This document shows, one piece after another, positions 1 to 64,000 of a DNA stretch of 64,000 nt. Each line of letters opens with the position of its first letter. Position 1 is the stretch's first letter. The notes under the pieces are model-generated. The model was not told the DNA's origin. It made no database searches and was given only the letters and a program-made list of their open reading frames with translations. The stretch covers positions 805,501 to 869,500 of the forward strand of contig JAHCHX010000001.1 of the NCBI GenBank assembly GCA_026129545.1, in the 5' to 3' direction. Made by a program: the position numbers and the translations under genes. The stretch is from Saprospiraceae bacterium. Lineage in GTDB: Bacteria > Bacteroidota > Bacteroidia > Chitinophagales > Saprospiraceae.

Positions 1-2
1 CC

Positions 3-368
3 GTGCACATACTCACCGCCCGACACGAGCTGCACCCCCACCCGCTGAGCGCCGAGGAAATGAGCGAGCTCAGCCGAAAACGCGCTGCTCGCACCCAAAA
101 CCTGCCCACCGTGGCCCCCGTGCCATATTCAGCCCCGGTGGTGGTGATACCGCCCCAAGTGGAGCCAACCGGTGGATTTGGCTGGAGCGATGCCGCCACT
201 CTATCCATTGCAGGGGCGGCTGCATTCTTCATCGTGCGCATGATATTGCGCTGGGTCAACAACAACGAGAAACTCGTCCGATATGCACTTCGTCATTTGC
301 TACGACATCGAAAACGACCGCCTCCGCGCTCGAACCGCAAAAATCCTCGAAAGACACGGCTGCCATAG
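3..368 (+). CDS. Possible small membrane protein, 5' end outside the window
   Basis: An open frame enters from the left edge and ends at 368. It has a proline-rich middle and one hydrophobic stretch (around residues 66-82, containing IAGAAAFFIV) followed by basic residues, as expected of a single-pass membrane protein. I do not recognise a family. The last 86 bases overlap the start of cas2 in another frame, which is long for a real overlap, so the real gene could end earlier or the frame could be spurious. No cas1 features are visible in it, so cas1, if present, lies further left. Confidence 0.25.
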   Translation: MHILTARHELHPHPLSAEEMSELSRKRAARTQNLPTVAPVPYSAPVVVIPPQVEPTGGFGWSDAATLSIAGAAAFFIVRMILRWVNNNEKLVRYALRHLLRHRKRPPPRSNRKNPRKTRLP

Positions 369-588
369 GGTGCAGCGCTCGGTGTTTGTGGCACCTTATT
401 TGGAGCGCAAGCACCTTGTGCGCCTGCGCGGTGCCTTGAAGCAATGTTATGCCCGACAACCCCTGTCGCCCGACGACAGCCTGCTCTTGGTGCCACTGCG
501 CGAGGAATATGTGGCCGACATAGAGGTGCTGGGGGTTAACAATATAATTACGGCCCTGGCTGAAAAGCCTTTGAAAATAATGCTGTGA
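283..588 (+). CDS. cas2: CRISPR-associated endoribonuclease Cas2
   Basis: The 101-residue product has the normal Cas2 length and opening: a first beta strand with YDIEND (residues 8-13), then RTAKILERHG and RVQRSVFVA, the pattern of the ferredoxin-like Cas2 fold. Cas2 dimers bridge Cas1 dimers in the spacer-integration complex. The gene ends 61 bases before the first CRISPR repeat and points into the array, so it sits at the likely leader end. Its partner cas1 is not in the window and is presumably to the left. The start is the first ATG that gives the full first strand. Confidence 0.93.
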   Translation: MHFVICYDIENDRLRARTAKILERHGCHRVQRSVFVAPYLERKHLVRLRGALKQCYARQPLSPDDSLLLVPLREEYVADIEVLGVNNIITALAEKPLKIML

Positions 589-649
589 AACACTTGGCGA
601 AGCGGGAAGGAGTTGACTACCTTCGCAGTACGCATAAGCCGTATTACGG
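589..649 (+). promoter_or_regulatory. Probable short CRISPR leader
   Basis: These 61 bases separate the cas2 stop from the first repeat. They contain a perfect 11-base odd palindrome (CCGTATTACGG) directly against the first repeat. No clear TAnnTTTG promoter is visible, so array transcription may start inside or upstream of cas2. The leader assignment rests on the repeat orientation argument given for the array. Confidence 0.4.
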
Positions 650-3600
650 CTCTAAAAGCATATTCGAGCAAGGAAGAATTGCGACTTTCGGCGGAGAATT
701 TTTTGAGGTTTTTGATGATGCCTCTAAAAGCATATTCGAGCAAGGAAGAATTGCGACGATTTGATAATCTGTTTGAACAAAATGAGAACCTTCACTCTAA
801 AAGCATATTCGAGCAAGGAAGAATTGCGACTCAGGAAACGTCTATCCTGTAGAAAATGCAATTACTCTAAAAGCATATTCGAGCAAGGAAGAATTGCGAC
901 ATTATTAACTGAATATGTGTAGGTTATCTGACATTCTCTAAAAGCATATTCGAGCAAGGAAGAATTGCGACAAAATTCTCATAATAATTATGAAAATTAA
1001 AGTGGTCTCTAAAAGCATATTCGAGCAAGGAAGAATTGCGACCCTTCCGAAAGGAAAATTGAGGGGAAACCCTGTGTAACTCTAAAAGCATATTCGAGCA
1101 AGGAAGAATTGCGACCCCTGTAATTCAGGTCGGAGAAGTCAAAAGAGGCTCCTCTAAAAGCATATTCGAGCAAGGAAGAATTGCGACAGTCAGGGTCAAT
1201 TTGGCCAGATAATCTGGTCGACTCTAAAAGCATATTCGAGCAAGGAAGAATTGCGACAATGGTATAATTTCCGGCCTTATTCGTCGGCAGGTCCTCTAAA
1301 AGCATATTCGAGCAAGGAAGAATTGCGACTGTAGGGAATAATCGTGACCCCTGTTTCATTTTTCCTCTAAAAGCATATTCGAGCAAGGAAGAATTGCGAC
1401 TCCGCGCCCGGAAACTGGCTGCTAACCGCGCCTGTCTCTAAAAGCATATTCGAGCAAGGAAGAATTGCGACCCCAAGACTTTTGCCAGCGACCTTTTGCC
1501 CAGCTATCTCTAAAAGCATATTCGAGCAAGGAAGAATTGCGACTCTTTTCTGAAAAAATGTGGTTTTAGATTCATCATCTCTCTAAAAGCATATTCGAGC
1601 AAGGAAGAATTGCGACAGTTGGCTATTAGCTCTTCGTAGAAGAAGAAACTCTCTAAAAGCATATTCGAGCAAGGAAGAATTGCGACTGTATTCGTGCCGT
1701 TCGTGAGTTTCCCCCAGATTACTCTAAAAGCATATTCGAGCAAGGAAGAATTGCGACAATAAAGACCTGTGACCAATAGTAAATTTCTGCCTCTCTAAAA
1801 GCATATTCGAGCAAGGAAGAATTGCGACTTCTCCGCTGTCACTAATACTAGTTTCTAGTACGTCTCTAAAAGCATATTCGAGCAAGGAAGAATTGCGACC
1901 CTACTTCTAGATTCGCGGCAGTCTGCTTAGGATTTCTCTAAAAGCATATTCGAGCAAGGAAGAATTGCGACTCGAAAGCAACTAACGGAGGGGCTCAACG
2001 GGCTACTCTCTAAAAGCATATTCGAGCAAGGAAGAATTGCGACTTCTTGGTTCATTGTTGGCATAACTGTGGGTTGCTCTAAAAGCATATTCGAGCAAGG
2101 AAGAATTGCGACTGCTCATTAGGATTTTAGTGAGAGATTCTAACATCTTCTCTAAAAGCATATTCGAGCAAGGAAGAATTGCGACTGGAAAAATTTTACA
2201 TGCCTCAACTTGATGAATGCTCTAAAAGCATATTCGAGCAAGGAAGAATTGCGACGCTACCGAGGCTGAATAGAACAGCAAACCAACCATCCTCTAAAAG
2301 CATATTCGAGCAAGGAAGAATTGCGACTATGGTAACATGTGTAGACGCAAATTAGCATTGACTCTAAAAGCATATTCGAGCAAGGAAGAATTGCGACGAT
2401 CTCCAATGATCTCACATACAGTATTAGATGGATCTCTAAAAGCATATTCGAGCAAGGAAGAATTGCGACTTTTAAGTGCAATCCCACTGGGAAAGTAGTT
2501 GCCCCTCTAAAAGCATATTCGAGCAAGGAAGAATTGCGACTCTTTTACGAAGATAGAGCACTTTTTAAAGATTACTCTAAAAGCATATTCGAGCAAGGAA
2601 GAATTGCGACCTCCAACGAGGAAAGATACAAAATGCTCTTATAGTACTCTAAAAGCATATTCGAGCAAGGAAGAATTGCGACGTTTTAAGTGCAATCCCA
2701 CCGAAGAGAACGTGGTTCTCTAAAAGCATATTCGAGCAAGGAAGAATTGCGACTTCTTTCAGGAACGCTACTAACTCTTCAAAGTAGAGCTCTAAAAGCA
2801 TATTCGAGCAAGGAAGAATTGCGACTGCCGCGATGTACACTCAGGGATGATACTCGGCTGCTCTAAAAGCATATTCGAGCAAGGAAGAATTGCGACGTGT
2901 TCATTGATTAAGGAGCCCCCACTCCTTAATCTCTCTAAAAGCATATTCGAGCAAGGAAGAATTGCGACCTATGGCAGAGGAGAGAACGGCACTGTAATCG
3001 TCATCCTCTAAAAGCATATTCGAGCAAGGAAGAATTGCGACTCCCCGCGGCCATTAAAGAGGCCGCGAAAGCCAATGGCTCTAAAAGCATATTCGAGCAA
3101 GGAAGAATTGCGACTGTTCATTTATCAAGGAGCTCCAACCCCTTGACTTCTCTAAAAGCATATTCGAGCAAGGAAGAATTGCGACCACTAAACTTGTATT
3201 GTGCTGCTGCGTCGTACTCACTCTAAAAGCATATTCGAGCAAGGAAGAATTGCGACCTTTGACATCTCTTTCACCAATGCTAAATTTAGATACTCTAAAA
3301 GCATATTCGAGCAAGGAAGAATTGCGACAGTTCTTAGGTAATAACTCTAAGTACTTCTTATCTCTCTAAAAGCATATTCGAGCAAGGAAGAATTGCGACG
3401 GGCCAAATTTGTATTCGTGCCGCTCGTAGTTTTCCTCTAAAAGCATATTCGAGCAAGGAAGAATTGCGACTTTAAAGCTCTTTCTGTGCTAGTATTATTT
3501 GGTATCCTCTAAAAGCATATTCGAGCAAGGAAGAATTGCGACGGTTTTCTGACCAAAGGTTGGCAATGTATCACCCATCTCTAAAAGCATATTCGAGCAA

Positions 3601-4400
3601 GGAAGAATTGCGACATGACGGAATACAGTAAAGTCCGAACATAGATAGCTCTAAAAGCATATTCGAGCAAGGAAGAATTGCGACTCCATCAATATCTACA
3701 ATGATACAATTTTTTTTGTCCTCTAAAAGCATATTCGAGCAAGGAAGAATTGCGACCTTTGCTTATCTTTTTCATACTCTTTTATATTTTTTCTCTAAAA
3801 GCATATTCGAGCAAGGAAGAATTGCGACCCTTGAGAGAAAGAACCGTTATTTTTATATTTCAAGCCTCTAAAAGCATATTCGAGCAAGGAAGAATTGCGA
3901 CGTTGGATTTGGTAATTCTGACGAAAATTCTTTTGAACTCTAAAAGCATATTCGAGCAAGGAAGAATTGCGACCCTTTACTATTTCGGCGATGTCATATT
4001 CAATTTGTTCTCTAAAAGCATATTCGAGCAAGGAAGAATTGCGACTGCCTTTGTCCTTGATGAGCGGTGATTTCTGAATGACTCTAAAAGCATATTCGAG
4101 CAAGGAAGAATTGCGACGGTTGAAGAAAGAATACATCTTGGACGTGGATGACTCTAAAAGCATATTCGAGCAAGGAAGAATTGCGACCTACCATCTGCTT
4201 GATGGTAGCGAGCATGTTCTCAGTCTCTAAAAGCATATTCGAGCAAGGAAGAATTGCGACGTGACTACATTTGTGCATATGATTATCCGTCACCTCTAAA
4301 AGCATATTCGAGCAAGGAAGAATTGCGACGTTTTCCCCAATTTTCCAAAGAAGATTGCCGCTGTCTCTAAAAGCATATTCGAGCAAGGAAGAATTGCGAC
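650..4400 (+). CRISPR. CRISPR array, 53 repeats and 52 spacers, type III-B associated
   Basis: A 36-bp repeat recurs 53 times, starting at 650, 722, 795, 865 and so on, with the last at 4365-4400. I saw no repeat variants. Spacers are 33-37 bases. The repeat begins CTCTAAAAGC and ends AATTGCGAC on the plus strand. Its last eight bases, ATTGCGAC, match the usual type III crRNA 5' handle pattern (compare ATTGAAAC; the Thermus Cmr handle is, from memory, identical), so the array is probably transcribed rightward, in the same direction as cas2 and cas6. A short GCAA...TTGC inverted repeat near the 3' end could be the Cas6 recognition hairpin. The lack of repeat decay at either end suggests an array maintained until recently. 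Confidence 0.98.
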
Positions 4401-4722
4401 GACCCTTATGAAATCCTCCCCACCCCACACACTCACCCGTCGCGCCACTCACCCAATACCCCACAGCAAGGAAGTGCTTTCCGCCGCGACGACTGCCTCC
4501 CCTTCCACGCCCCCCCCCAGCCAGCGAACACTCAAGCCCCATTTTTGCCACCTACCTGACATCCGGTACTTTTTTTCGACAAATGGCTTGCGCTTTTTCG
4601 CACAAAACACCTTACTTGCAGCGCGTTTGAAAACCGAGCCGCCCCTCCCGACCATACCCGCTCCCAGCGACCAACGCACCATCGAAACTGTTTTTGCAAA
4701 CAATCCAATCCACGCACGCCAG
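4401..4722. other. Gap between CRISPR array and cas6
   Basis: The cas6 reading frame is open back to about 4408, but the translated stretch before 4723 is low-complexity proline, threonine and serine sequence with no Cas6 character. I therefore treat it as noncoding. It is GC-rich, C-rich on the plus strand, and shows no clear promoter. It could carry the cas6 promoter or the distal end of the array. Confidence 0.5.
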
Positions 4723-5415
4723 ATGAGGAAACTTCGCATCTTATCCGTTTCCTTCGACACGCACCTCCAACCTTGGGAACTCCCGCACTTCCGCGGCGCG
4801 GTCGCTCGAAAAGTAGGCCTCGAACACGACTGGTTTCACAACCACAACAACGACACAGGCTCCTACCACCAGCGTTATCCCCTCATTCAGTACAAGTTGG
4901 ACACCCACAAAGGGCAAATCCGCCCCATGCTACTCTGTCTCGAACAAGGCATCGAGGAGGCACACCACTTCTTCAGTCAACCCGACTGGAGCCTGCGCGT
5001 CGGCGAGCAGCGACACGACATGCGCATCGCCCAACTCAACGTGAACCAATACACCCTCCACGTGCAAGAGCCCCCCTCACGCTACCGCCTCCACAAATGG
5101 AGGGCCTTCAACCCCGAAAACTACGAGCACTACCGCACCCTCACGGGCATCGCCGAGCAGTTCGCCTTCCTCGAGCGCCTGCTGGCCACCCACATTATCG
5201 CCTTCGCCGCAGGCGTGGGCTGGGAGGCCGCGCCGCGCTTCGAGGTGAAAATCACCGACTTGCTCAAAAAAGAATGGATAGAGCACAAAGGCATCAAAAT
5301 GCTGGCCTTCACCCTCGAGTTCGAGGCCAACATATCGCTGCCCGAATACATCGGGCTGGGCAAAGGCGCGGCGCTAGGCTTCGGAGTGGTGCGGCCGCAA
5401 AAAAATAGACATTGA
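4723..5415 (+). CDS. cas6: CRISPR pre-crRNA endoribonuclease Cas6
   Basis: The 230-residue product, counted from the ATG at 4723 (MRKLRILSVSFD), has a RAMP-type first strand and ends with the glycine-rich loop GLGKGAALGFGVV (about residues 212-224), the hallmark of Cas6 C-terminal domains. The FRGAVARKVG segment early on is typical of the Bacteroidota Cas6 group. Cas6 cuts the repeat hairpins of the precursor transcript to release crRNAs with an 8-nt 5' handle. The gene lies 322 bases after the array on the same strand. A longer frame exists upstream, but the extra residues look non-homologous. Confidence 0.85.
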   Translation: MRKLRILSVSFDTHLQPWELPHFRGAVARKVGLEHDWFHNHNNDTGSYHQRYPLIQYKLDTHKGQIRPMLLCLEQGIEEAHHFFSQPDWSLRVGEQRHDMRIAQLNVNQYTLHVQEPPSRYRLHKWRAFNPENYEHYRTLTGIAEQFAFLERLLATHIIAFAAGVGWEAAPRFEVKITDLLKKEWIEHKGIKMLAFTLEFEANISLPEYIGLGKGAALGFGVVRPQKNRH

Positions 5416-5440
5416 ACATTTCAAAAAATTCTAAATCCCT

Positions 5441-5472
5441 AATCGTAAATCGTAAATCGTAAATCGTAAATT
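5441..5472. repeat. Short heptamer repeat (about 4 copies)
   Basis: The heptamer AATCGTA is repeated about four times. This is the reverse complement of the GATTTAC unit that makes up the long array at 16953-17166. It is followed by related CTAAATCC words. The same simple repeat family therefore occurs in inverted orientation on both sides of the cmr operon. Confidence 0.7.
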
Positions 5473-5518
5473 CTAAATCCCCAATTCTAAATCCTAAATT
5501 TTCAACCAACACCATAAC

Positions 5519-6055
5519 ATGAAAATCTACCAACTCAAAATCACGCTCAAGCACATCAAGCCGCCCATCTGGCGCTGCGTCGAGGTGCCTGCCGACATCG
5601 GCCTGAAAGACCTTTGCGACACGCTCATTGATGTGATGGGCTGGGACGGCTACCACCTGATGAGTCTCAATATCGGCGGAGAGGAGTTTTTCGGCGACAA
5701 AGAAAGCGCCGATGAAATGGGTGGCCGCGTGATGGGCAAAACCAAACTCAACAAACTCATCACCGCGCCCAAGCAAAAATTCCTGCTCGAATACGACTTC
5801 GGCGACGGCTGGGAACACGATATCGTTTTGGAAAAAATACTCGACCCCGAACCCGGTGCCTCCTATCCGCGCTGCACCGCCGGCAAACGCGCCTGTCCGC
5901 CCGAGGACTGCGGCGGGCCGTGGGGATACGAGCACCTTTTGGCCGTGCTGAACAACCCCAAAAACCCGGAACATGAGAGCATGCTGGAATGGGTCGGAGG
6001 GGAGTTTGATGTGGAGGGGTTTAGCGTGGAGGAGGTGAATGGGAGGTTGGGGTGA
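5519..6055 (+). CDS. Plasmid pRiA4b ORF-3-like protein
   Basis: The 178-residue product opens with YQLKITLKHIKPPIWR and contains FGDGWEHDIVLE (around residues 96-107), PRCTAGKRACPPEDCGG and the W/GGEFD ending. This is the recognisable signature of the pRiA4b ORF-3 family (PF07929), often annotated as an IS1096 passenger protein. Its biochemical role is not established. It is complete and in the same orientation as cas6, but separated by 103 bases of simple repeats, so it is probably a neighbour in the accessory region rather than a CRISPR component. Confidence 0.85.
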   Translation: MKIYQLKITLKHIKPPIWRCVEVPADIGLKDLCDTLIDVMGWDGYHLMSLNIGGEEFFGDKESADEMGGRVMGKTKLNKLITAPKQKFLLEYDFGDGWEHDIVLEKILDPEPGASYPRCTAGKRACPPEDCGGPWGYEHLLAVLNNPKNPEHESMLEWVGGEFDVEGFSVEEVNGRLG

Positions 6056-6060
6056 CGAAA

Positions 6061-6173
6061 ATTGTACATTGGTCATTGAACATTGTACATTGAACATTAA
6101 TGACTTGGAAATTTTTAAATTTTTGAAATGTACAATGTGCAATGGCCAATTTTCAATGTACAATTGACGCCAG
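6061..6173. repeat. Imperfect inverted repeat of TTGTACATTG words
   Basis: The left arm has three TTG(T)ACATTG-like words and the right arm, 6128-6173, carries their reverse complements (AATGTACAAT at both its ends). The arms enclose an AT-rich centre and could form a long imperfect hairpin. Such an element between genes looks like a repetitive extragenic or small non-autonomous element, but no target duplication was seen. Confidence 0.55.
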
Positions 6174-6181
6174 ATCTAAAT

Positions 6182-6334
6182 ATGGAACACGCTGAACGAA
6201 AATACGATCTCGAAGACCGACTCGTGGAGTTCGCGGGGATGGTGATTGAGGTGGTGGAAAAACTGCCGAAGTCACTTGCAGCCAAACACCTCGGCCATTC
6301 CTTAACAACAGAACACTCAAAAAGAATGGGTTGA
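6182..6334 (+). pseudogene. Truncated four-helix bundle protein (23S rRNA IVS family)
   Basis: From the ATG at 6182 the sequence reads RKYDLEDRLVEFAG and then VVEKLPKSLAAKHLGHSL, which is the conserved first helix and turn of the four-helix bundle family (PF05635). These proteins are normally about 115-130 residues long. Here homology stops after about 40 residues and the frame ends at residue 50, so this is a 5' fragment. It sits between the inverted repeat at 6061-6173 and the membrane protein gene, and marks a rearrangement junction. Confidence 0.65.
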
Positions 6335-6350
6335 ACAAAAACAAAATCGA

Positions 6351-7178
6351 ATGACCTATCAAGTTCACATCAAGCCAATTTACTGGTTTCTTCTTGCAAT
6401 TCTTCTTGTTCTAGGAGTTTGGAGTTATTCCGTTTGGGCAAGCTATGGGTACCTGCCCAGCACAGTCGCGAAACTGAAAAACGAGGTCGAATTGCTAAAA
6501 GCACCAGCGGACTCCGCCAAGTCAAGTACTACGCTTGATATGCAGAAATTGGAACTCAAAATTGACCGGGTAGAAACAAGCATCCGCAACGATTTTGTCC
6601 TCATCCAAAAACTCGGCATCCCGCTGACGGTGATCGCCTTCGTCCTGATGTTTTGGTCGGTCTATAAATCTGCGCTTGGCTTTGCGCTGGAAAGAGCAAA
6701 AGAAACGGTTGACCGCTACTATCTGCCGGACGAAGAAAGGTTCAAGCGCGAGAAAAAACTGCTCGTGCTGACAAAAGAAGGTAGCGATTCCGGATTTATC
6801 CGACAGATGTTGAAAGACACGGGGTTTCTGGCCGCAGCAACTATCCCTGATAATGTGAAAAGACTTGACGAAGACACGCTATATAACCTTTTGGATGGGG
6901 GAAATTATGACCTGATTTTTTTCAATAATGAGGTTGCATCCGATGCGCCAAAAGAGACTCCAAATCCTTTTTCTGATGATGAATTGCTATTATGCTTGGA
7001 CAGAACATCATCAGGCACGATGATTTTTCATTTCGGAAGGCCTAATCTTTCACAAACACCAATGGCGAATAGACGGGTTGCCTCTGCTGGCTTCAAATCC
7101 CAAATCTACGGTAACCTCATCAATGCCCTGAAATACCAACAATATCTGCGCAAACCATCCACCACAAAACAGGCATAA
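6351..7178 (+). CDS. Predicted type III CRISPR-associated membrane effector (2 TM + Rossmann-like domain)
   Basis: The 275-residue product has a first membrane segment at about 11-30 (WFLLAILLVLGVW), a 37-80 coiled-coil-like region, a second membrane segment at about 87-105 and a soluble C-terminal domain at 135-268. That domain alternates predicted strands and helices: KKLLVLT, a helix with FIRQMLKD, NYDLIFFN, then TMIFHFGR and a final helix GNLINALKYQQ. This is the layout of a Rossmann-like ligand-binding fold. The stop codon overlaps the cmr1 start by one base, so it is the first gene of the cmr operon. By analogy with known membrane effectors (Cam1, Csx23) I infer a cyclic-oligoadenylate-triggered membrane protein. 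I see no clear CARF or SAVED signature. A homologous stand-alone domain is encoded at 14377-14778. Confidence 0.6.
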   Translation: MTYQVHIKPIYWFLLAILLVLGVWSYSVWASYGYLPSTVAKLKNEVELLKAPADSAKSSTTLDMQKLELKIDRVETSIRNDFVLIQKLGIPLTVIAFVLMFWSVYKSALGFALERAKETVDRYYLPDEERFKREKKLLVLTKEGSDSGFIRQMLKDTGFLAAATIPDNVKRLDEDTLYNLLDGGNYDLIFFNNEVASDAPKETPNPFSDDELLLCLDRTSSGTMIFHFGRPNLSQTPMANRRVASAGFKSQIYGNLINALKYQQYLRKPSTTKQA

Positions 7179-8048
7179 TGCCCTCACTCATTTGGAATAT
7201 GGAGACTATTACGTTTAACTGCCGCTTTATCACCCCCGCCTTCCTCGGTGGCGCCGACCCTAAAGGCACGCCGGAACTTCGTGCGCCTTCGATTAAGGGA
7301 GCGTTGCGGTTTTGGTGGCGGGCGATGAATGGTTATTTAGTCAAGAAAGAAAATGGTAACCCAACTTATCAATATTTGCTGAAAGAAGATGAAGATATCT
7401 TTGGAGGAATTTATCAAGTAATGCAAAAGAGCCCAATTATTGTCAGGGTCGTAGAAAAAAATATGCGCTATACAAAAGGAGGAGATATTTTCCGAGGCGG
7501 CCAAATAGAAGGGATTGAATACCTATTCTATTCGTTGAAGCACCATAAAAGGGATGACTTGGGGTTCGATACAGAAAGTAAATTTGACATCATTTTTTCG
7601 TGTCGGGAGGAAAACCGGGATATTCTACTAAAAGCCCTTGCATCATTTTGGTTGCTGGTTAACCTTGGCAGTTTAGGTACGCGAGCGAGGCGTTGCGCTG
7701 GCGCATTTTGCATTGATTCTATCGAAGACAAAATGGGGATTTTACAAGATAGAATATCTTTTTTTACAGAGACCGACGAAACAACTATTGATTTTTTGAA
7801 AGCTAACTTCAAGAAAATTTCCGAATTGATTGGCTCGAAAAAACCAGTTTTATTCAAAAAATATAGTTTATTGAATCAGACCTCCCCCGCATATTTAAGC
7901 AATCAAACCTTTTCCACATGGCAAGATGCAGTCAATTCAATCGGAGGAGAGCTCCGGTCCACAAGAAAAGGGAAAACAAGCCGTATAAAATCTGAACGAA
8001 CTTTTACGATAGAAACATTAGATAAGAAAGCGGCCTTTGGTATTCCAG

Positions 8049-8815
8049 GGTAGTGGAAATATTTAACTGACAATGTAATTTTGCGCCATGATAACGGAAG
8101 TTCGTCGTTGCCACCGCTGTGAAAGCAGCAACATCGTCAAAAACGGGAAAAACCGCTCCGGCACCCAAACCTACAAGTGCAAAGATTGTGGTTGCTGCCG
8201 GGTATTGGACAGCAAGCAACCCAGCAGGAACATGGACCCCGAACTGGTGGAGCGTGCCTACCAAGAGCGGCAAAGCCTTCGAGGCACGGGGCGCTTGTTG
8301 AATGTCTCGCATCGGACGGTACTCAATTGGTTAAAAAAAAAAGCCCGGCAACTCCCCCCATTCAAAACCACCATTGAGGAAGGACAAGCCGACGACCAGT
8401 TAGAGGCGGACGAAATGTTCACTTACATCGCCGTGAAAATCAATCAAGTACGGGTCTGGATTGTCCAGTGCTGTAGAACTAGGCAGATACTTTCCTTTTT
8501 CATTGGCGATGGCTCGATGGACTCCTGCAAGCGCCTTTGGCGAAAACTACCCTACGAGTACCAAAAATGCTTGAGTTTCAGCGATTTTTGGACGGCGTAC
8601 CAATGCTTGCCCAACGAAACACACTACATGGTCGGCAAGGAGACCGGTCTGACAAACCATGTTGAAAGGCTGAACAACACCTTGCGCCAGCGTATCAGCC
8701 GATTCGTCCGAAAAACCCTCTCCTTCTCCAAAAAGGAGTATATGCTCAATCTGCACTTCAAACTATTCGCATACCACTACAACTTAAATGTCATCAGTTA
8801 AATATTTCCACTACC
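8049..8815 (+). mobile_element. IS1-family insertion sequence inside cmr1
   Basis: The element is 767 bp, with perfect 22-bp terminal inverted repeats at 8049-8070 and 8794-8815, beginning GGTAGTGG as in IS1 ends. It is flanked by a perfect 9-bp direct repeat, GTATTCCAG, at 8040-8048 and 8816-8824, which matches the 8-9 bp duplication made by IS1 elements. It contains one transposase gene. The intact ends, the intact duplication and the perfectly restorable host frame indicate a recent insertion. Confidence 0.96.
8088..8801 (+). CDS. IS1-family transposase (single-frame)
   Basis: The 237-residue product has an N-terminal zinc-binding pair (CHRCESSNIVKNG, then YKCKDCGCC), a helix-turn-helix region (RGTGRLLNVSHRTVLNWLKKK) and the IS1 catalytic part: QLEADEMFTYI, then SFSDFWTAY, and the ending LTNHVERLNNTLRQRISRF and KTLSFSKKE. 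Classical IS1 makes this protein by a -1 frameshift between insA and insB; here both halves are in one frame. A run of ten A bases at 8333-8342 sits at the junction between the DNA-binding and catalytic parts and could allow slippage to a shorter DNA-binding product. Confidence 0.95.
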   Translation: MITEVRRCHRCESSNIVKNGKNRSGTQTYKCKDCGCCRVLDSKQPSRNMDPELVERAYQERQSLRGTGRLLNVSHRTVLNWLKKKARQLPPFKTTIEEGQADDQLEADEMFTYIAVKINQVRVWIVQCCRTRQILSFFIGDGSMDSCKRLWRKLPYEYQKCLSFSDFWTAYQCLPNETHYMVGKETGLTNHVERLNNTLRQRISRFVRKTLSFSKKEYMLNLHFKLFAYHYNLNVIS

Positions 8816-9092
8816 GTATTCCAGTAGGTGTTTTTAGTGACAATCCAGTAACTTTCAAAGAGAATGAACGGCGCGCAAGTCCGATCTACCTATCTGTGAT
8901 TTTTAATAAAAATAATAGCAAATTCCACTGGGTTGTCACTCACCTGGAAGGTGAGTTTATGCCAGACAATGACACGATTGTCTTTACCAGTAAAAATAGA
9001 AATGTTCGAAATAAAGATCATTCTTGGTCTAAAGAAGATGACAGCCTTATAAAATCTTTCATGCAAAAAATCAAAAGCAAAGCCCAGCAGAT

Positions 9093-10952
9093 ATGACCCA
9101 CCTCTTCCTCTTCACCATCGGCCCAGTCCAATCCTTCATCGCGCAAGCGCGGAAGGTGCACGACCTGTACAGTGGCAGCCGGATATTGTCGGAGTTGTGC
9201 AAGGTCGCTGCTGACCATTTTGAAAAGAAGCACGGCGGCGAAGTCATTTTCCCTGACATCAGCAGCGACGCTATTCCCAACCGGTTTCTTGGGAAAATCA
9301 CCGCTGCTGATGACTTGGCATCCATAGGCAAATCGGTTGCCGATGCGGTTCAGGACTATTGGAGAATGCAATTTGACGAACCTCAAAAAGGAGTTGAATT
9401 TTCGCTTGCTGAGTTACTTGACCCTACGACTTATCACGAAGCCAAACGCCAAATCGAGCAGCACCTCGACATTCAGTGGCTTTTCCAGCCGCTTGCAGAC
9501 GAAACCGACGCGACCTACCGCAGGGCTTACGACGAATTGAACAAAAACCTCAATGCAGTCAAAAACACCCGGCCATTCTTCACACCCAATGAGAAGGGAA
9601 GGAAATGCAGTCTTGATGGCGAGCGGAATGTGATTTTCTACAGATTGGCCAACGGGCAAGTTATTAGACAACAAGACAAGGCACCGCTCTACTCCGTTTC
9701 AAATGTGACAATCGGCTATAACGACCTAAGCCAGTTGAAACTTCGCCACTTACAGCCCGGCGAGGGTTTGAGTGCAGTCAGTATGCTAAAAAGGTTTCAG
9801 GAGTTTGAGGCAGGCGACTTCCCGGACACGGCAGAGTTTGCCCTTGCTGACACTATGCACGAGGTAGGCTCAACCAGCCTTTCAAGCATGACAAAGATTT
9901 TTGGCCACAGCCATCCTAAACACCTGAACTGGCAACTGTTATTTGAAGAAAATCTGAACGAGCGATATTTTGAGAAGCAGGGATTATCCGCCCAAAAACT
10001 GCAAGATGCGAAAGATATTCAAAAAGCATTGGCTGATAAAGCCAAAGAGCATGGCCGCAAACTCGAAAAATACTACGCCCTCGTCGTTTTCGACGGCGAC
10101 CACATGGGCGAATGGTGGAAAGGCACGCACCTGAAACACGGTGTGCATCTGGAGACATTCCACAAAACCCTGACGGGAAAGTTGGCCGATTTCGCCAAAG
10201 CAGTGCGGGCCGAATACCCCAAAGGTGACCATCGGGGCTGGGTCATTTACGCCGGCGGCGACGATTTCCTCGGCTTTTTCAATTTGCACCACTTGACAGG
10301 GGCGTTGGACTTTCTGCGCGATACCTACCAACAGACCGTTCACGAACAACTTTCAGCGCATATCGAAGGTGAGCACAAACTGACCTTTTCCGCTGGGGTT
10401 TGCATCGCGCATTACAAGGAGCCGCTTTCGCTGGTGCTCGCACAAGCACGCGAAATGGAAAAAGATGCCAAAAACTTGCGGGATAAAAAAGACGCAATCG
10501 GCATTGGGGTCATACCCGGCAGCGGACAAACTGCCGAGGTCGTGCTGCCGTTTGAGGATTTCCCTAACCTTGGCAAAGTCATTGCCGCTTTGCAAACGCC
10601 GGACTTCTCCAATGCTTTTGTCAGCAAAGCCAGGGCAGAATTGACAGCCTTTGCGGATGACGACGGCAAACTAAAGGAAAAGCTCTTGCCAACTGCGCAC
10701 AGCCTGCTCGACCGTGCCGTAAGCCGCGCCTGCAACCTGACGAAAAACGAGGGCGAATCGGACGAAGAGTTTCAGAAGCGGAAAAAAGAGAAAGTCGAAC
10801 CATTGCAAACCGCAGTCAAAAACTTGCTCAACGCGCATAACCAAAAACTCAGCGCCTTTTTCGACGCGCTTGACATAGCGGATTTCATCGAGCGCCAAAC
10901 CCATATCTCTCCCACCAAAAACGAGCCTGCAGAACATGAAACTACAACTTGA
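9093..10952 (+). CDS. cas10: Type III-B Cas10 / Cmr2, cyclase type without HD domain
   Basis: The 619-residue product starts directly with FTIGPVQSFIAQARK, the first palm-domain motif of Cmr2, so the N-terminal HD nuclease domain found in many Cas10 proteins is absent. The cyclase motif GGDD is at residues 388-391 (YAGGDDFLGFF), and the preceding metal-site motif FDGDHMGEWW is at about 331-340. The protein should convert ATP to cyclic oligoadenylates when the complex binds target RNA. It overlaps the cmr1 remnant by ATGA and cmr3 by 17 bases. Expression may suffer from polarity of the IS1 insertion just upstream. Without HD, immunity should depend on RNA cleavage and on signalling effectors. 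Confidence 0.95.
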   Translation: MTHLFLFTIGPVQSFIAQARKVHDLYSGSRILSELCKVAADHFEKKHGGEVIFPDISSDAIPNRFLGKITAADDLASIGKSVADAVQDYWRMQFDEPQKGVEFSLAELLDPTTYHEAKRQIEQHLDIQWLFQPLADETDATYRRAYDELNKNLNAVKNTRPFFTPNEKGRKCSLDGERNVIFYRLANGQVIRQQDKAPLYSVSNVTIGYNDLSQLKLRHLQPGEGLSAVSMLKRFQEFEAGDFPDTAEFALADTMHEVGSTSLSSMTKIFGHSHPKHLNWQLLFEENLNERYFEKQGLSAQKLQDAKDIQKALADKAKEHGRKLEKYYALVVFDGDHMGEWWKGTHLKHGVHLETFHKTLTGKLADFAKAVRAEYPKGDHRGWVIYAGGDDFLGFFNLHHLTGALDFLRDTYQQTVHEQLSAHIEGEHKLTFSAGVCIAHYKEPLSLVLAQAREMEKDAKNLRDKKDAIGIGVIPGSGQTAEVVLPFEDFPNLGKVIAALQTPDFSNAFVSKARAELTAFADDDGKLKEKLLPTAHSLLDRAVSRACNLTKNEGESDEEFQKRKKEKVEPLQTAVKNLLNAHNQKLSAFFDALDIADFIERQTHISPTKNEPAEHETTT

Positions 10953-12012
10953 CGCCCTCGACCCGCTCTTTTTCCGGGATGGCCGACCCTTCGCGCTCGG
11001 CGAGGAGTCGTATGCCGATGGCATATTCCCGCCCCTGCCCTCGACGGTGCGCGGCGCGCTGCGTTCGATGTGGATGTCCGAGCGTCTCGGCGTGCCTGAT
11101 GCCGACAAAGATGCCTTGGCCACAGCCTCTATCGGGGTGGAACTGGAGTATTTTGGCTTGGGGATTGCGGGCAAACCCGTTTTTCCCGCACCCCTTGATT
11201 TGTTCTTCCCAAAGCCCGAAAAGGGCACTCCGGCTCAGCCGATGAAATTGATAGACAAAATATCCGCCTCATCCTGCCCGCCCAAAGTGAGCCACCTTTT
11301 CAAGGCAGAAGCGGATGGGAAAACGGAACCTGTGCATGGGCACTTACTTGATTTTGAAACGATGCAGCACTATTTGAACGGCGACTCTTCGGCTCCATTT
11401 GAGACGATACGCCTGTCGGATCTGGTCAAGCGCGAGCACAAAATAGGTATCGGGCGCGATCGCGAAACCAATCGCACGAAGGAGGGGCTGCTTTTCCGCC
11501 TCGTCGCCAATCGTTTTGAGGATGAAAAACATGGGGGGCTTAGCCTCTTGGTGGAATTGAACGCGCCCGAATCGCAGCCCTTCAAACTTGCGAGCCATGC
11601 GGTGCTCCCCCTCGGCGGTGAGCGGCGCAGCGTAACAGCAAAAACTACGAGCGTTGACTTGCTCCCGAAAAGGCCGAAGATTCAAGGGGAATTGCTGAAA
11701 ATTGTCTTGCTCACGCCGGCACTTTGCAACGCATGGTTTCCTGAAATTCCGGGGCTTACTTTGGTCGCAGCAGCCGTCGGGAAACCGGTTTCCGTGGGCG
11801 GCTGGGATGTGTTGGAGCAGCAACCCAAGCCCATGCGCCGCGCCATACCCGCTGGAAGTGTCTTTCTGTTTCAAGCCGAATCCGAAGCAAAGGCCAACGA
11901 AATGGCCGAACAATTGCACGGCGAATCACTCTGCAGCCCCGGCGAAGACCAAAAGAACGGCTTCGGCCTTTGCCTTGTCAGTCAACTGTTTAACACTCAA
12001 CTTCCAAGATAA
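10936..12012 (+). CDS. cmr3: Type III-B RAMP protein Cmr3
   Basis: The 358-residue product begins LDALDPLFFRDGRPFA, the clear Cmr3 opening, followed by FPPLPSTVRGALRS. It ends with GEDQKNGFGLCLV, a RAMP glycine loop. The middle contains the IGIGRDRETNRTKEGLLFR segment typical of Cmr3. In the effector complex Cmr3 sits with Cas10 at the foot and holds the 5' handle of the crRNA. It overlaps cas10 by 17 bases, and its stop overlaps the cmr4 start by one base, so the three genes are translationally coupled. Confidence 0.93.
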   Translation: MKLQLDALDPLFFRDGRPFALGEESYADGIFPPLPSTVRGALRSMWMSERLGVPDADKDALATASIGVELEYFGLGIAGKPVFPAPLDLFFPKPEKGTPAQPMKLIDKISASSCPPKVSHLFKAEADGKTEPVHGHLLDFETMQHYLNGDSSAPFETIRLSDLVKREHKIGIGRDRETNRTKEGLLFRLVANRFEDEKHGGLSLLVELNAPESQPFKLASHAVLPLGGERRSVTAKTTSVDLLPKRPKIQGELLKIVLLTPALCNAWFPEIPGLTLVAAAVGKPVSVGGWDVLEQQPKPMRRAIPAGSVFLFQAESEAKANEMAEQLHGESLCSPGEDQKNGFGLCLVSQLFNTQLPR

Positions 12013-12926
12013 TGTTTCAAATCGCAAAACCCATTTTTTTCATCTGCGAAACGCCCCTTCATGCGGGCGCAGGCGGAGGCATCGGCACGGAGTTGCCCAT
12101 TCAGCGCGAAGCGCACACCCTTTTTCCGAAAGTAGAAGCCTCGGGCATCAAAGGGGCCTTTCGGGATGTTTTTGAGCGAAAATTTACTGGAAAGGGGCTT
12201 CACCAAGATTTAATTGCCGTTTTCGGGCACCCGACTGAAGGTGATTTGAACGCCGGCGCGCTCGGCCTGACCGATGGGCGGCTTCTGCTTTTTCCGGTGC
12301 GCAGTCGGCAGGGTGTATTCGCTTGGACAACCTGCCCGCGGGTGCTCACCCGTTTTGAGCGCGACTTGCGTGTGAGCGCGGCAAACGGTGGCGGTGAAGA
12401 AGTAAGTAATTTGGCGGATTTGGTTAATTCTGTTTCAAAAAACACGGTGCCGCAAAGCAGCATAATCACCAATGCTGGAAAGGTTTTTTTAGAGGAATAC
12501 AGCATTGAAGTAACCAAAGATGCAGATGCAAATGGGGCGACAAGCAAACTCGCCGAAGCCTTGGCCAATATCCTCGGAATTCCAGAACTGCCCACACAGT
12601 TTGTGGTCATCCCGGATGAGTATTTTTCAGACTTTGTGCAACACAACACCGAAGTCCATACTCGAATTCGTATCGGGGAAGACGGCGTAGTTGAGGACGG
12701 AGCGCTTTTTTCCGAAGAGCATTTGCCTACGGCGAGTGTGCTTTATTCGTTGGCCATGGCTCACCCTGAATTCAAAAAAGATGGGCGCAACGCGGCGCAA
12801 ATTCTTAACATCTTCCACAATGGCCTTCCGGGAATCGTCCAAATAGGCGGCAACGCCACGCTCGGCAAAGGCATCGTCCGTATCACCAAACCTTTTTTTG
12901 AAAATGAGCAAGCCACAAAATCTTGA
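12012..12926 (+). CDS. cmr4: Type III-B backbone RAMP protein Cmr4
   Basis: The 304-residue product carries the Cmr4 signature: ETPLHAGAGGGIG, then LPIQREAHTLFPKVEASGIKGA, and a glycine-rich GNATLGKGIVRI close to the end. Cmr4 forms the backbone helix of the complex and cuts target RNA every six bases. In Pyrococcus Cmr4 the cleavage residue is D26 in the sequence VVDQPIQRE; here the aligned residue is E27 (GTELPIQRE) and the loop looks one residue shorter. Cleavage may therefore be altered or weak. The gene overlaps cmr5 by 23 bases. Confidence 0.93.
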   Translation: MFQIAKPIFFICETPLHAGAGGGIGTELPIQREAHTLFPKVEASGIKGAFRDVFERKFTGKGLHQDLIAVFGHPTEGDLNAGALGLTDGRLLLFPVRSRQGVFAWTTCPRVLTRFERDLRVSAANGGGEEVSNLADLVNSVSKNTVPQSSIITNAGKVFLEEYSIEVTKDADANGATSKLAEALANILGIPELPTQFVVIPDEYFSDFVQHNTEVHTRIRIGEDGVVEDGALFSEEHLPTASVLYSLAMAHPEFKKDGRNAAQILNIFHNGLPGIVQIGGNATLGKGIVRITKPFFENEQATKS

Positions 12927-13362
12927 AGCCAAGCGGGCTTTGAAGGCGTTCACTTTTGCTGAAATTGGGAACAAAAAGCAGAAGGACACCAAAAACAAAT
13001 TCAACTATTCGGCAGCCGTTCAGGAGCTGCCTTCCATGATTCGCATGAATGGCCTGCGAGCGACTATGGCTTTTTTTTACTCAAAAAAAGGTCAGCATCT
13101 GGAGGTCTTTGAAAATGTGCGCGATTGGTTCAATGATGACGACGAGCCGACAAAGTTCATGAGGGCAAAACTTCAGGCATCGCCAGAAAACATAAAGCCT
13201 GACGGTTTTATGAAAGTCTTGTTAGAATTAACAGATGATGAGTACCGAATCGTGCAAGCCGAAACATTTACACTGGCCAATTGGATGATCCGATTTGTAA
13301 AAACCGAGAAATCAACCTCTCCTCAATCAAATTCAACGCCCGATGATACTGCGCAACCTTAA
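12904..13362 (+). CDS. cmr5: Type III-B small subunit Cmr5
   Basis: The 152-residue product from the ATG at 12904 (MSKPQNLEAKRALKA) is helical and contains AAVQELPSMIRMNGLRATMAF, the typical Cmr5 helix pair, followed by SKKGQHLEVF. Cmr5 lines the groove for target RNA along the Cmr4 backbone. A TTG two codons upstream is possible, but the ATG is preferred. It overlaps cmr4 by 23 bases and cmr6 by 20 bases. Confidence 0.88.
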   Translation: MSKPQNLEAKRALKAFTFAEIGNKKQKDTKNKFNYSAAVQELPSMIRMNGLRATMAFFYSKKGQHLEVFENVRDWFNDDDEPTKFMRAKLQASPENIKPDGFMKVLLELTDDEYRIVQAETFTLANWMIRFVKTEKSTSPQSNSTPDDTAQP

Positions 13363-14380
13363 ACTTGAATCGTTCGACCAGAGCCGGAATGTCATACTGG
13401 TCGAGGCCGATGGCCAGCGGAGAAAGGTCTCGGCTTCCGCAGCCGTATTGCGGAAAGCCTTCATCACCCGTGCCTGGCTCGACCGGACATTGGTCAGTTG
13501 CGCCGTAGGCAAATGCAGGCTCGAAGCGGAAGCGGAACAACGCGGCAATCAGTGGGTGGCCACCCAAGTCTGGCTTGCAATGGAAAAAAGCGTTACAAAT
13601 GAATCAAAAAGTATGTTCAAAAATTTTGGGCTTGAATTGAACAAGCCTGCGTTGAATCCTCAAAAAACAGGGTCAAATTTGTTTGATATTTCAAAAATGG
13701 ATGAACCCATCACTAAACTTGGGGCGCGATTTTCACCTGAAAAAAACGACCTCTGTAACTTCCGTTTCGACAATGAATTTTTAGAAAAACTCGCCGCTCG
13801 AAATCTGAAAAATGCCGCAGCAATCGCCCCAAGTGGGTTGATTCAGGTAGATTTTACTCCGGACTGGCGTATGGTCACAGGCATGGGCGAAGCATCCGTC
13901 TATAAAACGAACATGACCTTGCACCCTGTTTATGGCGTGCCCTATATCCCGGCTTCGAGCATCAAAGGCATACTGCGCCATTACCTCTCGGAGTTCGAGG
14001 AAGGCCAAAAGCACATCGAAAAGATTTTTGGAAAAAACGACGAAGAATCCAGCACCAAGAATCCCGTGCGCGGGCAGTGCATCTTCTTCGATGCCTTCCC
14101 GACCAAAGCCCCGCGCATCGAACTGGACGTGATGACGCCACACTACCCCAAATACTACGGCGAAGGCCAACCCCCGGCCGATTGGCAAAGCCCTACGCCC
14201 ATCCATTTTTTGACGGTGGGGCAAGGGACGCCTTTCCGATTTCTCATCGGCTTGCCGGACAATGAATTAAAAGAAAAATTAGAAACCTGGCTCATAGAGG
14301 CTTTGACGACAAGGGGGCTTGGCGCCAAATCGGCTGTGGGTTATGGCTATTGGAAGCCATACAACGCAGAACAAGCATGA
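13343..14380 (+). CDS. cmr6: Type III-B RAMP protein Cmr6
   Basis: The 345-residue product has a lead segment of about 90 residues rich in strands, then the Cmr6 core: YGVPYIPASSIKGILRHYL (about residues 196-214), DVMTPHYPKYYGEG and SPTPIHFLTVGQGTPFRF, ending with a GLGAKSAVGYG glycine loop. Cmr6 sits near the 3' end of the crRNA with Cmr1. The stop codon shares ATGA with the next gene. The N-terminal part is longer than in compact Cmr6 proteins. Confidence 0.92.
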   Translation: MILRNLKLESFDQSRNVILVEADGQRRKVSASAAVLRKAFITRAWLDRTLVSCAVGKCRLEAEAEQRGNQWVATQVWLAMEKSVTNESKSMFKNFGLELNKPALNPQKTGSNLFDISKMDEPITKLGARFSPEKNDLCNFRFDNEFLEKLAARNLKNAAAIAPSGLIQVDFTPDWRMVTGMGEASVYKTNMTLHPVYGVPYIPASSIKGILRHYLSEFEEGQKHIEKIFGKNDEESSTKNPVRGQCIFFDAFPTKAPRIELDVMTPHYPKYYGEGQPPADWQSPTPIHFLTVGQGTPFRFLIGLPDNELKEKLETWLIEALTTRGLGAKSAVGYGYWKPYNAEQA

Positions 14381-14778
14381 CCCTCTCCCTTTCCACGGCC
14401 CGAATCCTCGTCGTCTCCCGCACCCCCGACGACAGCGCCTACATGCAGGACTTCTTCGCCCGCATCCAAGACCTGCCCACGCCGGATTTTGTGGTGGGCA
14501 AAACCGTCCCGTCCGACAAATACGACTTCATCGTGTTCGACGCGCACAGCCTGCCGCCTGCGCTAAATATCGAAGCGTTCACGAAACTTCCCGACGACAT
14601 TCAGGCGCACTATTTTCTGCTCGACAACTACCTTCGCGATACTGCGAAATACATCGTGTTCTTCGGCAAGTACTACTACAACCTCAACCAAGAGCGCTGC
14701 CCCTCCGCCAACTCCAAATTCACCCTTTTCGCCCGTATCCGCGAGCTCATAGACTTCCTCAACCACTACAAATCATAG
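14377..14778 (+). CDS. Stand-alone Rossmann-like protein linked to the type III-B operon
   Basis: The 133-residue product starts at the ATG that overlaps the cmr6 stop (ATGA). It lacks membrane segments. Its order of elements, TARILVVSR, a helix with YMQDFFARI, KYDFIVFD, YIVFFGKYY and a last helix IRELIDFLNHYK, follows the C-terminal domain of the protein at 6351-7178 (KLLVLT, FIRQML, NYDLIFFN, MIFHFGR, NLINALKYQ). I infer that the two are homologous. A soluble copy could sense or remove the ligand or hold the membrane protein inactive. The family is not recognised. The protein could also be an unrelated small Rossmann fold, since conserved positions are mostly hydrophobic. Confidence 0.6.
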   Translation: MTLSLSTARILVVSRTPDDSAYMQDFFARIQDLPTPDFVVGKTVPSDKYDFIVFDAHSLPPALNIEAFTKLPDDIQAHYFLLDNYLRDTAKYIVFFGKYYYNLNQERCPSANSKFTLFARIRELIDFLNHYKS

Positions 14779-14782
14779 CACC

Positions 14783-15151
14783 ATGCCACCCTCCCACGAC
14801 CCCGCCCGCGAACACCGCATCCTCGACGAAATCATCGTGGACTGCTACGACGAGGAAGAAGAACTCATGGGCCGGTACTACTACATGACCGACAATCTGG
14901 AGTTTCCCATCACCGCCACCGCCCGGATGCCCCTGCGCGGCGGCACGACGGAGGAAAAAACCGAGCAAATCGTGGAGGTGGACCCCAAAAGCGAGACAGG
15001 CAGCCCCATTCGTTTGGGCGTGGCAGAGGAAGGCAGCGAGCGCATCCACCACATCAGCCCGGCAGACCTCGTGCGCCTCGACACCACGCCCGAAAATCTG
15101 GAAATCATCAATGACTGGCTCTACTGGCACGATTTCGAGTTGTTGCATTGA
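14783..15151 (+). CDS. CcbP-like calcium-binding family protein
   Basis: The 122-residue product has REHRILDEIIVDCYDEEEEL, then MGRYYYMTDNLEFP, and ends ENLEIINDWLYWHDF. This matches the layout of the CcbP family (PF11535), whose Anabaena member is an acidic calcium-binding protein. The C-terminal part (SPADLVRLDTTPENLEIINDW) is well kept, while the middle has an insertion of about 20 residues. The gene follows the small Rossmann-like gene by 4 bases, so it appears to be the last intact member of the cmr operon. Whether it has a role in immunity is unknown. Confidence 0.65.
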   Translation: MPPSHDPAREHRILDEIIVDCYDEEEELMGRYYYMTDNLEFPITATARMPLRGGTTEEKTEQIVEVDPKSETGSPIRLGVAEEGSERIHHISPADLVRLDTTPENLEIINDWLYWHDFELLH

Positions 15152-15297
15152 AGCACGCGGCACGCGAAAACCCGTTCCAGAATATCTCCCGAAACGAAGT
15201 GGTCAAAGTGAAATACCCGGATGGCGCCATCCGCAAGGGGAAGTTCAAGCGACTGGAAGATGATTTGCGGGCGGGAAAATGTGAGTTGGTGCAATAA
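15148..15297 (+). CDS. Small basic ORF downstream of the CcbP-like gene
   Basis: A short frame reads ENPFQNISRNEVVKVKYPDG and continues KGKFKRLEDDLRAGKCELVQ before the stop at 15295-15297. It has the look of real coding sequence but no ATG; the nearest start is a TTG overlapping the previous stop. It may be the C-terminal remnant of a longer gene or a genuine 49-residue peptide. I do not recognise a family with confidence. Confidence 0.35.
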   Translation: MKHAARENPFQNISRNEVVKVKYPDGAIRKGKFKRLEDDLRAGKCELVQ

Positions 15298-15338
15298 ACC
15301 AGCCGTCTTTACCTTCGCCTTGCAATTTCCTTTTCGAC

Positions 15339-16949
15339 ATGGCCAAGCGCACTTTCTCTGTATTCGCCGTCACCACAGCCGACTGGCTCAAGTACTGCCC
15401 TTACAAGCAATTCTCGCCGCAGTACGATGGTATTACCTGCGGCTCTCCAACCGTGTGTTCGAGGCGCTGAACGCATCAGATTTTCTTCGGGGCATTATTG
15501 CCCGCGAGCACACAGTCGAGCTCGCCGTCGTGCTTGCGTCGTGGTTTGAGGACTATGCGAACGAAATCGGCCTTTGGGCTATTTTTGTTCGCAAAAACAA
15601 GGAGCTACACGGCTACGAACTGCCATTTTACAATCTCGACGACTACGACCCCGACGACATGAATCCCGAGGACATCGCTTATCTCGTGTGGCATTTCTGC
15701 TGCAACGCTACCAACAAAATCTTCAGTCCTGACAACGCCGACTTGCTGAAAATGGCCGATGCGCTGTTGGAAACCTTTGATGAGGCGCTCGACGAAGCGC
15801 CCGGCACCGATTTCTACGACGATTTCCTGCATATTGCTCCCGACATTTATTTTTTCAATCTAAAAAGCAAGCTGTATTGGCTGGCCTTTCAATGCTACCT
15901 CACCGCGCCCGAGATGAGACGTGAAATGGATGAAGCAGTGCGGAAACTCTTGGAAGAAAAAAATGACTTGCTCCGCGCCTACGACGACCCCAACAAACTC
16001 ATCTACACCATGCAGGATGATTATTTATACAAAAAATGCTCGTCGTTTCTCGCTTTCACCATGCCCGACTGGCTGGCGGAAGTGGCGCGTTGCCCCGACG
16101 ATTCCCTGCACGACGATATCCGCAAATTATCCCGGCGTGTGCTCGGCGAGTTTGTCTATGAGGCCTACGAGGGAGACTATTACAAATTTCGGTATCTGCA
16201 CACCAAGCGACTTTTTCTTGTGCAGCAGGAATCTGTGACCCTGAAGGGCATCAGCCTAGGCGAACTGGTGCTCACTAGCATCGTCGAATGGCGCGGCGAA
16301 TGGTGGGTCACTGGCACGATTGCCAATTTGGGCAATGCCGAGTTCGCACTGAAAAACACGAACAAAAAGTTCGACCCTTCCACGGTTTCGTTTTACGCAT
16401 GGCCGGAAGAGCAACAGCAGGTGCTGCGCGACACTGCTTCCAATATGGAAGGCGGCCTACCTCGAATACTTTGGCGCTCCAATGGTATTTTTCAAAGATG
16501 AGAAAGACGTACATACCGCATTTAAGGATGCAAACGATTTATACAATAGCAGATTGAGCAAGGGAGGGTGGTTTGCGCCTAAGCCGTCAAAGCCCGAAAC
16601 GCGCAATTTTTTTACTTCGCCGAGCTAGCTGTATAATGGAACGGGCGTTGCCATTTTTTTGGAGCCGGGCGTAGGCGCGGTCATTTCTTCGTTGCTGGCG
16701 GAAATCGCTTATTTGCTCGATAAGCCAGAGCCGACTCGTGAAGAGTCCGCGGCCTTGTTTTTTGACCTTTTCAAAGAGTGCAGCTTAGCCTCTGTGCAAT
16801 ATATGCTGGAGCATTTTTCGTCGCGCAATCTGCATTTTCCCGTCCTCACCAATCTCTCCCCCCTGCCATACCCTGAGTATCTCATGCGATTTTACAACCC
16901 CGACTCATTCAGGGAGAAAATACCCATCAACACTTTTATGCCAAGTTGA
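15339..16949 (+). pseudogene. Degraded DUF3843-family gene
   Basis: The gene starts at an ATG with VTTADWLKYCPYKQFSPQYD, shifts frame near 15430 into YYLRLSNRVFEALNASDF and GLWAIFVRKNKELHGYELPF, shifts again near 16450 into AAYLEYFGAPMVFFKDEKD, meets an in-frame TAG at 16626, and then continues in the same frame (LYNGTGVAIFLEPGVGAV) to 16949. The sequence features recall DUF3843, a Bacteroidota family of unknown function. With two frameshifts and one stop it is very probably dead. Low-quality assembly could explain the frameshifts, although neighbouring genes are clean. Confidence 0.75.
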
Positions 16950-16952
16950 TTT

Positions 16953-17166
16953 GATTTGCGATTTGCGATTTGCGATTTACGATTTGCGATTTGCGATTTG
17001 CGATTTACGATTTGCGATTTGCGATTTGCGATTTGCGATTTACGATTTACGATTTGCGATTTACGATTTGCGATTTGCGATTTGCGATTTACGATTTGCG
17101 ATTTGCGATTTGCGATTTACGATTTACGATTTACGATTTGCGATTTACGATTTGCGATTTGCGATT
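16953..17166. repeat. Heptamer tandem repeat (GATTTGC/GATTTAC), about 30 copies
   Basis: A 7-base unit, GATTTGC or GATTTAC, repeats for about 214 bases directly after the end of the DUF3843 remnant. Because 7 is not a multiple of 3 and the unit has no stop in any plus-strand frame, all three frames stay open and produce artefactual peptides of the form DLRFAIC. The two unit variants are intermixed rather than blocked. Confidence 0.95.
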
Positions 17167-17205
17167 GGTTGTCTGGCCAATGCAGCAAACGTTTTTGCGC
17201 TTGTT

Positions 17206-17436
17206 GGGCAGGGCAAACGCATCAAAATACAACCGACCTCGGAGAGGTTTGATATTGGTAGGAATGGCGTGTTTTTGTGATAATTATCACGACCTCGGAG
17301 AGGTCAAATGTCTATCTCAGCAAACAGGTCACCAACATTCGACCCCGCTGGGGTCGTAAATACGGCGAAAATGGGGGGGGCTAGCAACATTTGATATCTC
17401 CGAGGTTTGTGCCATTTTGATGAGTTTGCCCTGCCC
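17206..17436. mobile_element. MITE-like element with inverted ends
   Basis: The left end GGGCAGGGCAAAC, followed after one base by CATCAAAAT, recurs as its reverse complement at the right end ending at 17436. Further in, both ends carry ACCTCGGAGA. The 231-bp unit is flanked by a direct TTGTT at 17201-17205 and 17437-17441. It has no transposase gene. Inside are a second CGACCTCGGAGAGGT copy (17290 on) and the palindrome CGACCCCGCTGGGGTCG at 17340-17356. This fits a small non-autonomous transposable or repetitive palindromic element. Confidence 0.6.
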
Positions 17437-17673
17437 TTGTTGGTGTCCTCGCCATAGGCATCAGGCTAAGCCATATTTTTTGTCATCCTGTAAGGAACTG
17501 TCCGCTTTACGAGGGCAAATCGCGGACTTTTGGCCCTTGCTGGCATCCTTCGCCAACAAGAAGCGGTGGAATGAATGGGGCTGTGCCTGACGATGTCTCG
17601 CTCCGTCGCTTGCTATCGGCGGGGACAACAACAGCGGCACCAATTCTCAAATTGGCACACTCTCAAATCCTCC
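17437..17673. other. Intergenic stretch, nothing recognised
   Basis: I see no supported gene, promoter or RNA here. It separates the accessory island from the chromosomal genes to the right. Confidence 0.5.
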
Positions 17674-18468
17674 CTAAAACTCCACGACCACTGCTTTTGT
17701 GTTGTTCGCTCGGGAGCAATCGCGCACGGTGTGAAAAGGGTCGAGCTCGAAGACGAGGTTAGGCATGAAGGCCGTGCGTTTGGAGAGGCTGATTTCGATG
17801 TCGCCTTGCAAAAAGTGCCCCGGCAAGAGCAACCCGTCGAGTGTTTCGCGGCCTTTTTGGACAAAAACACCGTCGGCCAGTATAGAGCCTCGCGTGAGTT
17901 TGGTGCCGGAAGTGAAATAGACGTTGACGGCGAGATTGTCTTCGAGGCTATCGGTGGCGCCGAGCAGTTGGGCGGTGGCGTTGCCCACGTTGCGTACCAC
18001 AAAGCGCAGCGACATTGCCTTGTCGGTGTATTGCACGATGTAGGCCGTGTCGAGCATCAGGTCGGGGCAGCCTTCGGGCGTGTCGGGCGGCGTGTCGAGC
18101 GATTTTATCCTCATTTCGAGTGCGAGGTCGCGCATGATTTCGCCGGGCAGGAGGCTGATTTTTTCTTGTCGGATGGCATCGGAGAGCAGCTGTTCGCGCC
18201 CGCGCAGCACGGGGGGGAGTTTCACGGTGTCGAGCTCGACGATGAGGCTTTCGGGTGTTTCCTCCGTTTTTTTGCCCAAAGCGATGGGCAAGCGGCCCGT
18301 GTTGGCGACGGAGAGCTTCAGCGAGAGGCTTTCCGATTTTTGTTTTTTGATGGAAACGTCGAAGAGGCTGATGCGGTAGCCGGAATAAACGGGCACGTTG
18401 GGCTGTGCCGAAGCAGCCGAGGAGAGCAGGAGTGCAAAAAAAAGCAGCGAGCCGATTCTGAGAAGCAT
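17674..18468 (-). CDS. Secreted protein of unknown function
   Basis: Reading from the ATG at 18468, the product has a signal peptide (MLLRIGSLLFFALLLSSAASAQ) and about 240 mature residues of beta-rich sequence. Two stretches, LSVANTGRLPIALG and LRFVVRNVGNATAQLLG, resemble the repeated strand pattern of CARDB/APHP-like adhesion domains (tandem immunoglobulin-like folds). It ends RANNTKAVVVEF. I do not recognise a named family. A longer frame starts at 18525, but the signal peptide supports the shorter start. Confidence 0.65.
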   Translation of the reverse strand: MLLRIGSLLFFALLLSSAASAQPNVPVYSGYRISLFDVSIKKQKSESLSLKLSVANTGRLPIALGKKTEETPESLIVELDTVKLPPVLRGREQLLSDAIRQEKISLLPGEIMRDLALEMRIKSLDTPPDTPEGCPDLMLDTAYIVQYTDKAMSLRFVVRNVGNATAQLLGATDSLEDNLAVNVYFTSGTKLTRGSILADGVFVQKGRETLDGLLLPGHFLQGDIEISLSKRTAFMPNLVFELDPFHTVRDCSRANNTKAVVVEF

Positions 18469-18555
18469 GGGTTGCTGGCAGCAAAATACCGGATGCAAAT
18501 AAACAACGCGGACGCTGAAATACATGGCAACCGCACCGCCATTTGCTCTTTGTTT

Positions 18556-19029
18556 TCAATCAGCCTCCAAAAAGTTGACCGGGCGGCTGATACTCTCCTC
18601 CAAGGAAATCAAGGTTTCCGTGCGTTGTATGCCTTCTATTTTCTGGATTTTGTCGTGCAACACAAGGCGCAAGTGATTCGTATCTTTGCACACGATTTTG
18701 GCTAGAATGCTGTATGCGCCCGTCGTGTAGTTGGCTTCCACCACCTCGGGTATGTTTCTAAGGTGTTCTACCACCTCGTCGTAGAGCGAGCTTTTGTCCA
18801 GATAAATGCCGAGAAAAGCCGTCACGTCGTAGCCGAGCCTGTGGTAGTCGAGCAGCACGCTGGAGCCGCGCACGATGCCCATTTGCTCCATTTTTTTCAT
18901 TCGGACGTGAATGGTGCCGCTCGAGACAAAAAGCAGTTTGGCGATATCGGTGTAGGGCATTTTGCCGTCTTCCACCAGTTTGGCGAGAATTTGTTTGTCG
19001 AGTTGGTCAATTTCTGGATGTTCTATCAT
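18556..19029 (-). CDS. Lrp/AsnC-family transcriptional regulator
   Basis: The 157-residue product has the AsnC helix-turn-helix at the N-terminus (DQLDKQILAKLVEDGKMPYT, IAKLLFVSSGTIHVRMKKME) and the ligand-binding RAM domain after about residue 70 (FLGIYLDKSS, EVVEANYTTGAYSILAKIV). Such proteins respond to amino acids and usually regulate their own or nearby metabolic genes. The gene runs away from the ctp protease gene. A TACTTTTG box lies 82 bases upstream. Confidence 0.93.
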   Translation of the reverse strand: MIEHPEIDQLDKQILAKLVEDGKMPYTDIAKLLFVSSGTIHVRMKKMEQMGIVRGSSVLLDYHRLGYDVTAFLGIYLDKSSLYDEVVEHLRNIPEVVEANYTTGAYSILAKIVCKDTNHLRLVLHDKIQKIEGIQRTETLISLEESISRPVNFLEAD

Positions 19030-19110
19030 AACCGAAGTTTTTTGTGATGCCGAGGCACCAGATTTTCATGAGTGCGGGTAAAAACTGGATTAGTGATGAA
19101 AAATTTCAAA

Positions 19111-19118
19111 CAAAAGTA
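19111..19118 (-). promoter_or_regulatory. Bacteroidota -7 element upstream of the Lrp gene
   Basis: On the minus strand the sequence reads TACTTTTG, an exact match to TAnnTTTG, leaving a leader of about 75 bases. Confidence 0.5.
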
Positions 19119-19209
19119 TAACCTTTTTGAAACAGCAATAATTTTTTGCGAAAAAAATTGAACAAAAGACCTGCGAGCGCCCTTCTGTTCGCAGCCAACA
19201 CAAAAACGC

Positions 19210-20844
19210 ATGACCGAACCACAAGCGCCCCTTTCCAAATTTCAAACCCGGCTACCCTTGATTCTGGCCCTCACGTTGGCGGTCGGTTTGTTCATAGGCC
19301 AACAGTTGCCACGCTATGGCACCAACATCCGCTATGTGCCCAGCGGCCAGACGGGGCCTGTGGCCGGCACGCTCGACGAAATCCTCCGCTATATAGAAGC
19401 ACGTTATGTGGACACGGTGGGTGCCGACGAACTGAAGGTGGGCGCCATCGAACACCTGCTTGAGCAACTCGACCCTCACTCCGTTTACATCACGCCCGAT
19501 GAGTTGTCGGCGGTGGAAGACGATATGAGCGGCGGCTTCGAGGGGGTGGGCATCGAGTTTCTCATGGTGGACGACACGATTCAGGTGGTGACGCCGCTTT
19601 CGGGCGGGCCTTCGGAAACGGCGGGTATCCTACCCGGCGACAAAATCGTGACCATCAACGACACCGTGGTGGCCGGGGTTAAAATTGACAATGGAAAAAT
19701 TTACAAGAAGTTGCGCGGGCCGAAAGGCTCCTCCGTTCGGCTGGGCATCCTGCGCGGGCGAGAGCAGTCGCTGCGGGCTTTCACCATTGTCCGCGATGTG
19801 ATTCCGGTGAAAAGCGTGGACATTGCCTATATGCTCGACGATAAAACGGGCTATGTGAAAATCAACCGATTTAGCGCCCGCACCAATCAAGAGTTCACGG
19901 AGGCGTTGATGCCTCTTTCGGAAAAAGGGATGCAAAACCTCGTGCTCGACCTGCGCGGTAACCCGGGAGGCTATCTGGAAGAGGCCACTGATTTGCTGAG
20001 TCAGTTTTTTCCCGATGGCAGATTGCTGGTTTATACCGAAGGACGCGCCGAAAAACGGCGAGAATACAAGAGCAAGGGGCGCACGAAATTCAACATCGTT
20101 CATGTGGCTGTGCTGATTGATGAGGGTTCGGCCTCTGCCAGCGAAATCGTGGCGGGCGCCGTGCAGGATTGGGACAGGGGATGGGTCGTCGGCAGGCGCT
20201 CTTTCGGCAAGGGATTGGTGCAGGAACAATACTCGCTGGGCGACGGCGGCGCGTTGCGGCTCACGGTGGCGCGGTATTTCACCCCCAGCGGGCGTTGCAT
20301 CCAGCGTGATTACAAGCATACGCTGGACTACGATTTTGAGGCCGAACGCCGCTACGAAAACGGCGAGTTGGCCGATTCGTCCAAAATCCGATTTGCCGAC
20401 AGCACCAAGTACTACACCGGGATGGGGCGCGTGGTGTATGGCGGTGGCGGCATCACGCCCGACATCTTTATCCCGATAGACACCTCGTTTTCAAATGATT
20501 ATTTCTACGAGGTACGCCAGCATGTGCCCCAGTTTGCGTCGCGCTGGATGGAAGGACACCCACGCGGCGCTTTGCCCTCGAGCCTGTCAGCCTTCATGCG
20601 TTCTTTTGTGGTGTCGGATGATATGTTATCGGATTTGGTGGATTATGCGGAAAAACAAGGTGTCGCACGCAACGACGCGGCCCTGAGAAGGTGCCGAGCC
20701 GAACTCCAACTCCAGCTCAAAGCCCGCATCGCCAAAATACTTTTCCATGAAGAAGGGCTTTATTCGGTGCTCAACGACGACGACCCCGCGGTGGAAAAAG
20801 CCTTGCAGGTGCTTCGCAGCGGGGAGCCGGTGGCAAAGAAATAG
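19210..20844 (+). CDS. ctp: C-terminal processing peptidase (S41 family)
   Basis: The 544-residue protein has an N-terminal membrane anchor (about residues 14-30), a PDZ domain (GIEFLMVDDTIQVVTPLSGG through GDKIVTINDTVV, about 110-190) and the S41 protease domain. The catalytic serine lies in DEGSASASEIVAGA and the lysine in RRSFGKGLVQ. It is periplasmic and trims C-termini of secreted proteins. The layout, including the C-terminal extension beyond the protease, is typical of Bacteroidota CtpA-like proteins. Confidence 0.93.
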   Translation: MTEPQAPLSKFQTRLPLILALTLAVGLFIGQQLPRYGTNIRYVPSGQTGPVAGTLDEILRYIEARYVDTVGADELKVGAIEHLLEQLDPHSVYITPDELSAVEDDMSGGFEGVGIEFLMVDDTIQVVTPLSGGPSETAGILPGDKIVTINDTVVAGVKIDNGKIYKKLRGPKGSSVRLGILRGREQSLRAFTIVRDVIPVKSVDIAYMLDDKTGYVKINRFSARTNQEFTEALMPLSEKGMQNLVLDLRGNPGGYLEEATDLLSQFFPDGRLLVYTEGRAEKRREYKSKGRTKFNIVHVAVLIDEGSASASEIVAGAVQDWDRGWVVGRRSFGKGLVQEQYSLGDGGALRLTVARYFTPSGRCIQRDYKHTLDYDFEAERRYENGELADSSKIRFADSTKYYTGMGRVVYGGGGITPDIFIPIDTSFSNDYFYEVRQHVPQFASRWMEGHPRGALPSSLSAFMRSFVVSDDMLSDLVDYAEKQGVARNDAALRRCRAELQLQLKARIAKILFHEEGLYSVLNDDDPAVEKALQVLRSGEPVAKK

Positions 20845-21283
20845 TTTGCAAACGTGCGTTCGGAGTTAACACTTTTGAAAATATAGGGACGGTGCCCTGA
20901 AACACATTCCAGGGCGCTGCCCCTCCATCAAACAATATCGAGCATCTGCTACCGATTTTTCGGGGCGCTGCCCCTGCCAGAGTGGTCAAAAAAATTCAAA
21001 TATCGCAAACGTTTGATTTCCATAAAGTCATTTTAGCACCTCAAAGAGGTGAAAAGTTGATAAAAACCGGGAATCAGTCAGCGATGCTCGCTTTGTTGGG
21101 TTCTGAGGTGCCATCCCGGGAGCATGGAGGGGTGACATCTCAAGGACAGGCCGAGGTGTCACCTTTTTCGTTTCGCAAAAGATGCCACCTCTTGTGAACC
21201 GAGAGTGGCAGGGAATCAATTAGTCAAGCGCCACACCTGTTAGGTCAAATATCTTCGAGAACACGTTTTGTAAGAATGTCTTG
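20845..21283. other. Intergenic region rich in palindromic repeats
   Basis: It holds two copies of a GGGCGCTGCCCC-like hairpin (about 20910 and 20960), a CACCTCAAAGAGGTG hairpin near 21040, and one copy of a dispersed repeat at 21082-21203. No gene is supported. Confidence 0.6.
21082..21203 (+). repeat. Dispersed double-hairpin repeat, copy 1
   Basis: About 120 bases from CTCGCTTTGTTGGG to AACCGAG match the sequence at 23169-23287 in the same orientation, with scattered substitutions. The core contains GAGGTG(C/T)CATCCCGG and later CACCTTTTTCGTTTC. Inverted GAGGTGTCA/TGACACCTC words could fold into two hairpins. Confidence 0.8.
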
Positions 21284-22219
21284 CTAATGAGGCGTTTTTC
21301 CGCCTTTCAAAAATCCTTGAATGGATTTGAGTTGTTCCCATTGGTCATTGGCGGCGAGATTGGCTTGCGAGGGCCAAGTGCCGGGGTCGTGCATGGCTAG
21401 TTGAGGGCCGGCGGCAGCGAGTATCTCCTTCAAGCGCGTCACCTCGGCATCGGCTAGTTGTTTGTAGGTGCGGATGCCGTATTGGTGCAGCAATTCCTGA
21501 ATTTTCGGGCCGATACCCTCTATTACGGTCAGGTCATCTTTTTCATTTGCCGCTGCAGCTGCCACGGGTGGGGCGGGTTCGGAGGCAGGCTCCATCTTTT
21601 CTGCCACCACTGGTGTTGGCTCCTCCTGTTCGGCAGGCGCTTCGGGTGTTGCATCATCAGTAGTTTCCTCACTAACGATAACGGTCTCGATGATTTCGAT
21701 ATGGGTGGTGGGTGCGTCGTCGGCTACGGTGGGTGGCTCTTCCGAAGGCAAGAAGGCGGACGAGTCAGCGGGTGGCGCTGGCTGTTCGGTGATTTCGAGC
21801 GGGATGGTCTCTGGCGTGGCGGTAGGCGGCGCAAAGGACAAGCCGAGTTCCGTTTCCAATTGGCGGTTGCGGAGTTCGGTCTCCACCAAGTCTTCCCGTT
21901 CTTGGGAGAGTTGCTCTTGAAAAAGGCGGTTTTCCTCAGAGAGTTTATCAATTTTGGCGATAAGGCCAAAGTTGTTGGCCTCGGAAGCGGAGAGTTTGGA
22001 TTTGAGGTCGATCATTTCCTTGTTGAGCGCATCGGTGGTGACCGTCAGGCTCTGCACTTCGAAGCGCAGCTTCTCTGCTTCTTGCTTGTATTTGTTCCAA
22101 AGCATCCAGCCGAGCCAAAGCCCGAGCAGGAAAGCGCCGAGCAACATGATGAGGATTTCGAAGGTGTGTTGGGTGGTAGTGCCCGTACCGGGGCCGAGGT
22201 TGACTTGTTGTTCGAACAT
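21284..22219 (-). CDS. Membrane-anchored coiled-coil protein with C-terminal helix-hairpin-helix domain
   Basis: The 311-residue product has one N-terminal membrane helix (EILIMLLGAFLLGLWLGWML, about 21-40), a coiled coil at about 45-125, a long acidic, proline-rich linker and a C-terminal domain starting DDLTVIEGIGPKIQELL (about 228-244). This last part is the helix-hairpin-helix 'IEGIGPKI' motif found on many predicted membrane or nucleoid-associated proteins. Its function is unknown. It lies 41 bases downstream of the OmpA-like gene in reverse order, so both may share a transcript. Confidence 0.8.
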   Translation of the reverse strand: MFEQQVNLGPGTGTTTQHTFEILIMLLGAFLLGLWLGWMLWNKYKQEAEKLRFEVQSLTVTTDALNKEMIDLKSKLSASEANNFGLIAKIDKLSEENRLFQEQLSQEREDLVETELRNRQLETELGLSFAPPTATPETIPLEITEQPAPPADSSAFLPSEEPPTVADDAPTTHIEIIETVIVSEETTDDATPEAPAEQEEPTPVVAEKMEPASEPAPPVAAAAANEKDDLTVIEGIGPKIQELLHQYGIRTYKQLADAEVTRLKEILAAAGPQLAMHDPGTWPSQANLAANDQWEQLKSIQGFLKGGKTPH

Positions 22220-22260
22220 GGCGGTTTCTAAGTCTTTGGTTTGGAAGAAGATAAGCGTTA

Positions 22261-22875
22261 CTAGTTGATTTGGATTTCGACGCGCCGATTTTTATAGCGC
22301 CCCAAGGCGGAGTCGTTGGTCGCCACGGGTTTGCTCTCTCCAAAGGATTTGCACTTGATTTGTGACTTGTTCACCCCTTTTCGCACCAGAATGTCGCGGA
22401 TGCTGTTGGCGCGTTGCAGCCCCATGGTGATGTTGGCTTTGGCCTCGCCCACAAAGTCGGTGTGTCCGGTTATCGTGACCGTCGCTCCGCTATTTTTAAG
22501 ATACACGGCCAGACGCGAGAGATAATCGTCCATGGCGGCATCCTCTGCTTTGCGCGAGGAGCCGTAAGGAAAGTTGATGACCACGCGGTCTGCCAAGTCA
22601 GTCAGTTGCACCTTGTCAATGCCACGTTCGTCAATGGCGGTGTTGCCGCTGGCTGCAGGGGGAAGGTTGGATGATTGCCCATCGTTTCCGGCGCTGTTCG
22701 TGGCTTGCTCGTCGGTCGCCGATGGCATCGTTTCGGGTTCGATGGCTGGGGTCGTGATGACGGGGCCGCCCACGTCTTGTTGGCCACAGGCTTTTTTGAT
22801 GCCGCAGACGTACCACCAAGAACAGAGGCCGCTCCAAGCGGCAAATAGGACAAAAACGAGTGCTTTTGAATTCAT
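22261..22875 (-). CDS. OmpA-family peptidoglycan-binding protein
   Basis: From the ATG at 22875 (MNSKALVFVLFAAWSGLCSW) the product has one N-terminal hydrophobic helix, a threonine- and serine-rich linker and an OmpA C-terminal domain: ATVTITGHTDFVGEAKANIT, then LQRANSIRDILVRKGV and a final GRYKNRRVEIQI. This domain binds peptidoglycan. The protein is probably inner-membrane anchored rather than a barrel. The frame is open further upstream to 22953, but the ATG used here precedes the hydrophobic helix. Confidence 0.9.
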   Translation of the reverse strand: MNSKALVFVLFAAWSGLCSWWYVCGIKKACGQQDVGGPVITTPAIEPETMPSATDEQATNSAGNDGQSSNLPPAASGNTAIDERGIDKVQLTDLADRVVINFPYGSSRKAEDAAMDDYLSRLAVYLKNSGATVTITGHTDFVGEAKANITMGLQRANSIRDILVRKGVNKSQIKCKSFGESKPVATNDSALGRYKNRRVEIQIN

Positions 22876-22952
22876 TGTTGCTCGTGGTTTTTGATGTGGA
22901 AAAAACGCGGGGCAATTATCGGCATTGATTTTCAGGATTTTGAAAAAAAACA

Positions 22953-22960
22953 CAAAAATA
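22953..22960 (-). promoter_or_regulatory. Bacteroidota -7 element upstream of the OmpA-like gene
   Basis: The minus strand reads TATTTTTG, matching TAnnTTTG, about 78 bases before the ATG. Confidence 0.4.
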
Positions 22961-23037
22961 AACCAGCCTATCTCCCAAGTCCGTTTATTCGTTTAATCGT
23001 GGATTTGGTTATTGCGTTACACCGTGCATGACCGGAG

Positions 23038-23136
23038 GGCGCATTTCCAATTGTCACAAGTAAATCGGAACACTGTTCCGATATACGCTGGAACAGCGTT
23101 CCGGCGTACAGAAGCGACAATTTGAAATGCACCCTA
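23038..23136. repeat. Small palindromic element with flanking direct repeats
   Basis: The ends GCATTTCCAATTGTC and GACAATTTGAAATGC are near-perfect inverted repeats. The interior holds the palindromes CGGAACACTGTTCCG and CTGGAACAGCGTTCCGG. A 7-base direct repeat, ACCGGAG, lies at 23031-23037 and 23137-23143. It looks like a small mobile or repetitive extragenic element. Confidence 0.55.
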
Positions 23137-23168
23137 ACCGGAGACGTTTTTAAATAACCAAATCGCCT

Positions 23169-23287
23169 CGATTCTCGCTTTGTCGGGTTCTGAGGTGTCA
23201 TCCCGGAAGAATGAAGGGTGACACCTCAGAACAGGCGAGATGTCACCTTTTTCGTTTCTCAAAAGATGACACCTCTTGAAAACCGAG
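23169..23287 (+). repeat. Dispersed double-hairpin repeat, copy 2
   Basis: This is the second copy of the repeat at 21082-21203. GAGGTGTCA and TGACACCTC form a perfect 9-bp stem, and a second stem follows with a GATGACACCTC arm. The two copies bracket the helix-hairpin-helix and OmpA genes. Confidence 0.8.
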
Positions 23288-23351
23288 CATAGCTGACCAA
23301 ATCGCCGCACAAACAAATCACCAACTTGTGAGACATCCTCCCTCGTGCGAT

Positions 23352-24686
23352 TTAACGCTCGAACAACAGCCGCTCGCCCATTTTTTGCTCAAAAAAACGC
23401 CCTTCGTGCCACGCCAAATGACCACTGACGATGGTGGAAAGCACGTTGCTTCTGAATGTGTGTCCCTCAAAGGGCGACCAGCCACATTTGTAGAAGACAT
23501 TGTCGCGGCTTACCGTCCAAGCATGGTGCACATCCACGATGGACAGGTCAGCCCAGCAGCCCTCGTCGAGAAAGCCTCTTTCTGCTATTTGAAAGGCGAC
23601 AGCAGGCGCGTGGCACATTTTTTCCACTATTTTTTCCAACGAGATTTCGCCTCGATGGTAGAATTCGAGCATGACGTTGAGCGAATGTTGCACCAATGGC
23701 AGTCCCGAAGGAGCCTGCAAGTACGATTGTGATTTCTCATCCCAGGTATGCGGTGCATGGTCGGTAGCCACCACGTCGAGGCGGTCGTCGAGCAACGCGG
23801 GCAGCAGCGCGGCGCGATGTTCGGGGGCTTTTATGGCAGGGTTGCATTTGATTTGGTTGCCCAAAGCAGCGTAGTCGTCCGCGCTGAACCACAGATGATG
23901 CACACACACCTCTGCCGTTATTTTCTTGTTTCTCAGGGGGGGGGTATTGTCAAACAAGGCCAGCTCATCTTTTGTGCTGATGTGCAGAATGTGGAGTCGC
24001 GTTCCATGTTTTTTGGCCAAGTCAACGGCCATGGAGGAGGAGCGCAGGCAGCCTTCGGCATTGCGGATAAGTGGGTGAAAATCGGCAGTCAGTTCATCGC
24101 CGTAGGCAGTCTTGTAGTGTTCGAGATTGCGCCGGATGGTGGCTTCGTCCTCACAATGCGTGGCGATGAGCGTCGGGGCGTTGGCAAACAAGCGTTCCAG
24201 CGTTTGTGGATGGTCCACCAACATATTCCCGGTGCTGCTGCCCATGAAAATCTTGATGCCGCATATTTTTTGGGGGTCTGTTCGCATCACCTCGTCGTAG
24301 TTGTCGTTGGTGGTGCCCATGAAGAAGGAATAATTTGCCAACGAGTTGCTTGCCGCTATTTGGTATTTGTCCTCCAACAATGCTTGCGTCACGCTGGGCG
24401 GGTTCACGTTGGGCATCTCCATGAACGACGTGGTGCCGCCAGCCACAGCTGCGCGGCTTTCCGTGGCGATGGTGGCCTTGTGCGTCAGCCCCGGTTCCCT
24501 GAAATGCACTTGGTCGTCAATGATGCCGGGCAGCACATAGTTGCCCGCTGCATCCAATTCGATGTCGGCATCTGCTGCGATGGCGGGTGCAATGTGGTCT
24601 ATGCGACCATTCTTTATAAGGATGTCGGCCTCGCGGATGGTGCCGCGATTCACCAAACGGCCGTTTCGGATGAGTATGGTTGGCAT
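23352..24686 (-). CDS. pyrC: Dihydroorotase
   Basis: The 444-residue product from the ATG at 24686 (MPTILIRNGRLVN) is an amidohydrolase with DDQVHFREPGLTHK, KIFMGSSTGNML, LHILHIST and ATDHAPHT, the metal-site motifs of dihydroorotase, which closes N-carbamoyl-aspartate to dihydroorotate in pyrimidine synthesis. The first metal motif reads QVH rather than HVH; as far as I recall this is usual for the Bacteroidota form. The start ten residues inside the longest frame gives the normal first strand. Confidence 0.93.
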   Translation of the reverse strand: MPTILIRNGRLVNRGTIREADILIKNGRIDHIAPAIAADADIELDAAGNYVLPGIIDDQVHFREPGLTHKATIATESRAAVAGGTTSFMEMPNVNPPSVTQALLEDKYQIAASNSLANYSFFMGTTNDNYDEVMRTDPQKICGIKIFMGSSTGNMLVDHPQTLERLFANAPTLIATHCEDEATIRRNLEHYKTAYGDELTADFHPLIRNAEGCLRSSSMAVDLAKKHGTRLHILHISTKDELALFDNTPPLRNKKITAEVCVHHLWFSADDYAALGNQIKCNPAIKAPEHRAALLPALLDDRLDVVATDHAPHTWDEKSQSYLQAPSGLPLVQHSLNVMLEFYHRGEISLEKIVEKMCHAPAVAFQIAERGFLDEGCWADLSIVDVHHAWTVSRDNVFYKCGWSPFEGHTFRSNVLSTIVSGHLAWHEGRFFEQKMGERLLFER

Positions 24687-24888
24687 GTCGGAAAATCTGA
24701 TGGCGCTAAAGTACAAAGCAGGACAATTTTACTTGAAGAATCAGAATAAATGGGTGAATGAAGCGCATCTTTTGGACATGCCCATGCCACATCCTAACAA
24801 AACAATAACGGGAAGGCTCTCATTGCCTGAAAACCAAAGGGGTTCAAATTGCGATAAAAAAAATTCAATAATTTTTTTGCAAAAAATT

Positions 24889-24920
24889 TTGAAAATGAGG
24901 ATGCCAGCATCATATATTTG
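24889..24920 (+). promoter_or_regulatory. Bacteroidota promoter (TTG, 21 bp, TATATTTG)
   Basis: A TTTTG ending at 24891 and TATATTTG at 24913-24920 match the -33 and -7 consensus with 21-bp spacing. No annotated gene follows on this strand, so the promoter would serve a small RNA. Confidence 0.5.
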
Positions 24921-24925
24921 TGACA

Positions 24926-25047
24926 TCAATTGAGAAGCAAACATTTCGCCTTCACTCACCAAATAGGCGACAAAGATAAATGAAGCGTGTTTTGATGATG
25001 TCCTTCTCCGAGAAAGCTCGGAGGGGGATTTTTTTATCCCCTTTTTT
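24926..25047 (+). ncRNA. Candidate small RNA
   Basis: The predicted transcript starts just after the promoter at 24889-24920 and ends in two consecutive hairpins: CTCCGAG/CTCGGAG (25006-25023) and GGGGAT/ATCCCC (25024-25041), followed by six T bases. It could instead be an attenuated leader for a short hydrophobic peptide starting at the ATG at 24980 (MKRVLMMSFSEKARRG), but no ribosome-binding site is obvious. Confidence 0.4.
25024..25047 (+). terminator. Intrinsic terminator
   Basis: A six-base stem, GGGGAT with ATCCCC, closes a six-T loop and is followed by TTTTTT. Confidence 0.6.
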
Positions 25048-25139
25048 GTTTCCAACTATCTGTTTGTCAGCACTTTCGCCTGTTTGCTGGGCGTTAATTT
25101 TCCGTGCCAATTTTTTTTTAAAAAAAACTTCTGGATTGC

Positions 25140-25171
25140 TTGTCAAATACTAGCAAGCCCGATTACCTTTG
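25140..25171 (+). promoter_or_regulatory. Bacteroidota promoter (TTG, 21 bp, TACCTTTG)
   Basis: TTG at 25140-25142 and TACCTTTG at 25164-25171 match the consensus with 21-bp spacing. Confidence 0.45.
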
Positions 25172-25176
25172 TCATA

Positions 25177-25236
25177 GGTTTTTTGGGGTTATATTTCTGA
25201 CGGTGGGATGTTAACATCCTGCCGTCTTTTTATTTT
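25177..25236 (+). ncRNA. Candidate very short RNA with terminator
   Basis: About 60 bases lie between the promoter at 25140-25171 and a strong intrinsic terminator (stem GACGG...CCGTC with GGATG/CATCC, 25199-25226, then TTTTTATTTT). There is no reading frame of note. The terminator overlaps the 3' end of era on the other strand. The hairpin may serve mainly to block antisense transcription into era. Confidence 0.35.
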
Positions 25237-26149
25237 AGTAGCCAAAGCGTTGTAGGGCGCGTTCGTCGTCGCGCCAATTGTCGCGCACTTTCACGGTGAG
25301 TTCGAGAAAAACCTTTGATTGCAAAAAACGCTCGATTTCCATGCGAGCATCGGAGCCAAGTTTCTTGATGGCGTTTCCGTTTTTTCCCAGAATGATGGCT
25401 TTTTGTGTTTCGCGCATCACATAGATGGTGGCCGCGATGCGGGCGATTGGCTCGCCTGCCTTGGTTTCGGCATCTTTAAAAGCATCCACGCTTACCTCAC
25501 AGGAATAGGGGATTTCGTCGGCATAGTTGAGAAAGATTTTTTCTCGAATTATTTCGCCCACAAAAAAGCGTTCTGGCCGGTCGGTGAGTTGGTCGGGGGG
25601 ATAGTATGGCGCTCCTTCTGGCAGGTAATGCAGTATTTTTTCCAGCAAAGATTGGGTCTCGTCACCTTTTAAGGCTGAAATAGCGATTGCGTCGGCAAAA
25701 GGAACTCGTTTTTTCCACCAGCCTGCCACATCTTGTGCGCGTTGTGGTGCCACGAGGTCTTTTTTGTTCAGGACCAAGAGAATGGGTGCTTCGGTTTTTT
25801 TTAGCACTTCTATGACGGGGTTGTCATCTTCCAGCTCCTCGGTCATGTCAAAGACAAACAGCATCAAGTCAGCATCTTCCACAGTGCCCTCCACAAATCG
25901 GTTCATGGCTTGGTGCATTTTGTAGGATGGTTTTTTGACGTAGCCGGGCGTGTCCGAAAAAACGATTTGGAAGTGGTCGCCAGTCAGAATACCAATGATA
26001 CGGTGACGGGTGGTTTGGGGTTTGTGGGTGATGATGCTCATGCGTTCGCCCACCAATGCGTTCATCAGCGTGGATTTGCCCGCGTTGGGTCGGCCTATGA
26101 TGTTGACAAAGCCGGATTTATAGTTTGTGTGCTCGGGCTGTGAATCCAT
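25235..26149 (-). CDS. era: GTPase Era
   Basis: The 304-residue product has the G1 motif GRPNAGKSTLMNALVG, the Era switch segment ITHKPQTTRHRIIGIL, the G3 motif DTPGYVKKPSYKMHQAMN and the G4 motif NKKD. A C-terminal KH domain (about 210-300) includes ILGKNGNAIKKLG. Era binds the 3' end of 16S rRNA in 30S subunit maturation. The length is normal. It lies 23 bases downstream of the next gene and is probably co-transcribed with it. Confidence 0.97.
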   Translation of the reverse strand: MDSQPEHTNYKSGFVNIIGRPNAGKSTLMNALVGERMSIITHKPQTTRHRIIGILTGDHFQIVFSDTPGYVKKPSYKMHQAMNRFVEGTVEDADLMLFVFDMTEELEDDNPVIEVLKKTEAPILLVLNKKDLVAPQRAQDVAGWWKKRVPFADAIAISALKGDETQSLLEKILHYLPEGAPYYPPDQLTDRPERFFVGEIIREKIFLNYADEIPYSCEVSVDAFKDAETKAGEPIARIAATIYVMRETQKAIILGKNGNAIKKLGSDARMEIERFLQSKVFLELTVKVRDNWRDDERALQRFGY

Positions 26150-26172
26150 GTGTCCAGTTCATTTCGATGCGC

Positions 26173-26760
26173 TCACCATGCCAGTCGCCGGATGCGCCCG
26201 GCTACCATGGCATCAATGATTTGAAAAACCACTTGGGGTTTTTGTGTGCGCCAGTTGATGTCGTTGTAGTCGTCGCCGAAGTGGACGTAATGTTGCAGGC
26301 GGGCTTCGTGCATCTCTTCGGCGACGTGTTGGCGCGTGTTCAGAATAGCCACCCAGCCGCCTTCTTCGTGTACGTCTTCTGCCCATTCGGCGTAGTAGTC
26401 GTCGTCGGTGGAGGCATGGAAATTGAGGACATGCTCGCAGAAAAGGACGAACTTTGTGATGCCTTTTCGCTCGAGCGGCTCCACCACGTTGCGCTTCAAA
26501 AACATGATGTCGTTGTGGAGCGCGTCGTTCCATTCGCCGATGAGCTCGATAAAGGCATATCCTTCGGCGTAGTCCGCGAAAAGGATTTTTCCGTAAAGCG
26601 TGGAGGAGCCAAACGCATCCCATTGGGGGTGCAGGTAAAAATTGTACAGCCGATGCGTGTAGTGAAACTCGCTGTACTTGCGCCCGTAAAATGGCGACTG
26701 GGCATCTTCCGACGCTATGTAGAGGTCTCGCCAGCGAAAATGCGGTTCGATGTCGTGCAT
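26173..26760 (-). CDS. Conserved hypothetical protein
   Basis: The 195-residue soluble product is rich in aromatic and acidic residues (RWRDLYIASEDAQSPFYGR, YNFYLHPQWDAFGSSTLYGK, then VLFCEHVLNFHAS). It has no signal peptide or membrane helix. I do not recognise a family. It precedes era with a 23-base gap, and a TAATTTTG promoter box lies about 55 bases upstream, which supports expression. Confidence 0.75.
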   Translation of the reverse strand: MHDIEPHFRWRDLYIASEDAQSPFYGRKYSEFHYTHRLYNFYLHPQWDAFGSSTLYGKILFADYAEGYAFIELIGEWNDALHNDIMFLKRNVVEPLERKGITKFVLFCEHVLNFHASTDDDYYAEWAEDVHEEGGWVAILNTRQHVAEEMHEARLQHYVHFGDDYNDINWRTQKPQVVFQIIDAMVAGRIRRLAW

Positions 26761-26815
26761 GGATTGAAAAAATTAGCAGGTTGCAGGTTTTGGGTTCAGG
26801 CGCATTTCCCTGCCG

Positions 26816-26823
26816 CAAAATTA
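26816..26823 (-). promoter_or_regulatory. Bacteroidota -7 element for the gene pair ending in era
   Basis: The minus strand reads TAATTTTG, an exact TAnnTTTG match, 56 bases before the ATG at 26760. Confidence 0.45.
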
Positions 26824-26863
26824 GGATGTTTGCACGCTTTTATTCAGCCAAAAAAAGGAAGTC

Positions 26864-27409
26864 GTGGAAAAGAAAAATTTTTTGAAAGTCGTGGTCACAG
26901 GCCCTGAATCCACTGGGAAAACAGCCCTGGCGGAGGCGTTGGCTCAACGGCTCGGCGTGGCTTGGGTTCCAGAGTTTGCGCGATATTATGTGGCACATTT
27001 GGGACGCCCCTATCGCCGCGAGGATTTGAAGGCGATTGGCTTGGGTCAGAGCGTTTGGGAGCAATGGTACGCGCTTAAATTTGCCGAAGACAGCTATGCA
27101 AACCTGCTTGTTTGCGACACGGATTGGACGGTGCTTCATGTTTGGGAAGAATACCGGTTCCGACCCGACGACGCTCCCGAATGGCAAAAAGGGTACGGCC
27201 CTGCCCATCTTGCCGACCTCTATTTGTTGTGTGCGCCCGATTTTCCGTGGCAGCCAGACCCGCTTCGTGAACACCCCGACGAACGCGACGCATTGTTTGA
27301 TTTATACGAAGAACTGTTGCATGGCCGTCAAGCCAATTTTATCACGCTGACGGGCGGGCACGAAATGCGTCTGCAAATTGCGCTGTCGGCAATCCGCAAA
27401 CTTTTCTGA
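26864..27409 (+). CDS. NadR-like AAA family ATPase
   Basis: The 181-residue product has a Walker A motif, GPESTGKTALAEALAQ (about 13-28), followed by VPEFARYYV, CDTDWTVLHVWEEYRF and a final DERDALFDLYEELL. This matches the kinase-like domain of NadR (ribosylnicotinamide kinase) as a stand-alone form common in Bacteroidota, often near vitamin transport genes. The substrate is unproven. It lies directly upstream of the TPP riboswitch and its TonB receptor, so a vitamin link, perhaps thiamine, is plausible. Confidence 0.82.
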   Translation: MEKKNFLKVVVTGPESTGKTALAEALAQRLGVAWVPEFARYYVAHLGRPYRREDLKAIGLGQSVWEQWYALKFAEDSYANLLVCDTDWTVLHVWEEYRFRPDDAPEWQKGYGPAHLADLYLLCAPDFPWQPDPLREHPDERDALFDLYEELLHGRQANFITLTGGHEMRLQIALSAIRKLF

Positions 27410-27424
27410 CCTTTGCATTCAATT

Positions 27425-27504
27425 CTCATTGGGGTGCCGCGCTGTGTCGCGGCTGAGATTAGACCCATCGAACTTGCCCGGGTAATTCCGGGTAAGGAAC
27501 TGAG
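27425..27504 (+). promoter_or_regulatory. TPP (THI-box) riboswitch
   Basis: The sequence contains the conserved elements in order: GGGGTGC, GGCTGAGA, ACCC, GAACTTG and GGTAATTCCGGGTAAGGA, closed by a CTCA/TGAG stem (27425-27428 with 27501-27504). This is the thiamine pyrophosphate aptamer. It lies about 150 bases before the TonB receptor at 27658. A GC-rich segment after it (CGGCG...CGGCGG) may be the expression platform that sequesters the start. Confidence 0.93.
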
Positions 27505-27657
27505 ACGGGTAGTGGCATCACTACGTCGGCGAAGCCCCTTCATCGGCGGATGTTTCACTCAAATTGTTCTTCTTAAATGTTTATTCACCACACGGTGTCG
27601 AGTAGAACTACTTGCGCATCGCTTCGAGATTCCTCTAAATGCTGGACGCGTTGGGGA

Positions 27658-29898
27658 ATGTTTCTTCCAATTTTTCTCGTTTTTTTCCCACTTGCACTTG
27701 CTGCCCAAAAAAAAATGCCCGACTCGCTTGCGCTGCAAACGGTCGTGATACAGGCTACTCGCGCTGATGCAAAAAGCCCGGTGCCGCACACCAATCTTTC
27801 GGCGGAAAAAATCGCGCAGTCGTATCATGCGCAGGACGTGCCGATGCTGTTGACGGGTGTGCCATCGCTGGTGGAAACATCGGATGCGGGCACTGGCATT
27901 GGCTACACGGGGCTTCGGATTCGCGGGAGCGACCCGACGCGGGTGAACGTGACCATCAATGGGGTGCCGCTCAATGACGCGGAAAGCCAGGGGGTTTTTT
28001 GGGTGGATTTGCCGGATTTGGCAGCCTCCGCAGCAGAAATTCAGGTGCAGCGAGGGGTCGGCACCAGCACCAATGGCGCGGGCGCGTTTGGTGCGACGGT
28101 GAATCTCGATTTGTCGAAAGTAGAGCCGGGGCCGTTTGCGGTGCTGACGGGCACATTGGGTGCTTTCGGCACGCTCAAAACTTCGGCGCAGTTCGGCACG
28201 GGCTTATTGCCGGGAAATGTGGCGTTTGGCGGTCGCGTGTCCAAGATAGATTCGGAGGGCTTCATAGACCGGGCAAGTGCCGACCTGAACTCGTTGCACT
28301 TGACGGGGGCATACATAGATGAGCGCCAATCGCTTCAGGTGCATTTTTTGTCGGGCCATACGCTTACCTATCAGGCTTGGAATGGGGTGCCCGCCCAGTA
28401 TGTGCACGACGAGCACCTTAGAACATACAATACCGCCGGCACGGAACGCCCCGGCGCACCCTACGAGGATGAAGTGGACGACTACACGCAACGACACTTG
28501 CTGCTGCATTTCAAACGGATGTTTCCTTTGGGGCTGAGCCTCCAACTCAACGGCCACTACACGCGTGGCTTCGGGTTTTATGAGCAATACAAGGCCAATC
28601 AAACATTTGCCCGATATGGAATGCCCGATTTTGTGACTGGTGATGTGACGCTTACCTCGACGGATTTGGTGCGCAGACGTTGGCTCGACAACGACTTTTA
28701 CGGTGTCACTTATGCTTTGCGGTGGCAGCCGCCTATCAACATGGCTTGGATGTCGGGCGCTCCAGCGATTACTTTGGGCGGGGCGGCAAGCCGGTATGAG
28801 GGGGCGCATTTTGGCGAGGTGATTTGGGCGGGTATAGCTACCGCGCCCAAGGATTTTCGCTACTACGACAACAATGCCGACAAGCGCGATGCCAATGTTT
28901 TTCTGAAAATGGAAACGGAGCTGGCAAGGGGGGGGTCCACTTTTTTGGATATGCAGGTGCGCGGGGTTCGGTACGCATTTTTGGGTTTCGACAATGACTT
29001 GAACAATGTGACGCAAACGGCCAACCTGACTTTTTTTAACCCAAAAATCGGTGCAACGTATTCATTTTCAAAAAAATGGACGGCCTACGGATTTTTCGGC
29101 ATTGGCAACCGCGAGCCGAACCGCGACGACTACACCCAGTCCACCCCGAACAGTCGCCCGCGCCCGGAACGGCTTTACGACCTCGAATGGGGATTGAAAA
29201 CTGGCGGCAAAACTTGGAACGCCACAGCCAATTTTTTCTGGATGCAATATCGCGACCAATTGGTGCTCGACGGGCGGCTGAACGACGTGGGCGCTTACAT
29301 CCGCACGAACGTGCCCGACAGTTACCGCGCCGGGGTGGAGTTGGAAGCCTCCGGCAATATTGGTTCTCGGCTTACGCTGACGGGCAACGCGGCTTTTAGT
29401 CAGAACAAAGTCAAGGAGTTCACCGAATACCGCGACAACTGGGACACAGGCGAACAAGAAGTTTTCAAGTACAGCAACACGGATTTGGCTTTTTCGCCGA
29501 GCGTAACAGCGCGGGGTGAAGCCTTTGTTGTCATCCTGAAAGGATCTAAAAATTTGCTTTCGGCATCGCTTTCAGGCAAATACGTCGGCCAACAGTTTTT
29601 GGACAACACTTCGAACGAGAACACAGTGCTGCCCGGTTTTTTCTTTTCCGACCTTCGGCTGAACTGGGATTTGCAGAAAGTCGTGGGAGAAAAACTGAGC
29701 CTAATTGTTTCGGCGAACAATCTTTTTGACAAAAAATACTCTCCCAACGGTTGGGCTTACCGCTTTGTTTCTGAGGGCTACGACCCCCGCGCCGACGACC
29801 CTTACAGCCGTCTGGAAGGCAATGGAATCTATAACCTGACTGGATTTTTCCCGCAAGCGGGGCGACATTGGATGCTGACGGTGCGGGTGCGATGGTAG
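27658..29898 (+). CDS. TonB-dependent outer-membrane receptor, probably for thiamine
   Basis: From the ATG at 27658 the product has a signal peptide (MFLPIFLVFFPLALAAQ), a plug domain (TVVIQATRADAKSPVP, then RIRGSDPTRVNVTINGVPL and VQRGVGTSTNGAGAFGATVN) and a long beta barrel ending GRHWMLTVRVRW. About 746 residues is normal for the class. The TPP riboswitch upstream implies thiamine or a precursor as the substrate, as in the known Bacteroidota thiamine regulon. A start at 27577 exists in frame but precedes no recognisable leader. Confidence 0.93.
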   Translation: MFLPIFLVFFPLALAAQKKMPDSLALQTVVIQATRADAKSPVPHTNLSAEKIAQSYHAQDVPMLLTGVPSLVETSDAGTGIGYTGLRIRGSDPTRVNVTINGVPLNDAESQGVFWVDLPDLAASAAEIQVQRGVGTSTNGAGAFGATVNLDLSKVEPGPFAVLTGTLGAFGTLKTSAQFGTGLLPGNVAFGGRVSKIDSEGFIDRASADLNSLHLTGAYIDERQSLQVHFLSGHTLTYQAWNGVPAQYVHDEHLRTYNTAGTERPGAPYEDEVDDYTQRHLLLHFKRMFPLGLSLQLNGHYTRGFGFYEQYKANQTFARYGMPDFVTGDVTLTSTDLVRRRWLDNDFYGVTYALRWQPPINMAWMSGAPAITLGGAASRYEGAHFGEVIWAGIATAPKDFRYYDNNADKRDANVFLKMETELARGGSTFLDMQVRGVRYAFLGFDNDLNNVTQTANLTFFNPKIGATYSFSKKWTAYGFFGIGNREPNRDDYTQSTPNSRPRPERLYDLEWGLKTGGKTWNATANFFWMQYRDQLVLDGRLNDVGAYIRTNVPDSYRAGVELEASGNIGSRLTLTGNAAFSQNKVKEFTEYRDNWDTGEQEVFKYSNTDLAFSPSVTARGEAFVVILKGSKNLLSASLSGKYVGQQFLDNTSNENTVLPGFFFSDLRLNWDLQKVVGEKLSLIVSANNLFDKKYSPNGWAYRFVSEGYDPRADDPYSRLEGNGIYNLTGFFPQAGRHWMLTVRVRW

Positions 29899-29912
29899 CA
29901 GGTAGGGAAACA

Positions 29913-29960
29913 AAACGACATGAGGCATCACCGAAAGGTTCGGGATGCCTCATGTCGTTT
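29913..29960. terminator. Bidirectional terminator between convergent genes
   Basis: A perfect 17-bp stem (AAACGACATGAGGCATC and its complement) lies between the TonB receptor and the LysM gene, which converge here. Confidence 0.75.
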
Positions 29961-29976
29961 CTGAACTTGTTGCAGT

Positions 29977-31752
29977 TCAATACTTCCGAACAACGATTCT
30001 CCTGCCCGGCGTCAGTTTTTCATCCTGTTGCACGCTGTTCAAAGCTGCGAGCTCGGCCACGTTCATCTTGAACTTGATGGCGATGGAATTCATCGTTTCG
30101 CCTTGGCGCACGATGTACTCCTGTGTCGGCGGCAGCTCGCCCGGTGTGCCGGGAGCAGTCGGGCTGGCATCGGTGACGCCTCCGCTCGGCAAATTGGTAG
30201 CCGCAGCTGGTGTGGCTGCGGGGTTCGAGAAACCGCCATAGCTAGGCGATATGTCCGGCTGATTGCCCTGTGGTGGGGTGTTGGCGGGGGTCAAGACGTT
30301 TGAAACGGTCGGTGGGGGGCCATAAGTGGCTGGGGTTCTTGGCGTAGTGGAAGAGCTGGAGGGCAATTGGCAAGTGCAATCAGGTATCACGATTTGCTGA
30401 CCGGCTTGTAGTGCCACACTGCCTTCTAAGGCGAAATTGTTGGCGCGTCGCACACATTCCTCGGGGCAGACGTATCGCTTGGATATGCCATAGAGGGTTT
30501 CGCCTTTTTGCACGACGTGGATGCGTGTGCCCGAGGTGGGGGCTGTCGTGTTGGGGGGCTGCTGCTGATTAAAGGTCTGTTGTGTGCCCTGATAGTTGCC
30601 ACCCCAATAGATAGACTGGTTTTGCACGGTAGGCCCTGTTGATGCCGGAGCCGTGTTCCCTTTGGAGGTGGTGGAAGTGGCGGGTGGCTTGGCGCTGGCA
30701 GGTGGTTTTTGCACCCATATTTGTTGGCATACCTCGATGTGGTCGGGGTTTTTGATGCCGTTCCAGTTGATAAGCGACTTCAAATCAACGTTGTAGGTGC
30801 GAGAAATAGCTTTAAGCGACTCGCCGCGCTGTACGATGTGGTAGCCTTTGCCGGGTGGGGTGGGGCAGTTATATGGATTGTAAGCGTTTGCTGCGGTGCC
30901 GCCAGTGTTAGCGGTTGGGCCAGTTATCTGGTTGTTTCCGCCCACATTCGCGTTTTCCTTGTCGGGTTCCTTGCCGGTGTTGTAGCCGGGCGTTGTTGTC
31001 CAAGAGGGGGTGGTGTTGCTGTTGATGACATCCGAGTAGGGGCATATCGAGGCAAGATATTGGTCAATTCCCACTCCGTTGACACTGTTGAGCCGTATTT
31101 CGTTTTGTTCCAAATCAGCGGCGGTGGCACCGATGCGGCTATTCACGATGCCAATGCCGTAGATGAAATCAAAATTGGTTCTTTCCGTAAACCCGCGTGC
31201 TGGTTCGCCGTTGAAGCGCCATTGATAGCGGCAATTGGCCAATTGAGACCCCGCGAAACGGATGACGGTCTGCGAGGCATCGCTTTGAAGGTTGTCTTGA
31301 TAGCTGAGTTTGGTCGTGTCAATGGCGAAAGTGTATTTCTGTCCTACCACGAGGTACCATTGTCCGTAGCGTTTTATCTGGGTGGCCGAATAAATCGGCA
31401 TCATCACATAGCCGCTGCTGGGTTGTTGGAGGATGACATACAGCTGGCGAGTGTTGGGCTGGTCGTTGATGATTTTCACTACCTCGTCGTTCAGGCGTAG
31501 GTTGCTGCAATCAAAAGTGCCGACGGGCAGTTCGCCTGTTGGCAAGCCGCTGCCACCCGACCAAAAAATGAATTGTTCGTCGGGGTTCGTCTGTACCGAA
31601 TAGGCGTAGAGTGGCGCTCCCGTTCGGGTGTATCGGTACTCCAATTGCTTCATGCAATTTGTGCCGAACAACACATACGCAGGAGCTACTTGCGCTGTTG
31701 CCGAAGAAACAAGCGAGCAAAGCGCAATGACTGTGAGAAGGAGATTTTTCAT
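29977..31752 (-). CDS. Secreted LysM-domain protein
   Basis: The 591-residue product has a signal peptide (MKNLLLTVIALCSLVSSATAQ), an N-terminal region of about 230 residues shared with its neighbour, and three LysM domains (HIVQRGESLKAISRTYNVD, HVVQKGETLYGISKRYVC, EYIVRQGETMNSIAIKFKM) separated by proline- and threonine-rich linkers. LysM binds peptidoglycan, so the protein is probably periplasmic. It lies 52 bases after a paralogue (31805-33580) with the same layout. Confidence 0.88.
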   Translation of the reverse strand: MKNLLLTVIALCSLVSSATAQVAPAYVLFGTNCMKQLEYRYTRTGAPLYAYSVQTNPDEQFIFWSGGSGLPTGELPVGTFDCSNLRLNDEVVKIINDQPNTRQLYVILQQPSSGYVMMPIYSATQIKRYGQWYLVVGQKYTFAIDTTKLSYQDNLQSDASQTVIRFAGSQLANCRYQWRFNGEPARGFTERTNFDFIYGIGIVNSRIGATAADLEQNEIRLNSVNGVGIDQYLASICPYSDVINSNTTPSWTTTPGYNTGKEPDKENANVGGNNQITGPTANTGGTAANAYNPYNCPTPPGKGYHIVQRGESLKAISRTYNVDLKSLINWNGIKNPDHIEVCQQIWVQKPPASAKPPATSTTSKGNTAPASTGPTVQNQSIYWGGNYQGTQQTFNQQQPPNTTAPTSGTRIHVVQKGETLYGISKRYVCPEECVRRANNFALEGSVALQAGQQIVIPDCTCQLPSSSSTTPRTPATYGPPPTVSNVLTPANTPPQGNQPDISPSYGGFSNPAATPAAATNLPSGGVTDASPTAPGTPGELPPTQEYIVRQGETMNSIAIKFKMNVAELAALNSVQQDEKLTPGRRIVVRKY

Positions 31753-31804
31753 GACATTCTGTTTTTGAAAAAGAGGTTGTTAGAGTTGCTGGGTTTTGAG
31801 CAGA

Positions 31805-33580
31805 TTACTTCGGTATTTTCAAAATGCTGCGTGGCGTGGGCTCTTGGTTGGCTGCCAAATTGTTGGCAGCAGCTAGCTTTTCTGGCGAAATGCCATATCG
31901 CTGCGCGATGGAGGCCAATGTGTCGCCCGATTGGACGATGTACTCGCCCACATACTCAAAATTGGACGGTTGTCTGATGGCTGGAGGCGAAAAAGGAGTG
32001 TTGTTTGCTCCTTGCGTCATGCTAGAAGCTTTTACGCTTGGCGCCGTGGGGGCTTGGCTGTGCTGTACTGGTGGGGAGTAGGTCAACAAATCCTCGCGTT
32101 CGCCCCTTCCGTCCGACACGACCAAGAGTGTTCCTTCCTGCAATCTATCGTCGTTGCCGGGAGGCAGGTTTTTGTTGGTTCGGTTGATGTGGCGCAAGTA
32201 AGGAGTGGCGTAGCCATACTTCCATGCGATGTCGTTGAGGGTTTCTCCCGCAAGCGTCTTGTGCATCAGCCTGCCCGGTGGAAGGATTGCAGGGTTGGGA
32301 GGGGCGGAGGTGGCTGGTGGGGTAATCGTGTGGTTGGCTGGTATTCCTGTTGTTGTCTGCGCAGGCAGTGGCCCCAAGGCAAGTTGTTGCCCGGCTTGAA
32401 TGTCGTCGCCTTGAAGCTTGTTCCAGTGTTTGATGTTGGCTACCGTCACGTTGTATTTGCGAGCGATGCCAAACAACGTCTCGCCTTTCTGCACTTCATG
32501 GTATCGCGGCCCTGTCGTGGCGGGGGTGGTTGGTTCGGGCGGCGCAGTCACCCAAATTTTGTCGCACACTTTTATTTGCGCGGGGTCTTGCAGCTTGTTC
32601 CACAACAAGAGCAATTTGCGGTCCACGTTGTAAGCGCGGGCAATTGAGGCAAGCGAATCGCCCGGCTGCACCACATGGTAGCCATAGCCGGGTGGGGTAG
32701 GGCAGTTGACCAAAGGCACGTTGCCACTCGTCTCAGTAGGTTTTGTGTGAAAAGTCTCTTTGTCAGGCTCGGCAAATGGGTTGTAAGGCTTGCCGTTTGG
32801 GTCGTTTGGGTTGGTAGCGTCGGTGGGCAAACGGGTGATGAAGGTGGCGGTTCCGTCTTCATTGTTTGCGGGTGTGTGGCATGTCGCGTAAATGTAATCG
32901 TCCAAGTTCATGCCGTTGACGCGCAGTAGGCGATAGATGTTTTGCTCCATTTCACTGCCATTGCGCCCCGTTCGGTCGCTGATGATGCCAATGCTCGGAA
33001 TTACTTCCACATCTGCTCGCGGCGCATCGGGGCGGGTAGGCTCCAATCGGAAAGCGTATAGCTGCTGGCAGTCCTGTCCGCGTCGCCCCGTCAGATACAC
33101 GGGCGATGCCACACCGGGGCGCGACAGGTTGCGGGCGTAGTTGATGCTCGCTGTGTCCATGACAAAATCATAGTTGGGAGAGCGGAAGGCGAAATAGGTG
33201 CCCGAGCGCGCGATGTAACCAGCGGACTCGACAGGATAGGAGTGAAATCCGTTTTGCACCTTGAACACCACATAAGCCAAACGCCCACCCGCGTTAATGT
33301 TGTCAATCAGCGTAGCGTTAATCTCGTCGTGCTGACACATCACGGCACCTGCGGGCAAGTAGGTCGTCTTGAGCGGGTCCTTGTTGCTAATGACAAAAAA
33401 ATACAACTCGCTCGCCCCTTTCGGAATCGAGTACATCAGCAGGTTCTGCTCCGTGTAGGTGTATTGATATTCCAACTGGTTGGTACATTCGGGGTTAAAC
33501 TGGATGTAGAGCGGTGATTGGGCATTCAGCGCCGACAACACCAAAAAAAAGGTTAGGAAAGTAAAGGTGGTTCGCCTCAT
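31805..33580 (-). CDS. Secreted LysM-domain protein, paralogue
   Basis: From the ATG at 33580 the 591-residue product has a signal peptide (MRRTTFTFLTFFLVLSALNAQ), the same N-terminal domain as its neighbour (NQLEYQYTYTEQNLLMYSIP compares with KQLEYRYTRTGAPLYAYSV) and four LysM units, including YHVVQPGDSLASIARAYNVD and EYIVQSGDTLASIAQRYGIS. The shared N-terminal domain is of unknown function. The frame is open to 33634, but the signal peptide supports 33580. Confidence 0.88.
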   Translation of the reverse strand: MRRTTFTFLTFFLVLSALNAQSPLYIQFNPECTNQLEYQYTYTEQNLLMYSIPKGASELYFFVISNKDPLKTTYLPAGAVMCQHDEINATLIDNINAGGRLAYVVFKVQNGFHSYPVESAGYIARSGTYFAFRSPNYDFVMDTASINYARNLSRPGVASPVYLTGRRGQDCQQLYAFRLEPTRPDAPRADVEVIPSIGIISDRTGRNGSEMEQNIYRLLRVNGMNLDDYIYATCHTPANNEDGTATFITRLPTDATNPNDPNGKPYNPFAEPDKETFHTKPTETSGNVPLVNCPTPPGYGYHVVQPGDSLASIARAYNVDRKLLLLWNKLQDPAQIKVCDKIWVTAPPEPTTPATTGPRYHEVQKGETLFGIARKYNVTVANIKHWNKLQGDDIQAGQQLALGPLPAQTTTGIPANHTITPPATSAPPNPAILPPGRLMHKTLAGETLNDIAWKYGYATPYLRHINRTNKNLPPGNDDRLQEGTLLVVSDGRGEREDLLTYSPPVQHSQAPTAPSVKASSMTQGANNTPFSPPAIRQPSNFEYVGEYIVQSGDTLASIAQRYGISPEKLAAANNLAANQEPTPRSILKIPK

Positions 33581-33771
33581 ACGATAATTTTTTTCAGGGC
33601 TAAAACGGTTTGAAGTGATTTTGATTTTTCCCAAAATTCGCTATTTTTTCAAAAAATGGAAATTCTGAAACGCTGTGCAAGATTAGGCCAAAATTTTCAA
33701 ACAAGAGGCTGAAAATCAGTACAATAATAAAATTCATAAAAAAATTCACCCTCGAACGATTTTTTTTTCGT

Positions 33772-33837
33772 AAAAACTTGGCGTGTCAACCCCTCCCCGC
33801 CGGGAGGAGTTGACACGCCAAGTTTTTATTTTTTTTC
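33772..33837. terminator. Very long hairpin, probable bidirectional terminator
   Basis: A 19-bp perfect stem (AAAAACTTGGCGTGTCAAC and its complement), extended by a CCTCC/GGAGG pair, has A residues on the left and T residues on the right. It sits between two divergent genes, where a terminator would not be expected unless something is transcribed toward it; the small minus-strand ORF at 33786-34094 ends inside it. Confidence 0.75.
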
Positions 33838-34094
33838 AACAAATCCGTCACTCGGTGCGACAACATCACACGGCAGACCGTCAAGGCCAAGCAATTTTGC
33901 ATAAAACAGCCCCATGATTTTGTCAGCCATGCGAACCAATCAGGAACATCCCAGCCAATATCGTCAACGCAAGGTTTTTTTGAACCAACGACGCTCGCAA
34001 TCCTTTGAAAATCACACAAATCAATCAAGGGAATCCCTGCCTTGCCAATTGGCAGGTTCAAATCTTCTTTAATCTGGGTATAACTTTGCGCCAT
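33786..34094 (-). CDS. Possible small protein antisense to the surE upstream region
   Basis: An open frame of 102 residues (MAQSYTQIKEDLNLPIGKAG onward, with DIGWDVPDWFAWLTKSWGCF) starts where the surE start codon lies on the other strand (ATG on 34094-34092) and runs left into the long hairpin. It is more protein-like than a random frame and is followed by a terminator, but has no promoter or recognisable family. Confidence 0.3.
   Translation of the reverse strand: MAQSYTQIKEDLNLPIGKAGIPLIDLCDFQRIASVVGSKKPCVDDIGWDVPDWFAWLTKSWGCFMQNCLALTVCRVMLSHRVTDLLKKNKNLACQLLPAGRG
34081..34088 (+). promoter_or_regulatory. Bacteroidota -7 element immediately before surE
   Basis: TAACTTTG matches TAnnTTTG and ends only four bases before the surE ATG, so transcription would start at or very close to the start codon. 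Confidence 0.5.
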
Positions 34095-34899
34095 GAATAA
34101 AAGACCTCTCATCCTAGTCACGAACGACGACGGCATCGTCGCCCCCGGCATCCGAGTCTTGGTCGAAATCGCATCCGCCCTCGGCGATGTGGTAGTGGTA
34201 GCCCCTGACTCGCCCCAAAGCGGACAGGGACATGCCATCACCATCCACGACCCCCTGCGCCTGAAAAAAGTCAATCTTTTCCCGCCCGACGTGGAAGCGT
34301 GGGAATGTTCGGGCACTCCCGTGGACTGCGTAAAATTGGCCAAGCACGTCGTGCTCAAAGGCCGCAGTATTGACCTATGCGTGTCAGGCATCAACCACGG
34401 CAGCAACGCCTCCATCAACATCATCTACTCCGGCACGCTCTCAGCTGCCATGGAGGCCTCACTTGAAGGCATCAAGAGCATTGGGTTTTCACTCGACGAT
34501 TTTAGTTTCGACGCAGACTTCAGCCCCTCCAAACCCTGGGTCAGGAAAGTAATGGAGCACGCCCTCCAACATCCCTTCAAACATGGCAACTTGCTGAATG
34601 TCAACATTCCCAAACTGCCTGCCGAACAAATTCGCGGCCTGCGGGTGTGCCGTCAGGCAGATGCGCGTTGGGTGGAAAAATTCATGGAAGGACGCGACCC
34701 CAGCGGCCAGCCATACTACTGGCTCACAGGCGAGTTCGTGAACGAAGACAATGCCGACGACACCGATATCTGGGCCTTGCAAAACGGATTCATCTCGGTG
34801 GTGCCTTCCATGCACGACCTGACGAACTACAAGGCCATGAAAGAGTTGAAAGTGCTGGAACACGGCACACCCGTCAGAGAAATGCCCTCGCTGGCATAA
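34093..34899 (+). CDS. surE: 5'/3'-nucleotidase SurE
   Basis: The 268-residue product has the SurE active site, ILVTNDDGIVAPGI, at the N-terminus, then VVVAPDSPQSGQGHAIT, SGTPVDCVKLA and the Asn motif VSGINHGSNASINIIYSGT. These coordinate a divalent metal and hydrolyse nucleoside monophosphates. The length is normal. The TAACTTTG box almost touches the ATG, suggesting a leaderless or near-leaderless mRNA. Confidence 0.96.
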   Translation: MNKRPLILVTNDDGIVAPGIRVLVEIASALGDVVVVAPDSPQSGQGHAITIHDPLRLKKVNLFPPDVEAWECSGTPVDCVKLAKHVVLKGRSIDLCVSGINHGSNASINIIYSGTLSAAMEASLEGIKSIGFSLDDFSFDADFSPSKPWVRKVMEHALQHPFKHGNLLNVNIPKLPAEQIRGLRVCRQADARWVEKFMEGRDPSGQPYYWLTGEFVNEDNADDTDIWALQNGFISVVPSMHDLTNYKAMKELKVLEHGTPVREMPSLA

Positions 34900-34961
34900 G
34901 TTTGTTATTTTCAAAACCACTCACTCCGTCATCTGTTTCGCCACAAAACGAACACAACACA

Positions 34962-35444
34962 ATGGCTCACGCAAATCATACCCTTATCCATGCCCTCCGT
35001 GAAACCGCACAACGCCTCCGCGACGGAGCGCCGTACGCTTGGGGACATCACGGGCAGTGCAATTGTGGCAACCTCGCACAAGTCGCCACCGCTTTTTCTG
35101 CGGAAGAAATTCAGGCCTTTGCACTTGCCAGCGCCGGCGAATGGACAGAAATCGCCGAAAATCACTGTCAAATAACCGGGGCACCTGTTGATTTGATAGT
35201 ACAAAAACTGATGGAACTTGGCCTTACGCCCACCGATATTCACCATCTCGAATATCTCGACGACCGAGCGGTGTTGCGGCACCTCCCCGGCGGATTCAGG
35301 TGGCTGCGACGCAACAGCCGCAAAGACGCGGTTGACTACTTCGAAGCCTTTGCGGATTTGCTCGAAAACAAAATGCTCGACATGATGGTGGAGCACAATC
35401 TCGCCGAGCTCACCGAAAAAGAATGCGCGGTGGAAATGGCCTAA
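34962..35444 (+). CDS. Conserved hypothetical protein with CNCG motif
   Basis: From the ATG at 34962 the 160-residue product reads MAHANHTLIHALRETAQRLR, then YAWGHHGQCNCGNLAQVAT, and later DIHHLEYLDDRAVL and DAVDYFEAFADLLE. The CNCG segment might bind a metal. I recall similar uncharacterised proteins in other Bacteroidota but cannot assign a function. It lies between surE and argS on the same strand. Confidence 0.75.
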   Translation: MAHANHTLIHALRETAQRLRDGAPYAWGHHGQCNCGNLAQVATAFSAEEIQAFALASAGEWTEIAENHCQITGAPVDLIVQKLMELGLTPTDIHHLEYLDDRAVLRHLPGGFRWLRRNSRKDAVDYFEAFADLLENKMLDMMVEHNLAELTEKECAVEMA

Positions 35445-35448
35445 CCGC

Positions 35449-35456
35449 TACTTTTG
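35449..35456 (+). promoter_or_regulatory. Bacteroidota -7 element before argS
   Basis: TACTTTTG matches TAnnTTTG and lies 25 bases upstream of the argS ATG. Confidence 0.45.
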
Positions 35457-35481
35457 CCCCCTCATTTTTCATGCAAGCACC

Positions 35482-37335
35482 ATGTCAAGCATAATTCATA
35501 CCCTTCAAAACACCGTCGCTCAGGCCGTTGAAAAACTCTATGGCGAAGCCACCGAACCCTCAAAAGTGCAGGTGAACAACACCCCGCCCGATTTCACGGG
35601 CGATTATTCGGTCGTTGTTTTCCCTTTTGTGAAAATTGCCAAAAAAGCGCCCGACGCGACGGCGGTCGAGATTGGCGAGTATTTGCAAAAAAATGTAGCG
35701 GAGGTAAAATCCTTCAACGTCGTCAAAGGCTTTTTGAACCTCGAAATCAGCGACACTTACTGGCAGCAATTCCTGCAATCCATTTCCGCGAACGCCGACT
35801 TTGGCCGCCAACCGCGCAACGGACGCAAGGTGATGGTCGAGTTCTCCTCTCCCAACACGAACAAGCCCCTGCATCTCGGCCACATTCGCAACATCCTGCT
35901 CGGCTGGTCCTGTTCGCGGATATTGGAAGCCGTTGGTTATGAGGTCATTAAAACCCAAATCGTCAACGACCGTGGCGTGGCAATCTGCAAAAGTATGCTC
36001 TCTTGGCAAAAATGGGGAGCCGGTAAAACACCCGAAAACACAGGCATCAAACCTGACCATTTCGTAGGCGATTGGTACGTCCTTTTCGAGCAAAAAACCA
36101 AAGCCGAGTACGACGCATGGCAACAAACCGAAGAGGCAAAACGCATTTTTGAAACAAAGAAAAAGCCCAACCAAGGAGAAAAAGAATTTTTCAAGGAATA
36201 CAAAAACAAGTGGTTCAACGACCACTCCACGCTTGGGGCAGAAGTGCGCGAGATGCTCCTAAAATGGGAAGCCCACGCTCCCGACACCCTCGCGCTTTGG
36301 AAAAAAATGAATGGCTGGGTGTATGAGGGTTTTGAACAGACCTACAACGACTTGGGCGTCTCGTTCGACAAGCTCTATTACGAGAGCGACACTTATCTCC
36401 TCGGCAAAGACATCGTGGAAGAGGGCCTGTCGAAAGGCGTTTTTTTCAAAAAAGACGACGGCTCGGTGTGGGTTGACCTGACCGATGCCGGCCACGACCA
36501 AAAACTCGTCCTGCGCTCCGACGGCACCTCTGTCTATATCACGCAAGACCTCGGCACGGCGCAAATGCGCCACGCGGAACTGGGCTGCGAACGCTACGTC
36601 TATGTCGTGGCCGATGAGCAGAATTACCATTTCCAAGTCTTGTTCGAGATTCTAAAACGCCTTGGCGAGCCTTACGCCGAAGGGCTGCACCACCTTTCCT
36701 ACGGCCTCGTGGAGCTGCCGACAGGCCGCATGAAAACCCGCGAAGGCACGGTGGTGGATGCCGACGACCTCATCGCCGAGGTCATACGCTTGGCCAACGA
36801 GCAGGCTTCGGAGCGTGGCGAGATAGAGGGCGTTTCGCCAGCAGAGCGGCAGGAAAACCTGCGCCGCGTGGGCATGGGGGCGCTCAAATTTTTCATCGTG
36901 AAAGTCCATCCGCACAAAAAGATGATATTCAACCCCGAAGAGTCGGTGGATTTGCAAGGACAGACGGGGCCTTACATCCAGTACAGTTACGTCCGCATCA
37001 ACGGCCTCATGCAACGGGTTGAAAAAGAGAAAGTTGACTTGTCGAAGACTAGCGCCTACGGCGATATTCAGCCGCAGGAAAAGGAACTGCTTGTGGCTCT
37101 GCACGACTACCCGAACGTGGTGCTGAAAGCCGCCGAAGGGTACGACCCCTCGCTCGTCGCCAACTTCTGCTACGACTTGGCGAAGAAATACCACCGCTTT
37201 TGGCACGACCTTTCGATTTTCAATGCTGACACGGCAGAGGCAAAGGCGTTTCGCCTGACCTTGAGCCGTTCGGTGGGGCAAGTGTTGAAATCAGGAATGG
37301 GCTTGCTGGGGGTGGAGATGCCGGAGCGGATGTAA
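35482..37335 (+). CDS. argS: Arginyl-tRNA synthetase
   Basis: The 617-residue class I synthetase has the N-terminal additional domain (about 1-100), the HIGH-type motif in VEFSSPNTNKPLHLGHIRN and a Rossmann core with YITQDLGTAQMRHAELGC and YGLVELPTGRMKTREGTVVD. It ends in the anticodon-binding helical domain with the C-terminal LLGVEMPERM, typical of ArgRS. It charges tRNA-Arg. Length and ends are normal. Confidence 0.97.
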   Translation: MSSIIHTLQNTVAQAVEKLYGEATEPSKVQVNNTPPDFTGDYSVVVFPFVKIAKKAPDATAVEIGEYLQKNVAEVKSFNVVKGFLNLEISDTYWQQFLQSISANADFGRQPRNGRKVMVEFSSPNTNKPLHLGHIRNILLGWSCSRILEAVGYEVIKTQIVNDRGVAICKSMLSWQKWGAGKTPENTGIKPDHFVGDWYVLFEQKTKAEYDAWQQTEEAKRIFETKKKPNQGEKEFFKEYKNKWFNDHSTLGAEVREMLLKWEAHAPDTLALWKKMNGWVYEGFEQTYNDLGVSFDKLYYESDTYLLGKDIVEEGLSKGVFFKKDDGSVWVDLTDAGHDQKLVLRSDGTSVYITQDLGTAQMRHAELGCERYVYVVADEQNYHFQVLFEILKRLGEPYAEGLHHLSYGLVELPTGRMKTREGTVVDADDLIAEVIRLANEQASERGEIEGVSPAERQENLRRVGMGALKFFIVKVHPHKKMIFNPEESVDLQGQTGPYIQYSYVRINGLMQRVEKEKVDLSKTSAYGDIQPQEKELLVALHDYPNVVLKAAEGYDPSLVANFCYDLAKKYHRFWHDLSIFNADTAEAKAFRLTLSRSVGQVLKSGMGLLGVEMPERM

Positions 37336-37420
37336 AAGAAACTCCTCGCAAAAGCGCAAAGACGCGTATTTTTTTGGGAACATCTGCCAAGGGGGGCTTC
37401 TCCACGCTTCCGCGAAAAAA

Positions 37421-37894
37421 TCAAAAGAAAAACCGCGCCCCGATACCTCCACCCATATCGAAATTGGTGTCCGGTACGAGGTCGAGCCGTGGCGTGAGTT
37501 GAATAAAAATATCGAAGCGGTCAATCTCCACGTTCAGGCCAAAATTGCCGCTCAAGCCCACCACCGTTTCGTCGTCCTTATCCCGGCGGTTGCGCTCGCG
37601 CACACCCACATAGCCTCCCGGCCCGTAGTAAAAGTTGAATTTAGGGCTGGTGCTCAGCGGTTTGAAAAACAAACCATGCACGTTCACGAAAAAAAAATTG
37701 CGGTCGCGGTCACTGAAATCCCAAGCGAAAAGAAAGTCGAGTCGCATCGGCTTGGTGCCGCGAAAGTGAAGATTAAGCCCGGTGGGGTCGCCAGCCTGAA
37801 AGCCAACCCCGACGTTTTGCGCGTGCAGGGTGTTGAAAGACGCTAAAAGAATGAAACCACAAAAAAGCGGAAAAAGGAGGTTGTATTTTTTCAT
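37421..37894 (-). CDS. Outer-membrane beta-barrel-like protein
   Basis: From the ATG at 37894 the product is 157 residues with a signal peptide (MKKYNLLFPLFCGFILLASF, cleavage after HAQ). The mature part is made of short alternating strands (VGVGFQAGDPTGLNLHFRG, FNFYYGPGGYVGVRERN) and ends in aromatic residues (GGIGARFFF), as in small outer-membrane barrels. The exact family is not clear. A TACTTTTG box is just upstream. Confidence 0.75.
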   Translation of the reverse strand: MKKYNLLFPLFCGFILLASFNTLHAQNVGVGFQAGDPTGLNLHFRGTKPMRLDFLFAWDFSDRDRNFFFVNVHGLFFKPLSTSPKFNFYYGPGGYVGVRERNRRDKDDETVVGLSGNFGLNVEIDRFDIFIQLTPRLDLVPDTNFDMGGGIGARFFF

Positions 37895-37914
37895 AATTGC
37901 CGGAATTTGCGCCG

Positions 37915-37922
37915 CAAAAGTA
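37915..37922 (-). promoter_or_regulatory. Bacteroidota -7 element for the barrel gene
   Basis: The minus strand reads TACTTTTG, 21 bases upstream of the ATG at 37894. Confidence 0.45.
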
Positions 37923-38071
37923 AACGCTGTTTGCTTGAGTGCCATTGTTGAACAACATTTCGGGAAGCGGATTCAAACGAATGTGTCTCCCACTCCAATC
38001 CACTCTGCTTTTTTGCCAAATAAATCTATCACACCACAATACAGTGCCTGCGGCACTGCCTCCGTTCCGCC

Positions 38072-39748
38072 ATGTACTCAGATATCGAGATTGCTCAAAA
38101 AGCAACTTTGCAGAAAATCACACAGCTCGCAGAAGAAAAATTGGGAATCCCTGAAACAGCCCTCGAACCTTATGGTCGCTACAAAGCAAAAATTTCCCTC
38201 GATTATCTCGCCGCTCTTCCTCCGCGCCCCGACAGCAAATTGATTCTTATTTCAGCCATCAACCCAACGCCTGCCGGCGAGGGCAAGACACTCACCTGCA
38301 TTGGTTTGGGCGACGCGCTCAACCGCATTGGCAAACAAACCGTCATCTGCCTGCGCGAGCCAAGCCTCGGCCCCGTATTCGGCATGAAAGGCGGCGCGGC
38401 AGGCGGTGGCTATTCACAGGTGGTGCCGATGGAGGATATTAATCTTCATTTCACGGGCGATTTCAACGCCATCGCACTGGCCAACAACCTGCTCGCGGCC
38501 TTGATAGACAATCACATCCACCACGGCAACGCGCTCGGCATTGACGTGCGCCGCATCACATGGAAAAGGGTGATGGACATGAACGACCGCGCCCTGCGCC
38601 GCATGGTGGTGAGTCTCGGCGGCACGGGCAACGGCTTTCCACGCGAAGACGGTTTCGACATCGTGGTGGCATCCGAAGTCATGGCTATTTTTTGCCTGGC
38701 CACTTCGTTGCAGGATTTGAAGGAACGCCTCGGCAACATCGTCGTGGCTTACACCCGCGACCAACAACCAGTGCGGGCACGCGACCTGAACGCGCACGGC
38801 GCCATGGCAGTCTTGCTCAAAGACGCGCTGCAACCGAACCTGGTGCAAACCCTCGAACACACGCCCGCTTTGCTGCACGGCGGCCCATTCGCCAACATCG
38901 CGCATGGCTGCAACTCCGTGCTGGCCACCAAAAACGCCCTCAAACTCGCCGACTATGTGGTGACGGAAGCTGGCTTTGGCGCTGATTTGGGCGCCGAAAA
39001 ATTCATAGACATCAAGTGCCGAAAAAGCGGCCTGCGCCCGCACGCGGTCGTGATTGTCGCCACTGTTCGGGCGCTCAAATATCACGGTGGCGCCGATGCC
39101 GAGAACCTCAACCGGGAAGACTTCGTCGCGTTGGGCAAAGGCTTCGCCAACCTCGAACGCCATCTCTCCAACATCCAAGACCACTTCGGCCTTCCGTGCG
39201 TGGTGGCAATAAATCACTTTTTGCACGATACGGAGGCAGAAATCAATTTGCTGCTGGAACGCTTGGCAGCGCGAAACACCCCCGCCGTGTTGGGCCGACA
39301 TTGGGCGGAGGGAGGCAAAGGAGCGGAAGAACTGGCTCGCCGCGTGGTGGAAACCGTCGAAAACACCCCCAGCGATTTCCGCTTTCTCTATCCCGACGAA
39401 ATGCCCCTTTGGGAAAAAATGAAAACCATCGCCACAAAACTCTACGGCGCCTCCGACATTATCGCAGACCCGGATGTGTTGTCGAAAATCAAAAAAATAG
39501 AAGCGCAGGGCTACAAAAATTTGCCCATCTGTGTCGCCAAAACCCAGTACTCATTTTCCACCGACCCGAAACTGCGGGGCGCCCCAAGCGGCCATGTGGT
39601 CAAAATCCGCGAAGTGCGGCTGGCCGCAGGCGCCGAGTTTGTCGTGATGATTTGTGGCGACATCATGACCATGCCGGGGCTGCCGAAGGTGCCTTCGTCC
39701 GAGAAAATTGACATTGACGAGCATGGGAAGGTGATGGGGTTGTTTTGA
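38072..39748 (+). CDS. fhs: Formate--tetrahydrofolate ligase
   Basis: The 558-residue product carries the FTHFS P-loop [19 protein letters not shown], then [30 protein letters not shown] and [13 protein letters not shown], all typical motifs. The enzyme uses ATP and formate to make 10-formyl-tetrahydrofolate in one-carbon metabolism. Length is normal. The RM insertion lies immediately downstream. Confidence 0.97.
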
Positions 39749-39852
39749 GGAAGCGCTTGGCTTTCACGCAAAATCCGAAGCCTATCGAAAGTAAACACAA
39801 TAAAAAGTTTTAAAGGCCAGACAATTTCAAGAGTTTTGCGAAAAAGTTTGAA

Positions 39853-40713
39853 ATGCAAATCAACACAAGATTGATACTCGGAGACTCGGCCAAGGAGTTG
39901 AAAAAACTAAACGATAACTCCGTAGACCTGATTTTCACTTCTCCTCCCTATGCCGACCAACGCAAATCCACTTATGGCGGCATCACCCCAGAAGAGTACG
40001 TCAATTGGTTTTTGCCGATTGGAGAAGAGCTGCTGCGCGTGTTGAAACCCGACGGCACTTTCATCCTGAACATCAAAGAAAAAGTGTCAGAGGGCGAGCG
40101 AAGCACTTATGTTTTGGAGTTGATTTTAGAGATGCGCAAACAAGGTTGGCTCTGGACAGAAGAATTCATCTGGCATAAAAAAAACAGTTACCCCGGAAAA
40201 TGGTCGAATCGCTTTCGCGACAGTTGGGAAAGACTCTTGCAATTCAACAAAAACCGGAAGTTCAATATGTATCAGGACGAAGTGCGTGTTCCGGTCGGCG
40301 ATTGGGCAAAAGGGCGTCTGCGCAATTTGAGCGCGACCGACCAACGTCGCGACAACGCCAAAAACGGCAGCGGATTTGGCAAAAACGTCTCCAATTGGGT
40401 CGGCAGGGAGTTGGTATATCCCACCAACGTGCTCCATCTCGCCACCGAATGCAGCAACAAGAATCACAGCGCAGCCTTCCCAAGGGAACTGCCCGAATGG
40501 TTTATCAAACTTTTCACGAAAGAAGGCGACACGGTGCTTGACCCCTTTGCCGGCTCTGGCACGACCCTCGAAGTGGCACAGCAAATGCGCCGGCATAGTA
40601 TCGGCATCGAAATCGTTCCCGAATACTTCCAAATGATGCAGCGACAAATCGAACCCGTCAATCTTTATCTCTTTGAACCTGAATCGGTATATGAATCCAC
40701 TCCATCTAAGTGA
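39853..40713 (+). CDS. DNA methyltransferase of a type II restriction-modification system
   Basis: The 286-residue product has the catalytic motif TSPPYADQR (residues 30-38) in the N-terminal half and the AdoMet-binding motif [16 protein letters not shown] in the C-terminal half. This order is the beta class, with an (S/T)PPY motif that suggests N4-cytosine or N6-adenine methylation. It protects host DNA from the neighbouring nuclease. Its last 23 bases overlap the endonuclease start at 40691, so the pair is translationally linked. The recognition site cannot be read from the sequence. Confidence 0.9.
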
Positions 40714-43099
40714 CGTAGTTGAGTACGTTGAAAAGAACATTCCTGTTTTCCACGAAAAAAGGCTCGACAGTCTTATCAGTTTAAAACTTACCGATGTTCT
40801 GAAAAGAAAAAACCCATACCTATTTAGGGCAAAAAATGTCGCTACCGCCGAACAGATAGTCCGCAACATCGTGGATGCCCATTTGTCATCACACGAAGAA
40901 ACCATCTTTGGCGACTGGCTGGAGGGCCTTGCCATTTTCGTCAATCAAAAAGTGTATGACGGGCGAAAATCCGGCATCCCGGGGATTGATTTGGAAGTTG
41001 ACAAAGACAATGTTCGATACATCGTTTCTATCAAGTCTGGCCCAAATTGGGGAAACAGCCGCCAATTGGAAAAACTGAAACAAGATTTCAAAAACGCGAA
41101 AAAGACACTTCGAACAAGCAATTCAAACCTGAACGTAGTGGCGGTCAATGGCTGCTGCTATGGACGTGACAACAAGCCTGACAAGGGCGATTATTTCAAA
41201 TACTGCGGACAAAGATTCTGGGAGTTCATCTCTGGTGATAAAAGACTTTACCTCGACATTATCGAACCCATAGGCAACAAAGCGAAAGAAAGGAACGAGG
41301 CTTTTGATACTGCCTATGCCGCAAAAATCAACACTTTTACCAGAGAATTTTTATCAGAATTTTGCACTTCCACGGGCCAGATTGATTGGGAAAAAATTGT
41401 GCGGGTAAACGCTGCCGAAGACTTGGCTGAATTGCCTACGCCCGAAAATTTCTTGGAGGAAATAGTCGTCGAATACTTGAAGACAGATAAAAAGAAAAAG
41501 AAAAAAAACATCCTCACCCGCTTCCCCCCCGAACCCAACGGCTACCTGCACATCGGCCATGCCACGAGCATCTGCCTCAATTTCAACCTCGCGCTGAAAT
41601 ACGGCGGCAAAACCAACCTTCGCTTCGACGACACAAACCCCGTCACCGAAGACACCGAGTATGTGGACAGCATCATCGCCGACGTGCGCTGGCTGGGCTT
41701 CCAGCCCGCCAATATCTTCTACGCCTCCGACTATTTTCAACAACTCTACGAGTGGGCTAAAGTCTTGATTCGGAAAGGAAAAGCCTACGTCGATTTTTCC
41801 ACTGCCGAAGAAATCGCTGCGCTGAAAGGCACACCGACCGAGCCGGGCAAAGACAGCCCTTATCGCAACACTTCGCCCGAAGAAAACCTCGCCTTGTTTG
41901 AAAAAATGAAATCGGGCGAATTCCCTGACGGCCATTGCGTGCTCCGCGCCAAAATTGACATGGCCTCGCCCAACATGATTATGCGCGACCCACTGCTCTA
42001 CCGCATCAAACACGCGCACCACCACCGCACGGGCAACGACTGGTGCATCTACCCGATGTACGACTGGGCGCACGGCCAAAGCGACAGCATCGAGCATATC
42101 ACGCACAGTATCTGCACCTTGGAATTCGTGCCGCACCGCGAACTCTATGACTGGTGCATCGAACAACTCGGCATTTTCCCCTCCAAACAATACGAATTCG
42201 CACGCCGCAATCTTTCCTACGCCGTCACGAGCAAACGCAAACTCAAGCAACTCGTGGAGGAAGGTCATGTGCGGGGTTGGGACGACCCGCGTATGCCCAC
42301 CATTTCGGGCTTCCGCCGGCGCGGCTACACACCCGAGAGCATCCGCGAATTTTGCGACCGCATCGGCGTGGGCAAACGCGAGATGGTGGCCGATATGTCG
42401 CTGCTCGAATTTTGCATCCGCGAGCACCTGAACAAAATCGCGCTGCGTCGCTTCGCCGTACTCGCTCCGCTCAAAGTAGTGATTACCAACTACCCGGAAG
42501 GCCAAGTGGAGCATCTCGAGACAGAAAACAACCCCGAAGACCCGGACGCGGGCGGTCGGCCTATCGCCTTTTCCAGAGAAATTTTCATCGAACACGACGA
42601 CTTCATGGAAAATCCGCCGCCCAAGTATTTCCGCCTCTCGCCCGGCGGCATGGTGCGGCTCAAATCGGCCTACATCATTCATTGCGACGAAGTATTGAAA
42701 GATGCGAACGGCAACATCACGGCCCTACATTGTTCCTACATCCCGGAAAGCCGCTCCGGCAACGACACCTCCGGCCTCAAAGTGAAGGGGGTGATTCACT
42801 GGCTTTCAGCGGCTACGGCCAAGACCGCCGAAGTGCGGCTCTACGACCGCCTTTTTCAAGTGGAAGACCCGGCAGCCGAAGAGGATTTCAAATCCACGCT
42901 CAACCCAAATTCACTGCAAATCATTGATAATGCGCTGATTGAGCCTGCGTTGGCAGAAGCGAAGGCAGGCGAAAAATTTCAGTTCACGCGATTGGGCTAT
43001 TTCTGCGTTGACCCTGATTCGACGCCGGGAAAGCCTGTGTTCAACCGCACGGTTACGCTGAAAGACGCTTGGGCGAAGGAGATGAAGAAGGCCAACTGA
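40691..43099 (+). CDS. glnS: Fused PmeII-like restriction endonuclease and glutaminyl-tRNA synthetase
   Basis: One uninterrupted 802-residue frame contains two proteins. Residues 1 to about 243 look like a PmeII-family type II restriction enzyme, with [25 protein letters not shown] and [20 protein letters not shown], ending [11 protein letters not shown]. From about residue 244 the frame continues as glutaminyl-tRNA synthetase: [14 protein letters not shown], a lysine run, [14 protein letters not shown] (HIGH motif), [20 protein letters not shown] and TSKRKL, ending WAKEMKKAN. No stop separates them and no ATG precedes the GlnRS part; only GTG (41399) and TTG (41420) are possible internal starts. 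The nuclease stop seems lost by the insertion. Both halves look complete. Confidence 0.85.
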
Positions 43100-43233
43100 C
43101 GAACGAAGTCGTTGCGCAAAGGGAATCCATTATGCGCTATTTTTAGTCTAAACCGACTATTTCTACGCCGAAATGCCATAAGAGCTGCATCTTCGACTTG
43201 CTTTCTCTTTGGGGACACTAAACTTTCTACGAT

Positions 43234-45090
43234 ATGCTAAACCAATCAAAATTGCTTTTTTCTGCGGCTTTCTTAATGCTTTTTGCATTAACATCTCAAA
43301 GTCAAGCCCCCACTCCTTTCTGGAGTGAGGATTTTACCAATGGATTCCCTGCGGGTTGGACGACCACCGACGCATCTGGCCAAAACATTCTCTGGACATG
43401 GTGCCCAGACCCCTTGCTTGGGAACTCAAACGCTGGCTGCTCGCCCATTTTCAACGATGGCATCAATCTGCAAGAGCCTTTCAAAGCGACAACCAGCTCC
43501 ACCGGATTCATGACTTTGGACTCGGACGAACCACTTGCGCTACCCCAAAATCACATATCTCGTCTCACTACTTCCGCTATTGACTGCTCGGGTAAAGACC
43601 AAGTATTCATCACCTTTCAGGCACATATCGGTGTTTATACGGTTTCTGCCGAATCTGGTGCCGTGCTGCGTGTCAGCTCGGATGGCACTAACTGGACCGA
43701 GTATGTTATTTTTCCCGGTCTGACCACAGGTGTGCGTTGGTCAAAAAACCCAGAAGAAATCGTCGTGGATATATCGTCTGTGGCTGCAGACAAGCCCACG
43801 GTTTATGTTCAGTGGCAGTGGACGGGCAACTGGGAGTATTTCTGGAATCTTGACGACGTGGAAATTTACGATGTGAACCCTACGGCGCGGTTCAATATTT
43901 CCATGACCAACTTTTTCTATCCTGCTTCCAGCTATGCTACACCTGCCTCGCAAATTGCGACCGACACATTTGGCTTCTTCGTCACCTTGTCGAACAAAGG
44001 ATTGGAGCCAATGACCAATATCGTCGTAAAAGCGGCGGTGGAAAATACCCTGACCCAACAAGTTTTGTTTGAGGACAGTGTGGTGGTGGCTGTTCTTAAT
44101 CCCGGCGTGGTTGATAGCGCCATCGATTTTTCAACCTTGTATGCGCCGGAGCTGCCGAAAGGGGAATATCTCATTCGATATGAGGTTTATGCAGATTCCA
44201 TTGACTTGCGGCCTGACGACAATGTGGGCGGCAGCCCATTCATCGTGACTGATGAATACTTTGCAAAGGAGGACGAACCACAATCATATACTCGCACCGC
44301 TCAGGATATTGCTTGGAACGTTGGCAACTATTACCTCATGGGCAGTGGCACCAACGACAAATATCAAGCAACCAACGCCGTTTTTGCATTTTCGACCGAC
44401 CCTGCTGAGTTGCTACTTACAGACGTAAAAGCTGCAGTTTACTTGTTCAAGGTAAACGACGACATAGCGCCTGATTTTTCCAATTTTGAAGTGAATTCTT
44501 TTCCCGGGAATAGTTTGGAATGGCTGGGTTTTGCCGATTACTCAGCGCCACCAACCATTACACCCGGACAACTTCAACAAGTGGAAATCATTGATTTTGA
44601 ATCTGGTTTGCCGGGTGTTCCGCTGGAGACGGGGGGGCGTTACTTCCTCATGGTTGGCTATCCCGAAGAGGCTAAGCAGACCAACCATGCTTTCAACCGC
44701 AAAATCAAGTACTACAACACCATCAGCACGGTCATCTACACCAGCCAATGGTTTTTGGGTGGTTTTGGCGATGATTTTAGTGCTGTGGTGCGTATGTACA
44801 TCAGCCTGCTCTCCACCACTGACGACAAGCCGCTGCCGGAGTCCGCGTTCAAAGTATTCCCCAACCCTGCAAGTGATATCCTCAATCTTGACCTCAATTT
44901 TGACCGGCCGACAGATGTCACCATCACAATTGCCGAATTGAGCGGTCGGGTTGTCAATATCGAAGACCGCCAAGGGGTCACAAACGAAATTCGGAAATTC
45001 AACCTCAACGGATTGGCGGCGGGCATTTACTTGGCGCGTATTGCTACAAAAGAAGGCTCGCGCACATTGAAGTTTATGGTGCAGAGATAA
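43234..45090 (+). CDS. Secreted protein with type IX sorting domain
   Basis: The 618-residue product has a signal peptide (MLNQSKLLFSAAFLMLFALT), a beta-rich N-terminal part starting PFWSEDFTNGFPAGWTTTD, typical of cleaved-adhesin or MAM-like domains, and a C-terminal T9SS type A sorting tail: FKVFPNPASDILNLDLNF, then LNGLAAGIYLARIATKEGS, ending KFMVQR. It should be exported to the cell surface or medium. The substrate is unknown. No T9SS machinery genes lie in the window. Confidence 0.88.
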   Translation: MLNQSKLLFSAAFLMLFALTSQSQAPTPFWSEDFTNGFPAGWTTTDASGQNILWTWCPDPLLGNSNAGCSPIFNDGINLQEPFKATTSSTGFMTLDSDEPLALPQNHISRLTTSAIDCSGKDQVFITFQAHIGVYTVSAESGAVLRVSSDGTNWTEYVIFPGLTTGVRWSKNPEEIVVDISSVAADKPTVYVQWQWTGNWEYFWNLDDVEIYDVNPTARFNISMTNFFYPASSYATPASQIATDTFGFFVTLSNKGLEPMTNIVVKAAVENTLTQQVLFEDSVVVAVLNPGVVDSAIDFSTLYAPELPKGEYLIRYEVYADSIDLRPDDNVGGSPFIVTDEYFAKEDEPQSYTRTAQDIAWNVGNYYLMGSGTNDKYQATNAVFAFSTDPAELLLTDVKAAVYLFKVNDDIAPDFSNFEVNSFPGNSLEWLGFADYSAPPTITPGQLQQVEIIDFESGLPGVPLETGGRYFLMVGYPEEAKQTNHAFNRKIKYYNTISTVIYTSQWFLGGFGDDFSAVVRMYISLLSTTDDKPLPESAFKVFPNPASDILNLDLNFDRPTDVTITIAELSGRVVNIEDRQGVTNEIRKFNLNGLAAGIYLARIATKEGSRTLKFMVQR

Positions 45091-45117
45091 ACCATCTCTA
45101 CTCACGATTTTATTTTC

Positions 45118-45160
45118 AGGCGCGGGTCATCCCACTTTGATATGGGGTGGCCCGTGCCTG
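45118..45160. terminator. Bidirectional terminator between convergent genes
   Basis: A 17-bp imperfect stem (AGGCGCGGGTCATCCCA pairing with TGGGGTGGCCCGTGCCT) sits between the T9SS gene and lpxB, which converge here. Confidence 0.65.
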
Positions 45161-45161
45161 T

Positions 45162-46286
45162 TTAGCGGTTATTGGGCAAGATTTCGGTCTGCCTGTTCAA
45201 GTGCTTCAAAATCGCCTGCGCCGCTCTTTCCGAAGCCCCCCCCTGACCCAATCGCTCGCGCAATTCGGCATAGCCCGCCTGCAATTCCGCCGCTTTTTCA
45301 GGGTTCAAAATTTCGGCGAGACTGGTTTTTATATTCTCCCTATCCAATTCATCCTGAATCAGCTCTCGCACAAGCGGTCTGTCCATAATCAAATTGACCA
45401 GCGAGATATACTGGACATTGACCAATCTTTTTGCAATAAAAAAAGAAACCGGGCTTCCAGCGTAACACACCACCTCTGGCACGCCGAGCAGCGCCGCTTC
45501 CAGTGTGGAAGTGCCCGATTTCACCAACGCTGCTTTCGACTGCCGCAACAAGTTGTAGGTGTCTCCTTGCACGAGCCGCACGTTTGGATATTTTTCTAAA
45601 AAAGGTTGATAAAATTCAGCTTCCAATGATGAAGCGCCCGCGATGGCAAATTCGTGTTCGGGAAAGTCAACCGTGCTTTCCAACATTCGCGGCAAAATCC
45701 GCTGTACCTCTTGGCGGCGGCTGCCGGGAAGGAGGGTCACTAAGTTGTTCTTAGGGAGGGAGTGATTTGAAGTCACCCCTTCGCTATCTATTGCATCGAG
45801 CAAGGGATGACCGACGAACTCGACCTCGACACCGTATTTTTTGTAAAAATCAACCTCGAAAGGCAGGATGACCAGCATCTTGTCCACGTCGCGGCGAATA
45901 TCGTGCACCCGCGAAGAGTGCCAAGCCCAGATTTGGGGGGAAATGTAGTAGATGACTTTTAGCCCCTGCTGTTTGGCCCATTTTGCGATGCGGAGATTGA
46001 AGCCGGGGTAATCTATCAGCACCAGTGCGTCGGGCTGTTCGGCAAGGATGTCTTTTTTGCAGAAATCAATATTGCGTAGGATGGTGCGCAGGTTTTTCGC
46101 CACTTCGAGAAAGCCCATGAAGGCAAGGTCGCGGTAGTGTTTGACCAGTTCGCCGCCAGCTGCCCGCATCAGGTCGCCTCCCCACACGCGGCATTGGACA
46201 TCAGGTTTTTGCGCCTTCAAAGCCTTAATCAAATTGGAACCGTGCAAGTCGCCAGAGGCTTCGCCCGCGATGATGTAGAGTTTCAT
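45162..46286 (-). CDS. lpxB: Lipid-A-disaccharide synthase
   Basis: The 374-residue product begins YIIAGEASGDLHGSNLIKAL and has MGFLEVAKNLRTI, DYPGFNLRIA, YYISPQIWAWHSSRV and LLPGSRRQEVQRILP, the standard LpxB motifs (GT-B fold, GT19). It joins lipid X and UDP-2,3-diacylglucosamine in lipid A synthesis at the inner membrane. Length is normal. Confidence 0.96.
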   Translation of the reverse strand: MKLYIIAGEASGDLHGSNLIKALKAQKPDVQCRVWGGDLMRAAGGELVKHYRDLAFMGFLEVAKNLRTILRNIDFCKKDILAEQPDALVLIDYPGFNLRIAKWAKQQGLKVIYYISPQIWAWHSSRVHDIRRDVDKMLVILPFEVDFYKKYGVEVEFVGHPLLDAIDSEGVTSNHSLPKNNLVTLLPGSRRQEVQRILPRMLESTVDFPEHEFAIAGASSLEAEFYQPFLEKYPNVRLVQGDTYNLLRQSKAALVKSGTSTLEAALLGVPEVVCYAGSPVSFFIAKRLVNVQYISLVNLIMDRPLVRELIQDELDRENIKTSLAEILNPEKAAELQAGYAELRERLGQGGASERAAQAILKHLNRQTEILPNNR

Positions 46287-46375
46287 TTCTCCTCAATTTT
46301 TTGCCATCCTGTCGGAATCAGCCCATTCTGCAAGAACGCACCAATGGCGGACGTATTCCGACAAAGCGGCAACGG

Positions 46376-46383
46376 CAAAAGTA
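46376..46383 (-). promoter_or_regulatory. Bacteroidota -7 element upstream of lpxB
   Basis: The minus strand reads TACTTTTG, about 90 bases before the lpxB ATG. Confidence 0.4.
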
Positions 46384-46506
46384 TGCCTTGATTCGTCAAG
46401 ATTTGTTAGATGTTCGTGATTGCTCTCCCTGATTTTGAATGAACCAAGACTTCATCCATGCTGAAAACTTGACAGCGCGAGGTGATTGACAAAACAAAAA
46501 AACAAA

Positions 46507-46535
46507 AGCGACGACCGCACAAAACGGTCGCCGCT
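46507..46535 (-). terminator. Terminator of the Omp28-like gene
   Basis: A stem (AGCG...CGACCG on the minus strand with its complement) is followed on that strand by a T-rich run, just after the stop of the gene at 46575-48449. Confidence 0.7.
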
Positions 46536-46574
46536 GGTAAAATTTCGCAAGTACTGAGCGCGGGTCTTAAATCG

Positions 46575-48449
46575 TCATTTGACAATCATCCAAAGGGCGG
46601 TTGCCACTCCTTCCTTGCCTTGCAGCACCACGCGATAGCTCCCGGCAGGCAGATTGTTGGCATCGAGGCGCACGGTGTGCTCACCCGAAGGCAAGTCGCC
46701 CAGATGCTTTGTTTGCATCAAGGTGCCTTGAGCATTGAACACGGAAAGTTGGATGCTCTCGGGTTTTTCGAGACCAAAGAAAACCTGTGTAGCGTCGCGA
46801 GTGGGATTGGGACGGATGCTGAACGTGTTGAGCGCCAGCTCTTTGACGCTGACGAGTGCGGTCACGTTCACATTGTCAATATAAAGGTGGTTGCCATATC
46901 CGGTCTCGCCGACAAAACGAATCAACACTTGGTCGCTACCATTGAATTGGCTGATGTCAAAAGAGTTGTTCGCCCACTGGCTGGCAGTTGGGGTGAAGGC
47001 GCCCGTCTGGGGAGGCGCTGTGGACAAGCCGTCTTTGCCGTCGTGGAAAAGCGTCTGCCAAGTGGCACCGCAGTCGTTTGAAATCTGCACGCGCAAGCTG
47101 TCGAAAAATGTGCTGCTGTAGTATGCGTAAGCGTGGTCAAAAGTGAGTGTGGTCACGCCGTCTGCTTGGCTCAGGTCCAATTTGGGGGTTGTGAGCGTGG
47201 CAAGGCCTGTTGCATAGTCAAAGAAGTTGCAACGTGCCGAGCGAGTGCTGCTGGCACCACCGCCCGTAAACAATTTCCAGCCATGGGTGGCAGTGCCCAC
47301 TGTGACACTTTCCGACGACCAACCAGCCGGAGGGAATGCCACCATTTGGAAACCTTGCTCAAACGGCGTGGAAGAAGGAGCGCCCAAGAGCGCCCTGATT
47401 TGGAGGGTAGAGACGGGGTTCACCATGTTCGTCTGGATGCCGTTGTTGGACGCAAGCGGCTCCACCGAGACGTTGACAAGGCCAGATTGAGTGATAGTCA
47501 CTTCGGTAAGTGTGATGACCTCCGACTCGCCGGGGCCGAGGTCGCCCGTCCAAGAATAGTTGTTCCAAGCGCCGGTGCCCACACGCCAGCGCATCTCAGC
47601 CGAAGTGAGCGGCTCCGTGCTGGTGTTGGTCATGGTGAAAGAAGGCGAGACACCCGACTCGCAAGCGAAGCCGCTGGCGGAAGGAATCTTGATGCCCAAA
47701 CCGGGGATGTCGCCTTTGGGGAAAGTGCGCTCGGACTGATACACTTCCTTGGTGGCATCATTTTGCAGCCATGCAGCCACGCACAGTTGGTTCAGGTCGT
47801 AGATGTTTCTCAAAGCCCAAGAGAACGAGTATTCTTTCACTTCTTCGGCCTCAAAGGCACCCGTTTCGGTGCCAGCCGAGTTGGGCAACATCTTGCGCAT
47901 GATTTGGAAGAAATCTTTTTCTCCGTTGGAGCCGGGTGCTGTTTCAAAAAGAATCTCTTCTTCTAGCACCGCCACGCGCAGCCGCAGGTTGCCTGTCAAC
48001 TCTTCATCGGATTTCACGGCGACCGTGATGTGGATAGTGTCGTAGGTAGCGTTGATTTCGTGGCTCAACTCAATCGTGACTGGTGTGAGGGTGTTGTATG
48101 CGGCCTGAATGGTGGCGGCATTGTAGGAGGTCATGGGAAATATCTCCAAGATGCCGTTTTGCCGTCCGTTGGGCACGCCTGTCACACCATAGTATTGTAC
48201 GCGAGGCAACACTTCAGGTTGAGTTTGCTGGTTCATCGGGTCGAAACCGGGCCAGCTCGTCTGATATTTGATGGGCGTGAGATACTGCTCATTGGCTTTG
48301 ACGGTGGCGTTAAAGGCAGGGTTTTGAGCGGCGCAAGGCCCACAAGAAGCGTTGGTGAATTCTTCAATGAGCACTCGGCGTTGATGTTGCGCGACGATAG
48401 GCAGTGCAAAAGCAAACGCAACGACGAAAAAAAGTAGTTTTTTCAACAT
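46575..48449 (-). CDS. Omp28-related thioredoxin-like protein with type IX sorting domain
   Basis: From the ATG at 48449 the 624-residue product has a signal peptide (MLKKLLFFVVAFAFALPIVAQ), a thioredoxin-like Omp28 domain with RRVLIEEFTNASCGPCAAQN (a CxxC motif) and VTGVPNGRQNG, a carbohydrate-binding-like or jelly-roll region, and a C-terminal T9SS tail (FSIRPNPTRDATQVFFGLEK, then NNLPAGSYRVVLQGKEG). It is exported. The CGPC motif suggests a redox role or a thioredoxin fold used for another purpose. Confidence 0.88.
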   Translation of the reverse strand: MLKKLLFFVVAFAFALPIVAQHQRRVLIEEFTNASCGPCAAQNPAFNATVKANEQYLTPIKYQTSWPGFDPMNQQTQPEVLPRVQYYGVTGVPNGRQNGILEIFPMTSYNAATIQAAYNTLTPVTIELSHEINATYDTIHITVAVKSDEELTGNLRLRVAVLEEEILFETAPGSNGEKDFFQIMRKMLPNSAGTETGAFEAEEVKEYSFSWALRNIYDLNQLCVAAWLQNDATKEVYQSERTFPKGDIPGLGIKIPSASGFACESGVSPSFTMTNTSTEPLTSAEMRWRVGTGAWNNYSWTGDLGPGESEVITLTEVTITQSGLVNVSVEPLASNNGIQTNMVNPVSTLQIRALLGAPSSTPFEQGFQMVAFPPAGWSSESVTVGTATHGWKLFTGGGASSTRSARCNFFDYATGLATLTTPKLDLSQADGVTTLTFDHAYAYYSSTFFDSLRVQISNDCGATWQTLFHDGKDGLSTAPPQTGAFTPTASQWANNSFDISQFNGSDQVLIRFVGETGYGNHLYIDNVNVTALVSVKELALNTFSIRPNPTRDATQVFFGLEKPESIQLSVFNAQGTLMQTKHLGDLPSGEHTVRLDANNLPAGSYRVVLQGKEGVATALWMIVK

Positions 48450-48483
48450 AAGGCAGTAGTTTAAAATTTTGAAAAACGAGCAG

Positions 48484-48491
48484 CAAATGTA
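48484..48491 (-). promoter_or_regulatory. Bacteroidota -7 element for the Omp28-like gene
   Basis: The minus strand reads TACATTTG, 35 bases upstream of the ATG at 48449. Confidence 0.5.
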
Positions 48492-48666
48492 ATTATAGGC
48501 TGTCGCCTGCAACGGATTTTAGACTAAAATATCTTGAACAGCCAATTTTAGCATCTGCTGGGTTTTCATCGGATGGCTCTGAGGAACTTCCATGTCAGGA
48601 TTTTGTTTGAAGGGCGGTAATTTTGTGGCCGACCGTTCACCGTGTGCCGTAAACCGTGAATCTGAT

Positions 48667-51060
48667 ATGACTTTTGAACCGAAAGACGTTTTTCGTAAAC
48701 TCGAGTTTGATAAAATCCTTGATTTGCTTGAAAGGGAGGCACTTACGCCCATGGCGGCGGAAGCGTTGCGACAGACTTTTCCAAAGACAAATTTTTCGGA
48801 AATAGACCTTGCCTTGCGCGAGACGCGCGAGTTCAAACTTGCCTTGGAAAAAAACGACCGATTCCCGTTGGAGTCGTTTCCCGATATCCGACCGGATTTG
48901 AAGATGCTCGAAATTGAAGGCTATACGTTGCAGGCAGAGTCGTTTCAGGGCATTTTGCGCATCTTGCAACTGATGCGCGACGTGTTCAAGTTTTTCTCCG
49001 CTGGGCCTAAAAAAGAGATTTATCCAAAACTTTACGACATCACCCGACCGCTTTCGTTCGATGAGGGCTTGATAAAATCTATCCATGCGGTATTCGACGA
49101 GAAGGGAGAGATTCGCCCCGATGCCTCGCCCGAGCTCATGCGTATTCGCCGCGAGATGCAGCAAAAAGTGAGGGAGTTGGATGCCCGTTTTCGTCAGATT
49201 ATCCAAGAATGTCGTGCCAAAGGTTGGCTGTCCGACTCGCCCGAATCTTTCCGCAATGGTCGCCGCGTGCTCTCCGTGCCCAGCGAGCACAAGCGCAAAA
49301 TCAGGGGCATCATCCACGACGAGTCCGACACGGGGCGCACGGCGTTCATCGAGCCGGAGGCCGTCATCGAAATCAACAACGACCTCTTCGACCTCGAGCA
49401 CGACGAGCGCCGGGAGGTATTCCGCATCCTGCGTGACCTGAGCGAGACGATTCGCCCTTACAGCCCGATGATTCGGGGTTATCTGGAGACGCTGGTGCGG
49501 TTCGACGAAATACAGGCCAAAGCCAAGCTCGGCCTTTCCCTTCGCGCAGGGATGCCTGTTTTGAAAGAAAAACCAATCATCGCCATTCGGAAAGGCTATC
49601 ACCCTTTGTTGTTTCTCAAAAACAAACCTTTGGGTAGAAAGACCGTGCCTTTCGATTTGCGATTGAACCCCGAAAATCACATTCTTATCCTTTCCGGTCC
49701 TAACGCGGGCGGCAAGTCGGTGGCCATGAAATCGGTCGGGCTGTTGCAACTCATGGTGCAGAGCGGCCTTCTTGTGCCAGTGCACGAATTGAGCGAGTTT
49801 GGCATTTTCAAGCAAATATTTGCCGATATCGGCGACCAGCAAAGCCTCGATGACGACCTTTCCACCTACTCCTCGCGCCTGCAAAACGCCCGTGTTTTTC
49901 TCGAAAAAGCAAATCCTCACACATTGGTGTTGATTGATGAAATGGGCAGCGGCACCGACCCCAAACCCGGCGGCGCTATCGCGGAAGCCATCTTGCGCCA
50001 ATTGCACCGCAAGGGGGTATATGCTGTCATCACCACCCACTATTCCAATTTGAAAGTGTTTGCCTTTCGCAATCCCGGCATCCTGAACGGGAACATGCAC
50101 TTCGACAAAGACACCCTTTCACCGACCTATGAGTTGAAGGTGGGACGCCCCGGCAGCTCCTACGCTTTTGAGATTGCCGAAAAAAGCGGCCTGCCGCGCG
50201 ACATCATCGGATACGCTCGCAACCGTACTGGCTCCGAGACCGCAGTGGACGACATCTTGATTGAGCTGCAGCGCGAGAAGCAGGAATTGGAAGAAAAGCT
50301 GCAATCAGTCACTGAGAAAGAACAATCGCTCGAACGTCTCGTCAAGACTTACGACTCCATGCACCACGATTTGGAGGTGAAACGCAAGCAGCTTAAGCTG
50401 AATCAAAAAGAACACGAGCTGCGCGTCAGTGCCAATATCAACCGCGAGGTGGACAAGCTCATCAAGCAACTAAAAGAGGAAAAAAATCTCGAACGGGCTT
50501 TGGAGGTGTCGGCCAAGCTTCGGCAAGAGCGCAGCGACAAGGCTCGTCAGGTGGATGAGGTGAATGCAGAGGTGATTCGGCTGGAAGAAAAAGCGGTGCC
50601 TTCCGCATCGAGCAAGCCCTTGGCGGTGGGCGATTTTGTGCGATTGAGGGCTGGGGGAGCCATTGGTCGCGTTGAGGAAATAAAAGGACAAAAAGCGAGC
50701 CTCGCTATGGGAGGCATTCGTGTCACGGCTCACTTGCGTGACTTGCTTCCTGCTGCCGAGCCGATACAACAAACAGCCCACATCACAGCTACGGACTTGC
50801 AGCAGTCGGCAGCTTTCGATGCAAAAATTGACCTGCGAGGCATGAGCAAAGAGGAGGCTTTGCAGGTGCTGGAAAGATTCGTGGACAACGCACTGCTGGC
50901 CAACGCCAGCAACCTGCGTATCCTGCACGGCAAAGGCGACGGCGTGCTGCGCAAGGTGGTTCGACAAAAATTGCGCGAGTATGGCGGCAACATCTCCAAC
51001 ATTTACCATCCGCAACAAGAGGGGGGCGGCGAAGGCGTGACCATCGTGGAATTGGCTTGA
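48667..51060 (+). CDS. mutS2: Endonuclease MutS2
   Basis: The 797-residue product from the ATG at 48667 (MTFEPKDVFRKLEFDKILDL) has the MutS core domain, the Walker A motif ILSGPNAGGKSVAMKSVGL, the Walker B region TLVLIDEMGSGTDP, a long coiled coil (about 510-640) and a C-terminal Smr nuclease domain (KIDLRGMSKEEALQVLERFV, ILHGKGDGVLRKVVRQKLRE). MutS2 is thought to limit homologous recombination and to act on stalled ribosomes. The 25 residues of open frame upstream lack homology. Confidence 0.95.
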   Translation: MTFEPKDVFRKLEFDKILDLLEREALTPMAAEALRQTFPKTNFSEIDLALRETREFKLALEKNDRFPLESFPDIRPDLKMLEIEGYTLQAESFQGILRILQLMRDVFKFFSAGPKKEIYPKLYDITRPLSFDEGLIKSIHAVFDEKGEIRPDASPELMRIRREMQQKVRELDARFRQIIQECRAKGWLSDSPESFRNGRRVLSVPSEHKRKIRGIIHDESDTGRTAFIEPEAVIEINNDLFDLEHDERREVFRILRDLSETIRPYSPMIRGYLETLVRFDEIQAKAKLGLSLRAGMPVLKEKPIIAIRKGYHPLLFLKNKPLGRKTVPFDLRLNPENHILILSGPNAGGKSVAMKSVGLLQLMVQSGLLVPVHELSEFGIFKQIFADIGDQQSLDDDLSTYSSRLQNARVFLEKANPHTLVLIDEMGSGTDPKPGGAIAEAILRQLHRKGVYAVITTHYSNLKVFAFRNPGILNGNMHFDKDTLSPTYELKVGRPGSSYAFEIAEKSGLPRDIIGYARNRTGSETAVDDILIELQREKQELEEKLQSVTEKEQSLERLVKTYDSMHHDLEVKRKQLKLNQKEHELRVSANINREVDKLIKQLKEEKNLERALEVSAKLRQERSDKARQVDEVNAEVIRLEEKAVPSASSKPLAVGDFVRLRAGGAIGRVEEIKGQKASLAMGGIRVTAHLRDLLPAAEPIQQTAHITATDLQQSAAFDAKIDLRGMSKEEALQVLERFVDNALLANASNLRILHGKGDGVLRKVVRQKLREYGGNISNIYHPQQEGGGEGVTIVELA

Positions 51061-51069
51061 TGCGGCGCG

Positions 51070-52338
51070 TCAGCGAACCACGCTTATCGTGCCAGCCTTC
51101 TCAAACCGCGTTCCGTCCATGCGTTCCAACTCCATCCAATAGGTGTAGACCCCTACCTGCACGGTTTTCCCACGCCAAGTGCCGTCCCAGCCCTGCATTG
51201 GGTCATCAGGGATGAGGTCGTTTTTGTCGAACAAAATGCCACCCCATCGGTCGGCAATCAACATTCGGCGGACGATGGCCACGTCGTTGTCGGTGCTTAT
51301 GAAAAAACGGTTGTTTGGAGAAGGCGCATCTGGGTTGAACACGTTGGGCGCATACACCCTGTCTTCATTGGCAACAAAAATTCGGATTTCATCGCTGGCC
51401 GTGCAGCCATTGGTGTCGGTAGCGATGAGGCGATAATAGGCAGTGCTGCTCAATTCAATGCAGGGCATGACGCAAAGCGAGTCTTGGCAGGGTGGGGCAG
51501 GTTGCCATTCAAGGCTTTGCGGCACAAGGCCAAACAGTGGCGTGATGCACACTGTGTCGCCCCGCGATACTTCCCTGTCCTCGCCCAAATAGACCCAGCC
51601 TTCGCGGAAGTCGAGGCTGAGGTACACCAACGAGTCGCAGCCGTTAGTGCCCGCACCCGGCAAAATTTCGAGACCAGCGCGATTCTCACGGTCGTACCGA
51701 TGGCCATTGACGATTAAAAAATCATCGGCGCACAATGTGTCGGCGATAATGCTAAACGGGGGCACCAAGACATTCAGATTGATTCTTATGATACTGTCGC
51801 ATCCTGCTGCGCCAGCGCCGCTTATCCTCTCCTCACCCGATGTGTTGAAAGCGTGATATGCTTTTCCATTGAAAAAAATCGTGTCGCCCTCACAGATGGT
51901 TGCTTCGTAGTCAAGTTCATTTGGGTAAAAACTCAGGTTCACCCGGATGATGCTGTCGCAGCCATTGGCCGCTCCGTCGTCCACGATTTCCTCCCCGAGA
52001 AAAAATTTGGAATGGTAAGCCCTTCCGTTCACCCACACGGTGTCGCCACCGCAAAGGCTTTGGGTTAATATGGTGATGGGGGGTTGGAAAAAAACCAAAT
52101 TGACAAAAATGACGCTATCGTTGCCGCCGCTCGCCGCTCCGGGCAAAAAAACGGTGCCGCTCGGGTTGGACGCATCGAAAATTTGGTTGCCAATCAGCAA
52201 GGTCTGGTTGGAGCAAAAAGTGTCTCGATAATCGAAATAGGAGGTGTCTGCGATGGCGACCTGCGCTGCGACTGCCCCGTAGGGGGTCGCGGCGGCGATA
52301 AAGGTTGCCATTAGCCAAGTGATTGCGCTTCGAGGCAT
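51070..52338 (-). CDS. Gliding-motility-type secreted protein (T9SS type B C-terminus)
   Basis: The 422-residue product has an N-terminal signal-like segment, three to four repeats of about 55 residues built on a pattern of LCGGDTVWVNGRAYHS and NGCDSIIRVNLSFY, and a C-terminal domain APNVFNPDAPSPNNRFFI with IADRWGGILFDKND, the gliding-motility C-terminal domain used for T9SS type B export. The repeats probably form an adhesin-like stalk. It lies 10 bases from the end of mutS2, convergently. Confidence 0.85.
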   Translation of the reverse strand: MPRSAITWLMATFIAAATPYGAVAAQVAIADTSYFDYRDTFCSNQTLLIGNQIFDASNPSGTVFLPGAASGGNDSVIFVNLVFFQPPITILTQSLCGGDTVWVNGRAYHSKFFLGEEIVDDGAANGCDSIIRVNLSFYPNELDYEATICEGDTIFFNGKAYHAFNTSGEERISGAGAAGCDSIIRINLNVLVPPFSIIADTLCADDFLIVNGHRYDRENRAGLEILPGAGTNGCDSLVYLSLDFREGWVYLGEDREVSRGDTVCITPLFGLVPQSLEWQPAPPCQDSLCVMPCIELSSTAYYRLIATDTNGCTASDEIRIFVANEDRVYAPNVFNPDAPSPNNRFFISTDNDVAIVRRMLIADRWGGILFDKNDLIPDDPMQGWDGTWRGKTVQVGVYTYWMELERMDGTRFEKAGTISVVR

Positions 52339-52368
52339 GGTAGTTTTCTCCGTTTAGTTTGAAAGAAG

Positions 52369-52403
52369 GAAGCCACAGAATCCCCCTTCGACTCTGTGGC
52401 TTC
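52369..52403 (-). terminator. Terminator hairpin downstream of the tail-fibre-like gene
   Basis: A perfect 11-bp stem (GAAGCCACAGA and its complement) lies between the two minus-strand genes; the minus strand after it reads CTTTCTTTC. Confidence 0.5.
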
Positions 52404-52447
52404 TGCTTAGCCGTTTTTCGAAACAAGGTGATTTTCGCCAAAAGGCA

Positions 52448-55400
52448 TTATTTTCTTGTTTGCTCCAATTGCTGCAATCGCGCCTCAAATTTCTCCATTT
52501 GTTTGCGAAGCGCCTCGTTTTCGGATTTCAATGAGTCAATTTGTTGTTGCTGTTCCTGAATGGCTTTGATAGCGAGGATGCCAAAACCAGCGTAGTTGAG
52601 CGAAAGGTAGTTGGTCTGGCCGTCGCGGCCTTGACTTTCACCAACGAGCTCTGGGAACAAGGATTCCACCTCTTGGGCAATAAATCCGAGCGAGCGTTTT
52701 TTCATGTCTTGCTCAGCCGTGTAGTAGTATGAGACTGGCTGGAGCTGCATGATTTTGTTCAAAATGCCCATTGGAATGGCAGCAATTTCTTTTTTCAAAC
52801 GTCTGTCGGAGGGCAAATAAAGCCCCGTCAAGGCGTTGAAAGTGCCAGCGGGCACACCAGCGCCGATTTGGTCGTTGTAGAGTACCAAGTTGCCGAGCGC
52901 GTTCACCTCAAAATCCCAGCGTCGGCCCAATTGATTTTCGAGCGACAAGGCAGCGTCTTTATCGCGCTGGAAAACTTTGACGGAAGATGGGCCGTTGTTG
53001 ATGCCGTTCAGCCCGACGTTGCCCGTGCCGTTGGCTGCAAAAGCAGGGTTGAGGCCTAGGCTTGTGCCAGTGCCTCCATCAATGGTGAACAAAGATGTGG
53101 CTCCACCGCGTCCGGCCAAAGTCCAGCCTCCAGCTCCGCTGTTTTTCAGCAAAACGCGCGAGAAATCGGCGCTTGCCTGCTCTACGGTAAGTTGAGGTGT
53201 GGAAACCGAGCTTTTGATGCGCGCGTCGCCGTCCACGTCCAAGCGGAAGGCGGGCGATGCGACATTGATGCCTACATTGCCCTCTTTGGTCAACAATGCC
53301 GCGCCGCCTGCCGAGGTGAATACGCCTCCGGGGCCTACGCCGTTGTTTTGGCCAATGATGGCTGCCGAGCTGTTGCTGTTTTGGGCATATACACCTTCGC
53401 CATTGTCATTGTTGACTACTTGCAATTTGCCGGTCGTGCTGGTCATAGTGCCAATCAGCACGTTTTCAGTATTGGTATTGTAGATGTTGTTATTGTTCAA
53501 TTTCCAGTTGGGGTCGCCTGTGCCGCCGCCAATTGTGCTGAGGTCCACTGTACTGCCAGAGCCAGATATTTCGAGTATGTTGCCGTTGAGGCTGAGGGTT
53601 TGCAGCTCGTTGGTCGGGTCGTCGTCGTCGTCCCCTGTGTTGTTGATGACGAAATTTGGAGCGTTGCCGGTGATGCTGATGCCTACGCCAGCGGTATAGT
53701 TGTCGCCATCGGGCAGCGTGACGGAGCCTCCGCCGTTGGAAAGGGTCAGTTGATTGCCCAAGATGCTCAATGTTTGCAGCTCGTTGGCGGGGTCGTTGTC
53801 GGTATCGCCCGTGTTGTTGATGGTGAAGTTGGGGGCGTTGCCCGTGATACTGATGCCTGTGCCAGCATTGTAATTGTTGCCGGCAGGTAGGGTGACGGTG
53901 CCGCCGCCGTTGGAGAGCGACAGGTTGTTGCCGTTGAGGCTGAGTGTTTGTAGTTCATTGGTTGGGTCCAAATCACCCGTGTTGTTGATGACAAAATTGG
54001 GCGATAAGCCGCTGATGCTGATGCCTGTGCCAGCGTTGTAAATATCGCCTGTGCCTCCCACCGCGTCGTTGCCGGGAAGCCAGTTGGTGCCATCGAATTT
54101 TAGCACTTGCCCGGCCACTGCTCCTTGTGGGGCTATTTCAAGCGGATTGCTGGCGGTGCCATCGCCGACAAGGCTTGTGCCAGTTTCCACGGTTTGAGTG
54201 CCCCAATTGTCGCCAGTGAATGTGGCGGGTACCCATGCGGAGCCGCTCCAGTGCAGCACTTGGCCAGCGGTGGCTCCTTGCTGAGAGAGGTTGAGCGGGC
54301 TGCCTGCGGTGCCATTGCCTGTGAGTGCGGGTGCGACCGCCACGGTTTGAGCGCCCCAGTCGTCGCCAGCATCGGCTGCCGGAGTCCAAGCAGAGCCGCT
54401 CCATTTTAGTACTTGGCCATTGGTGGCGCCTTGTTGGGCCAGATTCAATGGGCTGCCTGCGGTGCCGTTGCCAGTGAGTGCGGTTGCGACGACGGCGGTC
54501 TGTGCGCCCCAATTGTCGCCAGTTTCATTGCCTGGAAACCATGTGGAACCATTCCATTTCAGTATTTGGCCGCTTGTCGCGCCTTGCTGCGCAATCTTTA
54601 GCGGGGAAATGAGTGTGCCATCGCCAGTGAGTGTGGCATCGGTTTGCGCGACCTGCGTGCCCCAGTTGTCGCCGCCCGAGTTATCATTGGCAGGCGCCCA
54701 TGTCGTTCCGTTCCATTTGAGTACTTGACCCACACCTGCGCTCATGTTGTTGAGTTTGTTTCCGGTGATGGAACCGTTGATGATATTGGTGGTGCCAACG
54801 GAGTTGTTGGCCAGTTCCAAGTTGGTGACGACGGCGGGTTTCAGTTGGAGGTTGGAGAATGGGCCAGAGAGGTCGCCGCCAGCCTGCGAGTTGGTGGTAA
54901 TGTCGTCGAAGGGGTCGAGGTCGCCGTTGTTGATGACGGTGTAGGAATTGCCCGCCGCAACGATTGAGATGCCCGGCCCCGGCAGCACGGTGGTGTTGCC
55001 GACTGCATCGGCTGATGGAATCCATGCCGTGCCATTCCATTTGAGCACTTGGCCATTAGAGGCTCCCATATCGTTTAGTTTTGCGCTGGTGACGGCTCCA
55101 TTGGCTATTTTGTTGCTCGTCACCGCGTTTGCTTTGATTTGCAAATTGGTGAAATTGCCGGTGATTTCGCCGTCAGCGATGCTTACGATGGTTATGTCGT
55201 CATTGGGGTTGGTGTCGCCCGTGTTTGTGATGGTGAAGTTTGGCGAGTTGCCAGTCACGGAGATGCCTGTTCCAGCGGTTATGCCGACCGTGGTGATACC
55301 AGCATCTGCTGCGGGAGCCCAAGTGGTGCCGTTCCATTTGAGGACTTGTCCGTTCGTGGCGCTCATGTTGTTGAGTTTTGCGCCCGTCACGGCTCCATTG

Positions 55401-56374
55401 GCTATTTCGTTGGTGCCCACTGCGTTTGCCTTGATTTGCAAATTGCTGAAAGGCCCGCTAACGTCGCCGTCTGCGATGCTGGAATTGGTTATGTCGTCGG
55501 TCGGGTCCACGTCGCCAGTATTGGTGATGACAAAGTTGGAGCCATTTTGCTGCACATTGATGCCAGCTGCTCCGGTGATGCCCACTGTGCCGGGCTGAAC
55601 GACTGTCTTGAACACATCGGTCACGCGGCCTTGGGCATCTACCGTGATAACGGGGATTTCGGTGGCGCTACCGTAAATGCCGGGTGCGACCCCTGTATTG
55701 TTCAGACTAATGGTGCCAGAAGTTGTGATAGGCCCTCCTGTGAGTCCCGCTCCTGTGTTGATTTGAGTCACGGTGCCGCCGCCAGAGCCGGAGCCAACAA
55801 TGTCGTCTTGAGGTATCCATTTTGTTCCGTCCCATTTCAACACTTGCCCCGTCGTGGCACCTTGTTGTGCGATGGAGAGCGGGTTGGCGGCAGTGCCATT
55901 GCCGCTCAGGGCAGGTCCAGTCACTACTGTTTGCGAGCCCCAGTTGTCGCCCCCGCCCCCACCAGTGGCTGTGCTTTGGGCATAGAGTGCATAAGGCACG
56001 CTCATGAGTTCGGAGGAGCCTAATTCGTCGAAGACGTTGGGAGAGGTCTCCAACGCCACAGTGAGGAATTTGGCGCCCCCCCCCCAGTTAATGGTGGAAA
56101 AGCTGCCTTGGAGCGGTGTGCCACCTTGCCCAATGACCAAATTGACAAGGCCAAACTCATTGGTCGAGATGGTCTGTTTTTCGGAGTAGGCTACTGGCCC
56201 ATTGGGAGCGCCGCTGCGAATGGAAAAAAGTAGCACTACTGTCTGATTGGTGAGCGGTGCGCCGTTCACGTTTCTTACAATGCTTTGATAATTAAAACCT
56301 TGTGGGGTAAATTGTGCTGCAAGTGGAAGTGCGAGGCACAATGCCAATAGGAAAAAGAACAAACGACTTCTCAT
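52448..56374 (-). CDS. Large tail-fibre-like repeat protein with endosialidase-chaperone domain
   Basis: The 1308-residue product has a signal peptide (MRSRLFFFLLALCLALPLAA), an N-terminal domain FTPQGFNYQSIVRNVNGAPL seen at the start of many Bacteroidota surface proteins, then many short modules such as GQVLKWNGTTWAPA, NNWGTQ-like linkers and DGDVSGPFSNLQIKANAV, and ends with a peptidase S74 chaperone domain (SDRRLKKEIAAIP, RSLGFIAQEVESLFPELV) and a C-terminal coiled coil. S74 domains normally aid trimeric folding of phage tail spikes and may cleave themselves off. This protein is likely a trimeric surface fibre. Confidence 0.87.
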   Translation of the reverse strand: MRSRLFFFLLALCLALPLAAQFTPQGFNYQSIVRNVNGAPLTNQTVVLLFSIRSGAPNGPVAYSEKQTISTNEFGLVNLVIGQGGTPLQGSFSTINWGGGAKFLTVALETSPNVFDELGSSELMSVPYALYAQSTATGGGGGDNWGSQTVVTGPALSGNGTAANPLSIAQQGATTGQVLKWDGTKWIPQDDIVGSGSGGGTVTQINTGAGLTGGPITTSGTISLNNTGVAPGIYGSATEIPVITVDAQGRVTDVFKTVVQPGTVGITGAAGINVQQNGSNFVITNTGDVDPTDDITNSSIADGDVSGPFSNLQIKANAVGTNEIANGAVTGAKLNNMSATNGQVLKWNGTTWAPAADAGITTVGITAGTGISVTGNSPNFTITNTGDTNPNDDITIVSIADGEITGNFTNLQIKANAVTSNKIANGAVTSAKLNDMGASNGQVLKWNGTAWIPSADAVGNTTVLPGPGISIVAAGNSYTVINNGDLDPFDDITTNSQAGGDLSGPFSNLQLKPAVVTNLELANNSVGTTNIINGSITGNKLNNMSAGVGQVLKWNGTTWAPANDNSGGDNWGTQVAQTDATLTGDGTLISPLKIAQQGATSGQILKWNGSTWFPGNETGDNWGAQTAVVATALTGNGTAGSPLNLAQQGATNGQVLKWSGSAWTPAADAGDDWGAQTVAVAPALTGNGTAGSPLNLSQQGATAGQVLHWSGSAWVPATFTGDNWGTQTVETGTSLVGDGTASNPLEIAPQGAVAGQVLKFDGTNWLPGNDAVGGTGDIYNAGTGISISGLSPNFVINNTGDLDPTNELQTLSLNGNNLSLSNGGGTVTLPAGNNYNAGTGISITGNAPNFTINNTGDTDNDPANELQTLSILGNQLTLSNGGGSVTLPDGDNYTAGVGISITGNAPNFVINNTGDDDDDPTNELQTLSLNGNILEISGSGSTVDLSTIGGGTGDPNWKLNNNNIYNTNTENVLIGTMTSTTGKLQVVNNDNGEGVYAQNSNSSAAIIGQNNGVGPGGVFTSAGGAALLTKEGNVGINVASPAFRLDVDGDARIKSSVSTPQLTVEQASADFSRVLLKNSGAGGWTLAGRGGATSLFTIDGGTGTSLGLNPAFAANGTGNVGLNGINNGPSSVKVFQRDKDAALSLENQLGRRWDFEVNALGNLVLYNDQIGAGVPAGTFNALTGLYLPSDRRLKKEIAAIPMGILNKIMQLQPVSYYYTAEQDMKKRSLGFIAQEVESLFPELVGESQGRDGQTNYLSLNYAGFGILAIKAIQEQQQQIDSLKSENEALRKQMEKFEARLQQLEQTRK

Positions 56375-56501
56375 GGGAAAATCAGTTTAGGAAAAAAAAG
56401 AATCGTCAGTGTGAAGCAGGATTGTCTTCTGGTCAGAGGGAACGACAACCGAAGAAAGGGACAGGAAATGGGATTGACAAGGCAAAAGCTGCTTTGAGGA
56501 A

Positions 56502-57008
56502 TCAAAGCCTTATGAATCGCACGGATGTCATTCCGAGGGTGGAAGGGTCCTGAAGATGCAAGATGTAGATGCCCGGCTGCCAAGCCGTGCAATCAAGTCG
56601 AGAGCCGTCGGGTTGGGTCAAGGGTTGGTTGGCCATCATGACCTGTCCGAGTAGGTTGACGACAGTGGCACGAAGCGCGGAGTCTTTTGTGTCTGAAAAA
56701 CGTATGGTCAGCACATCTGTGGTCGGGTTGGGAAACACCTCGATATTCCAATCTGCCATGTCGGGGTTGTTGACGGAGACGGAGGTGGAAAGTTCCGGTT
56801 GGTGGAATCCCTGCGTTAGTTTGCGACTGTTGCCCGAAAGGGTGGTGATGAAAGGCTCTCCGACGGTGTAGCTGAAAGTAAGGCCGTTTTGAGTGCCTGT
56901 TTTGCCAGAGGCGCTGATGACTTGGATGGATGACTCGTAATCTTGTGCGTGGGATGCGCTGTATGAGGCAAGGCACAGGAATAGCGCGAGCTGTAGGTAT
57001 CGGTTCAT
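56502..57008 (-). CDS. Small secreted protein with type IX sorting domain
   Basis: From the ATG at 57008 the 168-residue product has a signal peptide (MNRYLQLALFLCLASYSASH), a short region with GTQNGLTFSYTVGEPFITT and a C-terminal T9SS tail (EVFPNPTTDVLTIRFSDTK, then TAWQPGIYILHLQDPSTL). The region before the tail resembles the T9SS-protein family that recurs next to fibre proteins in these genomes. It lies upstream of the tail-fibre-like gene on the same strand, so the two may be expressed together. Confidence 0.8.
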   Translation of the reverse strand: MNRYLQLALFLCLASYSASHAQDYESSIQVISASGKTGTQNGLTFSYTVGEPFITTLSGNSRKLTQGFHQPELSTSVSVNNPDMADWNIEVFPNPTTDVLTIRFSDTKDSALRATVVNLLGQVMMANQPLTQPDGSRLDCTAWQPGIYILHLQDPSTLGMTSVRFIRL

Positions 57009-57112
57009 GGCAATGTGGATTGAAAAATTTGTTTCACAAAGGAACATATCTTTTCACACCATTGCGAAAAAAAATCGGGAGTGTCGTCTGTTTGTCAGTT
57101 TTGGAAAAGTCA

Positions 57113-57145
57113 AGGAGCTACCTCCGAAAGTCGGGGATAGCTCCT
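57113..57145 (-). terminator. Hairpin downstream of the DUF2795 gene
   Basis: An 8-bp stem (AGGAGCTA/TAGCTCCT) with further GC pairs. The minus strand after it reads GACTTTTCC, so it is a weak intrinsic terminator at best. Confidence 0.4.
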
Positions 57146-57185
57146 TTGAGAGATGCGTAAACAAAGCCAAAAATCGGTGACTTCG

Positions 57186-57407
57186 TCAATACTCATCCTC
57201 GTTGAAAAAGAAGTCGTCGTGGCGTGGGTAGTCGGGCCAGATGTCTTCAATGCCTTCATACATCTCGCCGTCGTCTTCCAATTCATCCAAGTTATCAATC
57301 ACTTCGCTCGGTGCGCCAGAGCGAATGGCGTAGTCAATGAGTTCGTCTTTGGTAGCCGGCCAAGGAGCTTCTTCGAGATACGAGGCCAGTTCAAGTGTCC
57401 AATACAT
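57186..57407 (-). CDS. DUF2795-family protein
   Basis: The 73-residue acidic product reads LASYLEEAPWPATKDELIDY, AIRSGAPSEVIDNLDELEDD and EGIEDIWPDYP. This matches the DUF2795 family, small proteins of unknown function common in Bacteroidota. No membrane or signal sequence is present. Confidence 0.88.
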   Translation of the reverse strand: MYWTLELASYLEEAPWPATKDELIDYAIRSGAPSEVIDNLDELEDDGEMYEGIEDIWPDYPRHDDFFFNEDEY

Positions 57408-57487
57408 AGGTAATGTTGTTTTTTAAAAGTTCAGAGGCTTCTAAGAACAGACTTGCCGGGCGGCGGTTGCTTGTCGAGGTGATTTTT

Positions 57488-58552
57488 TTAAAGAATCAAC
57501 ATGGCATCGCCATAGCTGTAAAAGCGATATTCTTCTTTCACGGCCTGATTGTAAGCTTCCATGATGAGTTCGAAGCCGCCGAAGGCACAAATCATGATGA
57601 GCAGGCTTGACTTGGGCAAGTGAAAGTTGGTTATCATGCTGTTAGCGATGCTGAACTCGTAGGGCGGGTAGATGAATTTGTTGGTCCAACCTTCTACAGG
57701 CTTGAGCAGTTTTTCGGCAGAGACGGCGGTCTCAATGGAACGCATGACCGTGGTGCCTACCGCGCAAACTTTTTTTTCGGCAAGAATTCCTTTGTTGACG
57801 GTCTCTACGGCTTTCTGTGGGATATGGAAGTATTCGGCCTCCATTTTGTGTTTGGAGAGGTCTTCGACATCTATGGTGCGGAAAGTGCCGAGGCCGATGT
57901 GCAGCGTTAGCTCTGCGAAATTCACCCCTTTAAGTTCGAGGCGTTTCATCAGTTCGCGGCTAAAGTGCAGGCCTGCGGTTGGGGCCGCCACAGCGCCCAT
58001 TTCTTTGGCAAAAATGGTTTGATAGCGTTCGCGGTCAATGGCTTCCGGCTCGCGCTCGATGTATTTGGGGAGAGGGGTGTTGCCGAGCTTGGAGAGTTCC
58101 CGCTGGAAATCATCCTCGCTTCCATCGAAAAGAAAACGTATCGTGCGGCCGCGGGATGTGGTGTTGTCCACCACCTCGGCCACGAGGGCATCGTTGCCGT
58201 TTTCGTCTTCAAAATAGAGCTTGTTGCCCACGCGAATCTTGCGGGCGGGGTCCACCAACACGTCCCAAAGGCGGGCGTCGTGGTTGAGTTCCCGAAGCAA
58301 AAAAACCTCGATTTTGGCTCCGGTTTTTTCTTTTTGGCCAAAAAGCCGGGCCGGGAAGACCTTGGTGTTGTTGAATATCATTACATCCCCATCGCCGAAG
58401 TAATTGAGGAGGTCTTTGAAAATTTTGTGCTCAATTTTGCCCGTGTTGCGATTGACCACCATAAGGCGGCTTTGGTCGCGCTCTTCGATGGGGTATTGAG
58501 CAATGAGTTCCTTGGGAAGGTTGAAATTGAACTGAGAAAGTTTGGTGCGCAT
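57488..58552 (-). CDS. queA: S-adenosylmethionine:tRNA ribosyltransferase-isomerase (queuosine synthesis)
   Basis: The 354-residue product begins [20 protein letters not shown] and has [31 protein letters not shown] and [18 protein letters not shown], which are QueA signatures. It transfers the ribosyl part of S-adenosylmethionine to pre-queuosine in tRNA. Length is normal. A TACTTTTG box is about 160 bases upstream. Confidence 0.96.
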
Positions 58553-58709
58553 CGTGAAATGTGGGAACAGGTTTATTGGCTGTTGGTTACTGATTGTTTA
58601 GACGCGAGTGCGTGCAAACGGTTCGCCAATGTTTTCCAGAAAAGACGGAGAGCAGGCTTTTTACGTTGCGTTTGCACCCATTTTCAGTAGTTTTTCCAAA
58701 AAATGGCTG

Positions 58710-58717
58710 CAAAAGTA
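58710..58717 (-). promoter_or_regulatory. Bacteroidota -7 element for queA
   Basis: The minus strand reads TACTTTTG, 158 bases before the queA ATG; the long leader makes this assignment tentative. Confidence 0.35.
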
Positions 58718-58840
58718 AATTTTTTTGGCAAACGAAATTTTTTTAAAAAGGTTTGATTTGACAATTGGTTGGCTGGAGGCGGGGTGATTCGTGTTTTGTC
58801 GTGCTACAATTAACCTACCTTCAGCCAACCTGTCGCCAAA

Positions 58841-60649
58841 TCATGCCATAGCCATAGCCTTTTCGGCCTTCTTCCGGTCGTTTTCGTTCAGGTGTACCTT
58901 GCGCAGGCGTATGCTCTTGGGTGTCACCTCCACGTATTCGTCTTCTTGAATGTATTCGAGCGCCTCTTCGAGCGTGAATCGGCGTGGAGGCGGCAGGGAA
59001 GCTTTGTCGTCGGCTCCCGAAGCTCGCATATTGGTCAATTTTTTTGTTTTGGTCACGTTCACCACAAGGTCGTTGGGGCGATTGTTTTCACCAATGACCT
59101 GCCCTTCGTACACTTCTTCTCCGGGTTCAACAAAGAATATGCCTCTATCTTGTAGGTTATCAAGCGAGTATGCAATGGCTGTGCCAGTCTCCATGACGAT
59201 GAGGGAGCCGTTCTGACGGCCCGCGATTTCGCCTTTCCACGGCTCGTAGCCCTCAAAACGGTGGGTCATAATGGCTTCTCCTTGTGTGGCGGTGAGGATG
59301 TTGGAACGCAGCCCTATGATGCCGCGCGAGGGGATGTCGAATCGCAACAGAAAACGGTCGCCTTTAGGCTCCATGCTTTTCATCACGCCTTTGCGCCGGG
59401 TGACAAACTCGATGCATTTCCCGCTGGTTTCTTCGGGCACATCAATGGTGAGCTCTTCCACTGGTTCGCATTTCACGCCATTGATTTCCTTGATGATGAC
59501 TTGGGGCTGCCCAATCTGCAATTCGTAGCCTTCTCTGCGCATGGTTTCTATAAGAATAGAAAGGTGCAACACACCACGCCCGAACACCATGAATGAGTCG
59601 GCGCTGCCAGTTTCCTCCATGCGCATGGCGAGATTTTTCTCTAGTTCTTTTTCTAGGCGCTCACGAACGTGACGGCTTGTGACAAATTTGCCCTCTTTGC
59701 CGAAAAACGGGGAGTCATTGATGGTGAACAACATGCTCATAGTTGGCTCGTCAATCGAAATCGGATCGAGTGCCTCTGGATTTTCATAGTCGGCGATGGT
59801 GTCGCCAATTTCAAACCCGTCCACGCCCACCACGGCACATATATCGCCTGCCTCCACCGTGGACACCTCTTTTTTGGCAAGCCCATCAAACACAAACAGT
59901 TGCTTTATGCGATGCTTTTGAATGGCGCCATCTTTCTTTACCAACGAAACGGGTTGGTTGGCCGACAATTTGCCGCGTGAGAGACGCCCCACAGCGATAC
60001 GCCCGATGTAGTTGGAAAAATCGAGCGAGGTGACGAGCATTTGTGTTGTGCCATCAGACACTTTCGGCTCCGGGATGTATTTTATGATGTCGTCGAGCAA
60101 AACCGTGATGTCTTCGGTTTGCTTTTTCCAGTCGTGGCTCATCCAGCCTTGTTTTGCAGAGCCGAACACAACTGGAAAATCCAGTTGGTCTTCCGTGGCA
60201 TCCAATGCAAACATGAGGTCGAAGACTTGCTCGTGCGCCCAGTCAGGATTACAGTTGGGCTTGTCCACTTTGTTGATGACCACCACAGGTTTTTTGCCCA
60301 TTTGCAGTGCTTTTTGAAGCACAAAACGGGTTTGGGGCATTGGCCCTTCAAATGCGTCAACCAGTAGCAAGACACCATCAGCCATGTTGAGCACTCGCTC
60401 TACCTCGCCGCCAAAATCGGCGTGTCCCGGGGTGTCTATGACGTTGATTTTTATGCCCTTGTAGTTGATGGCGACATTTTTGGCAAAAATGGTGATGCCT
60501 CGTTCACGCTCTTGGTCGTTGTTGTCCAAAATGAGTTCGCCAGTCACTTCATGGTCTTTAAAAACCTTGGCGGCGTGAATCATTTTGTCCACGAGCGTAG
60601 TCTTGCCGTGGTCAACGTGGGCGATAATGGCGATGTTGCGAATGTTCAT
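58841..60649 (-). CDS. typA: Translational GTPase TypA/BipA
   Basis: The 602-residue product has G1 [16 protein letters not shown]2-G3 [14 protein letters not shown] and [17 protein letters not shown]4 [10 protein letters not shown], then beta-barrel and EF-G-like domains and the TypA-specific C-terminal domain ([20 protein letters not shown], then [19 protein letters not shown]). It acts on ribosomes in stress and 50S assembly. Length is normal. Confidence 0.97.
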
Positions 60650-60683
60650 GATAGTGAGATGTACCCCTTGTTCAAAAGAGGCG

Positions 60684-60691
60684 CAAAGGTA
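60684..60691 (-). promoter_or_regulatory. Bacteroidota -7 element for typA
   Basis: The minus strand reads TACCTTTG, 35 bases upstream of the typA ATG. Confidence 0.5.
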
Positions 60692-60822
60692 AGTTTTTCC
60701 AAAACGGGAAAAAAGCGGATGCTGAACCGAAATTTGTTAACAATAGATGAAGTTTTTGCAATCATTTGGAAACGGGGGTGAAAGTTTGTGAAAAACAAAA
60801 TTATATTTCCCAAAATAAACGA

Positions 60823-60830
60823 TACTTTTG
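60823..60830 (+). promoter_or_regulatory. Bacteroidota -7 element upstream of a candidate RNA
   Basis: TACTTTTG on the plus strand, with transcription expected to begin near 60836. No -33 element is clear. Confidence 0.4.
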
Positions 60831-60835
60831 CACCT

Positions 60836-60950
60836 CTTGCGTGCCTAACACCGCCCGGCAGGCTGGTCTTTGCAATACCCTGTGCATGAAGGGAAGAACC
60901 AATTGAGAGCGCAGGTATCGAGATACTCACAGCTGCCGGGCTTTTTCTTT
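60836..60950 (+). ncRNA. Candidate structured small RNA
   Basis: A transcript starting after the TACTTTTG box would be about 115 bases. GCCCGGCAG at 60853-60861 pairs perfectly with CTGCCGGGC at 60933-60941, enclosing about 70 bases with internal complementary words (CCCT/AGGG, GGT/ACC), and is followed at once by TTTTTCTTT. The long-range closing stem plus T-run is the form of a folded small RNA with an intrinsic terminator. I do not see the conserved cores of SRP RNA, tmRNA or RNase P; a 6S-like RNA is possible. There is no reading frame. Confidence 0.5.
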
Positions 60951-61001
60951 GATTCTGCTTCTCCATATGCCTGCCTGCCGCAGCTGTGTTTCCCGAAAAA
61001 A

Positions 61002-61038
61002 AGAGCCATCTCGACTCGCAAGCCGACGAGATGGCTCT
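61002..61038 (-). terminator. Terminator of the DUF1573 gene
   Basis: A perfect 12-bp stem (AGAGCCATCTCG and its complement) is followed on the minus strand by TTTTTTT, about 140 bases past the stop of the gene at 61176-61601. Confidence 0.75.
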
Positions 61039-61175
61039 ATGTCTCTATAACTTCGTGCCGGTAGGTTTTGGGCACGGCTAAAAGCGCGATCTGCCCAAAA
61101 TCAAGGAGGGCAATCATGGTCATCTGAAAAATCCTAGCGAATCAAGGTACAACGTGGGGCTTTCTCTTTGCGCTT

Positions 61176-61601
61176 TCAATTCCCTCCAGAAGAGCTCTTG
61201 GGGATTTTACTCGACCTAATATAGCCGTTCAAGTATAGAATGCTGCGGGCATTTGGACGCGAGTTATCGTATATCACGATTCCGGGCAGGGCAAACCCTG
61301 CTTTCCCACCACTATCGAATTCTACGCGAATCGTAGCCGATTGGCCGGGCATGAGCGGGTTCTTAGGGTATCGCAGCACAGTGCAGTCGCAGCTGGTTTT
61401 CACCTCCCGTATCACATAGGGGTGCTCTCCCGTGTTGGTCACTTTGAAAGAGTCCAACAGGATGTAACCTTCATGTATGTCGTCGAAAAATAGGGTGTCT
61501 GGCTCCCATCTGACGGTGGTTTTTTCGATGGATTGGGCTGTTATTTGACTAAAAGAGAGCCAAAAGAATAGTCCAAGGCTGATTTGAACCAAAGCTTTCA
61601 T
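61176..61601 (-). CDS. DUF1573-domain secreted protein
   Basis: The 141-residue product has a signal peptide (ALVQISLGLFFWLSFSQITA) and an ASPM/DUF1573 immunoglobulin-like domain: FFDDIHEGYILLDSFKVTNT, EVKTSCDCTVLRYPKNPLMP and GQSATIRVEFDSGGKAG. The CDC motif is usual in this family. It is periplasmic or exported; its function is unknown. A TACATTTG box lies 26 bases before the ATG. Confidence 0.87.
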   Translation of the reverse strand: MKALVQISLGLFFWLSFSQITAQSIEKTTVRWEPDTLFFDDIHEGYILLDSFKVTNTGEHPYVIREVKTSCDCTVLRYPKNPLMPGQSATIRVEFDSGGKAGFALPGIVIYDNSRPNARSILYLNGYIRSSKIPKSSSGGN

Positions 61602-61626
61602 GGTCGCTAATGAATTTTTTGACAGG

Positions 61627-61634
61627 CAAATGTA
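61627..61634 (-). promoter_or_regulatory. Bacteroidota -7 element for the DUF1573 gene
   Basis: The minus strand reads TACATTTG, 26 bases upstream of the ATG. Confidence 0.5.
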
Positions 61635-61751
61635 GCATGGCTTGGGAGGCCATTTTTAGGATTTGAGTCGCTTTAACAACATTTTGGAACCATGCCGGGA
61701 CAGTGCGGCGACCGAATGGGCAAAAAAAGGCGACCCTTTTGGGCCGCCTTG

Positions 61752-61835
61752 TGCGGGAAGCGGGAGTCGAACCCGCACACCATTACTGGCGTACGCCCCT
61801 GAAACGTATGCGTCTACCAGTTCCGCCATTCCCGC
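61752..61835 (-). tRNA. tRNA-Leu (CAG)
   Basis: On the minus strand a class II tRNA folds with acceptor stem GCGGGAA/TTCCCGC, a D arm in GGCGGAACTGGTAGACGC, anticodon stem TACGT/GCGTA around the loop TTCAGGG (anticodon CAG), a variable arm and a T arm GCGGGTTCGACTCCCGC. The CCA end is not encoded. Confidence 0.95.
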
Positions 61836-61908
61836 AGGAGCGGCGGCAAAGGTACTATCGTTTTCTTTTCGCGCAAGTCCTTTTTCTTTGCGGCCTCAAT
61901 TTTTTGCA

Positions 61909-62898
61909 ATGAAGTTTCTCATTATTCAAACCGCCTTCATCGGGGATGTGGTGTTGGCTACGCCGTTGGTGGAAAAATTGCGACGTTTTTTTCCCGATGC
62001 AGAGATTGATTTTTTGTTGCGCAAGGGCAATGAACGACTTTTGACTGGGCACCCACATCTTAGAAGGGTGTTGATTTGGGACAAAAAAAGGGGTAAGTAC
62101 AAAGACGCTTGCCGATTGGTTCGATTCATGCGCCGAGAGCAATATGATTGGGTTGTCAATTGCCAACGATTTGCTGTTTCTGGGCTGATGACTATCTTGT
62201 CGGGGGCTAAAAACACAGCGGGTTTTGATAAAAACCCATTTTCTTTTTTGTTCTCTAGGCGATTGAAGCATCAATTTGGCACTGCACAAAAGCCAGTTCA
62301 TGAGGTGCAGCGTAATCTTGATTTGATTGAGCACCTGACAGATAACTCGTTTGAAAGGCCTCGATTATATCCATCGGAGGTGGATTGCCAGAAGACAAAA
62401 CAACTTTGCCCTGAGCGAAGATATGTCTGCATCGCCCCGACTTCTGTTTGGTTCACCAAGCAGTTCCCCGCACACAAATGGGTGGAGTTGATTAAGAAAA
62501 TCCCTGACGGGGATGTTGTATTCCTATTGGGGGGCAAGGAGGATGTGGAGCCATGCGAGCAAATTCTTCAAATGTCTGAACATTCAGGGGTGGTTAATCT
62601 GGCCGGCAAACTCACTTTTCTCGAATCTGCGGCATTGATGCAAGGGGCTTCCATGAACTATGCCAATGATTCGGCACCTATACATATTGCTTCAGCGGTG
62701 AATGCGCCTATTGTTGAGGTATTCTGTTCCACAGTACCGAGATTTGGTTTCACGCCCTTGTCCGACGAGAGTTTCGTAATTGAGACAACGGAAAATCTCG
62801 ACTGCCGCCCATGCGGCTTGCATGGCCGAAGCGGCTGCCCATTGGGGCATTTTCGCTGTGCGGAAAGCATTGGCATAGGGCGCTTCCCTGTCAAGTAA
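61909..62898 (+). CDS. Family 9 glycosyltransferase (heptosyltransferase-like)
   Basis: From the ATG at 61909 the 329-residue product begins FLIIQTAFIGDVVLATPLVE, the GT9 N-terminal motif, and has CIAPTSVWFTKQFPAHKWVE, FLLGGKEDVEPCEQI, NLAGKLTFLESAALMQGA and NDSAPIHIASAVNAPIVEVF, which are GT-B donor-site motifs of ADP-heptose:LPS heptosyltransferases. It probably adds a sugar to the LPS core. The frame is open back over the tRNA on the other strand, but those residues are not coding. Confidence 0.92.
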   Translation: MKFLIIQTAFIGDVVLATPLVEKLRRFFPDAEIDFLLRKGNERLLTGHPHLRRVLIWDKKRGKYKDACRLVRFMRREQYDWVVNCQRFAVSGLMTILSGAKNTAGFDKNPFSFLFSRRLKHQFGTAQKPVHEVQRNLDLIEHLTDNSFERPRLYPSEVDCQKTKQLCPERRYVCIAPTSVWFTKQFPAHKWVELIKKIPDGDVVFLLGGKEDVEPCEQILQMSEHSGVVNLAGKLTFLESAALMQGASMNYANDSAPIHIASAVNAPIVEVFCSTVPRFGFTPLSDESFVIETTENLDCRPCGLHGRSGCPLGHFRCAESIGIGRFPVK

Positions 62899-63464
62899 AC
62901 GGTCTGTTTTCTGGGTAAGCGGCGGTTTTTCGCAAGGGAACGGCGGTTTTTGCAAAAAAAATTAGGGAAAAATCATTTTTCCAGACTTTGCATTCCACGC
63001 TAAGAAATATCAATTTATTTTCATCCAACAATGCGATTTCGTTGACAGGTTTTCAAAGAATGCAGGTTCATTTTATCACATTGAAAATGAAAAATCGGCG
63101 ATTTTTCGCTCGTTTCCCCTAGGGCATGTATCTCTGAATGGATTTTTTCGTTCATATTTGCATCACGATTTGTTGCTCACCTGACGACAAATATGACCCG
63201 ACCGAAAAATACTTACTCGCGCACAACAAGTTTTTCCCGGTATCTTGAAAAGAAAGTTGTTCGATGTTCATTTCAATCGAACAGTAGATTTGAAAACAAA
63301 AAGATTTGCTCCATATAAACTTGCTAAAAACCATTTGAGCAACTACTACGAGAAAACATAACCAGACCCCAATAAATCTCTTTGACAAGTAGGAGGCATT
63401 CATCTCAACAATGTGTGCCCGAAAAAAATAAAGCTCGCAAGAGCAAAGACAACCGAAGGCGGGG
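62899..63464. other. Intergenic region, no supported gene
   Basis: It begins with a repeated GGCGGTTTTT word and is AT-rich. A minus-strand frame at 63152-63403 has a hydrophobic start but lacks promoter, ribosome-binding and homology signs. Confidence 0.5.
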
Positions 63465-63511
63465 GCCCTCCGGTCCTTTCAAATGAGAAAGGGCGGAGGG
63501 CTGTTTTTTTT
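63465..63511 (+). terminator. Intrinsic terminator
   Basis: The stem GCCCTCCG/CGGAGGGC, extended by a TCCTTT/AAAGGG pair, is followed by TGTTTTTTTT. Confidence 0.6.
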
Positions 63512-63529
63512 AAGCCATTCATGAAAAAA

Positions 63530-63559
63530 GGGCATACCCTACGCGGTATGCCCTTTTTT
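63530..63559. terminator. Bidirectional intrinsic terminator
   Basis: A perfect 9-bp stem, GGGCATACC/GGTATGCCC, is preceded by six A bases and followed by six T bases. It would end the gene at 63588-64000 on the minus strand. Confidence 0.8.
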
Positions 63560-63587
63560 ATGTTGTAAGGAGATTGGCGTGTTGTGA

Positions 63588-64000
63588 CTATCGTACTGAC
63601 GACAAACTGGTTTTGGATTCGAGATTTTTTTCCTGTTCCATGCGGCTTTTTTTGACTCGCCAAACGGCCTGAAACTGTGGTTTGCGTCCCTCGTTTGCTA
63701 CCATCCAACAGTCGTCTTCCCATTGGGTGACGGATTCGTATTGTCGGGCTATCAGGAACTTGGGCAAGCGTTTGCGTTTTTGCTGACCATGCAAAAAATC
63801 ACTTCCTTCAAAATCGCTAAAGAAGAAAACATTGGCCTTGGTATAGGGGAGAAGGCCCCATTTTTTGCCGATGATATAACCTGTTAGCGCCAATGTTTTG
63901 CCGTCGCGGCTCAGGGCGGCTCCCGTGACGACGCGGTTTTTTATGCAAATGCTGTCTCGCAGTTCCGCGACATAGTTGCCGGGCGTGGCAGGCAATACAT
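63588..64000 (-). CDS. Protein of unknown function, 5' end outside the window
   Basis: The frame is open to the right edge. The visible 135 or more C-terminal residues have SICIKNRVVTGAALSRDGKT, LALTGYIIGKKWGLLPYTKA and QYESVTQWEDDCWMVANEGR, a repeating strand pattern like one or two blades of a beta-propeller (SMP-30 or esterase-like). The final residues are charged. The family cannot be fixed from this part. Confidence 0.6.
   Translation of the reverse strand, partial: VLPATPGNYVAELRDSICIKNRVVTGAALSRDGKTLALTGYIIGKKWGLLPYTKANVFFFSDFEGSDFLHGQQKRKRLPKFLIARQYESVTQWEDDCWMVANEGRKPQFQAVWRVKKSRMEQEKNLESKTSLSSVR

Follow-up and report, generated by a model that had tools for sequence, protein, structure and literature searches.

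Why should a CRISPR array carry pairs of spacers that closely resemble each other without being copies? The question was raised by an array near the start of a 64,000-nt window (the whole stretch of DNA analyzed) of a Saprospiraceae bacterium (GCA_026129545.1, contig JAHCHX010000001.1, positions 805,501 to 869,500). The array (650..4400, + strand) comprised 53 identical 36-nt repeats (CTCTAAAAGCATATTCGAGCAAGGAAGAATTGCGAC; 0/53 variants) and 52 unique spacers of 33 to 37 nt. A first-pass annotation had picked out four pairs of spacers as diverged homologs and attributed them to repeated sampling of the same genes in a family of variant phages. All eight of its coordinates corresponded to true spacers, paired as 14/30, 15/39, 26/29, and 32/35.

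The array lay between cas2 (283..588, + strand) and cas6 (4408..5415, + strand), with cas1 just upstream of the window (L009:13083-14102) and encoding a Cas1 without a reverse transcriptase (RT). The position of cas2, together with a conserved flank common to the window and a congener, places the leader presumptively at the 5' end of the array. A 228-aa ORF between cas1 and cas2 (L009:14682-15368, equivalent to window 1-368) had a likely signal peptide and a membrane segment, and no Pfam match was found for it. Beyond the array, the gene order was cas6, a gene for a NARF-domain membrane protein (6351-7178), cmr1, cas10, cmr3, cmr4, cmr5, and cmr6. The NARF-domain protein, directly before cmr1, weakly matched a PADLOC family of membrane proteins linked to type III systems and is a candidate signal-responsive effector.

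The locus is type III-B. The cas10/cmr2 gene (9093..10952, + strand; PADLOC Cas10, E 1.6e-76) encoded the palm GGDD motif, which was seen in the ORF itself; cmr3 (10936..12012), cmr4 (12012..12926), cmr5 (12898..13362), and cmr6 (13343..14380) followed in order on the + strand, and the array, cas1, cas2, and cas6 were adjacent. The subtype call rests on genes other than cmr1, which is not intact: its 5' part (7178..8053, + strand) is interrupted by an IS1-family element (approximately 8051..8809, + strand; transposase 8088-8801) with inverted ends and a 9-bp flanking duplication (GTATTCCAG). Seven other near full-length copies of this element occurred in the genome at 99 to 100% identity, so the break in cmr1 was probably recent. 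The III-B effector may be impaired now, and its present-day activity is doubtful.

Spacer similarity was assessed by aligning the 52 spacers locally, each with every other and on both strands, and comparing the scores with those of 100 dinucleotide shuffles, which reached 28 at most and a maximum of 23 on average. Pairs 26/29 and 15/39 each scored 36 and 32/35 scored 35, so that three of the four proposed homologies lay beyond all 100 shuffled sets, whereas 14/30, scoring 19, was within chance when taken alone. Differences at scattered sites, as originally described, were found in 15/39 and 32/35. Spacer 15 (1687..1721, - strand; target strand coding NLGETHERHEY) and spacer 39 (3400..3434, - strand; ENYERHEYKFG) matched at 21/25 nt with a register shift of 10 nt. 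In contrast, spacer 26 (2470..2504, - strand; GNYFPSGIALK) and spacer 29 (2683..2717, - strand; NHVLFGGIALK) had in common a block of 18 identical nt beside essentially unrelated sequence.

The peptide pairs FYEELIA/YFEELVA, ETHERHEY/ENYERHEY, and SGIALK/GGIALK had been read correctly. The remaining peptide, SLINE, was likewise open in both spacer 32 (2897..2932, - strand) and spacer 35 (3115..3149, - strand), but its frame contained five non-synonymous and only two synonymous changes, and the same bases formed a hairpin. On the target strand, spacer 32 folded into a hairpin whose stem had 10 Watson-Crick base pairs, with ATGAAC after it. Spacer 35, matching at 27/35 nt, had the same hairpin; one change was compensatory, both bases of the pair being altered, and two preserved pairing through G-U, only one base being altered in each, so that all ten model pairs were kept. 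Given this excess of non-synonymous change in the SLINE frame, 32/35 is better described by a conserved hairpin with compensatory change than by the peptide. ATGAAC followed the hairpin in both spacers, an arrangement that would fit a control element ahead of a start codon.

Pair 14/30 was clarified by a second array. When all window spacers were searched against 42 genomes of the genus, spacer 14 (1617..1650, - strand; target strand coding SFFFYEELIAN) matched, outside the window array, 27/30 nt on contig C6 of the same genome. The match was spacer 30 of an array there (C6-30; L124:8389-8429), whose target strand reads FGPSFFFYEELVA, including FFFYEELVA; the two differed by two synonymous and one non-synonymous codon changes. 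Spacer 30 of the window array (2754..2789, - strand), the partner of 14 and weak alone, reads LYFEELVAFLKE. The peptide score of 14/30 was 27, and codon-shuffled sets each gave about two pairs scoring at least 26; given the C6 spacer, kinship of 14 and 30 is probable, and still weaker than that of the other three pairs. Across 398 Saprospiraceae genomes, the pattern FFFYEEL[IV]A occurred solely in the two arrays of this genome, and thus was not a host gene in those genomes. The C6 array (L124:6207-8905) had 37 repeats and neighboring cas1 and cas2 genes, and a type III-D effector set (L135) was encoded approximately 20 kb further along the contig. Its spacer 28 (C6-28; L124:8237-8274) had 26 identical nt in common with a spacer of a congener of another species (L023:16492-16527), in opposite crRNA orientation. 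At another CRISPR locus of the same genome (L132:12732-18295), a 342-aa RT was encoded just after cas1 and cas2, matching defense-type and retron RT profiles, with cas6 and a short array nearby.

Among 100 relatives, one other genome carried an identical repeat, that of Saprospiraceae bacterium ACE_BAC3 (G008, JAHBTU010000001.1). Its array had 61 spacers and a leader flank nearly identical to that of the window, and its Cas1 and Cas2 were 96% and its Cas6 89% identical to those of the window. Under this identical repeat, the effector was type III-A (Csm) in the congener (L023) versus III-B (Cmr) in the window (283-14380), which would be consistent with replacement of the effector module while the adaptation module was retained. 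Beside its csm genes, the congener encoded a protein that has a ThsB-like TIR domain (L023:2812-3966). No spacers were common to the two arrays. The congener array had also sampled particular sites more than once: a KEFFNGI site by spacers 16, 35, and 38, and probably also 12; an MLLSAEP site twice (20/50); LNYLNN twice (15/30), with four synonymous and no non-synonymous changes; and one hairpin twice, with a 13-nt shift. A predominance of synonymous substitutions in one target-strand frame was clear for the congener pairs 15/30 and 20/50 and for 14/C6-30, while 26/29 and 32/35 had no clean synonymous pattern. As a rule, the target strand contained the frame richest in synonymous changes (15/39, C6-30/14, and congener 15/30, 20/50, and 16/35).

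We consider it quite probable that the members of a pair were acquired independently and on separate occasions from the same site in related mobile elements, most likely DNA phages. The same site was sampled by independent arrays, both within this genome (14 and C6-30) and between species (C6-28 and the congener spacer). In the proposed mechanism, an adaptation module without its own RT would serve a type III effector. The repeat ends in ATTGCGAC, which we take to resemble known type III crRNA 5' handles, so crRNAs carrying the putative 5' handle AUUGCGAC would read the + strand and pair with mRNA transcribed in the sense of the other, coding strand. The conserved reading frames were mostly on the strand that these predicted crRNAs would bind. 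Type III interference needs a transcribed target and is not constrained by a PAM; hence, the spacers kept would be only those antisense to useful transcripts, probably early or strongly expressed ones, and would fall at few sites. When a relative had diverged too far for an old crRNA, a fresh spacer would be gained and kept at the same favored site. In most pairs, a single crRNA could probably not serve both targets, given how far the partners differ, and for this reason both would be kept. A counterpoint is the match of C6-28 to the congener spacer in opposite orientation, which would be unexpected under strict antisense selection if the C6 array is oriented as assigned. The finding is ordinary CRISPR biology and largely expected; the record is unusually clear, a readable account of repeated encounters with one virus family that is borne out by both of these arrays of the genome and paralleled in a second species.

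Repeated sampling of related sites was thus the best-supported part of the original proposal; phages as an established source were not, no protospacer having been found in the records searched. Using blastn, neither all window and congener spacers against 50,697 phage records nor pair members against 72,556 plasmids gave anything beyond one chance-level hit, and pair-specific pattern scans established none among 2.9 million viral contigs, collections that do not cover the viruses of this host. Among the viral contigs, the core of 26/29 had one match, in a portal-like ORF (L012) directly after a large terminase gene. SGIALK was located in the same frame in the most conserved block of this 80-member family, and the exact codons of the core occurred in 4/80 members. 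The ORF was not named a portal by any match to Pfam, PHROG, or PDB, and by our own estimate an 18-nt hit in that collection is close to what chance would give. A portal-like gene as the target of 26/29 is therefore suggestive only, a lead.

The other scans of the viral contigs yielded no matches for the 32/35 pattern, NYLNNGGDI, NYFPSGIALK, or FFFYEEL[IV]A. The core of 15/39 matched two related viral contigs, which were rejected since the flanks did not match, and ERHEYKFG matched two unrelated ORFs, one among phage-tail-like neighbors, that were also discarded. When the 80 portal-family contigs were scanned in six frames with the peptides of all spacers, matches were not clearly more frequent than with shuffled peptides, and a 27-aa composite of tiled congener spacers returned nothing convincing from phages, from PHROGs, or from 199 genomes of Saprospiraceae. 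Spacers 34 and 43 had weak matches within the genus, in an isoleucyl-tRNA-synthetase-like gene and in an opposite-sense ORF, which were set aside as chance.

As a control, the comparison was extended to 17 arrays of the genus, with 1,007 spacers in all. Effector types were taken from profile matches for the main loci, while the I-B call for L152 and L155 came only from similarity of repeat and Cas1, and the type III call for L163 from a GGDD-bearing ORF without a profile test. Similar pairs of at least 30 bits numbered 26, versus 0, 0, and 1 in three shuffles. With long exact copies removed, within-array pairs that had diverged or overlapped only in part amounted to 7/5,185 possible pairs for type III versus 5/33,837 for type I-B (odds ratio 9, p = 3e-4), and to 4/3,859 for type III without the window (p = 0.009); the excess rests on few pairs and is suggestive. 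Duplicated spacers in the I-B arrays of the genus were exact or nearly so, and no cross-array matches linked type III with type I-B arrays among the genus spacers. Spacer GC was 0.40 in the window array versus 0.52 in a I-B array of the same genome (L151/L131; p = 7e-11), and 0.43 versus 0.51 in the type III and I-B arrays of the congener. Self-complementary hairpin spacers (p ≤ 0.05) made up 30/209 in the type III arrays (window 650-4400, L023, L124, and L161) versus 33/518 in I-B (Fisher p 0.001), an excess that was weak once the two arrays that had suggested it were left out (13/96 versus 33/518, p = 0.02). On these data, it is conceivable, albeit rather unlikely in our judgment, that the invaders recorded by the type III arrays of the genus belong to another pool than those recorded by the I-B arrays within the same cells. 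Such a pool would be narrow, AT-richer, fast-diverging, missed or not controlled by DNA targeting, and sampled at few structured transcript sites; DNA-shielding phages would be one example, and elements encountered as RNA another. If the contrast holds, these genomes would be a natural data set for testing whether type III immunity is maintained against other invaders than those that DNA targeting controls.

The alternative that survives best, unlikely as we judge it, dispenses with a family of variants altogether and traces the two spacers of a pair to a single virus genome that contains paralogous or repeated sites, such as repeated tail-fiber domains or duplicated hairpins. The 32/35 hairpin and the 26/29 block with its unrelated flank could indeed be such within-genome repeats. 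However, 14/C6-30 and congener 15/30 diverged as homologs do, by synonymous change in a continuous frame, and the same site was sampled by different arrays, for C6-28 in a different host species.

Far less probable is a small, fast-evolving ssRNA phage (Leviviricetes) as the target, which would explain few sites, synonymous drift, and hairpins together. Hairpins were in excess in the window and congener spacers (z about -3 to -5.5), this phage group is plentiful in activated sludge records, and an RT adjoins another cas1 of this genome. Against this, no blastn match was found in a collection with at least 1,285 records named as ssRNA phage, nor did the 27-aa congener composite have a tblastn match there. 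The Cas1 of the window locus lacks an RT, some spacers resembled genes of DNA viruses (IVGASGKGKTFM, P-loop, in the congener; DKKNCIIVDIDG, HAD-like; and PSGIALK, portal-like), and the type III hairpin excess was weak outside the two arrays noted above. With no match to known Leviviricetes, ssRNA phages were rejected as the main explanation. Chance similarity among 52 short sequences, which would account for 14/30 alone, is more improbable still, being refuted for the three pairs that beat 100/100 shuffled sets and at odds with the 26 genus-wide pairs. Least credible of all is duplication within the array followed by point mutation: exact duplicate spacers do exist in I-B arrays of the genus, but mutated duplicates are excluded here because none of the 53 repeats has changed and the partners are unequal in length and offset in register (10 nt for 15/39), with 4 to 11 differences per pair in the overlap and a synonymous pattern in several pairs.

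Independent sampling of related elements thus remains the preferred reading, and three known systems bear on it. RT-associated type III arrays with hyperdiverse spacers (PMC5513706) are alike in having no identifiable protospacers; unlike them, the window locus has no RT and some of its spacers form families. Marinomonas mediterranea (PMC5576922) also combines III-B with type I in one genome, and its III-B system is reported to acquire spacers from both RNA and DNA and to be able to back up type I. Redundancy set against escape is a plausible framing for such a combination. In the present genome, the arrays of the two types had no homologous spacers and differed in base composition. A further parallel is Thermus thermophilus and phage phiFa (PMC7515739), with no RT in the adaptation module, antisense spacers, few phage sites, and no PAM. 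In Thermus, type III spacers were taken from both strands, and those surviving infection were, by selection, almost all antisense to phage transcripts, mostly in a hot early region (PMC7515739). The present case differs in being a natural record only, and in that its favored sites are common to diverged relatives rather than located within one phage.

What the first reader, a model, noticed from the sequence alone, without database searches (positions are those of the whole stretch)
6351..14778. Membrane protein and stand-alone small protein sharing one domain bracket the type III-B cmr operon
Seen in sequence: the first gene of the cmr operon (6351-7178) encodes two membrane helices, a coiled-coil-like segment and a C-terminal domain. 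The gene right after cmr6 (14377-14778) encodes a soluble 133-residue protein with the same order of elements: KLLVLT/RILVVS, FIRQML/YMQDFF, NYDLIFFN/KYDFIVFD, MIFHFGR/YIVFFGK and a closing helix NLINALKYQ/ELIDFLNHY. Both genes overlap or abut the cmr genes. Known: Cas10 with GGDD makes cyclic oligoadenylates, and membrane effectors such as Cam1 and Csx23 respond to them. Inference: this is a membrane effector paired with a soluble copy of its sensor domain, which could be a ligand sink, a ring nuclease or an inhibitor. Neither part shows a clear CARF or SAVED signature, so the pair may be undescribed.
Basis: partly seen in the sequence, partly recalled or inferred. Interest (0 to 1): 0.88.

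Follow-up and report, generated by a model that had tools for sequence, protein, structure and literature searches.

The report
CRISPR alarm sensors: membrane and soluble
A bacterial RNA-targeting CRISPR operon is bracketed by two relatives of one sensor-like domain, one anchored in the membrane and one free in the cell, and the same domain recurs at CRISPR loci of related bacteria joined to cell-death-type partners, which suggests an overlooked way of turning a CRISPR alarm signal into a response.

Summary
The membrane protein (6351-7178) and the 133-aa protein (14377-14778) share a receiver-like Rossmannoid domain related to Pfam NARF. BLASTP misses this (E 2.1); profiles show it (hhalign 98%, E about 1e-13), and both models match receiver folds. 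In 248 family genomes, 26 carry the soluble type; 21 of these lie within 10 kb of cas10. Nine of 12 genomes with the membrane-type domain also carry the soluble type, in the same locus each time. The soluble protein is not a copy of the membrane domain: they are separate clades. Most soluble relatives carry EAD11, an adaptor-class domain; some sit beside caspase-EAD11 or EAD11-CHAT proteins or are fused to TIR. The window protein belongs to a clade without EAD11. NARF also sits beside mCpol and a CD-NTase, so it most likely senses nucleotide second messengers. The membrane part resembles Cam2 and matches PADLOC Mem_03; the soluble branch had no library family among members scanned, bar one weak Mem_02 hit. 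Ligand, pore activity and the small protein's role (buffer, ring nuclease, partner) are untested.

The parts
6351..7178 (+). 2TM-coiled coil-NARF membrane protein (275 aa), candidate second-messenger-gated membrane effector
   Evidence: Pfam NARF 28.4 bits vs cut-off 25; PADLOC Mem_03 E 6.5e-4; TM helices; model
6363..6419 (+). TM helix 1 (residues 5-23)
   Evidence: hydropathy; helix 9-32 in model
6594..6650 (+). TM helix 2 (residues 82-100)
   Evidence: hydropathy; helix 91-124 in model
6744..7148 (+). NARF / receiver-like domain of the membrane protein (residues 132-266)
14377..14778 (+). stand-alone soluble NARF-like protein (133 aa), no EAD11 domain
   Evidence: model pLDDT 95.8; receiver-like fold Z about 11; profile relation; Pfam NARF only 14.8 bits, below cut-off 25
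7178..8053 (+). cmr1, 5' part, ending inside the IS element
   Evidence: PADLOC Cmr1 8.8e-22; tblastn of the uninterrupted 374-aa relative in L039
8049..8815 (+). IS1-family element; 22-bp inverted repeats 8049-8070 and 8794-8815; target duplication 8040-8048 / 8816-8824; transposase ORF 8088-8801
8816..9096 (+). cmr1, 3' remnant
   Evidence: 76% identical to residues 281-371 of the 374-aa L039 Cmr1
9093..10952 (+). cas10/cmr2 with intact GGDD, no typical HD nuclease motif by a pattern check
10936..12012 (+). cmr3
   Evidence: operon position; matched by cmr3-like genes of other loci (queries were this window's genes; no curated profile was run on it)
12012..12926 (+). cmr4
   Evidence: operon position; as for cmr3
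12898..13362 (+). cmr5
   Evidence: operon position; as for cmr3
13343..14380 (+). cmr6
   Evidence: PADLOC Cmr6 8.1e-49
4408..5415 (+). cas6b
   Evidence: Pfam Cas6b_N and Cas6b_C
650..4401 (.). CRISPR array, 36-37-bp repeats, about 71-bp period

Best explanation
Both proteins carry a degenerate receiver-like (NARF) domain that most likely binds the nucleotide second messenger made by the Cas10 of this type III-B system (a cyclic oligoadenylate; size unknown). In the membrane protein, binding is inferred to rearrange the two TM helices and open or disrupt the inner membrane, as reported for Cam1 and Cap1. The soluble NARF branch is a separate lineage whose usual form is EAD11-NARF: a second-messenger sensor that would recruit EAD11-tagged caspase, CHAT or NTPase proteins, or that carries TIR directly. 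The window's small protein is the stand-alone form of that branch. My choice for it is a trans-acting soluble sensor that competes for the messenger or for NARF-NARF contacts and so sets the firing threshold of whichever NARF effector shares the locus. Shown by computation: shared domain and fold, recurrence at type III loci, fusions, clades, intact GGDD. Inferred: ligand binding, pore formation, adaptor recruitment, buffering.
For: Shared domain: hhalign 98%, HMMs, both models match the receiver domain 3crn_A at Z 11.0 over 109 and 120 residues. Type III linkage: 26 of 248 family genomes have the soluble type; 22 of the 26 have Cas10 against 47 of the other 222 (Fisher 2.2e-10); 21 of 26 within 10 kb of cas10. 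Pairing: of 12 genomes with the membrane-type domain at over 100 bits, 9 also have the soluble type on the same contig in the same locus; Fisher 6.7e-8 over all 248 and 1.0e-3 within the 69 Cas10-positive genomes. Signal link: of 23 complete Cas10 checked in these loci, 22 have GGDD and one (G452) GGED; membrane NARF beside mCpol (2.8e-22); EAD11-NARF 1 bp downstream of a SMODS CD-NTase (4e-7). Modular outputs: EAD11-NARF-TIR (EAD11 and TIR; its NARF part found at 3.1e-17 by an HMM built without it); EAD11-NARF beside caspase-EAD11, and beside EAD11-CHAT. Small protein not bound to one partner: between the window and G303 the interior (cmr + membrane NARF versus a csm-like module + EAD11-NARF-TIR) is exchanged, while the small gene and right flank are about 91% identical and the left flank 78-83%. 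In the window and L039 (whose contig starts just upstream of the membrane gene) the two NARF genes are the only non-cas genes between the membrane gene and the small gene, apart from the window's IS element.
Against: No ligand binding or toxicity was measured. A receiver-like fold is common and proves no nucleotide binding; for the membrane model, cobalamin-binding domains tie with receivers (Z 11.3 and 11.1). Some soluble relatives lie outside any recognised CRISPR or messenger context: L047 (5 bp after a carboxylase gene), L042 (beside a PNPOx gene) and L086 (beside HNOB and, by eye, a helicase gene). G452 has the membrane type in a III-B locus without the soluble type, so the pair is not obligate. 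The soluble-specific R120/E123 pair, absent from most membrane members, would also fit an enzyme. The window's cmr1 is interrupted, so this particular system may be impaired. The membrane model is only moderate (pLDDT 70.7, pTM 0.51). The mCpol-linked protein shows only one predicted TM helix. The Fisher tests ignore shared ancestry.
Confidence: 0.6

Rival explanations
1. The small protein is a ring nuclease of a new (receiver-like) type that degrades the messenger and resets the membrane effector.
For: No ring-nuclease model was hit by the window proteins scanned (PADLOC, Pfam, NCBIfam; cmr3-5 not scanned), while the 2025 classification states that most loci with active Cas10 carry one. N112, R120 and E123 are nearly invariant in the soluble branch (27/27, 26/27, 27/27) and R120/E123 are mostly Asn in the membrane branch (9 and 8 of 12). 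Csx16 and Csx20 are small Rossmann-like proteins of similar kind (passages).
Against: R120 and E123 are equally kept in EAD11-, TIR- and NTPase-fused soluble members, where a sensor role is more natural. No match to Csx16 or Csx20 models.
Confidence: 0.2
2. The small protein is a co-sensor subunit that forms mixed oligomers with the membrane NARF domain and is needed for its activation.
For: Same fold, operonic overlap, frequent co-occurrence.
Against: In G303 the 90%-identical small protein sits with EAD11-NARF-TIR and no membrane NARF was found in the 20 kb fetched, and G452 has a membrane NARF without it.
Confidence: 0.15
3. The small protein is still an adaptor: its NARF domain contacts NARF or EAD11-tagged effectors encoded elsewhere in the genome.
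For: 15 EAD11 matches in the window's own genome; place inside the EAD11-NARF branch.
Against: EADs are proposed to couple by homotypic contacts (Kaur 2020, section read; EAD11 itself is not named in that paper's held text), and the small protein has no EAD11.
Confidence: 0.15
4. The membrane protein is simply Cam2 (TM plus REC-like domain, predicted cA3 effector), and the rest is coincidental cargo.
For: Same layout and same receiver-like fold as described for Cam2.
Against: Does not explain the shared domain of the flanking gene, the EAD11/TIR/NTPase fusions or the non-random co-occurrence.
Confidence: 0.15

Closest known systems
Cam2 (CRISPR-associated membrane protein 2; [quoted passage not shown]
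   Same: Type III-linked, N-terminal TM helices, C-terminal domain with receiver (REC) fold, predicted cOA sensor
   Different: No soluble partner, EAD11, TIR or NACHT forms in the section and passages read; whether these sequences belong to the Cam2 profile could not be tested; cA3 was a prediction there
PADLOC Mem_03 and Mem_02
   Same: 2TM plus globular domain (Mem_03: in type III operons); Mem_03 hits this protein (6.5e-4) and L063 (9e-18); Mem_02 hits L009's membrane protein and, weakly, soluble L059 (4.3e-4)
   Different: Library families without a known function; Mem_03 is described as possibly a diverged CARF, the models here give a receiver-like fold instead
Pfam NARF (PF20299)
   Same: Domain of the membrane protein, and of soluble relatives L009, L047, L085 and L086, above the cut-off
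   Different: The Pfam name states only association with nucleotidyltransferases; no CRISPR or EAD11 context found in the papers searched
Cam1, Csx23, Cap1 membrane effectors (Cap1: PMC12642688, abstract, first part of the text and one results section read)
   Same: cOA-gated TM effectors of type III systems
   Different: CARF, Csx23-specific or CARF-like sensors; Cap1 has a sharp TM1/TM2 turn and a DUF4579, here about 60 residues separate the TMs and no DUF4579 was hit
Panoptes and other mCpol operons (PMC12657218, passages read)
   Same: 2TM effectors with CARF, SAVED or beta-barrel sensors beside a Cas10-like polymerase; a TM-NARF gene beside mCpol was seen here (L095)
   Different: NARF is not named in that text; some of its '2TM-CARF' proteins could be relatives, which I could not test
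Effector-associated domains (EADs; Kaur 2020, PMC7159879, section 30 read) and the EAD7/VMAP-CARF systems near type III loci in PMC10910872 (passages read)
   Same: Small adaptor domains shared by core and effector proteins; an EAD-type III link has this precedent
   Different: Those are VMAP/MoxR and GTPase systems, or CARF-linked with EAD7; here EAD11 is fused to the NARF sensor itself
Ring nucleases Csx16 and Csx20 (PMC12409355, passages read)
   Same: Small Rossmann-like proteins of type III loci
   Different: No sequence match; no activity known for the small protein here

Membership tests
Pfam NARF (PF20299) | Score above the curated cut-off, membrane protein | tested here: met
   28.4 bits vs 25; relatives up to 129 bits
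Pfam NARF (PF20299) | Score above the curated cut-off, small protein | tested here: not met
   14.8 bits vs 25. Its clade mate L009 scores 26.4 and hhalign to the membrane domain is 98%, so it is called NARF-like
Cam2 | N-terminal TM helices plus receiver-like C-terminal domain | tested here: met
Cam2 | Match to the Cam2 HMM | not testable with these tools
   no Cam2 profile or accession was at hand; supplements were not open to reading
Cam2 | Activation by cOA (cA3 predicted) | not testable with these tools
   needs binding and toxicity assays
PADLOC Mem_03 | Profile match | tested here: inconclusive
   17.9 bits, E 6.5e-4, no curated cut-off; relative L063 63 bits
CARF / SAVED | Profile or fold match to a CARF or SAVED family | tested here: inconclusive
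   no Pfam or PADLOC CARF/SAVED hit for the two proteins at E<=1; hhalign of the soluble set to Card1 0.1%; none among the 50 structure rows shown, which excludes nothing
Receiver (REC) fold | Fold | tested here: met
   Z about 11 to REC domains for both models; cobalamin-binding domains tie for the membrane model
Phospho-receiver (REC) | Catalytic set in the membrane branch (Asp after beta3; positions recalled) | tested here: not met
   Asp in 1 of 12, Asn in 9 of 12
Phospho-receiver (REC) | Catalytic set in the soluble branch (acidic pair after beta1, Asp after beta3, Lys after beta5; positions recalled) | tested here: inconclusive
   Asp after beta3 in 22 of 27; K114 in 14 of 27; Ser-Arg directly after beta1 in the window protein, with a D18-D19 four residues on whose D19 is kept in the 5 stand-alone proteins but usually not in the EAD11 branch
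EAD11 adaptor | EAD11 domain in the window small protein | tested here: not met
   no EAD11 hit, nor in the other 4 stand-alone proteins. Among 25 other soluble proteins with an N-terminal extension, 18 are above the cut-off, 5 below it, 2 without a hit
Ring nuclease (Csx16, Csx20 and others) | Profile match or cOA cleavage | tested here: inconclusive
   no PADLOC or NCBIfam hit for the small protein; cleavage not testable
Type III-B CRISPR-Cas | cmr operon with cyclase-competent Cas10 | tested here: met
   Cmr1, Cas10/Cmr2 and Cmr6 by profile, GGDD; but cmr1 is interrupted by IS1

The most novel reading that the evidence does not exclude
NARF is a third class of type III CRISPR second-messenger sensor, beside CARF and SAVED: a degenerate receiver domain shared by Cas10, mCpol and CD-NTase systems. 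Its soluble branch would be a bacterial counterpart of a death-domain-type adaptor: EAD11-NARF proteins read the CRISPR alarm molecule and nucleate EAD11-tagged caspase, CHAT or STAND-type NTPase outputs, or act directly through TIR, while the membrane branch opens the membrane. The stand-alone protein in the window would be a natural buffer of that circuit.
Probability: 0.5. Interest if true: 0.9.

Novelty: new variant of a known kind. Interest (0 to 1): 0.78.

Why it matters
The 2025 classification states that type III cOA sensors are almost exclusively CARF and SAVED (section read). A receiver-like sensor with membrane, TIR and adaptor-linked caspase/CHAT outputs would widen that list. It would also connect CRISPR signalling to the EAD network that has been compared with animal apoptosis adaptors. 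The clear candidates (window, G303, G402, G474 and G470 loci) make it directly testable with established cOA binding and depolarisation assays.

Tried and rejected
Pairwise BLASTP between the two proteins was uninformative. The single membrane sequence found only itself in 296 phylum genomes and nothing in viral contigs or plasmids. The small protein or its profile found nothing in plasmids, phages or viral contigs; the viral scan starts from one short conserved pattern, so it is weak evidence against viral relatives. Sequence search of the PDB gave no convincing relative for either profile (best E 0.039 and 0.016). Foldseek alone gave only weak E-values; the VIA-align second look ranked receiver domains first or tied first. 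No CARF or SAVED chain was among the rows shown, which does not exclude one.

A second membrane type (L009, L010, L045; PADLOC Mem_02 hit for L009) was considered part of the same family. hhalign to the membrane NARF set gave 82% (E 1e-5) but to the soluble set only 4.6%, so it is kept apart. Cap1 was considered and set aside on architecture. NARF is rare outside the family: 3 of 292 phylum genomes at E<=1e-3, of which only the window's own is over the cut-off. EAD11 is present in all 29 genomes tested, 2 to 44 matches each, so its presence in a genome is no evidence by itself.

Rows handled apart from the counts: G612's membrane protein (L058) was found only by looking inside a soluble-positive locus and is left out of the 12; G494 has a 21-residue match of the membrane profile at a contig start and is left out; weaker membrane-profile hits are soluble proteins (G401, G404, G428, one of G494's, second hits of G468 and G502) or unexamined (G418, G464; E about 6e-4). 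Among the 12, the G502 match runs over a stop codon near its end. The G432 soluble match and its EAD-like ORF are in different frames. Of the 26 soluble-positive genomes, 5 have no Cas10 on the same contig: G468 (beside cmr3-6-like genes at a contig edge), G444 and G525 (short contigs with non-cas neighbours), G429 and G475 (match at a contig end). The 25-protein EAD11 count leaves out L061, the L048 fragment and the G432 gene. The csm and cmr names of the other loci come from phmmer against genes that I named by eye or from this window, not from curated subtype calls; their Cas10 genes were confirmed by PF22335 for the family sample.

Searches for prior description (open-licence PMC papers, listings and the passages named) showed no paper joining NARF or EAD11 with type III CRISPR; an EAD7 link exists. 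Subscription papers and supplements were not read. Pfam's NARF source paper was not identified; the one paper tried for it (recalled) is not held.
Full report
What is in the window. A CRISPR array (650-4401), cas6b, a PRiA4_ORF3 gene, then the membrane protein gene, cmr1, cas10/cmr2, cmr3-6 and the small gene, followed by CcbP and DUF3843 genes. The membrane ORF overlaps cmr1 by one base and the small ORF overlaps cmr6 as ATGA. Cas10 keeps GGDD and has no typical HD nuclease motif by a simple pattern check. cmr1 is split by an IS1-family element (8049-8815) with 22-bp inverted repeats and a 9-bp target duplication. An uninterrupted 374-aa relative exists in L039. The named relatives found are Saprospiraceae and other Bacteroidota MAGs (14 loci).

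The shared domain. Pairwise BLASTP fails (E 2.1). Pfam NARF recognises the membrane protein (28.4 bits, cut-off 25) and only faintly the small one (14.8 bits). With relatives collected, profile-profile comparison gives 98% (E 2.7e-13 whole protein; 2.4e-14 domain only), against 0.1% for a Card1 control. A soluble-only HMM finds the window membrane protein at 6.8e-4 and L049's at 6.5e-13, and a membrane-only HMM finds soluble L050 at 1.2e-11, among 2,018 ORFs. The membrane-only HMM listed the 90%-identical L008 small protein (4.9e-5) but not the window small protein. Some soluble relatives pass the Pfam cut-off themselves (L009 26.4, L047 28.3, L085 34.2, L086 30.6 bits); most of those scanned do not. 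Left-one-out HMMs recover the tested members within their branch: the TIR fusion at 3.1e-17, the 1,182-aa protein at 1.6e-9, the mCpol-linked membrane protein at 3.2e-9.

Fold. The small protein models with pLDDT 95.8 and pTM 0.90, the membrane protein with 70.7 and 0.51. Both globular parts match response-regulator receiver domains at Z about 11, for example 3crn_A at 11.0 with rmsd 2.7 over 109 and 120 residues. For the membrane model, cobalamin-binding domains tie (2xiq_A 11.3, 2yxb 11.1). The phospho-receiver set is not kept in the membrane branch: Asp after beta3 in 1 of 12, Asn in 9. In the soluble branch Asp is there in 22 of 27, but the other positions vary. Conserved positions common to both branches (beta3-end D/N, beta4 Y/F-F/Y-G, beta5 A-N-S) lie at strand ends, where Rossmannoid domains usually bind ligands (inference). 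The last helix differs by branch: R120 (26/27) and E123 (27/27) in soluble members, mostly Asn (9 and 8 of 12) in membrane members.

Recurrence. In 248 genomes of the family, the soluble profile hits 26 and Cas10 is in 69 (the samples show the same handles). 22 of the 26 have Cas10 against 47 of 222 others (Fisher 2.2e-10), and 21 of 26 lie within 10 kb of cas10 on the same contig. Both csm-like and cmr-like loci are represented. A membrane-domain profile gives 12 genomes above 100 bits. Nine of them also have the soluble type in the same locus (Fisher 6.7e-8 over all 248; 1.0e-3 within Cas10-positive genomes). The exceptions are G606 (3.4-kb contig), G452 (III-B locus without it) and G558 (mCpol neighbour). 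The tests do not correct for shared ancestry.

Soluble branch. It is not a copy of the membrane domain. In a tree of 39 domains, the 12 membrane domains form one side of a 97/93 branch, and the 5 stand-alone proteins (window, L008, L009, L039, L041) form one clade (100/98), joined by L044, whose EAD11 match is below the cut-off (midpoint root). Of 25 other soluble proteins with an N-terminal extension, Pfam EAD11 is above its cut-off in 18, below it in 5 and absent in 2. EAD11-NARF is fused to TIR in G303 (L008; EAD11 48.1 and TIR_2 56 bits). It lies beside a caspase-EAD11 protein and a Cas10 gene in G474 (L046). In G470 (L056) a soluble NARF protein (EAD11 21.1, below the cut-off of 26) lies between an EAD11-CHAT protein (both above the cut-off) and a 909-aa STAND-type NTPase (AAA_22 29.0 vs 27; NACHT 23.9 vs 26.7; EAD11 23.0 vs 26), with a membrane NARF close by. 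A 1,182-aa protein with a weak NACHT match (25.6, cut-off 26.7) and no EAD11 hit ends in a NARF domain in G601 (L061). EADs are proposed to couple effectors by homotypic contacts (Kaur 2020, section 30); EAD11 is not named in that paper's held text.

A natural exchange. The window and G303 (same genus) are about 91% identical from the first base of the small gene rightwards (14377-16636), and 78-83% on the left through cas6b and PRiA4_ORF3. Between these flanks the window has membrane NARF + cmr, and G303 has a csm-like module + EAD11-NARF-TIR. The small gene therefore stays while the Cas module and the NARF effector differ. That argues for a general role such as messenger buffering, turnover or co-sensing rather than a subunit of one membrane protein.

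Why a second-messenger sensor. NARF proteins occur with Cas10 that keeps its cyclase motif (of 23 complete Cas10 checked, 22 GGDD and one GGED), beside mCpol (PF18182 2.8e-22; TM-NARF 7.5e-9, one predicted TM; G558), and 1 bp downstream of a SMODS CD-NTase (4e-7; L083). In the window and G402 (L039) no other candidate effector lies between the membrane gene and the small gene. Some loci also carry a Card1 relative (the L011 member was confirmed by Pfam; L051, L052 and L057 are its phmmer matches), and L053 a Cas_APE2256 protein. Against: three soluble genes (L042, L047, L086) lie beside unrelated genes.

Known or new. The membrane protein matches PADLOC Mem_03 and has the layout described for Cam2, a candidate effector predicted to bind cA3 (Hoikkala 2024, section 18 read); a Cam2 HMM could not be tested. 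Cap1 (abstract, first part and one section read) shows a 2TM CARF-like protein whose pore widens on cA4. For the soluble branch no PADLOC or NCBIfam family at a convincing score was found among the members scanned (PADLOC: window, L008 TIR fusion, L010, L054, L059; NCBIfam: window, L009, L039, L040, L054, L085, L086), apart from TIR models on the TIR fusion and a weak Mem_02 hit to L059 (4.3e-4). EAD7 in CARF-linked systems near type III loci is a precedent for an EAD link (PMC10910872, passages), and mCpol operons with 2TM-CARF effectors for the membrane design (PMC12657218, passages). The 2025 classification names CARF and SAVED as almost exclusive cOA sensors (section 8).

Verdict. Observation confirmed; interpretation partly supported. 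Best reading: a receiver-like second-messenger sensor family of type III CRISPR with a membrane-effector branch and a soluble, mostly EAD11-linked branch, the window carrying one of each. Ligand, pore activity and the role of the stand-alone protein are inferences awaiting assays.

Noticed in passing
8049-8815: IS1-family insertion in cmr1 with 22-bp inverted repeats and a 9-bp target duplication; the system may be impaired in this genome.
   Followed up: yes
L008:4521-17517 vs window 4408-16636: A whole cmr module in one genome and a csm-like module in a congeneric one between related flanks.
   Followed up: partly
L046:16438-18414: EAD11-NARF next to a caspase (C14) with C-terminal EAD11, beside a Cas10/RAMP locus.
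   Followed up: partly
L056:8446-14889: type III locus with a STAND-type NTPase, EAD11-NARF, EAD11-CHAT, an amidohydrolase and a 2TM-NARF protein in a row.
   Followed up: partly
L095:4573-5715: mCpol gene divergent from a TM-NARF gene, with RT-like and cas1-like genes on the same contig: a possible Panoptes-like pair with a new sensor.
   Followed up: no
L083:3759-5214: SMODS CD-NTase 1 bp upstream of EAD11-NARF, a possible CBASS-like operon.
   Followed up: no
L009:9417-10385, L010:833-1855, L045:12593-13447: A second membrane protein family (PADLOC Mem_02 hit for L009), in loci with soluble NARF, weakly related to the membrane NARF set.
   Followed up: partly
16953-17166: About 30 copies of a 7-bp unit (GATTTGC) downstream of the DUF3843 gene.
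   Followed up: no
L055:9134-9756: EAD-like ORF and NARF region lie in different frames in G432, possibly a broken gene or a sequencing error.
   Followed up: no
G000:C6:41615-42052: A second Cas10 in the window's own genome.
   Followed up: no
L096:8325-10181: Cas10 of G452, the one III-B locus with a membrane NARF but no soluble NARF, has GGED in place of GGDD.
   Followed up: no
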